Shown: in pieces, positions 1 to 34,700 of the stretch
Layout of the letters: each line of letters begins with the position of its first letter
How positions within the stretch are numbered: position 1 is the first letter of the stretch
Source: an uncultured Bacteroidales bacterium
GTDB taxonomy: Bacteria; Bacteroidota; Bacteroidia; Bacteroidales; UBA932
Assembly (NCBI GenBank): GCA_947307265.1
Contig: CAMZIP010000003.1
Location: forward strand, 1-34,700
DNA length: 34,700 nt
Reading direction: 5' to 3'
Translations under genes and position numbers: made by a program
The notes under the pieces: generated by a model
Databases searched by the model: none
What the model saw: only the letters and a program-made list of their open reading frames with translations
Told to the model about the DNA's origin: nothing

Positions 1-2976
1 ACCAACTACCGCACCAACATCACCGGCAAGATCCTGACGGGCACCACCACCTACGCCATCAGCGTGGACCAGGCTTTTGCCGGCAACACCAATAAGGTTG
101 TGGGTCCCACCTTTGCTAACGTAACGGCTCTCAACACTTACTTCGCCAGTATGGCCGACAACTCCGACCACGGCGACATCAATCCCGAGGAAGTGACCCT
201 GGAGGCCATCGCCGACGGTGAGACCATCGTCCTCCCGGCCATCGCTGACGATGTGGTCATCCGCATCACGGGCACCCTGGCCACCGGTACGCTGAACATC
301 GCTTATGCCGCTTCCGGTGACAAGCCCGCTAACCTGTCTCTCTTTGTCGCCCAGCTCGAAAAGCTGGTTGCCAACATCACTTCCACGCACTTCACGCTCC
401 TGTCCGGCAGCCACATCACCGACCAGGCCGATGTTCACACCAACACCACTACCTTCGTGATCCAGAAGGGCGCCAAGGTGGGCACTGTGAAGATCCTTCA
501 GGGTAATGCCAATATCGCCGGTGAGGTTGCCAAGGTAGACATTCCCGCCGGTGCCAGCGCCGATGGCGATGGCGCTCCCGTCCAGGTATTCCTGACCAAG
601 GAATCTGCCGTTGAGAAGATAGTCCTTAACTCCAAGACCGACGTCGTAGTCGAGCAGCCTAAGGACCATATCGATGTCGAAGCAACTGAGAAGAAGGTTG
701 CCGTCTATGTCAATGATGGCGCTGCTAACTCTACCGCTACCGCCCAGAACGGCGGCGTGATCTACGTTGAGGCCTCCGTGCCTTGCACCGTGACCGCCGA
801 TGGCACCTCCGAGGCCTCCTCCACCGTCATCATCGAGCCTAGTGCTGCAGGATCTGCAGTTGTCGCCTCCAATGGCGGCTCCATTGACCTCACCGCCAAC
901 GGTAACTGCGCAGTGGTTTCTGAAGGTTCTTCAACCGATCCGACCACCAGCGAAACGACTAATTCCACAGTGACGATTTCCGATGTTGCCACTGACGAAA
1001 TTACTGGTAACCCCACTGTAGAGATTGTCGCATCTACCAGCGGTGCCGGACAGATTATTGCAGAGACCGGATCAGCTGAGGCTGCTGCATTGATGACCGA
1101 TGTCGCCAAAATCGGTGATGTAAAATATGCCTCACTTGCAGCTGCTTTCGATGCTGCGCATACGATTGGTGGCAATGTAACCATCACGATGATCAACAAT
1201 GTGCGATTCTCATTTGAGGTGGAAGGAAGCAAGAACTATTACGTAAACGTTGCTGACGGTGAGGACTTCACCTTGAACCTGAATGGATTCGACGTCATTA
1301 GCGCCAACGCTGACAGCAAGGCCAACTGCCTGATTGAGAATAGAGGAAAACTCACTATAACCGATTCTGCCACAAGCAAAGGCTCTCTGCAGTATGGTGC
1401 ATCGGCGGCCTGGGTTTACGATCCCTCTATGGGAAACAACTACAACGGCAGCTACGTGAGCAACGTTATCACCAATAAAGGAACGGGAGAAGTTGTCCTT
1501 GAGAATTGTGTCATCAAGCAGCTCTCCTCTGGTTCAGCCGCATACATCGTGGATAACTTCGAAAATTCGAAGCTTACTATCAACAGTGGTACTTTCGATG
1601 CTACCAAGACGGCTTTTCGTCTGTTCTATGGCAATGTCCGCGTAACCATCAATGGTGGCACCATCAACGCTGGACGTCATAATGTTGGCGTGTTCTCCGG
1701 CGCAACCACCACCAGCCGTCTTGAGATTTACGGCGGCACCTTCAACAATACGATGGCCCAGAATGATAACACTGCCCTTGATATCTGGGGTGAAACTGAA
1801 GCAACGAAAACAGCCAAAACCAGTGTCAAGATTGCCGGAGGCGCATTCAATGCTCCTGTTGTTATCGAGGATTATTATCCTGGATACAATGTGGAAATCC
1901 TTGGCGGCACCTTCAAGTCAATCCGGTCTGTCAACACGCCCGAAATAGCTGCCCTTAAGTATCCCAAGTGCGTAAAGGGTGGCACGTTTGAGGTTAATCC
2001 GAAAAATGGCCAGGAAGACTATGTGGATATCTGGTGTATGGTTGAACCTGCTAACGGTGGGTATAGAGTAGTTCCTGCTCCCAGTTGGGACGAATATGCA
2101 GCCTCCGACAGCGAGTATGCTCCCTGCGTGGATGAAGGGAACAAGCGGGTAACCATCAGCACTGCTGCCCAGCTTGCGAAATTCGCCAAGACGGTCAACG
2201 AGGCTCCTCATAACAGGTACGAAGGTTATACTGTGGAACTGGCTGCCGACATTGATCTTGACCCTTATCTTTGGGTGCCTATCGGTATTCCTGACTACAC
2301 CAACAATTTCAAGGGCACGTTCGATGGGAAAGGCCATAAGATTTCAAATCTGAAAGTTTGGCACAACGAAAAAGCTGGGTTCTTTGGCGCTCTTCACGGA
2401 GCTACTATCAAGAATCTTGTTATTGACGGATTCGTGCTCAGAAGTAACCACTATGCCGGAGCCATTGTAGCTTGGGGAGAAAGTTCTGCGATTAAGAATG
2501 TTATCGACAACTGCACTGCAAAGAACGGTACAGTCACATCCGCGCCGGAGTGGGTTGATGGTTTCGACAACGGTGACAAAGCCGGTGGTATCGCCGGTTT
2601 CTACTATTCCGGAACGCTAACGAATAATACTGTTGATAATGTAACCGTCCGTGCTTATCGTGACCTTGGCGGATTAGCCGGGTGCGTTCAGGATAACGCT
2701 TCGATTGTGACAGGCAATGCCGTTAAAGACGTACGATGCAAGCAGGACGGCAGAAATGCCTATAAATCCAGCGTTGACACCTATGGAGAGTTGATTGGCA
2801 GACGTATAGGTAGTTTTACCGAAAGTGATAACACACTTACAAACTGCGAGGCTTCTCCCGTAACGGCAGAAGAATCAATAGCCGTATACCCCTACTATAA
2901 CTATACGGTGTATACGGTGATTGCTGTCGGTCCCATCTCTGTCGATCCGATTAACGACGATGTTGAAGATTTATAA
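1..2976 (+). CDS. Surface lipoprotein-like protein, 5'-truncated by the window: end of a fimbrillin-like/DUF6562-like domain, conserved stalk, beta-helix-like region and C-terminal GLUG-like repeats
   Basis: Frame is open from base 1 (TNYRTNITGKILTGTTTYAISVDQ...), matching the NYRTNI.G.LLTG motif at the end of the N-terminal domain of the downstream paralogs. The GTG at 64 is not the true start. The C-terminus contains FKGTFDGKGHKISNLKV...AGFFGALHGATIKNLVI (GLUG-like). Confidence 0.88.
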   Translation, partial: TNYRTNITGKILTGTTTYAISVDQAFAGNTNKVVGPTFANVTALNTYFASMADNSDHGDINPEEVTLEAIADGETIVLPAIADDVVIRITGTLATGTLNIAYAASGDKPANLSLFVAQLEKLVANITSTHFTLLSGSHITDQADVHTNTTTFVIQKGAKVGTVKILQGNANIAGEVAKVDIPAGASADGDGAPVQVFLTKESAVEKIVLNSKTDVVVEQPKDHIDVEATEKKVAVYVNDGAANSTATAQNGGVIYVEASVPCTVTADGTSEASSTVIIEPSAAGSAVVASNGGSIDLTANGNCAVVSEGSSTDPTTSETTNSTVTISDVATDEITGNPTVEIVASTSGAGQIIAETGSAEAAALMTDVAKIGDVKYASLAAAFDAAHTIGGNVTITMINNVRFSFEVEGSKNYYVNVADGEDFTLNLNGFDVISANADSKANCLIENRGKLTITDSATSKGSLQYGASAAWVYDPSMGNNYNGSYVSNVITNKGTGEVVLENCVIKQLSSGSAAYIVDNFENSKLTINSGTFDATKTAFRLFYGNVRVTINGGTINAGRHNVGVFSGATTTSRLEIYGGTFNNTMAQNDNTALDIWGETEATKTAKTSVKIAGGAFNAPVVIEDYYPGYNVEILGGTFKSIRSVNTPEIAALKYPKCVKGGTFEVNPKNGQEDYVDIWCMVEPANGGYRVVPAPSWDEYAASDSEYAPCVDEGNKRVTISTAAQLAKFAKTVNEAPHNRYEGYTVELAADIDLDPYLWVPIGIPDYTNNFKGTFDGKGHKISNLKVWHNEKAGFFGALHGATIKNLVIDGFVLRSNHYAGAIVAWGESSAIKNVIDNCTAKNGTVTSAPEWVDGFDNGDKAGGIAGFYYSGTLTNNTVDNVTVRAYRDLGGLAGCVQDNASIVTGNAVKDVRCKQDGRNAYKSSVDTYGELIGRRIGSFTESDNTLTNCEASPVTAEESIAVYPYYNYTVYTVIAVGPISVDPINDDVEDL
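739..768 (+). repeat. 30-nt invariant coding block, copy 1 (stalk/C-terminus junction)
   Basis: accgcccagaacggcggcgtgatctacgtt, identical at 4606-4635 and 8302-8331. Confidence 0.85.
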
Positions 2977-2982
2977 ACCGTA

Positions 2983-3021
2983 TTTTACCCCCGGGCGGCT
3001 GACCCTGCCCGTGGGTGCCAG
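2983..3021 (+). repeat. Intergenic hairpin repeat, copy 1
   Basis: ttttacccccgggcggctgaccctgcccgtgggtgccag. Stem 2987-2996 ACCCCCGGGC pairs with 3007-3016 GCCCGTGGGT with one mismatch; 10-nt loop. One substitution relative to copies 2 and 3. Confidence 0.88.
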
Positions 3022-3057
3022 ATAATGAACAACAAATTATTAACTAATTACAACTTT

Positions 3058-6000
3058 ATGAAAAAAGTCCTTTTATTTCTCGCAGCTGCTGCAATGCTGG
3101 CAGTCTCCTGCGCTAAAGATCCTCAGGGTCTGATCGGCGATCAGACTAAGGTGACCTTCACTGTGGATGCTTCACAGGTTGCAACGCGTGCCGTAACCGG
3201 TACCCACGGCACCGCCACCCGTCTGATGGTGGGCGTGTACATCAAAAGCGGCACCACCTACAACTACATCCAGGCAATCTCCCAGAGCAATACGGTCAGC
3301 GAATGGCCTACCGTCGTTTCCCTGGACCTTGCTAAGAACGAGACTTACAAGATTGTCTTCTGGGCCGATGAAGGCACCAATGCCTATACCATCAACTGGA
3401 CCAACGGTACCGTGGCCGAAACTGCCACCACTATCGGCGGCAACGCAACCAACCGCGACGCATACTACAAGATGGTAGAGATTACGACCAATGGCGCCAA
3501 CGGCGGTGCAATCACTCTGACCCGTCCTCTGGCTCAGGTGAACGTAGGTACCAACGACCTTGCAGCCTACAAGGCAGCTGCCGTATATGACGGCAACATC
3601 GAGACTCAGGTAGTTGTCAGCGGCGTAGTCCCCGGTATGAACCTCCTCACCGGAGAGGCATCTACGGGCGAACCCGTCGATCTGACCTTCAGCTACGCTG
3701 ACAATCTGGACGCTACCCTGGTTTCGGGCGGCAACGATTATGGTTACCTCGGAATGAACTTCGTGCTTTGCCCGGGTGACGCTACCCTTACCGCCGGCAT
3801 CTCCATCCGCAAACACGGAGCAACAGAGAACATCAATACCTTCCAGGTATCAAACATGCCCGTCAAGACCAATTACCGCACCAACGTTGTGGGTAAGCTC
3901 CTCACCGGCATCGTGGAATACACCGTCGACGTTGACACCGACTTCAACAGCGATCTCGAAAAGCAGGTTGGTCCGACCTTCGAGAGCGTGACTGCCCTCA
4001 ACGCCTACTTCGCCACGATGGCCGACAACTCCGACCACGGCGATATTGAGCCTGAGGTAGTTACCCTTACCACCATCGCAGACGACGATGCAATCGTCCT
4101 CCCTGCCATCTCCGGCAGCGTGGTCATCCGCATCCCGGCCGTCCTTGAGACCGGTACTCTCTCCATCGGCTATGCCGCCTCCGGCGACAAGCCCGCGAAC
4201 GTCTCCCTATTTGTGAGGAAGCTCGAGATTCTGCAGGCCACCGTACCCGCATCCCACTTCGAGCTCCTGAGCGGCAGTTTTGTTACCAACAAGGCGATAG
4301 TGTCAACCAACACCACAACCTTCGTTATCCAGAACGGCGCCAGGGTTGGAACCGCCGAGATCCAGAAGGGCAACGCTACCATCGCAGGTACCGTAGCTAC
4401 GGTAACCGTCCCGACAGGCGCCAAGGCCGATGATGACAACAATCCCGTCTATGTCTTCCTGGAGAAGGAATCGGCCGTGGACCAGATTGTCCTGCAAGCC
4501 AAGACCGACGTTGTGGTAGAGCAGCCCAAGGATCAGATAGACGTTGAAGCTACCGAAAAGAAGGTCGCCGTCTATGTCAATGAGGGCGCCGACAACTCAA
4601 CGGCAACCGCCCAGAACGGCGGCGTGATCTACGTTGAGGCCAACGTGCCTTGCACCGTGACCGCTGATGGCACCTCCACCGCTGAAGAAGGCAATGTCTC
4701 TTCGACTGTCATCATCAAAGAAACTGCTACCGGTTCAGCTGTCGTTGCCACCAACGGTGCTTCGGTTGATCTTAAGGCAAATGGCGACTGCACGGCATCT
4801 GCCGAAGGAACCGCTGAAGGTCAGGGAAGCGCTACCGCTACTCCTTCCACTATCACTATTACTGCAGCAGAAGAGGGTGTTGAGGTTAACACCAGCACGA
4901 ATGATAATGGCGTTATCAATAATACTTCAGGAAAAGATGTGGTTGTTACGTATGCCGCAAAGATAGGCGATACAACTTACGAAACTCTTCAGGAGGCTTT
5001 TGCTGCTGTCCCGGATGATGTAGAAACAACTATCGTTCTCCAGAATCGTTATGTCATCATAGGCAACGACGGTATCGCTATCAGCTCCAAGAAAAACATT
5101 ATCCTCGACCTCAATGGCTGGCTTCTTAGCAACGCCGTGAACGAGAACAGGGCTTCCCAGATATTTAATATCCAAGGTGGTTCGCTCACTATTCGTGACT
5201 CCAAGGGCAATGGTGAGATCTTCAATGACGTCCAGAAGGGCACCCAGCCCGGTGAATGGTGGTCAACCCCTCAGTATAACTATGCCACTAACGTAATCAA
5301 GAATAGTGGTACCTTTATTCTCGAAAGCGGTACTGTTCGGCAGACTGCATCTGGTTCAATTTGCTATGCCGTGGATAATAATTCCACCAGTTATGACACC
5401 GAAACAATCCTTAAAGGTGGTGTGATGACTTCTAACCGAACCACCATGCGTATGTTCTGTAATAGTGAAGCTAAAGAGAATAAACTGACTATTCCTGAGA
5501 ATTCCACAGCGCTGCTGGAGGGTAACAAGACCTCCCTTTGGATCCAGCTTCCAGGCTCGAATTCAGCTTCTATGAAACGAGCTACGCTCAATATCCAGGG
5601 TGGTACCCTAAAGGGTAATACCTATGCGTTCTATGATTATTCCTACGGCGATGGCTGGGATAATGTGAACTATGCTATTACCGGAGGCAATTTCATCGGA
5701 GAAATTGATTCTGCGAAACCCAACGCTAAGTTCATTAAAGGCGGTACCTTCTCTCAGGATCCTCAAAACTATGTTGCTGATGGCTATGTGTCTTACTTTG
5801 ACGATGCAGCACAAGTTTGGAAGATCAAGTTAGAAGATGTCGCCCAGGTCGGGGATGTCGTATACACCAGTCTTGTTGACGCTTTTGAGGCTGCACAGGC
5901 AGGCGATGAAGTTAAGATGGTGAAGAATATGTACATTGAGGCAACAGTTCCGGCACCGTATGGCAATAAGTGCGGCATCAAACAGGAAGGAGAGATTCTC

Positions 6001-6582
6001 AATGGTCAAAACTACAACCTTTATTTAACAACTGGAGGAGACCAATATACCATCATGACATCCGGCGGCACTATCAAGAACCTTACGATAGCTTCTGGGT
6101 TCCGCGCAATCTTGCTTATGTATCCTCAAACAGATGTCTATATTGATAATGTAACCAGTGGCCCCAATGTGTGTTATGCTATTAATACCGCTGAGCAGGG
6201 GAACCCTGACGCCCGGATTATTGCGACAAATTCGACCTTCCTTGGTTGGTGCAGTTTCTCTTTGATTGCTTCTGCATCTTTCACAAATTGCAAGTTTGGA
6301 CAGGGCACGTATTATACAAATACCTGGGGCCGTTTTATTAGGCCTTACGTTACCACAACCTTTACGAATTGTGAGTTTGGATATAACTGCGCAGAAGGCG
6401 ATAAGTATTATTTGGATCTGAGTGCATTGCAGGCTGGCCAAACAATCAAGATGATTAACTGCAAGGTCGGTGATACTTTCATTACTGCAGACAATGTAGC
6501 TGAGTTACTTGACGGTTGGGATGAACCCAATAACAATTATTCGTTCGATAAATCCATCTTCGAAATCATTAAGTTCGAATAA
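3058..6582 (+). CDS. Surface lipoprotein, DUF6562/fimbrillin-like N-terminus, conserved stalk, two beta-helix-like modules
   Basis: MKKVLLFLAAAAMLAVSC lipobox. Motifs LAKNETYKIVFWA, RPLAQVNVGTNDLAAY, NMPVKTNYRTNVVGKLLTG. I prefer the ATG at 3058 over the ORF-track ATG at 3025 because it opens the signal peptide directly. Confidence 0.88.
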   Translation: MKKVLLFLAAAAMLAVSCAKDPQGLIGDQTKVTFTVDASQVATRAVTGTHGTATRLMVGVYIKSGTTYNYIQAISQSNTVSEWPTVVSLDLAKNETYKIVFWADEGTNAYTINWTNGTVAETATTIGGNATNRDAYYKMVEITTNGANGGAITLTRPLAQVNVGTNDLAAYKAAAVYDGNIETQVVVSGVVPGMNLLTGEASTGEPVDLTFSYADNLDATLVSGGNDYGYLGMNFVLCPGDATLTAGISIRKHGATENINTFQVSNMPVKTNYRTNVVGKLLTGIVEYTVDVDTDFNSDLEKQVGPTFESVTALNAYFATMADNSDHGDIEPEVVTLTTIADDDAIVLPAISGSVVIRIPAVLETGTLSIGYAASGDKPANVSLFVRKLEILQATVPASHFELLSGSFVTNKAIVSTNTTTFVIQNGARVGTAEIQKGNATIAGTVATVTVPTGAKADDDNNPVYVFLEKESAVDQIVLQAKTDVVVEQPKDQIDVEATEKKVAVYVNEGADNSTATAQNGGVIYVEANVPCTVTADGTSTAEEGNVSSTVIIKETATGSAVVATNGASVDLKANGDCTASAEGTAEGQGSATATPSTITITAAEEGVEVNTSTNDNGVINNTSGKDVVVTYAAKIGDTTYETLQEAFAAVPDDVETTIVLQNRYVIIGNDGIAISSKKNIILDLNGWLLSNAVNENRASQIFNIQGGSLTIRDSKGNGEIFNDVQKGTQPGEWWSTPQYNYATNVIKNSGTFILESGTVRQTASGSICYAVDNNSTSYDTETILKGGVMTSNRTTMRMFCNSEAKENKLTIPENSTALLEGNKTSLWIQLPGSNSASMKRATLNIQGGTLKGNTYAFYDYSYGDGWDNVNYAITGGNFIGEIDSAKPNAKFIKGGTFSQDPQNYVADGYVSYFDDAAQVWKIKLEDVAQVGDVVYTSLVDAFEAAQAGDEVKMVKNMYIEATVPAPYGNKCGIKQEGEILNGQNYNLYLTTGGDQYTIMTSGGTIKNLTIASGFRAILLMYPQTDVYIDNVTSGPNVCYAINTAEQGNPDARIIATNSTFLGWCSFSLIASASFTNCKFGQGTYYTNTWGRFIRPYVTTTFTNCEFGYNCAEGDKYYLDLSALQAGQTIKMINCKVGDTFITADNVAELLDGWDEPNNNYSFDKSIFEIIKFE
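4606..4635 (+). repeat. 30-nt invariant coding block, copy 2
   Basis: Identical to 739-768 and 8302-8331. Confidence 0.85.
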
Positions 6583-6591
6583 TTAACCCAT

Positions 6592-6630
6592 TTTTACCCC
6601 CGGGCGGCTGACCCTGCCCGAGGGTGCCAG
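6592..6630 (+). repeat. Intergenic hairpin repeat, copy 2
   Basis: ttttacccccgggcggctgaccctgcccgagggtgccag. Stem 6596-6605 with 6616-6625. The 39 nt are identical to copy 3. Confidence 0.9.
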
Positions 6631-6666
6631 ATAATGAACAATATATTATTATTTAATCACAGCACT

Positions 6667-9588
6667 ATGAAAAAAATCCTTTCATTTCTCGTAGCTGCAG
6701 CGGCGCTTCTGACAGTGTCCTGCAACAACGATGCGGATGTGATTGACGTAGAGAACGGCCCTCTGGCCAGCATCTCTTTCACCGTCAACTCCGCTGAAAT
6801 TATGACTAAGGCAGACCCGGGCTACGGCCAGGCTACTGCTATCAATGAACTGCTCGTCCAGGTATTCAACAAGGTCGGCGACGACTTCGTGAAACTGGAG
6901 GCACCGGACGTGACCATCACTCCGCTCAACAGCACTCCCGCTTCCTGGACAGTGGATATGAAACTGGCCAAGAACGAGACCTATAAGATCGCATTCTGGG
7001 CACAGAAGTCGGAAACCGGTATCTACGGCACCTCGGACCTGAGCGCCGTTACGGTGGACTACAGCAAGATTGCCATCAACAACGACGATGCCGACGCATT
7101 CTGCGCTGCACGCCTCGTTACCGTGACCGGTTCCCTGTCCCAGACGGTCTATCTGTATCGTCCTCTGGCACAGATCAACATCGGTACCAACGACCTTGCA
7201 GCATACGAGAAGAGTGTTCCCACAGCCAAGAAGAACCTCACCGCAACCATCACTCTCCCTGTCGAGACGCCCAATAAGCTTAACGTTATCGGCGGCACCG
7301 AGAGCGAAGGCGTAGTGAAGTCTGCTGTCACCGGCACCACCACCGAGGAGGTCGTCTTCACTACGGCTCCCTCCTATGTGATGTCCGACCAGACCCTCAC
7401 TTCCTCCAACGTGGACTACAGCTATCTCACGATGCTTTACGTTCTCGCAGCTCCCGGCAAGGAGACAATGACCTTCAAGGCAAAGCTCAACAACGGTACT
7501 ACCGACGTTAGCGACCTCACGGTCTCCAATATGCCCTATCAGGCCAACTACCGTACGAACATCGTCGGTCAGCTCCTCACGGGCAGCGTCCAGTACCTCG
7601 TAGAGATCGAGGAAGGCTTCTATGCAGATTACGAGAAGATCGTATCTCCGACCTTTGCAACTCTTGCTGAGATGAACGATTATCTGGCAATCCTTCAGGA
7701 CGGTACTCCGGAAGGTGACAACGGTGACATCAATCCCGAGCAGGTGACTCTCACCGCTCTTGGTGATGTGACCGGTACACCCCAGATCGTACTGCCCAAG
7801 ATCAACGGCGGCGTGGATATCCGCCTTGCCTTCGACTATGACGGCACCGTCGAGATGGTCTATGCAGATCCTGCAGATGGAGCCAAGAAGCCTGCCAACA
7901 TCTTCTTCTATGCACAGAAGCTCAAAACTCTTGTAGCTACCGTTCCTCAGTCCCACTTCGAGCTTCTGAGCGGCAGCATCGTGACCAACAAGGCCATCGT
8001 CGCAACCAACACCAATACCTTCGTTATCCAGAACGGAGCAAGGGTCGGCACCGCCGAGATTCAGAAGGGTAACGCATCCATCGCAGGTACCGTAACCACG
8101 GTCTCCGTGCCTACCGGCGCAACGGCAGACGGTACGAATGCCGTCCAGGTGTTCTTGGAGAAGGTTTCTTCCGTTGACCAGATAGTCCTCAACGCTAAGA
8201 CCGATGTGGTAGTCGAGCAGCCTAAGGACCAGATCGAGGTGGAAGCTACCGAGCGTAAGGTCGCCGTCTATGTCAATGAGGGCGCTGACAACTCTTCGGC
8301 AACCGCCCAGAACGGCGGCGTGATCTACGTTAAGGCAACTGTGCCTTGCACCGTGACCGCAGACGGCACCTCCGAGGCAGAAGACGGCTCCGCAGTAGCT
8401 TCTACCGTGATTATCGAACCCGGCGCAGACGGCTCTGCGGTTGTCGCAGAGAATGGTGGTTCCATTGTCCTGACTGCAAATGACAATTGCGCGGTCGTAT
8501 CTCAAGGCGTTTCCGATGATCCGACACCAGTGCCGTCCAATGTCACCGTAACCTCGGCTACTTCTCCCGTTTCTGCAACCACTTCGGATGAGGGTACGGT
8601 CACCACAACTTCTTCTTCACAAGATAATGTGACTGTCGTTGAAGATGGCGTTGCTCTTATCGGTGCAGTGGTTTATCAAACACTTACGGCTGCCTTTGCC
8701 GCTGCAGTTCCTTCGGATGTCGTCAAGATTCTCAAGGATTACAATGCTTCAAACGAACCTATGTCTGCCGGAACCCGTCAGTTCGTTATCAATAAGAGTA
8801 TTACTATTGATGGCCAGGGTCATACCGTTCAGACGAAAAACAGAGGTTTCGGTGTTGGTAATGTAAATAATAATCTGTCCTCCAATATTGATGTTACTTT
8901 CAAGGATATTACTATTTTGAATCCGACTAATGGTGGTCGTTGCATTGATACCCGTGGCAAGATCGGAGTATTGACCCTTGATAATGTCGTCCTTTCGACT
9001 CAGGGCGCTACAGGTCAGTATACGCAACCTTTAACTATAGGCGGTAACCAGTCTGACATTGCTTCAATCAATATCAATAACAGTACGATACAGACGAATG
9101 AGGATGCAACTGCATATTATGCGATTATCACATTCAACCCTGTTAATATGACTATTTCCAATAGTACTATTAAAGGATGGGCTTGCATTTATGCGAAGGG
9201 ACCCGACAGTTCTGCCGGTTCCGCCGGTTCTACCTTCACGGTCACATCCAACAGTAATTTAGTATCCTACAATTGCTACTCTGGCGTTTCTAACGCTTTC
9301 TCAGCCGTAGAGATAGAGGATAGCAACGTTACTGTTGACATAACAGACAGCAATATTGCCATCCATAATTCAGGGGATCAAATCCAGTCTATCTTTGGAT
9401 TCCCTGATTTTTCCATCACCGGTTGCAATCTCAGCTTGATCGGCAATAACATTGACTTTGACAATACAGGATCAGGCAGTTGTGCCCTTATAGTAAATCA
9501 GGGGAGTAACACTTTAGTCTACTCCGATAATACCGGACTGATTGTTGGCAGCGGCGCATCTGTTATCGATAATGGTGACGAATTTTAA
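6667..9588 (+). CDS. Surface lipoprotein, DUF6562/fimbrillin-like N-terminus, conserved stalk, beta-helix-like C-terminus
   Basis: MKKILSFLVAAAALLTVSC lipobox. Same N-terminal and stalk motifs (DVVVEQPKDQIEVEATERKVAVYVNEGADNSSATAQNGGVIYV). ATG at 6667 preferred over 6634. Confidence 0.88.
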   Translation: MKKILSFLVAAAALLTVSCNNDADVIDVENGPLASISFTVNSAEIMTKADPGYGQATAINELLVQVFNKVGDDFVKLEAPDVTITPLNSTPASWTVDMKLAKNETYKIAFWAQKSETGIYGTSDLSAVTVDYSKIAINNDDADAFCAARLVTVTGSLSQTVYLYRPLAQINIGTNDLAAYEKSVPTAKKNLTATITLPVETPNKLNVIGGTESEGVVKSAVTGTTTEEVVFTTAPSYVMSDQTLTSSNVDYSYLTMLYVLAAPGKETMTFKAKLNNGTTDVSDLTVSNMPYQANYRTNIVGQLLTGSVQYLVEIEEGFYADYEKIVSPTFATLAEMNDYLAILQDGTPEGDNGDINPEQVTLTALGDVTGTPQIVLPKINGGVDIRLAFDYDGTVEMVYADPADGAKKPANIFFYAQKLKTLVATVPQSHFELLSGSIVTNKAIVATNTNTFVIQNGARVGTAEIQKGNASIAGTVTTVSVPTGATADGTNAVQVFLEKVSSVDQIVLNAKTDVVVEQPKDQIEVEATERKVAVYVNEGADNSSATAQNGGVIYVKATVPCTVTADGTSEAEDGSAVASTVIIEPGADGSAVVAENGGSIVLTANDNCAVVSQGVSDDPTPVPSNVTVTSATSPVSATTSDEGTVTTTSSSQDNVTVVEDGVALIGAVVYQTLTAAFAAAVPSDVVKILKDYNASNEPMSAGTRQFVINKSITIDGQGHTVQTKNRGFGVGNVNNNLSSNIDVTFKDITILNPTNGGRCIDTRGKIGVLTLDNVVLSTQGATGQYTQPLTIGGNQSDIASININNSTIQTNEDATAYYAIITFNPVNMTISNSTIKGWACIYAKGPDSSAGSAGSTFTVTSNSNLVSYNCYSGVSNAFSAVEIEDSNVTVDITDSNIAIHNSGDQIQSIFGFPDFSITGCNLSLIGNNIDFDNTGSGSCALIVNQGSNTLVYSDNTGLIVGSGASVIDNGDEF
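8302..8331 (+). repeat. 30-nt invariant coding block, copy 3
   Basis: Identical to 739-768 and 4606-4635. Confidence 0.85.
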
Positions 9589-9594
9589 ACCATA

Positions 9595-9633
9595 TTTTAC
9601 CCCCGGGCGGCTGACCCTGCCCGAGGGTGCCAG
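9595..9633 (+). repeat. Intergenic hairpin repeat, copy 3
   Basis: Identical 39 nt to copy 2; stem 9599-9608 with 9619-9628. Confidence 0.9.
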
Positions 9634-9673
9634 TAAATAGTAATCAGATATAATTAATTAAAACTAAACAAAC

Positions 9674-10621
9674 ATGAAAAAAGTATTCTGCCTGATGGCT
9701 GCAATTGCAGCCCTGGTCACGGCCGTTTCCTGCAACAAGGATCTTGAGAATGTCGCAGGCGACGAGTATGTGACCGTAACTTACAACGTGTCCACCGGTA
9801 GCGCAACCAAGGTTTCCTACGGCAACGGCACCCTTGCCACCGACCTTACGGTACAGGTATTCCGCAAGGACCCGGTCTCGGCGACCGACAGTACCTGGAC
9901 ACTCACTTCCCCTGCCATCACCAAGACCAAGCTCAACACCTCTCCTGAGAGCTGGACAGTGACCATCAAGCTGGCTAAGAGTTACACTTATCGCGTTGGT
10001 TTCTGGGCCCAGAGCCCCAGCGTCCCGGCAGGCGCCTTCACCATCACGGACCTTAGCACCGTGGCAGTGGACTACTCCAAGTTTGTCATCAACAATGACA
10101 GCCTGGACGTCTTCTGCAACTATGCAGAGATTGCCAATATGAGCGGAACCCTGGCACAGGACGTCGAACTTACACGTCCCCTGTCCCAGATCAACCTCAT
10201 CGCCACCGACTATTCCGACTACTCCAGTTCGGTCCCCTCGGGATCGACTTCTGCCGTCAAGGCGGCTGTCCGTATCACAGGTATTCCCGATACGCTCAAT
10301 GTCATCACCAAAGCCACCAGGGGCAATGCTACGATGGATCTGGCGGCGGCACCCGTGGTCGGCGACGTGTTCGAATCGACTACCAACTACTACCTCTCGA
10401 TGGCCTATATCCTCGGCAACCAGGCAGAAGCGGTTGCTGACGCCAATTTCGTGCTCTCCAATGGCACGCAGGCGTCCTTGGCCAACATTTCTGTCTCCAA
10501 TATGCCTTATCGGGCCAACTACAAGACCAATATCATCGGCGCGATGTTCACCGGTGGAGTCACATATCACGTCGTAATCGCACCGGCATTCTCCACGCCC
10601 GCTTACGAACCCACCCTGTAA
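9674..10621 (+). CDS. Short DUF6562/fimbrillin-like lipoprotein without stalk or beta-helix
   Basis: MKKVFCLMAAIAALVTAVSCNKD lipobox; LAKSYTYRVGFWAQ, RPLSQINLIATDYSDY, VSNMPYRANYKTNIIGAMFTGG motifs shared with neighbours. Confidence 0.87.
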   Translation: MKKVFCLMAAIAALVTAVSCNKDLENVAGDEYVTVTYNVSTGSATKVSYGNGTLATDLTVQVFRKDPVSATDSTWTLTSPAITKTKLNTSPESWTVTIKLAKSYTYRVGFWAQSPSVPAGAFTITDLSTVAVDYSKFVINNDSLDVFCNYAEIANMSGTLAQDVELTRPLSQINLIATDYSDYSSSVPSGSTSAVKAAVRITGIPDTLNVITKATRGNATMDLAAAPVVGDVFESTTNYYLSMAYILGNQAEAVADANFVLSNGTQASLANISVSNMPYRANYKTNIIGAMFTGGVTYHVVIAPAFSTPAYEPTL

Positions 10622-10638
10622 AAAAATATCATCTATAT

Positions 10639-11577
10639 ATGAAAAGAGTATTCTATCTCCTGACCTTGGCGGCAGTGCTGGCATTTACGGCAGCCTGCAA
10701 CAAGATTGACACTGTAGAGGAGGAATGCACCCTGAGCTTCAAGATCGAGGCTCCAGATGCATCGGTCGTCAAGTCCATCAGCGACGGTCTCCAGGCCGAC
10801 CATCTGTACTATGTCGTGTTCAAGACCGACGCCGCCGGCACCAAGACCAACGTCGAAGATACCCTGTGCAACGTCACCTTCCCTTACAGCCTTACGCTCA
10901 AGCTGGCCAAGGGTTTCTCCTACAAGGTATTCTTCTTTGCACAGAACACAGCCCTTCAGGCCTATACGGTAACTACCGCCAACGGCTACTCCGCCATCCT
11001 GGAGGCCGACTACAGCAAGATCCTGACAGGCGACGAGGCGGCTGACGCATTCTTCGCCTACAAGGACATCACCGTAAACGGCGCGATCAGCGAGACCGTT
11101 ACCCTGAAGAGGGCGGTAGCACAGATCAACCTTGGAATCAGTGATTACGACATCTTCACGGAAACCGCTCCCAGCCCGCTTTCGAAGGTTATTGTCAGCT
11201 ATAAAGACATTCCCTCGAAGGTTCAGCTGCTCGACGGCAGCGTGATTGCAACTACCGGCACGTCGGCTGCGGTTGCCTTCCCTGAGGCCAACTCCCCGAT
11301 GACCGATCCTTCCGTCCTGGTAGTGGGAACTGACAGCTATAAGTATCTGTCGATGAATTACATCCTGGCGCCCAAACCGTCCACCACGCTGTTTGACGCC
11401 ACCTATGTCTTCAAGGCCGCAAGCGGCTCGGAGATTGCATCCGTAGTCGTTTCCAACGTTCCGGCACAGATGAATCACCGTACCAATATCCTTGGTCAGA
11501 TTCTCACCGGCAGCGCAGTATTCAACATCGTTATCGACGAAACGTTCGACACCCCGGATCATCAGGCTTCGTTCTAA
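10639..11577 (+). CDS. Short DUF6562/fimbrillin-like lipoprotein
   Basis: MKRVFYLLTLAAVLAFTAACNK lipobox; LAKGFSYKVFFFAQ, KRAVAQINLGISDYD, YKYLSMNYILAP, NHRTNILGQILTG. Confidence 0.86.
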   Translation: MKRVFYLLTLAAVLAFTAACNKIDTVEEECTLSFKIEAPDASVVKSISDGLQADHLYYVVFKTDAAGTKTNVEDTLCNVTFPYSLTLKLAKGFSYKVFFFAQNTALQAYTVTTANGYSAILEADYSKILTGDEAADAFFAYKDITVNGAISETVTLKRAVAQINLGISDYDIFTETAPSPLSKVIVSYKDIPSKVQLLDGSVIATTGTSAAVAFPEANSPMTDPSVLVVGTDSYKYLSMNYILAPKPSTTLFDATYVFKAASGSEIASVVVSNVPAQMNHRTNILGQILTGSAVFNIVIDETFDTPDHQASF

Positions 11578-11586
11578 TCCTGCTTT

Positions 11587-12549
11587 ATGAAGAAGTTGTC
11601 CGTCATATCGGCCCTGTCGCTTTTCCTCCTCGCACTTGTCTCGTGCGAGAAATCCGACGTCAGTCTGGATTCGGGGAAGGCGGCGGTCACCGTGAGCTTC
11701 GGTATCGAGGACGCTGCTGTGGTCAAGGCCGGTTTCGGCTCCGGCAGCAGCGCCAGCGTACTGGAGTACCGGGTGTATGTCCTTCGGGGGACTTCCTGGG
11801 ACCTGACCGGCGTGTCAGGCCGCCTGACGGAGGTCACCTATCCCTGTGACATCACCCTGTTCCTGGTGCCCAATATGACGTACCGCATCGCCTGCTTCGC
11901 GCAAAGCCCTCAGGCCGATGCGGCAGCCCTGTATGACCTGGCCGATTTTGACGACATTGCCATCAACTACGATGCCCTGCAGCCCAACAGCGATATGGGA
12001 GACGCCTTCTGCGCCACCCGTCAGTTCGTGCCTGTGGAGACATCCTCTCTGAGCGTTGTCCTGCGCCGCCCGCTGGCCCAGTTCAACGTGTTCACCGGAG
12101 ATATGGCACTCTACAATACTTCTTCAGTTGACAACCCGCTCAAGAGCATCTGTCTCAAATTCTACGATGTTCCCACTAAGATGGGCATCGTGCAGGGGAC
12201 GGCGGACGAAAGCGCCTATGTACCCGTTAGGGTGAAAGACGCCGTGCAGGATTACGAGTTCACGTGCGACGTCCTGACAGGCGAAGTCCACGGCTTTGAG
12301 GGTCAGACGTACGACCATCTGTCGATGAATTACCTGCTGGCATCTCCCCGGAGCGAGATTACCTCTGTAGATCTTACCCTGAGGGCCGCTGACGGCACGG
12401 TTGTCAGCAACGTCGCGGGCATTTCAAATGTCCCCTATCAGGCCAACTACCGCACCAACCTCTACGGTAATCTCATTACGAATGCCGTGAACTTCAACAT
12501 CGACATTGATGCGCAGTTCGACAAGCCCGATCATAACGTCATTCACTGA
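11587..12549 (+). CDS. Short DUF6562/fimbrillin-like lipoprotein
   Basis: MKKLSVISALSLFLLALVSCEKS lipobox; MTYRIACFAQ, RRPLAQFNVFTGDMALY, YDHLSMNYLLA, VPYQANYRTNLYGNLITN. Confidence 0.86.
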   Translation: MKKLSVISALSLFLLALVSCEKSDVSLDSGKAAVTVSFGIEDAAVVKAGFGSGSSASVLEYRVYVLRGTSWDLTGVSGRLTEVTYPCDITLFLVPNMTYRIACFAQSPQADAAALYDLADFDDIAINYDALQPNSDMGDAFCATRQFVPVETSSLSVVLRRPLAQFNVFTGDMALYNTSSVDNPLKSICLKFYDVPTKMGIVQGTADESAYVPVRVKDAVQDYEFTCDVLTGEVHGFEGQTYDHLSMNYLLASPRSEITSVDLTLRAADGTVVSNVAGISNVPYQANYRTNLYGNLITNAVNFNIDIDAQFDKPDHNVIH

Positions 12550-12574
12550 CCTGAATAACCTTGACTTTACATAT

Positions 12575-12612
12575 AAAAAAGACCTGGGTCCGCGGGACTC
12601 AGGTCTTTTTAT
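12575..12612. terminator. Bidirectional intrinsic terminator between convergent genes
   Basis: aaaaaagacctgggtccgcgggactcaggtctttttat: 11-bp stem (one G-U) extended by A/T runs on both sides; lies between the + array and the - operon. Confidence 0.85.
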
Positions 12613-12626
12613 TTCAGCCTGAAAAA

Positions 12627-13955
12627 TTACCAGCCGGTCGAGAACAGGCAAGGGGAGATGACCAGCGAGAACCAACCCCAGAGAGCGTTCTTGCTGCCGC
12701 TACCCTGCTTCAGTCTGTCCATAGTCTCGGTACCGGACATATACGAAAGGCCTGCCGTAAGGCTTATATCCTTGGTAAAGGTATATGAAGCCTGCAGGTC
12801 GATATCGTGACCGAGAGTCATTCCGAGGTCCTTAAGTTTCGTGGAAACGGCCAGATAATGATAAGATGCACCGAGGCTCAGGCCGTTTACAGGGCTGCAG
12901 GTGATGCCTGCGAAAGCATTCTGCAGACCGGGAGAGAAGCCGTGGACATATGCGCTCTCATAGAAGTAATCCATTATGCCGTAGAACTTTGAACGGGAGC
13001 CATATACAGGTGAAAAGCCCCTGGAGACCTCGTGACGGGGCATTCCGAACTCTCCGCCGTAGATCTCCGGTATATAATCATCACCGCTCAGGAAGTCATA
13101 ACCCAGAACGAAGCCGAACTTGTCTGAAAGATTGACGGTTGCCTTGGCGCTGGCCATCCAGGCGTCGATCTTATATGCACCCATATATTTAGGATCTACG
13201 TCGTAACCCTTCTGCTTATAGTAAGATGCTTCAAAAGTCAGGTACTTGGGATGGAAATTGATATATCCGCCGGCAAGGAACTGATAAACGTTCTTGACCT
13301 GGAGGTATGACGAACCCGGAATGCCGGATTGAAGGCCGATGTTCATAAGCAGCAGCGAGCCGCTGAGGGGAATGCGGGAAGCATCATAATGATACCAGGC
13401 CATCAGCAGGTTCTTGTACGGCTGTGCGCCGCCGTTGTAGTATGTGCCGGAATAGACCATAGAGGCGTTCTGGTTGAAAGCGGCGCCTAAATGAAGTTTA
13501 TGACTGTGTCCTTCGTAGCCTACGCGCAGGATGTCGTGCGAGAGGGCCGCCATTGCAAAGTCATTGGGACCGATGATACGCTCATCGTCGTAGGACAGCG
13601 CAACGCGTCCCAACTGGGCGAAAAGCCCGTGCTTGGAAGTCATCTTGACCCAGCCTTCATACAGGCCGAGATTCAGGTTGTTGGTGGTGCCCCAGACGGC
13701 CTTGTTCTGGATGATGGCGCATATTTCGAGACCCTTGCGCTGATAATCCACGTTAAGACGCGTACGGCCCATTATGAAGTATGAGCGTCCCTCGTTCTCG
13801 ACAGGATCATTGCTTCTCGGCAGGCCGCCGGCGCAATACTCGCCGTGGGACATAAAGTTGAGTCCGATGTTCAGTTGGTTCTTGAGCGAATCGGTTTGCG
13901 CGTGGCCTACAGCGGAAGCCATCAGCAGGGCTACTGCGATGATGATTTTTCTCAT
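12627..13955 (-). CDS. Outer membrane beta-barrel protein, alginate-export/porin-like
   Basis: MRKIIIAVALLMASAVGHAQ signal peptide (start 13955, not 14030); GRVALSYDDERIIGPNDFA and alternating barrel-like strands to an aromatic C-terminal residue (…FSTGW). Confidence 0.75.
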   Translation of the reverse strand: MRKIIIAVALLMASAVGHAQTDSLKNQLNIGLNFMSHGEYCAGGLPRSNDPVENEGRSYFIMGRTRLNVDYQRKGLEICAIIQNKAVWGTTNNLNLGLYEGWVKMTSKHGLFAQLGRVALSYDDERIIGPNDFAMAALSHDILRVGYEGHSHKLHLGAAFNQNASMVYSGTYYNGGAQPYKNLLMAWYHYDASRIPLSGSLLLMNIGLQSGIPGSSYLQVKNVYQFLAGGYINFHPKYLTFEASYYKQKGYDVDPKYMGAYKIDAWMASAKATVNLSDKFGFVLGYDFLSGDDYIPEIYGGEFGMPRHEVSRGFSPVYGSRSKFYGIMDYFYESAYVHGFSPGLQNAFAGITCSPVNGLSLGASYHYLAVSTKLKDLGMTLGHDIDLQASYTFTKDISLTAGLSYMSGTETMDRLKQGSGSKNALWGWFSLVISPCLFSTGW

Positions 13956-13968
13956 AAATCGATAATTC

Positions 13969-14271
13969 TTATTCGAATTCAAAAATGCCGATAAAACCGG
14001 TGAGGGAGAAGACGTTCTTGATATCGTCATTGACTCCGCGCAGCACTACGCGGCTGCCGCCGGCTTTTGCACCCTTGAGGATGCTCAGCAGGATGCGCAG
14101 ACCGCTCGAAGCGATGTACTCCAGACCGTTGCAGTCAATGATGACGTCCTTTCCTTCGGACTGATAGAGCGGCTTGAGGATGTTTTCGACCTCAACTGCA
14201 GCCGCAGTATCCATTTCACCTTCCAGTGTGGCAACATACTTGCCGTCGATTTCTTCTACTTTTGCGTTCAT
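13969..14271 (-). CDS. STAS-domain anti-sigma factor antagonist (SpoIIAA/RsbV-like)
   Basis: VIIDCNGLEYIASSGLRILLSILKGAKAGGSRVVLRGVNDDIKNVFSLTGF: typical STAS signature including the Ser-Ser phosphosite region. Confidence 0.93.
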   Translation of the reverse strand: MNAKVEEIDGKYVATLEGEMDTAAAVEVENILKPLYQSEGKDVIIDCNGLEYIASSGLRILLSILKGAKAGGSRVVLRGVNDDIKNVFSLTGFIGIFEFE

Positions 14272-14276
14272 AGTTA

Positions 14277-16373
14277 TCAGGAATTATATTTTTTTGACAA
14301 AGTAAGGATATTTTTGCCGGCTATTCGTTCATAATTGATCGAATCCATAAGTTCGCGTACCAGCAGTATTCCGAGTCCGCCGATCTGCCTTTCTTCTGCC
14401 GAAAGCGAGGTATCTGCCCTGACCTGGGCCGTGGGGTCGAACGGGATTCCGGAGTCAATAATCTGTACGCGGAAACTATTTCCGTCGGTCATAAGTTTTA
14501 TCTCTATATCGCCTTCTACGCCTTCGGGATAAGCGTAATCGATGACATTGACTACTGCTTCCTCTACTGCCAGGCGTACTTCGCGGGGATATGGCTTCAT
14601 AAATGCGCTCAGGCTGGATACTTCGCTGACGTTGTTCTTGATGACGAGTGTCTTGGTATCGGTGCTCTCGAACACCTTCGGAGTGTAATGGAAGCAGAGC
14701 ATCGTGAGGTCGTCGCTCTGTACGGCATCTCCGATAAAGTCCTGCATTGACTCCTTGACGGTACCTATGATCTGCTCCGGCTTGAGTTTCCGCTCTGAGC
14801 ATCTTGTGAGGACACTTTCAACGCGCTTGAGCCCGAAGAGGCTGCGCTGCGTATCTTTGGCTTCGGTCAGTCCGTCCGTATAGAGGAATACTATGCTGTC
14901 TGCCGCCAGGGTGGTCTCCTGTATTGTGTAGCATACGTCATCAAATACGCCGATCGGCAGATGGGGATTGCATTCCAGGGTACGGAGTCCTTCTTTCTCC
15001 AGGATTATAGGGCAGTCGTGTCCTGCGTCGCAGTAGCGCAGGATACCGGTAGGAAGATCCAGTACACCGACGAACAAGGTGACGAACATATTGTTGTCAT
15101 TGTTCTCGCAGGAAGATTCGTTGATGGTCTGCATTATGCGGGCGGGATTGCTCTCGTATGTAGATGCAGACCGGAATTTGGAGTGCGTTACCGCCATCAG
15201 CAGTGCGGAGGGCGCTCCCTTTCCGCTTACGTCGCCGATGCAGAAGAACAATTTGCCGTCGCGGATAAAATAGTCATACAGGTCGCCGCCCACTTCGCGC
15301 GCAGGCACCAGCAGGCCGCGGATATCGATGTCCTCCTGCTCCAGATGGTGATGCGGCAGCATACTCTGCTGAATCTCGCTGGCTACCTGAAGTTCACCGC
15401 TGATGCGCGCATTCTGCTCGACTGCCGTACGCAACTTTTTCTCGTTTCGCGTATAGCGGTTGATCATAAATGCCAGAATAACCAAACCGGCAAGGATGAA
15501 CAGCATATTCCGCAGACGCATCTTCCGAATCTTGGCAGACATCTCGTCGGTACTGAAAACCTGGACCAGATACCAGTTGGATTCATTGTCCAGCGAGGTC
15601 GTGCTGATGGAATAACCGTGGACCGGAGAAACCTGGACGCCGTTGTACAAGGCTGAGATTACCCGGGCGACAATTTCTGGAGAGGTCCTGTCCTCGGAGG
15701 GCCCTGCAATCAGTTCGCCTTTATCCGTTACCAGCAATCCGAAACAAGAGCGGGAAGGCTGGTGGACATTCAGGGTATCGCCGAGCCACGAAAGGTCGAT
15801 ATCCAGACCGCAGACTGCTGCCAGCCGGTCCTTCTTGTCCATAATGGGGTAGGAGTAGGTGGCCAGTTTTATCGAGTCCGGTCCGTAAAAATAGGGGTCG
15901 GTCCCGTTGGGCTCCAGGGTCTCGACGATGAGTTTGAACTCGTCGTTCTGAGTATAATCGTGGTCCGGGCCCGCAATCTGGCTGACGATTATCTTGTCGC
16001 CCTGCTTGCTGGCGAACGGTTCGTACAGCCGTCCCTTGGACGGAAAATAGTCGGGAACGAATGCCATACATCCTCCCACCACATTTGGATTGTCGTCAAT
16101 CAGGCGGATAAGACCGGGGTAAACGGAATCCGGATCTTCGATGCAGCGCTGGACTTCCCAGAGGTTTTCGGTCATCGTAGCCTCGGTAATGTTCAGCAGA
16201 TGCTCGATCTCGAGGGCCATTGCGTCCAATACCACCCGGCTGCTGGTATGCATTTCCTCTGTCATCATCTTGCTCACACGCTCATATTGAACGATGGAGA
16301 TGATTTCCATCAGCAAGGCGGCAATCATCACAATTCCCACACGGGACATCCAGCTCTTCCTTCTGTTATCCAT
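14277..16373 (-). CDS. Membrane sensor (Cache-like) - SpoIIE/PP2C phosphatase - RsbW-like HATPase fusion
   Basis: N-terminal TM and periplasmic sensor with second TM (ILAGLVILAFMINRY); SpoIIE motifs REVGGDLYDYF, IGDVSGKGAPSALLMA, LYTDGLTEA; C-terminal HATPase boxes AVEEAVVNVIDYAYP, IIDSGIPFDP, GGLGILLVRELMD. Confidence 0.92.
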   Translation of the reverse strand: MDNRRKSWMSRVGIVMIAALLMEIISIVQYERVSKMMTEEMHTSSRVVLDAMALEIEHLLNITEATMTENLWEVQRCIEDPDSVYPGLIRLIDDNPNVVGGCMAFVPDYFPSKGRLYEPFASKQGDKIIVSQIAGPDHDYTQNDEFKLIVETLEPNGTDPYFYGPDSIKLATYSYPIMDKKDRLAAVCGLDIDLSWLGDTLNVHQPSRSCFGLLVTDKGELIAGPSEDRTSPEIVARVISALYNGVQVSPVHGYSISTTSLDNESNWYLVQVFSTDEMSAKIRKMRLRNMLFILAGLVILAFMINRYTRNEKKLRTAVEQNARISGELQVASEIQQSMLPHHHLEQEDIDIRGLLVPAREVGGDLYDYFIRDGKLFFCIGDVSGKGAPSALLMAVTHSKFRSASTYESNPARIMQTINESSCENNDNNMFVTLFVGVLDLPTGILRYCDAGHDCPIILEKEGLRTLECNPHLPIGVFDDVCYTIQETTLAADSIVFLYTDGLTEAKDTQRSLFGLKRVESVLTRCSERKLKPEQIIGTVKESMQDFIGDAVQSDDLTMLCFHYTPKVFESTDTKTLVIKNNVSEVSSLSAFMKPYPREVRLAVEEAVVNVIDYAYPEGVEGDIEIKLMTDGNSFRVQIIDSGIPFDPTAQVRADTSLSAEERQIGGLGILLVRELMDSINYERIAGKNILTLSKKYNS

Positions 16374-16384
16374 TTTCCTGAAGT

Positions 16385-18409
16385 TTAACCAAAGAATCCG
16401 AATGCGGCAATCTGCCTCAGCATCTGAATTATATATTCACTCGAAGTGTCGCTCCACTGGAATCCGAGGCGGTGCAGGACGGTGCAGGTGTAGCGGTTGT
16501 CGCGTTCGATGATCGCAGCCTTCTGGCCGTGAGCCGGATCCTCGTAAGCCAGCATCGCCGAGAGGAGTTTAGCCTTTTCGGGATCCTGTCCCGCAATGTC
16601 AATGGCTTTCTGGAACTCGTCCATCTCTACGAAACGCATATTGCCGCCGACCTTTTTCATTAGCATCAGCACGTCGCCGAGCAGTTCCGTATGGTTGTTG
16701 AACGGCTGGAACACGGTACATTCCTTAGGCGTGGATGCGAGCAGAACGACAGCCTTGGCCGTTTCGTCGATAGGCGACATTTCGGTAAGTTCGTCGTAAC
16801 TCTCGTAAGGGCAGCATCCCAGGGTGTAGAGCACCTTGAGGCGTCCCATATAACTGTTGGAGTTGAAGTTGGCCTGGAATTCACCGTCGGCGCTGCGGGG
16901 TGCAAGGTTGCCGACACGCATAACCTTGGCGTTCAGGCCGTGATGTGCGACCGCATCGAGAATCAGGCGCTCTGCCAGGAACTTGGAATGGATGTAGCGG
17001 TTGTCCAGGAACTGGCCGAACCAGAGCTTGTGCTCGTCCAGTCGAGGCACCGGGGCGCCGTCCCCCTTGTCAATCCATATCTCACCCACGGATGTGGTGG
17101 AAATATGTATCAGGCGGGCCTTTGTCTTGAAGCAGAACTCGACGCAACTGCGTGCGCCGCCGATATTGACATCCTCGATGTCAGTGCCCTTGGAGAAGTG
17201 TTTCACGTTAGCGGCGCAGTTGAAGACCGTATTGAAGGCGGGATGGCCTTCGGGAAGCACCTGTGCTATATCGGAAGTGACGTCGCCGTTGACAACCAGT
17301 ATCCGGTTGCCGAATTCCTGTGCGAATGACTTCTCGAAATAGTAGAACAGCATATTCTTCAGGCGGTGTTCGGCGCTTGCCTGGTCCTTGCCGCGGACAA
17401 GGCAGGTGATGGTGGTTGCATCCGAGTCTATCAACTCGCGCAGGACGTGGATGCCAAGATATCCGGTCGCGCCTGTCAGCAGGACATTGCCCAACTTCTG
17501 ACGTTCGCCCTTGAGGAATGTTTCAACGGTATTGTGCTGCAGAATGGCGTCGATGCCGCTGTAGTCGAACTCTTCGATGACGGAGTCGGTCTTCAGCGCG
17601 GAGACCTCGCCGCTGCCGACGAACTGTGCAAGAAGGCGCGGAGTGGGATGGTCGAATACATCGCCGTAAGCCACGTGCAGGCCGGCCTTGTCGGCTTCGA
17701 TGATAACCTTGGTCACCATCAGCGAGGTGCCGCCGAGCTCGAAGAAGTTGTCCGTAGCGCCCACCTTTTCCATATTGAGAATGCCTGCGAAAATGTCGCA
17801 GAACATCTTTTCGTTGTCATTGGCCGGAGCTTCGTAAGCACGCTCTTCGACCTGAATCTGCGGGGCGGGCAATGCACGGCGGTTGACCTTCTGGTTCTGG
17901 TTGAGCGGAATGGCATCGAGCTGCATAGTCGCCGCAGGCACCATATAAGGCGGTTTGCGGTCGCGGATGAAGGCGTTGAGCGCCTGAACGTCCAGTTTGC
18001 CGTCATATACCACGTAAGCAGCGATGAATTTGCCGCCGCTTGGATAATCGAATGCCTGTACGGTCGCATCCTTGATGCCGGGGAATTCGCGGATAACGGA
18101 TTCTACCTCCTTCAATTCGATGCGGAAGCCGCGAATCTTGACCTGTCCGTCGCTTCGTCCCACGAACTGGATATTGCCGTCGGCGAGATAACGCACCACG
18201 TCGCCCGTGCGGTAGCAGCGCTTGCCCTGCCACTGTATATAGGTCTCAGCCGTCTTTTCGGGGAGGTTGAGGTAGCCGCGGCTGACTTGCGGTCCGCAGA
18301 CGAGCATTTCGCCGGCAGCCCCGAGAGGCAGGCGGTTGAAGTCCTTGTCCACGATGAACAACTGGAGGTTATCGACCGGCTTGCCGATGGGAGCATTCTG
18401 CTCGAACTC
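16385..18409 (-). CDS. Dimodular NRPS, C-terminal portion after the in-frame TAG: rest of A2, T2 carrier protein, terminal thioester reductase
   Basis: Open frame directly continuous with 18410..23599 after TAG: EFEQNAPIGKPVDNLQLFIVDKDFNRLPLGAAGE...; carrier motif NFFELGGTSLM; Rossmann NVLLTGATGYLG; reductase YIHSK. The ORF track starts it at a TTG (18361). Confidence 0.9.
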   Translation of the reverse strand, partial: EFEQNAPIGKPVDNLQLFIVDKDFNRLPLGAAGEMLVCGPQVSRGYLNLPEKTAETYIQWQGKRCYRTGDVVRYLADGNIQFVGRSDGQVKIRGFRIELKEVESVIREFPGIKDATVQAFDYPSGGKFIAAYVVYDGKLDVQALNAFIRDRKPPYMVPAATMQLDAIPLNQNQKVNRRALPAPQIQVEERAYEAPANDNEKMFCDIFAGILNMEKVGATDNFFELGGTSLMVTKVIIEADKAGLHVAYGDVFDHPTPRLLAQFVGSGEVSALKTDSVIEEFDYSGIDAILQHNTVETFLKGERQKLGNVLLTGATGYLGIHVLRELIDSDATTITCLVRGKDQASAEHRLKNMLFYYFEKSFAQEFGNRILVVNGDVTSDIAQVLPEGHPAFNTVFNCAANVKHFSKGTDIEDVNIGGARSCVEFCFKTKARLIHISTTSVGEIWIDKGDGAPVPRLDEHKLWFGQFLDNRYIHSKFLAERLILDAVAHHGLNAKVMRVGNLAPRSADGEFQANFNSNSYMGRLKVLYTLGCCPYESYDELTEMSPIDETAKAVVLLASTPKECTVFQPFNNHTELLGDVLMLMKKVGGNMRFVEMDEFQKAIDIAGQDPEKAKLLSAMLAYEDPAHGQKAAIIERDNRYTCTVLHRLGFQWSDTSSEYIIQMLRQIAAFGFFG
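17876..18172 (-). repeat. A2 C-terminal subdomain segment (A8-A10), near-duplicate of the A1 counterpart (approximate limits)
   Basis: GQVKIRGFRIELKEVESVIREFPGIKDATVQAFDYPSGGKFIAAYVV...KPPYMVPAATMQLDAIPLNQNQKVNRRALP; 33-nt identical stretch at 18101-18133. Confidence 0.75.
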
Positions 18410-21400
18410 CTAACGTGCGTATGTGGTAGTGAAAATGGTACATTCTGTCGGACCGTAGCCGTTGTGCAATTGGTATGCGGTCGGCGGATTGAGGGGCAGA
18501 ATCTTTTCGCCGCCTACCGAGAGGTGGCGGAGCGAATGGTTGTCGCAGTTGATGGCAAACTGGCAACCCACCTGCGTCGTCATAAACGAATGGGTGACGC
18601 CCTCCTTGTCGAAGTATTTGTTGAGGTCGGGCAGGTTGAGGCGTATGTCGTCGCCGACGATTACCACTGCCGCGCCCGTCGTGAGGGCGGGGTACATATC
18701 CATCATACAGGCGTCGAAACCGTAACTTGCGTATGCGGCCACCTTGTCGCCGGCTTTCAGATCGTAGTAGCGGCGGTACCAGTTGCAGAACGCCACCAGA
18801 TTGCGGTGCTCCAACTGGCAGCCCTTGGGTTTGCCGGTTGAACCGGAAGTATAAAGCATTATGAACAGGTCCTCGGGCTTGATTTCGGCCTGTTTGGGCG
18901 CGGCTGTCTTGCCGTTTGCAGCAGCCTCAAGTTCCTTGGTCAGTAATACGGGGCCCTTATAGTCCGAGACCTTTTCCAGCAGCGCCTCTTCTGCAATCAG
19001 CAGTTTGGCATCTGCATCCTGCATCATAAAGTTCAGGCGCTCTGCAGGGTAACTCGGATCCAGCGGCTGGTAAGCGCAACCTGTCTTCAGTACGCCCAGC
19101 GAAGCCAGGACCATCCATTCGCTGCGGCCAATGAGGACGGAAACGACATTTTCCTTGCCCTCTTTGATCTTGGACTGGACGATGGCTGCGATGGCGTCCG
19201 TACGCTCGTCAACCTGGCGGTAGGTAAGCCGCACGTCGTGATATACGACGGCAAGATTGTCAGGAGTCTCTTTAACCTGTTTGCGGAAGAGCGATACGAT
19301 GGTCTGCGAAGCATCATATTCAACGGCTTCGGGGTTGAATCCGTCCAACAGCTTGATGCCGGCTTCGTCGGTCAGCAAAATGCTGCGCAGGGGAGCGTCC
19401 GTTCCTGCTGCCGCAAATGCGCTTACGGCGTTGCTTACGCTCTGCGCCAGGCTCTGCATAAGTGCCTCGCTGTACTGTCCGTTATCGTATTCGAGTGAAA
19501 CTCCGGGAGTTCCGCCCATATCCGTGATATAGAATGCAATCTTGAACTTAGGAACGTTGAGTTCCATCGTCTCGTCCGCAGAAACCGGTTTTCCGCCTAC
19601 ACGGTAGTCGCTCAGGACGCCGATCTGATATGCGAACATTATATCTGCCTTGATTCCGAAATCGGCGGCGATGCGTGCAAACGGATAATTTTCGTGTTCG
19701 AGAGTCTGCTCGAACGTTTCGGCGCTTTCGACAAGGAACTGGCCTATGCTCTGGTTCTTGATTTTCGCATTGAGCGCCAGCGTATTGACGAACATACCCA
19801 TCGTATTGGCGACCTTGAGGTTGCTGCGGCCGTTGGAAATGGTCGTGATGCAGATGTCGTCGTTGCCGGAGAATCTTGCGAGGCTGTAGAATACCGCACT
19901 CAGCAGGACTGCCGAAGGCTTGACACCCTGCGCCTTTGCGATGCGCTCGGCATCATCCCATTTGACGGGCGCCCATACGCGGCCGTTTTCGCCCTGCGGA
20001 CGGGGATTGGTAAGATCCGGAGCCAACTCCGTCACCTCTTCGACGTCGCCCAGGCGGTTCTTGAAGAATTCGGCAGCATCGGCGAATGCGGCACTCTGCT
20101 CGGCCTCTTTCTGCTCGATGACGAAACGCGAGTAGGAGCACATTTCCGGCTCGATCTCATTGCCGTTCATAATGGAGCAGATTTCCTGTATGAACAGGTC
20201 GTACGAATAGCCGTCGCATACCAGGTGATGTATGTCGCAATAGAGGTAGAGGGCCTTTTCGGTCTGTATGATGGCGTAACGGAAGAGCCTGTCCTTCGAC
20301 AGGTTGAACGGCGTTACGAATCCGTGACGGAACGAAAGCGCCTCCTCTTCGGTCATATTCTTGATATCGACTTCCACGGGTGTCTCGCGGTCTCCGATTG
20401 TCTGTACGATGCCGTTTTCTCCTGTCGAGAAACTGACGAACAGGGCGGGGTGGTTGGCCGTGGCCTTCTGTACGGCCGCCTTGAGTGCTTCGATATCGGT
20501 ATCGACGGGGAAAGTCAGGCAGACCGGCGTGTTGTACAGGGTCGAAGTAGGGTTCTTCATACACTCGAAGTAAACGCCTGTCTGGGAGTACGACAGCGGA
20601 ACTGGACGCTCGGCTTCATCATTCGTGAGAGAGCCGGCATTCTTCGTCTCGCCGCCTGCCTGTCCGGGGTTCTCCAGCATAGATGTAAGAATCTCGTTCT
20701 CGATGTCCTGGATGCTGCCGCCCTTGGAAAGGAGGCTCGTATCCACCTGCACTCCGTAGCGTTTATATATCTGAGTGGCAAGTTTGATAGCGAGGATAGA
20801 GGTAAGTCCTGCCATACGAAGGTCGGTGGTGAGACCGAATGCGTCAGTATTGACGACGCCTGACACCATTTCCTTCAGTTGCTGCTCCAGCACGTTAAGC
20901 GGAGCGGATGTTTCTTCTTCGGCTTCGATACCGCCTCCGATTACTGGCTCGGGAAGAGCACGTCGGTTGACTTTCTGGTTCTGGTTGAGAGGAATGGCAT
21001 CCAACTGCATCGTGGCGGCCGGTACCATATACGGCGGTTTCTGGTCCAGAATAAACTGGTTCAGGGCCTTGACGTCCACCTTTTCGTCGGATACCACGTA
21101 GGCGGCGATGAATTTGCCTCCTGTCGGATAGTCGAATGCCTGGACGGTGGCGTCCTTGATGCCGGGGAACTGGCGGATGACGCTTTCTACCTCCTTCAAT
21201 TCGATGCGGAAGCCGCGGATTTTGACCTGTCCGTCTTTTCGGCCCACGAATTCGATGTCTCCGTTTTCGCGGTACCGGACAATGTCACCTGTACGGTAAA
21301 TGCGCTTGCCGTTCCATTCTACGAAGGATGCTGCGGTCTTTTCGGGGAGATTGAGGTACCCGAGGCCGACCTGCGGCCCGGCAATGATCAATTCGCCGGC

Positions 21401-23599
21401 GCAGCCCCAGGGGACCTGCTTGCCGAAACGGTTGATGATATGCAGTTCGGCGGTGTCGTTAGGCTTGCCGATAGGGATATTCGGTTCATTCTTATCTACA
21501 TAATGGCTGCAGACGTATGCCGTTGTCTCGGTAGGACCGTATGCGTTGAGCAGGCGGTATGCAGGCGGATTGAGGCTCATCAGTTTCTCGCCGCCGGTAC
21601 CGAGCCATTTGAGGCAGGGGATGTCCGGATAGTTGAGCACCATCTGGGTTGCCATCTGAGTGGTCATAAAGCAGTGGGTGATACCTTCCTGCCGGATGTA
21701 GCGGTTGAGGCTTTCCAGGTCGAAACGGATGTCATCCTGTATGATGTAAATCGTAGCGCCGGCCCATACGCAAGCCCAGTAGTCGTGCTGATATGCATCA
21801 AATCCATATCCGGCGTAGGTTGCATAGCGCGATTCGGATGTCAGGCCGATGTGTCCGACGTGGAAACTCATCAGGGTGCGGAAGTTTTCTTCGGTGAGCA
21901 TCACGCCCTTCGGCTTGCCGGTGGTGCCGCTCGTATAGAGCATCACGAGCAGGTTCTTTTCCGTGCAGGCTGCTGCGTCCTGCTTCATAAATTCCAGTCG
22001 CTCTTCCGGATAACTTGCATCCAGCGGCAACTGGGTGAGGCCGGCCTTGGCGATGGCAAGCGGTGCGAGGGCCATTTTCTCGTCCCTCGGGACGGAAAAT
22101 CCGACCACGCGCTCTCCGCAGCGGACGGTATATGAAGGATCGATGGTATCGGTAAGGCGGTCAACCTCTGCAAATGTGAGACGCTTGTCTCCGGCGACTA
22201 CGAAGATGTCATTGGGACGCTCTGCGACGTGCTGCTTGAAACGTTCGACAAGTGTCTGTTTGGGAGTCGGTTTCAGTTCCGGATTAAAGGCGTTGAGTCC
22301 TTTTATCTGCTCGCTTGTAGCGTATTCCAACTGACTTACAGCCTCGGCCGAGACCATTGAATGCAGGATGGCATCGTAGCATTTTGCCAATTCAGCCATA
22401 AATTCTTCCGAAAAATCTGCGGTGCTGAATCCGAGTTTCAGGGAGTAAGCGCCGTCATTCTCGAACAGCTCGCCCGTCAGTTTCCAGCCGGGAATGGCCC
22501 GACGCAGGTCGTGGTGAGGCACGATGCTGTCCCCGAGACGGAGTCCCCTCTTGCTGCTAAGGAGAGAGCCTTGATATACGAACAGGACCTGGTTGTTGAG
22601 GCCAAGATCCTTTACGGCATCCTGATAATCATAATACTGCATTTCCTGGGTCTTGCTCATCTGTTCTGCAAGGACCTGGAAGATATCGCCCAGTGACGCT
22701 TCCGCGCCGACTTCGAGAAATACCGGCAGCGTGTGGACCATCATCGAGAACGTTTTTAGCGTGCGGCGGTCGCTGCGGCCGAAATATGCCGTGCACCAGG
22801 TCGCCTTGGTTTCGGCACCGTAAGTGGCAAGCAGCAGACCCCAGGCGGCCTGCATCAGAGTGCTCTTGCCGACGTTCCACTTGCGCAGTATGGCCTGTAT
22901 TTCTTCCTGTGTAACTGTCAGGGGATAGTCTTGATAAACAGTCTTGGCGGGCTTGCCCGAGAGTGTGGTTTCGGGAAGCGGCAGAGAATCGGTATCCGCT
23001 GCGTCGCAGAATGTCTTGCCGTACCATTCCTTTGCCTCCGTCATTTTGGCTTCGTCAGCCCTCAGTTCTTCCTCCATTTTCGCTACGGCTGCCCCGTCGA
23101 TGGTTTCACCGGCCGGACTGGCTCCGTTGAAGCAACGCTCAATATCGCGCAAAAGAACTGTCAGAGAAAAACCGTCGGAAATAATATGATGGAAGTCCAG
23201 ATAGAGCCACGCCTTTCCGTCGGGAGCCTGATAGACCTCGCAACGGTAAAGTCTGTCTGCGTGGATGTCCATAGTCTTGCCTAACTCCGGCAACACCTCG
23301 TCGATAGAGCCTACGTTGACAAGCGGCACTGCCTCTTCGATTGCAGGGAACGTCCCGCTTTCGGCTGCAGGAGCGCCGTTTTCGTCCTCGACGATGCGAG
23401 AAGCAACGTACGGATGGGCGCAAAGGGCATCATATACTGCCTTTCGCAGTTGCTGAATATCTGTGTCGGGCAGATCGAAGAGTACCGGATTCTGGAAATT
23501 ATTCTGTTCGTCCGGGTTGGACAAACTGTTGAAATATATGCCTTTCTGGCTGTTGGACAGAGGAGTTCTCATATATTTAGGTTTTTCTTTATAAACCAT
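18410..23599 (-). CDS. Dimodular NRPS, N-terminal portion: C1-A1-T1-C2-A2 (A2 truncated by TAG at 18410-18412)
   Basis: C-domain motifs FHHIISDG and IHHLVCDG; A-domain motifs LYTSGTTGKPKG, LYTSGSTGKPKG, NAYGPTE, NGYGPTE, YRTGD, NQNQKVNRRAL; T1 AGLTSILAIKLA. Confidence 0.93.
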   Translation of the reverse strand: MVYKEKPKYMRTPLSNSQKGIYFNSLSNPDEQNNFQNPVLFDLPDTDIQQLRKAVYDALCAHPYVASRIVEDENGAPAAESGTFPAIEEAVPLVNVGSIDEVLPELGKTMDIHADRLYRCEVYQAPDGKAWLYLDFHHIISDGFSLTVLLRDIERCFNGASPAGETIDGAAVAKMEEELRADEAKMTEAKEWYGKTFCDAADTDSLPLPETTLSGKPAKTVYQDYPLTVTQEEIQAILRKWNVGKSTLMQAAWGLLLATYGAETKATWCTAYFGRSDRRTLKTFSMMVHTLPVFLEVGAEASLGDIFQVLAEQMSKTQEMQYYDYQDAVKDLGLNNQVLFVYQGSLLSSKRGLRLGDSIVPHHDLRRAIPGWKLTGELFENDGAYSLKLGFSTADFSEEFMAELAKCYDAILHSMVSAEAVSQLEYATSEQIKGLNAFNPELKPTPKQTLVERFKQHVAERPNDIFVVAGDKRLTFAEVDRLTDTIDPSYTVRCGERVVGFSVPRDEKMALAPLAIAKAGLTQLPLDASYPEERLEFMKQDAAACTEKNLLVMLYTSGTTGKPKGVMLTEENFRTLMSFHVGHIGLTSESRYATYAGYGFDAYQHDYWACVWAGATIYIIQDDIRFDLESLNRYIRQEGITHCFMTTQMATQMVLNYPDIPCLKWLGTGGEKLMSLNPPAYRLLNAYGPTETTAYVCSHYVDKNEPNIPIGKPNDTAELHIINRFGKQVPWGCAGELIIAGPQVGLGYLNLPEKTAASFVEWNGKRIYRTGDIVRYRENGDIEFVGRKDGQVKIRGFRIELKEVESVIRQFPGIKDATVQAFDYPTGGKFIAAYVVSDEKVDVKALNQFILDQKPPYMVPAATMQLDAIPLNQNQKVNRRALPEPVIGGGIEAEEETSAPLNVLEQQLKEMVSGVVNTDAFGLTTDLRMAGLTSILAIKLATQIYKRYGVQVDTSLLSKGGSIQDIENEILTSMLENPGQAGGETKNAGSLTNDEAERPVPLSYSQTGVYFECMKNPTSTLYNTPVCLTFPVDTDIEALKAAVQKATANHPALFVSFSTGENGIVQTIGDRETPVEVDIKNMTEEEALSFRHGFVTPFNLSKDRLFRYAIIQTEKALYLYCDIHHLVCDGYSYDLFIQEICSIMNGNEIEPEMCSYSRFVIEQKEAEQSAAFADAAEFFKNRLGDVEEVTELAPDLTNPRPQGENGRVWAPVKWDDAERIAKAQGVKPSAVLLSAVFYSLARFSGNDDICITTISNGRSNLKVANTMGMFVNTLALNAKIKNQSIGQFLVESAETFEQTLEHENYPFARIAADFGIKADIMFAYQIGVLSDYRVGGKPVSADETMELNVPKFKIAFYITDMGGTPGVSLEYDNGQYSEALMQSLAQSVSNAVSAFAAAGTDAPLRSILLTDEAGIKLLDGFNPEAVEYDASQTIVSLFRKQVKETPDNLAVVYHDVRLTYRQVDERTDAIAAIVQSKIKEGKENVVSVLIGRSEWMVLASLGVLKTGCAYQPLDPSYPAERLNFMMQDADAKLLIAEEALLEKVSDYKGPVLLTKELEAAANGKTAAPKQAEIKPEDLFIMLYTSGSTGKPKGCQLEHRNLVAFCNWYRRYYDLKAGDKVAAYASYGFDACMMDMYPALTTGAAVVIVGDDIRLNLPDLNKYFDKEGVTHSFMTTQVGCQFAINCDNHSLRHLSVGGEKILPLNPPTAYQLHNGYGPTECTIFTTTYAR
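20957..21256 (-). repeat. A1 C-terminal subdomain segment (A8-A10), near-duplicate of the A2 counterpart (approximate limits)
   Basis: GQVKIRGFRIELKEVESVIRQFPGIKDATVQAFDYPTGGKFIAAYVV...KPPYMVPAATMQLDAIPLNQNQKVNRRALP; 33-nt identical stretch at 21185-21217. Confidence 0.75.
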
Positions 23600-23647
23600 A
23601 AAAATAGAAAAAAAAGCGTTATCTGATGTTTTTCATAAATTTGCCGT

Positions 23648-24217
23648 ATGATTTACCTGGATACGCGCGTTGACGAGATGGACTTGGCCGCTGCTCTTGA
23701 GCAAGTTGGCGATTGGCGGCGCGAGGTGGCACTCCGTTATGTAAAAGATGACGACCGCCGTCTTTCGCTATCGGTCTATATGCTGCTTCAGAACGCCCTG
23801 GAACGCGAATATGGCATTACGGTCCAGCCTGAATTCGATTACGGGCCGCACGGCAAACCGTTCCTGCGCGACTATCCGCATATACATTTCAATCTGAGCC
23901 ACTGCCGCGGCGCTGCGTTGTGCGTGGTGGGCAATGCTCCGGTTGGCTGCGATATCGAGCGGGTAGAGGCAAAAGTGGATATGGAAGTTTGCAGGTATTG
24001 CTGCAATGAAAACGAGGTCGAGGCGATTCTGGGTTCAGACAATCCGCAACTTGCTTTCTTTACGCTCTGGACGCGCAAGGAAGCGTTTCTCAAATACACC
24101 GGCGAAGGCCTGACGAACAACCTTCCGGGCCTGCTTCTTACTCCCGAGGTACTCTCAGTCCGTTTCGAGACCTATACGGCCGAAGACGGCGCGCTGGTCT
24201 ATACCATTTGCCGGTAA
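23648..24217 (+). CDS. 4'-phosphopantetheinyl transferase, Sfp-type
   Basis: YGPHGKPFL, HFNLSHCRGAALCVVGNAPVGCDIERV, FFTLWTRKEAFLKYTGEGL: canonical PPTase motifs; divergent from the NRPS. Confidence 0.95.
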   Translation: MIYLDTRVDEMDLAAALEQVGDWRREVALRYVKDDDRRLSLSVYMLLQNALEREYGITVQPEFDYGPHGKPFLRDYPHIHFNLSHCRGAALCVVGNAPVGCDIERVEAKVDMEVCRYCCNENEVEAILGSDNPQLAFFTLWTRKEAFLKYTGEGLTNNLPGLLLTPEVLSVRFETYTAEDGALVYTICR

Positions 24218-24661
24218 TTATCCCAGCATTGCCTCGCAGGCGCAGAGAATGTCCTGAAAAGTAGTCTCGAAATCGCCTGTGTACCAGGGATCTGCCACGT
24301 CGCGGCCGGAGCCCGTATAGGACATCATCAGATGTATCTTCCCCTGAGGATCGGACGGGATAATGTTGCGTATCAGGCGTAAATTGGAAGCATCCATACA
24401 GATGATGCGGTCGAAGCGGTCATAATCTTCCGCGGTTACGCGCCGGGAGCATTTTCCCGGATCAAACCATACTCCGTGCTGTGTCAGGCATCGCTTTGCC
24501 GGCGGATAGATGGGATTGCCTATCTCTTCGTACGAAACGGCCGCCGACTCGATGTGATAGCTGTCCTCCAGCCCGCGGGCCTTGACCAGTGCCTTCATTA
24601 TAAACTCTGCCATCGGGCTGCGGCAGATATTGCCGTGGCAGACGAACAATATGCGTCTCAT
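24218..24661 (-). CDS. Low molecular weight protein tyrosine phosphatase
   Basis: ILFVCHGNICRSPMAEFIMK (CX5R P-loop); C-terminal DPWYTGDFETTF. Confidence 0.95.
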   Translation of the reverse strand: MRRILFVCHGNICRSPMAEFIMKALVKARGLEDSYHIESAAVSYEEIGNPIYPPAKRCLTQHGVWFDPGKCSRRVTAEDYDRFDRIICMDASNLRLIRNIIPSDPQGKIHLMMSYTGSGRDVADPWYTGDFETTFQDILCACEAMLG

Positions 24662-24690
24662 TATTTGATCATATCCGTGTTATGACATTC

Positions 24691-24698
24691 CAAATTTA
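24691..24698 (-). promoter_or_regulatory. Candidate -7 box for the tyrosine phosphatase gene
   Basis: TAAATTTG on the minus strand, 29 nt before the start at 24661; no clear -33 box. Confidence 0.35.
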
Positions 24699-24721
24699 CT
24701 CATTTTAAATGTTTTTATTGC

Positions 24722-24729
24722 TATCTTTG
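24722..24729 (+). promoter_or_regulatory. Bacteroidota -7 box upstream of dsbD
   Basis: TATCTTTG matches TAnnTTTG, 35 nt before the ATG at 24765; no clear -33 box. Confidence 0.5.
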
Positions 24730-24764
24730 GCAGATTCTTAAACGCGAGAAAAGATACTTACTAT

Positions 24765-26762
24765 ATGAAGCGTGTAAAATTACTGATACTTACGTCGCTG
24801 CTGGCGGTGCCTGCATTGGCGCAGATGAGCCAGCCGGTGAGTTGGAAGGCCGAAGCCGTACAGATCGACGGCAATCTTTATGAAATCCGCGCTACCGGTA
24901 CCATCGCCGGCGACTGGCATATCTACGACCTGGAGGATTACGGCTCCAGCGGCCCTAACGGCACGGTTTTTACCGTCAGTGCGGGCGATAACGTCCGTCT
25001 GGAAGGCGACCCCTTCATCGCATCCGAAGTCAAACGCGGATTTGATGACATTTTCGGAATCGAAATCGGCACCTGCGGCAGTCCGGTCATACTCGTACAG
25101 AAGGTTGAACTGCTCAAAGGCAGCAAATGCACCGTGCCAGTAAATATCGAATGGCAGGCCTGCAACGACGAGAATTGCCTGCCTCCGGATGACAAGACCA
25201 TAAATGTCTCGCTTCCTGCAGGCGTCGGTCTCCCCGCAGATGCTGAAGCAACTGCGACCGCAACTCCGGCCCAGACCAGCGGCAAATCCATCTGGAGCCT
25301 TATTCTCGAGGCGATTGCCTGGGGTTTCGTGGCACTCCTGACGCCCTGCGTCTTCCCGATGATTCCGATGACGGTAAGTTTCTTCCTCAAGCAGAACCAG
25401 ACTGCCGAAGGCGAAGAGAAGAAAAAGGGGCGCGGACGTTATCTGGCCAGCATTTTCGGCCTCTCGATAGTCGCTCTTTATACACTGCCGATAGCCATAA
25501 TCATCCTGGTTACATACTTCGCAGGCGGTGCGACGGTGACAGCCGACATTTTTAACTGGCTGGCGACGCATTGGCTCCCGAATATCATTTTCTTCCTGAT
25601 ATTTATGGTCTTCGCTGCATCGTTCTTCGGTGCATTCGAGATCACCCTGCCTTCGTCGTGGCTCAACAAATCCGACGAAAAGTCCAACAAGGGCGGCCTG
25701 GCAGGCGTCTTTTTCGTGGCGCTGACGCTGGTGCTGGTGTCATTCTCGTGCACAGGTCCGATTGTAGGTTCGGTGCTTATCAAGAGCACGCAGGGCCAGT
25801 TCTGGGAGCCGATTATCACGATGCTGGCGTTCTCGGTTGCATTTGCACTGCCGTTCACTCTGCTCGCATTCGCACCGAGCCTGCTCGATAAACTGCCCAG
25901 GAGCGGCGGCTGGCTCAACAGCGTCAAGGTGGTGCTGGGCTTCATCGAGGTCGCCCTCGGCTTCAAGTTCCTCAGCGTGGCGGACCAGACCTATCACTGG
26001 GGCCTTCTGGACCGCGAGATTTATCTGGCCATCTGGATCGTGGTCTTCTCGTTGCTCGGACTCTACCTGCTTGGCAAGATCCGTTTCGCCAACGATTCCA
26101 AGGTCGAACACCTCAGCGTGACGCGTCTGGCGCTCTCCATAGCTGTATTCTCGTTCGTGGTATATATGATTCCCGGTATGTGGGGTGCGCCGCTCAAGGG
26201 ACTCTCAGGCTATCTGCCGCCAATCACGACACAGGATTTTGTGCTGGATCCGGCACAGCATTCGGTAACATATACGCCCGGAGTGCAGGATGATAATTCA
26301 GTTCCTGCCGACCGCAAATACGCTGACTTCCTGCATATGCCCTACGGCATTCCCGCATTCTATGACTACGAGGAAGCGCGTGCTTTCGCCATTAAGACAG
26401 GCAAACCGCTTTTCGTGGATTTTACCGGCCACGGCTGCGTCAACTGCCGCGAAATGGAAACCCGCGTCTGGAGCGATCCCCGTGCGCTAAAGATGATGAA
26501 AAACGACTATGTCATCTGCGCTCTTTTCGCGGACGACAAGAAAGTCGTGGATCCGCAGGACTGGGTTACGACGCCTGACGGCAAGGTTCTCAAGAGCCTC
26601 GGCAAGATCAATTCATATTTCGCACTGACACGTTACAATGTCAATGCGCAGCCTTATTATGCGATAATCGACCCGGTCACCGAGGAGCATAAAGTTCCTT
26701 CACGCGGTTACAATCTCGACGTGGACGGGTTCGTCGCATTCCTCGAAAAGGGACTCGAATAG
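24765..26762 (+). CDS. dsbD: DsbD-type thiol:disulfide interchange protein
   Basis: N-terminal DsbD-alpha-like domain, multi-TM core with WGFVALLTPCVFPMIPMTVSFFL and SFSCTGPIVG, C-terminal thioredoxin-like FVDFTGHGCVNCREME. Confidence 0.95.
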   Translation: MKRVKLLILTSLLAVPALAQMSQPVSWKAEAVQIDGNLYEIRATGTIAGDWHIYDLEDYGSSGPNGTVFTVSAGDNVRLEGDPFIASEVKRGFDDIFGIEIGTCGSPVILVQKVELLKGSKCTVPVNIEWQACNDENCLPPDDKTINVSLPAGVGLPADAEATATATPAQTSGKSIWSLILEAIAWGFVALLTPCVFPMIPMTVSFFLKQNQTAEGEEKKKGRGRYLASIFGLSIVALYTLPIAIIILVTYFAGGATVTADIFNWLATHWLPNIIFFLIFMVFAASFFGAFEITLPSSWLNKSDEKSNKGGLAGVFFVALTLVLVSFSCTGPIVGSVLIKSTQGQFWEPIITMLAFSVAFALPFTLLAFAPSLLDKLPRSGGWLNSVKVVLGFIEVALGFKFLSVADQTYHWGLLDREIYLAIWIVVFSLLGLYLLGKIRFANDSKVEHLSVTRLALSIAVFSFVVYMIPGMWGAPLKGLSGYLPPITTQDFVLDPAQHSVTYTPGVQDDNSVPADRKYADFLHMPYGIPAFYDYEEARAFAIKTGKPLFVDFTGHGCVNCREMETRVWSDPRALKMMKNDYVICALFADDKKVVDPQDWVTTPDGKVLKSLGKINSYFALTRYNVNAQPYYAIIDPVTEEHKVPSRGYNLDVDGFVAFLEKGLE

Positions 26763-26834
26763 CACGGGGACCAACCCGGATCGCCTGAACGGCCACTACG
26801 GTTATTAAACGGGATTTGTCTGTGAAATTCCCGC

Positions 26835-29177
26835 CTACCGTCCGTTGAAGCGGACTGAGGCGGTGTTGCCGTTGGCGTCGACGAGCACGAGGCGATGCGG
26901 GCCAGGCGAAGGGACGACCTTGATTTTATGTTCGCCGTTCGAAGTCATTCCGAGATAAATATCATCCATATTCCAGTAAATGACGGCCGTAGGGTCCGAA
27001 TGGGCTGCGCTGAATATGACGCCGCGGCTTTGCGAATCAAGGTCCAGAGGCGATGCGACCGTCATCCCGGCCTGCGGGTAGATAATCTCGATCAATCCGC
27101 TTCCGGATGCTCCCTGAAGGGCAGGGTGGAGCGGAGGAAGCCTCTTGTAACTGCTGTGCGAACGCATATAATACCATTCCTGAGCGGGCGGAAGCACGAA
27201 CCACGACTCGTTTCGGATCGCATCGATCGGACAGCAGTCGCTGTTGACCTGCAAGGTCCCTTCAGGGTTGAGATGTACTATCCGGTGATACGGGCAGACG
27301 ACCGGACTTGCAGGTGCGAACGGCACCAGGACGGTATCAGGTTCCATATCGGGATGCCCTTCGAGGCAGATAGCCGATATCGGATGGCCGCTCAGCGGAC
27401 AGGTCGCGACAGGATGGAGATCGTTTTCCGGCATCTCGAACCAGCGTGTAGGCGGAAGCAGGTTGAAAAGGTCGAACATCACGGGTGCCGCATAGCCCAC
27501 GCCGGTCATCAACGGGCGGCCCTCTCCGTCGCAGTTTCCGGTCCAGACTGCCACCACGTAATCGGGCGTCACGCCCACGCTCCAGGCATCGCGGTTGCCG
27601 AAACTCGTGCCTGTCTTCCACGCCACTCGCCTTGCTGAATGGAAACTCTGCCATTCGCCTTCTTCCTCCGGTCGCGTGACTCCGGTAAGCGTTTCGAAAG
27701 TGCACCAGGCCGCTCCGGCCGAAATCGGGAACCTTTTGACAACGGCGCGTTCCTCTTTGGTCTGGTCTTCTTTCGGTTTCGGAAATGCATCCAGACAAAG
27801 TGCCATTTGCCGATAGACACCGGCCAGGTCGCGCAGCGTAATCTCCGCTCCGCCGAGAATGAGCGACAGGCCGTAAATATCTCCGCCGCGCGTTATGGTG
27901 GTAAATCCCGCATCCTGCAGGACGCTTATGAACCGCTCTATGCCGAACTGCTGCAACATCCTGACCGACGGGACGTTGAGGGAGCGCTGGATGACGCTTG
28001 AGGCGGTCACCGCGCCGTCGAAAGAGTGATTGAAATTATGCGGGGCGAAATCCTTGAAATGGAACGGAGTATCGGCTATCAGCATACCGGGCAGGATCGA
28101 ACCTTCGTCCAGCATTGCCGCGTAAAGCAGCGGTTTAAGCGTACTGCCGCTGCTTCGGGGCGCTTTTGCGACATCAACCGAGGCTGCGCGTCTCGCTTCG
28201 GAGCTGCCATTTGTATTTCGCAGGTTGCCGATATAGATGATAGGCTCGCCCGTATGCACGTCCAGCACGATAGCGGCCATATTGTACACGCCGTTGGTGG
28301 CAAATCTCTCCCCGTGCCGCTTTACGACTTCTTCGGCACGCAGTTGCAGTCCATAATCCAGCCGGCTCTGATATAATCTGTCTCCGCCCTCCTGCCGCAG
28401 CGTTTCAAGATAGTGATAGGCGATGTCCGGCATAGGGTAGGGCTTGTCCGGCAGCGGTTCGTCGCAGGCCAGTTCGTACTCTTCGCTGTCGATGTATCCT
28501 GCATTCAGGAGTTTGCCGAGCAACAGGTTGCGCTTTTCCAGAAGCCGATCCCGGTTGCGTCCCGGGTGAATCAGCGCCGGAGCGTTGGGAAGTACTGCGA
28601 GCATTGCGCTCTCAGCCCACGAAAGGTCCTCCGGCGAACGTCCGAAATAACGCCACGATGCAGCCGGCAGACCGATGACATTGCTGCCGAAAGGTGCATT
28701 TGATGCGTACAGGGCCAGAATCTCATCCTTCGTGCAGCGCAGTTCCAGGCGCGTGGCGAGGATGGCTTCGATGATCTTTTCACTCCAGACGCGGGGCCTG
28801 TCACCTCGGCTCAGGCGGATGGTCTGCATCGTCAGCGTACTCGCGCCGCTGCGTATCCGACCGTGCGTGAGGTTGAGCCGGACGGCTCGCCCGACGGCGA
28901 GAAAATCGATGCCCGGATGGTGCCGGAAACGCTTGTCTTCGAAGGTTATTACCGATATGGCAAACTTTTTAGGAACGGAATCGATTTCAGGGAATCGCCA
29001 CTGTCCGTCGGCTGCGATTCGCGCGCCCATCAGACGCCCGTCGCTGCTCTCCAGAACCGCGCTGAGAGGGCTGTCGAAAAGTTTTCGCGGCAGCGCGAAA
29101 ATATATATCGCGACAAGCACGATAATTGCAGCTGACAGCGCGATTTTAAGCCCCTTTTTATGGACGGTTTTTGCCAT
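26835..29177 (-). CDS. pbpC: Penicillin-binding protein 1C (GT51 transglycosylase + transpeptidase)
   Basis: ITFEDKRFRHHPGIDFLAVGRA, RSGASTLTMQTIRL, SSGSTLKPLLYA, WKTGTSFGNRDAWSVG; C-terminal BiPBP-like domain. Confidence 0.94.
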   Translation of the reverse strand: MAKTVHKKGLKIALSAAIIVLVAIYIFALPRKLFDSPLSAVLESSDGRLMGARIAADGQWRFPEIDSVPKKFAISVITFEDKRFRHHPGIDFLAVGRAVRLNLTHGRIRSGASTLTMQTIRLSRGDRPRVWSEKIIEAILATRLELRCTKDEILALYASNAPFGSNVIGLPAASWRYFGRSPEDLSWAESAMLAVLPNAPALIHPGRNRDRLLEKRNLLLGKLLNAGYIDSEEYELACDEPLPDKPYPMPDIAYHYLETLRQEGGDRLYQSRLDYGLQLRAEEVVKRHGERFATNGVYNMAAIVLDVHTGEPIIYIGNLRNTNGSSEARRAASVDVAKAPRSSGSTLKPLLYAAMLDEGSILPGMLIADTPFHFKDFAPHNFNHSFDGAVTASSVIQRSLNVPSVRMLQQFGIERFISVLQDAGFTTITRGGDIYGLSLILGGAEITLRDLAGVYRQMALCLDAFPKPKEDQTKEERAVVKRFPISAGAAWCTFETLTGVTRPEEEGEWQSFHSARRVAWKTGTSFGNRDAWSVGVTPDYVVAVWTGNCDGEGRPLMTGVGYAAPVMFDLFNLLPPTRWFEMPENDLHPVATCPLSGHPISAICLEGHPDMEPDTVLVPFAPASPVVCPYHRIVHLNPEGTLQVNSDCCPIDAIRNESWFVLPPAQEWYYMRSHSSYKRLPPLHPALQGASGSGLIEIIYPQAGMTVASPLDLDSQSRGVIFSAAHSDPTAVIYWNMDDIYLGMTSNGEHKIKVVPSPGPHRLVLVDANGNTASVRFNGR

Positions 29178-29184
29178 ATATTTT

Positions 29185-29192
29185 TAACTTTG
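29185..29192 (+). promoter_or_regulatory. -7 box of the alpha-2-macroglobulin gene
   Basis: TAACTTTG matches TAnnTTTG, 24 nt upstream of the ATG at 29216. Confidence 0.5.
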
Positions 29193-29200
29193 CAAAAATA
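29193..29200 (-). promoter_or_regulatory. Candidate -7 box for pbpC, abutting the opposite promoter
   Basis: TATTTTTG on the minus strand, 15 nt upstream of the start at 29177. Confidence 0.4.
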
Positions 29201-29215
29201 CAAAATTAGAAGGCA

Positions 29216-32200
29216 ATGAGAAAGATTCTTGTGGCTGCTTTGATGGCGGCAATCCTTCCCCTCTTTATGTCCTGCGGCACTTCCGGCAATCAGATTACGG
29301 GAGTCGAAGTTTCCTCCGAAATCCGTTCGGACGATCCGGTCATTCTCCGTCTCGAAACCCCGATTACGGGCGTTTCGCACGCCGATATTTCGGCTGTGGC
29401 GCGCAAGGCGGTTTCATTCTCGCCCAAGATTGCATTCGACGCCGAGATGACCGATGCACAGACGCTGTGTCTTTATCCCAGGGAAAAACTTCCCTATGGC
29501 AGCAAGTACAAGGTGACGGTCAATCCGGCTCCGCTAAACGGTGTCAAGGGTAAGTATGTGACCGAAGTCCAGACGCTTTTCCCGACAGTGCTGATTGATT
29601 TCGGCCAACTTAAAATGTCCGATGTAGAGCGCGGAGGCATTTATTGCGTGACGCTCAGTTTCTCTTCATCCGAGGCGCTGGACGGTAAATATCTAGAAAG
29701 CGGCTGCACGGTAAAAGGCGGGCATCCCACGCTCCAGTGGTCGCATTCCGATAACGGTCTGGAGCACGAGCTGCTGATTGACGGGATTGTGGCCGGCAAG
29801 AAGCCTTTCGTAATGGATGTCAAAATATCCTGCCCCAATTACAGAATCGAGCGAACTCGCGGGTATTCAATTCCTGCAGAAGAGGTCTTTTCTGTCATCG
29901 ATACGGATTTTGATGCAGAGGCATACAGGTTTGACCTGATATTCTCCGCGGCACTTGACAAGTCTCAGGATTTCTCGAGTCTGGTTTCGATGCCCGATGG
30001 CGGCAAACTCACATTCCGCGTGGACCGCAACATTCTCTCCATCTTCCCGTCGAAGCGCAGTACTGACGGTCAGTTCCTGTCTGTCAGCAAGGCAATCCTC
30101 AGCACTTCAGGCTATAAGATGGATGAAAATTATGAGAAATATTTCCTCAACAGCAGCGGGGAGCCGTACATAGGATTCGTCAGCGGCGGTTCGGTCCTGC
30201 CTTCGGCCGGCATTCCGCTCACCTTCAAGGCTGTCAACTATGCCAAGGCTGAGGTCCGCGTGAAGCGCATCTACGAGAATAACGTCCTCCAGTTCCTGCA
30301 GGGCAACAAACTCAACGAGCGTGATTGCTACACAGACCGCGTGGCACGTACCGTCATTGATACGGTAATCGTGCTCGGCGGCGAGGATTCTCCCCAGCTT
30401 CGCAAATTGACGACCTACGGTCTTGATCTCAAGTCTCTCGTCACACCCCGTCCAGGTGATATTTATCGCATCGAAATCCGCGGTCTTGATGAACTTTCCG
30501 AGTTTATCGAACCCAGATGGGAGAGCGATTATTACTTCGGTTCGTGGCGTGACTATGACGACCGCGTACGCAATATTCTTGTCTCCAACCTGAATGTCAT
30601 CTGCAAGGCTTCCGGGGCAGGTCCGTGCACCGTTTTTGTCACGGATATCAATAACGCGTATTCAGTTCCGGGGGCTAAAGTTACCATATATAATGATGTC
30701 AACCAGCCGATTGCAGAAGGCAGTACGGATAACGAAGGCCGTTTCTCCTGCAATCTGGAAGATGCACCTCATACTGTCATCGTAACTCACGGCCGCGACA
30801 AGAGTTATCTTGCCCTGAGCAGCGGTTCCGAGATTTCCGTAAGTATTTTCGATGTTGCGGGTGAGGCTGTTTCAGGCACCAGCAAGGGTTATATCTTCGG
30901 CGAACGCGGCGTTTGGCGTCCCGGCGATGATATTTACCTGACGTTCGTCGCTATGCTTGAGCAGGGTACGCTGCCTGCAGGACATCCCGTCACGGCAGTT
31001 CTCAAGAATCCACAGGGCCAGGTGATGCAGACACTTGTCAGCACCGACGGCCACGACGGTATGTATTCGTTCAATTTCAAGACTTCTCCCGACGATCCTA
31101 CGGGCAATTGGGAGGCGGTCGTGACTCTCGGTGCACAGAATTGGTCCAAGACCGTCAAGGTTGAGGCAGTCAAGCCCAACAATATCCTGATCAATCTCGA
31201 TCTCAATGACGATCCCGCCTTACCGATCGCTTCAGTCAAGGGCGATATTTCCGCCAAATGGCTTGTAGGCAACCCTGCAAAGGGTCTGGAAACCCGTGTA
31301 GATGTTATGCTCAGCAAGTCCCGCACTACATTCAAGGGATTTGAAGACTATACTTTTGAAGACGCAACCCGCTCGTTCTCGTCAGAAGAGCGCGAAGTAT
31401 TCAAGGGTACGACCGACAACGACGGTAAGGTGCATTTCACGGCAAAACTGGGTGATGCATCCGGCGCTCCCGGTTTCCTGACAGGTACGTTTACCACTCG
31501 CGTATTCGAGAAGACCGGCGATTTCAGCATCGACCGTGTCGCTGCAAAAGTATCTCCTTTTGATACGTATATAGGTCTCAGTGCTCCCGAAAAGGAATGC
31601 GAATGGGGCGAAATGTATCTCGAGCAGGGCAAGCAGCACACCTTCAATGTGGTGGCTCTCAATAGCCGCGGCAATGCTTCCAACGGTATAATTGAGACTG
31701 AAGTGCAGGTCTATAAGATGGGGTGGAGCTGGTGGTGGAATTCGTCTTCCGAGTTGGCTTATTATGCACGCGACTCTTACAAGACGCCTTATACGACGTT
31801 CAATACCACCGTTTCAGGCGGCAAGGGCTCGTTCAAGATCGATTTCTCCGGACAGGAATCCGGTATGTATCTGGTCCGCGTTTCCGACCTTAAGGGCGGT
31901 CACGCTGCAGCCAAGGTCGTTATGCTGACCACTGCAAGTGCAGTTCCCGGCAGCGGCAACGAGGCGGCTACAAGGCTGCGGATGGTGATCGACAAGGATA
32001 AATACAACGTCGGCGAGACGGCCCGTCTGGTCATTCCTTCGACTGCCGGCGCCCGTGCTCTGATTTCGATTGAGAAAGGCAGCCGCGTGCTGAAGAGCTT
32101 CTGGGTGAACTGCTCCGGCAAACAGACGGAGATTCCGATTCGCCTCGACGCGACGATGGCGCCCAACGTTTATGCTTCGGTGATGCTTGTACAGCCTTAC

Positions 32201-34540
32201 GGCAATTCGGCAAATGATGCTCCGATCCGCCTCTTCGGCGTGCAGCGCATCAATGTAGAGGATCCATCAACGCACCTCAAGCCCGTCGTTGCCATTGCGG
32301 ACGAAGTCCGTCCCGAAAGTGACGTTACATTTACCGTCAAGGAAGAAAACGGCCGCCCGATGAGTTACGTGGTGGCTCTGGTGGACGAAGGCCTGCTCAG
32401 CCTGACACGTTTCAAGACCCCCAACCCGTGGACATCGTTCTACGCTACCGAGGCTCTCGGCGTCCGCACGTGGGATCTGTTCGATTTGGTTATAGGTGCT
32501 TACGGCGCACGTATGGAGCGGCTGTTCGCAATCGGCGGTGACGAAGACCTCGCTGACGTTGTGAATGCCGCCAACAGGGTCGAAAGGTTCAAGCCGGTTT
32601 CGATGTTCTTCGGACCGTTTACCGTCAAGGCCCGCAGCACCGGCAAGCACACCGTCCAGTTGCCGCAGTATATCGGCAACCTGCGCGTGATGGTCATCGC
32701 TACCGACGGACACGCTATGGGTTCTGTTTCACAAAATGTCTCCGTAACCAAGCCGGTTATGGCACAGGCAACGCTGCCGCGCGTCATCGGTACTCAGGAA
32801 GAGATAGCAATGCCGGTCACGGTATTTACTACCAAGGACAATATCGGCCGCATCAATGTCGAATATACAGTTGACGGACCGCTGTTGGCAGCAGGCAGGC
32901 AGAGTGCCGTCATCAATATGAACAAAGCTGACGAGCAGGTGGTCAACTTCTTCCTCAAGGCTACCGATGCGGAAGGCGTCGCCCATATCAAGGTCAAGGC
33001 CGAAGGGGCGGGGGATGTCTCCGTCAGCGATGTCGAGATTGCCGTCCGCAATCCCAATCCGCCTGTGACTTATTCTACGTCTGTGCTTATTGACGGTGGC
33101 AATAAGACCTCCTTGGATTTCAAGCCCGTAGGTGTCCAGGGCAGTGCTACGGTCCGAGTAGAGGCTTCTACCATTCCTCCTATGGATCTGGAACGACGCC
33201 TCGGCTACCTTATTGATTATCCTCACGGCTGTATCGAGCAGACCACTTCGGGCGCATTCCCTCAGTTGTATCTCGATGCCCTTCTGGATCTTGACGCCGA
33301 GACCAGGGCAAAGACTCAGGCCAATGTTCTTTCGGCTATCGAGAAGATGCCTTCGTTTGCAATCTCTTCCGGCGGTATGACATACTGGCCGGGCACTTCC
33401 TCGCACAGCGGCGCATCCGTATGGGGTACCGTTTATTCTACGCACTTCCTGCTTGAAGCACGTGCAAAGGGTTATTCGGTTCCTTCATCGATTGTCAAGG
33501 CCAACCTTAAATATATAAAGAGCGTTGCTTCCAGAAATTCGTACAATATCCTTAGCCGTGCTTACGCCTGCTATGTGCTTGCGCTTGCATCTGAAGCACC
33601 ACGCAGCGAGATGAACCGTCTGCGTGAAGATCTTTCCGGCGCTTCCCGCGAGGTATACTGGTTCCTTGCTGCCGCTTATGCGCTCGACGGCAAGAAAGAT
33701 GCGGCACGTTCTATCGTTGCTTCAATTCCGGCAGGGGAGGATAAGATCGATACGTTCTCCTATACTTATGACTGCCAGGAACGAGTCCTCGCAATCGCGT
33801 CTATGACCTACGGCGCCCTGGGCGACAAGACCGAGGCATTCCGCTGCGTCAAGTCGCTCTCGGAAATGCTTTCCGACCGCAACCACTATATGTCGACTCA
33901 GGCTTCAGCCTGGGCTCTCAATGCTGTCGCACAGTATGCCAAGGGCAATGCGTCCGGCAAGATGGACCTCAAGGTCAATGCCGGAGGCGTGGAATTCCCG
34001 CTCCGCGGCAATTCGCCTATGGCTTACTATGAGTTTGTACCTTCCGGCGAGCAGATTACACTTTCGATGAACAATGCCGGCGAGATTCCTGTCTGGGTGG
34101 TTGTCTCCTCTCACGGAAAGCCCGTAGTGGGCAAGGAAGAGGCTCATTCAAACGGCATAGTGCTCAAGACGAAGTACTGTCTGCCTGACAGTACGCCGAT
34201 TGATCCTGCCAAACTTGCTCAGGGTACTGACTTCTTGGTAGTCGTTTATGTCGAGAATACGAGTGCGACACGCGATTATACCAATATCGCCTGCACGCTG
34301 CCGATGCCTTCAGGCTGGGAGTTTGACCGCACCCAGACGAACGAGGAGCTCTACCAGGATTTCCGCGACGACTGCGTACATACCTATTTCAACCTGTCTC
34401 ACGGTCAGAGCGGAGCTTTTGTAGTCAAGGCTACCGCCACTTATGCCGGCCGGTTCTACCTGCCTTCCTGCACTTGCGAGGCAATGTATGACCAGTCCGT
34501 CAATGCCAATACCGAAGGTTGCTGGGTGAAAGTCGAGTAG
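29216..34540 (+). CDS. Bacterial alpha-2-macroglobulin family lipoprotein (YfhM-like)
   Basis: Lipobox LPLFMSCGTSG; MG repeats; RGVWRPGDDIYLTF; thioester motif YPHGCIEQTTSGAFPQLYLD; alpha-helical thioester domain. Confidence 0.95.
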   Translation: MRKILVAALMAAILPLFMSCGTSGNQITGVEVSSEIRSDDPVILRLETPITGVSHADISAVARKAVSFSPKIAFDAEMTDAQTLCLYPREKLPYGSKYKVTVNPAPLNGVKGKYVTEVQTLFPTVLIDFGQLKMSDVERGGIYCVTLSFSSSEALDGKYLESGCTVKGGHPTLQWSHSDNGLEHELLIDGIVAGKKPFVMDVKISCPNYRIERTRGYSIPAEEVFSVIDTDFDAEAYRFDLIFSAALDKSQDFSSLVSMPDGGKLTFRVDRNILSIFPSKRSTDGQFLSVSKAILSTSGYKMDENYEKYFLNSSGEPYIGFVSGGSVLPSAGIPLTFKAVNYAKAEVRVKRIYENNVLQFLQGNKLNERDCYTDRVARTVIDTVIVLGGEDSPQLRKLTTYGLDLKSLVTPRPGDIYRIEIRGLDELSEFIEPRWESDYYFGSWRDYDDRVRNILVSNLNVICKASGAGPCTVFVTDINNAYSVPGAKVTIYNDVNQPIAEGSTDNEGRFSCNLEDAPHTVIVTHGRDKSYLALSSGSEISVSIFDVAGEAVSGTSKGYIFGERGVWRPGDDIYLTFVAMLEQGTLPAGHPVTAVLKNPQGQVMQTLVSTDGHDGMYSFNFKTSPDDPTGNWEAVVTLGAQNWSKTVKVEAVKPNNILINLDLNDDPALPIASVKGDISAKWLVGNPAKGLETRVDVMLSKSRTTFKGFEDYTFEDATRSFSSEEREVFKGTTDNDGKVHFTAKLGDASGAPGFLTGTFTTRVFEKTGDFSIDRVAAKVSPFDTYIGLSAPEKECEWGEMYLEQGKQHTFNVVALNSRGNASNGIIETEVQVYKMGWSWWWNSSSELAYYARDSYKTPYTTFNTTVSGGKGSFKIDFSGQESGMYLVRVSDLKGGHAAAKVVMLTTASAVPGSGNEAATRLRMVIDKDKYNVGETARLVIPSTAGARALISIEKGSRVLKSFWVNCSGKQTEIPIRLDATMAPNVYASVMLVQPYGNSANDAPIRLFGVQRINVEDPSTHLKPVVAIADEVRPESDVTFTVKEENGRPMSYVVALVDEGLLSLTRFKTPNPWTSFYATEALGVRTWDLFDLVIGAYGARMERLFAIGGDEDLADVVNAANRVERFKPVSMFFGPFTVKARSTGKHTVQLPQYIGNLRVMVIATDGHAMGSVSQNVSVTKPVMAQATLPRVIGTQEEIAMPVTVFTTKDNIGRINVEYTVDGPLLAAGRQSAVINMNKADEQVVNFFLKATDAEGVAHIKVKAEGAGDVSVSDVEIAVRNPNPPVTYSTSVLIDGGNKTSLDFKPVGVQGSATVRVEASTIPPMDLERRLGYLIDYPHGCIEQTTSGAFPQLYLDALLDLDAETRAKTQANVLSAIEKMPSFAISSGGMTYWPGTSSHSGASVWGTVYSTHFLLEARAKGYSVPSSIVKANLKYIKSVASRNSYNILSRAYACYVLALASEAPRSEMNRLREDLSGASREVYWFLAAAYALDGKKDAARSIVASIPAGEDKIDTFSYTYDCQERVLAIASMTYGALGDKTEAFRCVKSLSEMLSDRNHYMSTQASAWALNAVAQYAKGNASGKMDLKVNAGGVEFPLRGNSPMAYYEFVPSGEQITLSMNNAGEIPVWVVVSSHGKPVVGKEEAHSNGIVLKTKYCLPDSTPIDPAKLAQGTDFLVVVYVENTSATRDYTNIACTLPMPSGWEFDRTQTNEELYQDFRDDCVHTYFNLSHGQSGAFVVKATATYAGRFYLPSCTCEAMYDQSVNANTEGCWVKVE

Positions 34541-34559
34541 CAGTACCGAATAAAATGAC

Positions 34560-34609
34560 TTGGAGCCGCTCCGAATGGTCTTTTTGAGGCCGATTTGGGG
34601 CGGCTCCAA
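34560..34609. terminator. Long hairpin after the alpha-2-macroglobulin gene, probable transcription end structure
   Basis: TTGGAGCCGCTCC (34560-34572) pairs with GGGGCGGCTCCAA (34597-34609), 13 bp with one G-U, plus nested GGTCT/AGGCC stem. No strong U-tract on +, so the terminator role is tentative. Confidence 0.5.
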
Positions 34610-34637
34610 AAATTTTATGAAAGTTTTTTGAAAAAAA

Positions 34638-34668
34638 TTTGGAGGAAAAGAAAAAGTGTGTACCTTTG
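34638..34668 (+). promoter_or_regulatory. Strong Bacteroidota housekeeping promoter reading out of the window
   Basis: TTTG (34638-34641) - 19 nt - TACCTTTG (34661-34668), a full match to the TTTG/TAnnTTTG pattern. Confidence 0.75.
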
Positions 34669-34700
34669 CAGTCCCGTTTCGGAAAGAGCGGGGAAGATGA

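Follow-up and report, generated by a model that had tools for sequence, protein, structure and literature searches.

A tandem array of DUF6562 lipoproteins in an uncultured Bacteroidales bacterium is probably part of a type V pilus-like operon with exchangeable tip displays

We suggest that the six genes described here probably form the 3' portion of an operon resembling those of type V pili, in which the long proteins would form the tip and carry exchangeable adhesin displays. The suggestion is based on the fold assigned to one modelled member, the way the operons of relatives are organised, the conserved position of a predicted maturation site and the presence of mosaic genes. That the proteins are cleaved and polymerise, that the long ones sit at the tip and adhere, and that recombination runs through the stalk, is inferred.

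The window, i.e. the whole stretch of 34,700 nucleotides that was analysed, is an entire contig (C3 of its assembly) that begins inside the first gene (g1), so that any further copies upstream would fall outside it. Six + strand ORFs at positions 1-12549, all of them open, encode lipoproteins with the divergent domain DUF6562; three are long and three are short. Maturation sites are predicted by comparison with type V pilins. The features are as follows.

1-2976, + strand: g1, long, 991 aa seen, 5' end cut by the contig start, TNYRTN..G motif at the very start
about 109-1101, + strand: g1 stalk
about 1102-2973, + strand: g1 display, a C-terminal stretch that is GLUG-like by eye
3025-6582, + strand: g2, long, 1185 aa, PF20200 E 5e-12
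about 3058-3975, + strand: g2 DUF6562
3109-3111, + strand: g2 lipobox cysteine, in the sequence AVSC
3187-3189, + strand: g2 predicted maturation site, Arg of ATRAV, Cys+26
about 3976-4956, + strand: g2 stalk
about 4957-6579, + strand: g2 display, beta-solenoid-like
6634-9588, + strand: g3, long, 984 aa, PF20200 E 6e-8
about 6667-7650, + strand: g3 DUF6562
6808-6810, + strand: g3 predicted maturation site, Lys of MTKAD, Cys+29
about 7651-8652, + strand: g3 stalk
about 8653-9585, + strand: g3 display, pectate-lyase-like
9674-10621, + strand: g4, short, DUF6562 only, 315 aa, PF20200 E 1.4e-14
9809-9811, + strand: g4 predicted maturation site, Lys46 of ATKV
10639-11577, + strand: g5, short, DUF6562 only, 312 aa, predicted site VKS at residue 45, PF20200 E 9e-9
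11587-12549, + strand: g6, short, DUF6562 only, last gene of the array, 320 aa, predicted site VKA at residue 47, PF20200 E 2.7e-15
12627-14030, - strand: gene 3' of g6, convergent with the array

The gaps within the array are 9-85 bp, and the array is therefore probably one operon; scans for promoters and terminators gave no usable signal. The start codons of g2 and g3 are probably the second Met (3058 and 6667, respectively), immediately 5' of the signal peptide.

The products of g2-g6 match PF20200 (DUF6562) at 32.9-57 bits, exceeding the curated Pfam cut-off of 25, and each of these five proteins has an N-terminal lipobox cysteine, as do nearly all relatives. The g1 product as seen is without the signal peptide and nearly all of DUF6562; the last strands (NYRTN..G) remain and match the other members. 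An all-against-all BLASTP of the six gave similarities far above chance, with g2 and g3 48.5% identical over 709 aa and g1 and g2 46% over 692 aa, and the short members 26-31% identical to one another (E 1e-27 to 1e-35). The preliminary description of this DNA, as six co-directional paralogs of which the first has its N-terminus outside the window and three stop after the first domain, is thus borne out by BLASTP and Pfam.

The same description gave the three long members a common stalk and unrelated displays. The stalk stands, at 60-65% identity between g1, g2 and g3. The display of g3 has no detectable similarity to those of g1 and g2, whereas those two are homologous to each other (26% identity over 316 aa, E 3e-15), and for this pair the claim falls. 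A match of the g3 display to PF20585 (E 2.5e-4) lies under the cut-off of that family. The anchor, described as constant, is not: g2 and g3 are 63% identical in the stalk and 39% in DUF6562. The stalk is the constant part and DUF6562 is the diverging pilin domain, and the dedicated anchor gene is placed outside the contig by comparison with relatives (see below). Searching the genus and family with the stalk returned the window's own genome and otherwise weak partial matches only, and the stalk is therefore considered lineage-specific.

Nine DUF6562 domains were searched against the PDB by sequence profile and gave nothing significant, and a fold search was therefore needed. Among known fimbrillin families, NCBIfam gave no match to the array and Pfam gave only a sub-threshold match of g5 to Mfa2 (PF08842, E 0.011); PF06321, the FimA family, was not matched. 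The AF2 model of g4 (pLDDT 74.3, pTM 0.71) was compared with the PDB using Foldseek, and the 17 best matches, of which Mfa2 (5nfi) is one, were without exception fimbrial or putative adhesin structures from Bacteroidales (E 4e-9 to 2e-6, prob 1.00). Mfa4 (5dhm) came just under these. TM-scores against fimbrillins were modest (0.35-0.5) and come from this one model only. The model indicates that DUF6562 folds into two beta-sandwich domains as type V pilins do, and so answers for one protein the call for a check of the N-terminal fold. The full-length model of g2 was poor (pLDDT 54), gave no PDB match below 1e-3 and does not allow stalk and display to be classified.

In P. gingivalis, the first strand of Mfa1, Mfa3 and Mfa4 is removed via cleavage after Arg49, Arg43 and Arg54, respectively, and the anchor Mfa2 stays uncleaved (PMC5789003). 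Most array members have a Lys or Arg about 25-30 residues past the lipid cysteine, in the loop equivalent to the P. gingivalis cleavage site. In the g4 model, Lys46 lies directly behind the first strand (32-40) and adjoins a low-confidence loop (47-51). The motif [TSV][KR][AVST] is present at Cys+18..34 in 32 of 39 short and 44 of 59 long members, compared to averages of 4.5 and 5.6 in shuffled controls, which reached at most 11 and 12, respectively. A further 3 short and 12 long members have TY[AST] in its place. Anchors with the lipobox HE[YFW]P have [TSV][KR][AVST] in 8 of 38 cases only.

In some genera the motif at the predicted maturation site is TYA. A gingipain-type C25 protease was considered as the maturation enzyme, and its co-occurrence with DUF6562 does not support this. 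Strong C25 matches are rare and almost never found in genomes with DUF6562; the window's own genome has a single weak match (contig C21, E 8e-6).

Of the 38 loci having upstream sequence, 36 have a DUF3575-like gene that precedes the first DUF6562 gene by no more than 200 bp, and in most related loci the first array gene after DUF3575 is of the anchor type. The operon order in relatives is DUF3575, a Mfa2/FimB-like lipoprotein anchor, short DUF6562 subunits and at least one long DUF6562 protein. The relative UBA1197, found by scanning genome contigs with the stalk, shows the part of the operon that is missing here, i.e. DUF3575 (PF12099, E 5e-26) followed by an anchor-type first gene. Judging from these relatives, the DUF3575 gene and the dedicated anchor gene of the present locus would be located upstream, beyond the contig. 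The anchor gene was not found elsewhere in the assembly of the window's genome. Searching for it through DUF3575 gave an orphan DUF3575 gene with no DUF6562 neighbour on contig C95, and contig C2 encodes a FimA-type locus with DUF3575 near a FimA-family gene (PF06321).

The array proteins could instead be individual outer-membrane lipoproteins that do not polymerise, with DUF6562 as a surface spacer and the long members displaying adhesin or glycan-binding domains. We regard this as unlikely, though deserving serious consideration. A lipobox is present in each member whose 5' end is intact, the long proteins could be free-standing and cannot hold a free C-terminal donor strand beside the pilin domain, in many arrays the long genes equal or outnumber the non-anchor short ones, and some displays are also found on non-pilin surface proteins (L066:283-3243). 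However, the Lys/Arg site occurs at the pilin position far above chance in the array and is largely absent in the anchor subtype, the operon contains a separate anchor gene and DUF3575, and many arrays retain short members without display besides the anchor.

The proposal of a fimbria-like surface repertoire with exchanged displays is supported by the g4 fold and by similarities of N-domain and display that are uncoupled; swapping of tips is directly visible in relatives. Gene B of UBA1197 has an N-domain like that of g3 and a display like that of g2; compared with g2, it is 35% identical in the N-domain and 85% in the display. Several pairs in relatives have N-domains that are 59-61% identical and displays without similarity, and converse pairs have displays that are 60-73% identical and N-domains at 30-43%. 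Examples are L081 and L085 (N-domain 38%, display 60%) and L082 and L091 (N-domain 53%, about 190 C-terminal residues at 88-98%). Lamin-tail, Fn3-associated, Big_2 and right-handed beta-helix displays, which are unrelated families, are found on the same N-domain. Comparison across strains had been proposed as a way to tell swapping and changes in gene number from uniform divergence; gene number and the pairing of N-domain with display both vary among relatives, and in two close relatives the operon head is syntenic (86% DNA identity), with different gene numbers and long genes and with an orphan display.

An explanation by rapid but ordinary point mutation of the displays under selection, with ancient paralogy behind the apparent swaps, is very improbable and already strongly disfavoured. 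Most N-domain pairs are below 40% identity, a level at which displays are expected to lose their similarity, and some orthologous pairs (L090/L091) fall off gradually toward the C-terminus; yet in UBA1197 gene B and the two named pairs the displays are closer than their own N-domains, which therefore cannot be explained by faster display evolution, and the display families are unrelated to one another. It is still less credible that the arrays are mostly decaying duplicates with little present function, a reading that fits the frameshifted and orphan pieces in G099 and G152 and the contigs often breaking at arrays, but is opposed by the six open ORFs of the window, the conserved lipobox, site and NYRTN motif, and an architecture repeated across many Bacteroidales families.

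Under the pilus reading, the array proteins would be exported as lipoproteins and reach the outer surface, where a protease would cut the loop that follows the first beta-strand, after its Lys or Arg, and free a groove for strand exchange. The short members, which end with the pilin domain, may serve as shaft or adaptor units. In the long members, stalk and display occupy the place of the free C-terminal end, and these are therefore predicted at the tip or end of the fibre with the display as adhesin. Displays would move between N-domains by recombination, here most plausibly via the conserved stalk, generating a changing repertoire. At the nucleotide level, signs of recent conversion in the stalks of the window are confined to one short block of 87-90% identity, with exact runs no longer than 36 bp, and for this reason recombination through the stalk is put forward as a suggestion.

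We found no mention of DUF6562 in the literature searched. More tentatively, we propose that DUF6562 operons may be a branch of type V pili across Bacteroidales that has not been described before, with combinatorial tip adhesins made by exchanging display cassettes of unrelated folds onto pilin domains, and in some genera with a Tyr in place of the Lys/Arg site and a protease of other specificity. DUF6562, a Pfam family of unknown function, gains a fold and a likely role, and the array points to one way in which uncultured gut-type Bacteroidales may diversify their surface. For type V pili, PMC5789003 leaves open which terminus provides the donor strand; pilin domains with large C-terminal fusions constrain the answer. 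The change from Lys/Arg to Tyr points to a switch of maturation protease.

Polymorphic toxin systems have a conserved N-terminal delivery part, C-terminal modules swapped by recombination and orphan C-terminal pieces nearby. The array differs in that no toxin domain or immunity gene is visible and the exchanged parts resemble adhesive beta-structures, so that the analogy is one of mechanism only. FimA fimbriae (FimA-FimE; PF06321) are also built from lipoprotein pilins, whose gene cluster supplies an anchor (FimB) as well as accessory proteins of the tip; the array is without a PF06321 match and has several long paralogs per locus. The best fold matches of g4 are the Bacteroides structures 3up6, 3pay and 4qdg, putative type V pilus proteins from structural genomics, of which 3up6 has been treated as a tip or fimbrial protein and 3pay and 4qdg as anchor proteins (PMC5789003). 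These are chains of about 300 residues without long swapped displays and are about 10% identical to g4. The Mfa1 fimbriae of P. gingivalis (Mfa1-Mfa5, type V pili) share with the array lipoprotein precursors of two beta-sandwiches, a basic residue after the first strand, a separate uncleaved lipoprotein anchor, a single gene cluster and a large tip protein (PMC5789003, PMC7835359), the anchor being known from relatives of the array and the tip role being our prediction. In contrast to Mfa1 fimbriae, the array belongs to another sequence family, its operon would be headed, as in relatives, by DUF3575, with no gingipain evident, and its large proteins keep an N-terminal pilin domain together with an exchangeable C-terminal display.

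The window corresponds to an entire contig, G000:C3, from a draft genome (1.44 Mb, 178 contigs), and its first 12.5 kb hold six co-directional genes, g1 to g6, with intergenic gaps of 9-85 bp. In brief, g2 to g6 encode a lipobox and a DUF6562 domain scoring above the Pfam cut-off, and g1 begins at the last strands of the domain and is homologous to g2 and g3 over the remainder, which agrees with the preliminary description of six consecutive lipoprotein paralogs on the plus strand. In the long proteins (g1 to g3), a DUF6562 domain of approximately 305-330 aa is followed by a stalk of approximately 330 aa and then by the display, which is 311-623 aa long. The stalks of g2 and g3 are 63% identical and their DUF6562 domains 39%, and the stalks of g1 and g2 are 65% identical; it is thus the stalk that is constant, and not the anchor domain as first described. 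The long members' ends had been called unrelated, which applies to the display of g3, whereas those of g1 and g2 are distant homologs.

Sequence searches did not link DUF6562 to any solved structure, and a sub-threshold match of g5 to Mfa2 was the sole sequence hint at fimbrial proteins. An AlphaFold2 model of g4 (pLDDT 74.3) was made with nine DUF6562-type sequences from the window and from UBA1197, a relative whose locus shares the stalk. The top 17 Foldseek matches to this model in the PDB were Bacteroidales fimbrial or putative adhesin structures, among them 3up6, 3pay, 4qdg, 4rdb, 3sy6 and Mfa2 (5nfi), and Mfa4 (5dhm) took ranks 20 and 22. The TM-scores of 0.35-0.5 indicate that g4 is only remotely related to these structures. 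We have little doubt that the DUF6562 array proteins belong to the pilin superfamily fold. Type V pilins are cleaved in the loop behind strand 1 and thereby lose that strand. The g4 model has the same arrangement, with strand 1 at residues 32-40, then Lys46 and a loop of low confidence at 47-51. Cleavage takes place after Arg49, Arg43 and Arg54 in Mfa1, Mfa3 and Mfa4, respectively, and the anchor Mfa2 stays uncut (PMC5789003; PMC7835359).

We gathered 142 DUF6562 ORFs from 44 loci, including the window. Counted from the lipid cysteine, the motif [TSV][KR][AVST] falls 18-34 residues downstream in 32 of the 39 short members and in 44 of the 59 long ones (shuffled controls: means 4.5 and 5.6, maxima 11 and 12), and in 8 of 38 members of the anchor class, defined by a C-x-HE[YFW]P-like lipobox (chance 2.8, maximum 10); all three classes were set by pattern, and a few members are misassigned. 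TY[AST] occupies this position in 15 further members, mostly from the genera labelled g7, g11, g21 and g26, which may point to a maturation protease with aromatic specificity. In loci L080, L081, L085, L093 and L094, most array members per genome have TY[AST] in place of T[KR]A. Strong matches to C25 proteases, considered as candidates for the maturation enzyme, were almost all in other genera. The FimA-family protein of the window's genome (L100:1816-2862) has TKS approximately 27 residues past the cysteine.

Within the family, 57 genomes out of 399 have DUF6562, and they belong to 14 of the 26 genera. In the window's own genus just 4 of 40 genomes carry the domain; in a sample of the order it is present in 23 of 393, across many families, and it is absent from all 14 control genomes. 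Since the contig begins within g1, the operon head is missing from the window. A DUF3575-like gene lies less than 200 bp from the first DUF6562 gene in 36 of the 38 loci with upstream sequence, and mostly overlaps it or sits a few bases away. This first gene encodes an anchor-type protein of approximately 320-400 aa and is followed by the short and long members. A counterpart of the missing head is found in UBA1197 (DBYB01000040.1, approximately 70% DNA identity), in the order DUF3575, anchor (PF20200, E 1e-70), one short gene and a pair of long genes that share the window's stalk. DUF3575 is also found near a FimA-family gene elsewhere in the window's own genome, where contig G000:C2 carries a second fimbria-type locus:

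L100:969-6672, minus strand: DUF3575, a TPR protein, a FimA-family (PF06321) protein and a further lipoprotein

In UBA1197, gene B is mosaic and pairs a g3-like N-domain with a g2-like display. Its N-domain is 51% identical to g3 and 35% to g2 (73% and 64% against 35% and 31% in two blocks) and clusters with g3 (support 90/86); its display is 85% identical to that of g2 over 248 aa and unlike that of g3. Gene A matches g1 (66.6%) through the stalk end, with no match beyond.

Comparison of 62 long members shows that similar N-domains need not go with similar displays, nor similar displays with similar N-domains, and divergence is thus not uniform along whole proteins. N-domains 59-61% identical occur without display similarity (L058/L070, L087/L096 and two L079 paralogs), and the display side is 60% identical with N-domains at just 38% in L081/L085, and 62% against 43% in L011/L095. 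In the latter pair, one genome's N-domain carrying the shared display is sister to the other genome's short gene (100/98). L082/L091 is a further case of displays more alike than N-domains, with the final approximately 190 aa 88-98% identical. L061 and L062 are 96% identical before a drop to 67% near residue 420, and just 18-27% identity remains at the end. Genomes G099 and G152 align at 86% DNA identity for 8.7 kb, across the sequence upstream, the anchor gene and the short genes, but they differ by rearrangement in the part that holds the long genes: one gene is broken in G099, and G152 has an orphan display ORF lacking signal peptide and pilin domain. The swapping of the displayed part proposed in the preliminary description is borne out by these comparisons across relatives, and we consider exchange of displays between members very likely. 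The displays are of different kinds, among them lamin-tail, Fn3-associated, Big_2 and right-handed beta-helix. Upstream of the G081 array, L066:283-3243 (plus strand) encodes a non-pilin surface protein with repeated Ig-like segments. Over its C-terminal 449 aa it shares 80% identity with the display encoded by the adjoining long DUF6562 gene; one display is here found on two different carriers.

The remainder of the window includes:

13969-16373, minus strand: STAS-domain protein and Cache/SpoIIE phosphatase/HATPase fusion
16385-23599, minus strand: two-module NRPS with a reductase-type domain at the end, split into two ORFs
23648-24217, plus strand: phosphopantetheinyl transferase, adjoining the NRPS
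26835-29177, minus strand: penicillin-binding-protein-like, named by eye from the translation
29216-34540, plus strand: alpha-2-macroglobulin-like lipoprotein, 1774 aa, named by eye from the translation

The first two proteins are a partner-switching signalling pair near the adhesin array. What splits the NRPS is a TAG codon, in frame and near 18410, within the second adenylation domain, whose frame is otherwise open; this may be a nonsense mutation, a sequencing error or read-through. The last two genes are divergent.

The direct evidence consists of the pilin fold of one member, the operon context in relatives, the position of the site and the mosaic genes. We suggest that the array proteins would be exported and cleaved in the manner of FimA and Mfa1, the short members serving as shaft or adaptor and the long members, because the display occupies the C-terminus, as capping tip adhesins. 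Recombination via the stalk would exchange the displays, which would function in adhesion. This full pilus-tip model we regard as somewhat favoured. We found no paper on DUF6562 in the literature searched, which was mostly open-access, and an earlier description is possible. The array has the fold, the lipoprotein route, the site and the operon logic in common with type V pilus loci, whereas its proteins are members of none of the named fimbrillin sequence families. We file it as a putative variant of type V pili, which would polymerise, with exchangeable C-terminal displays.
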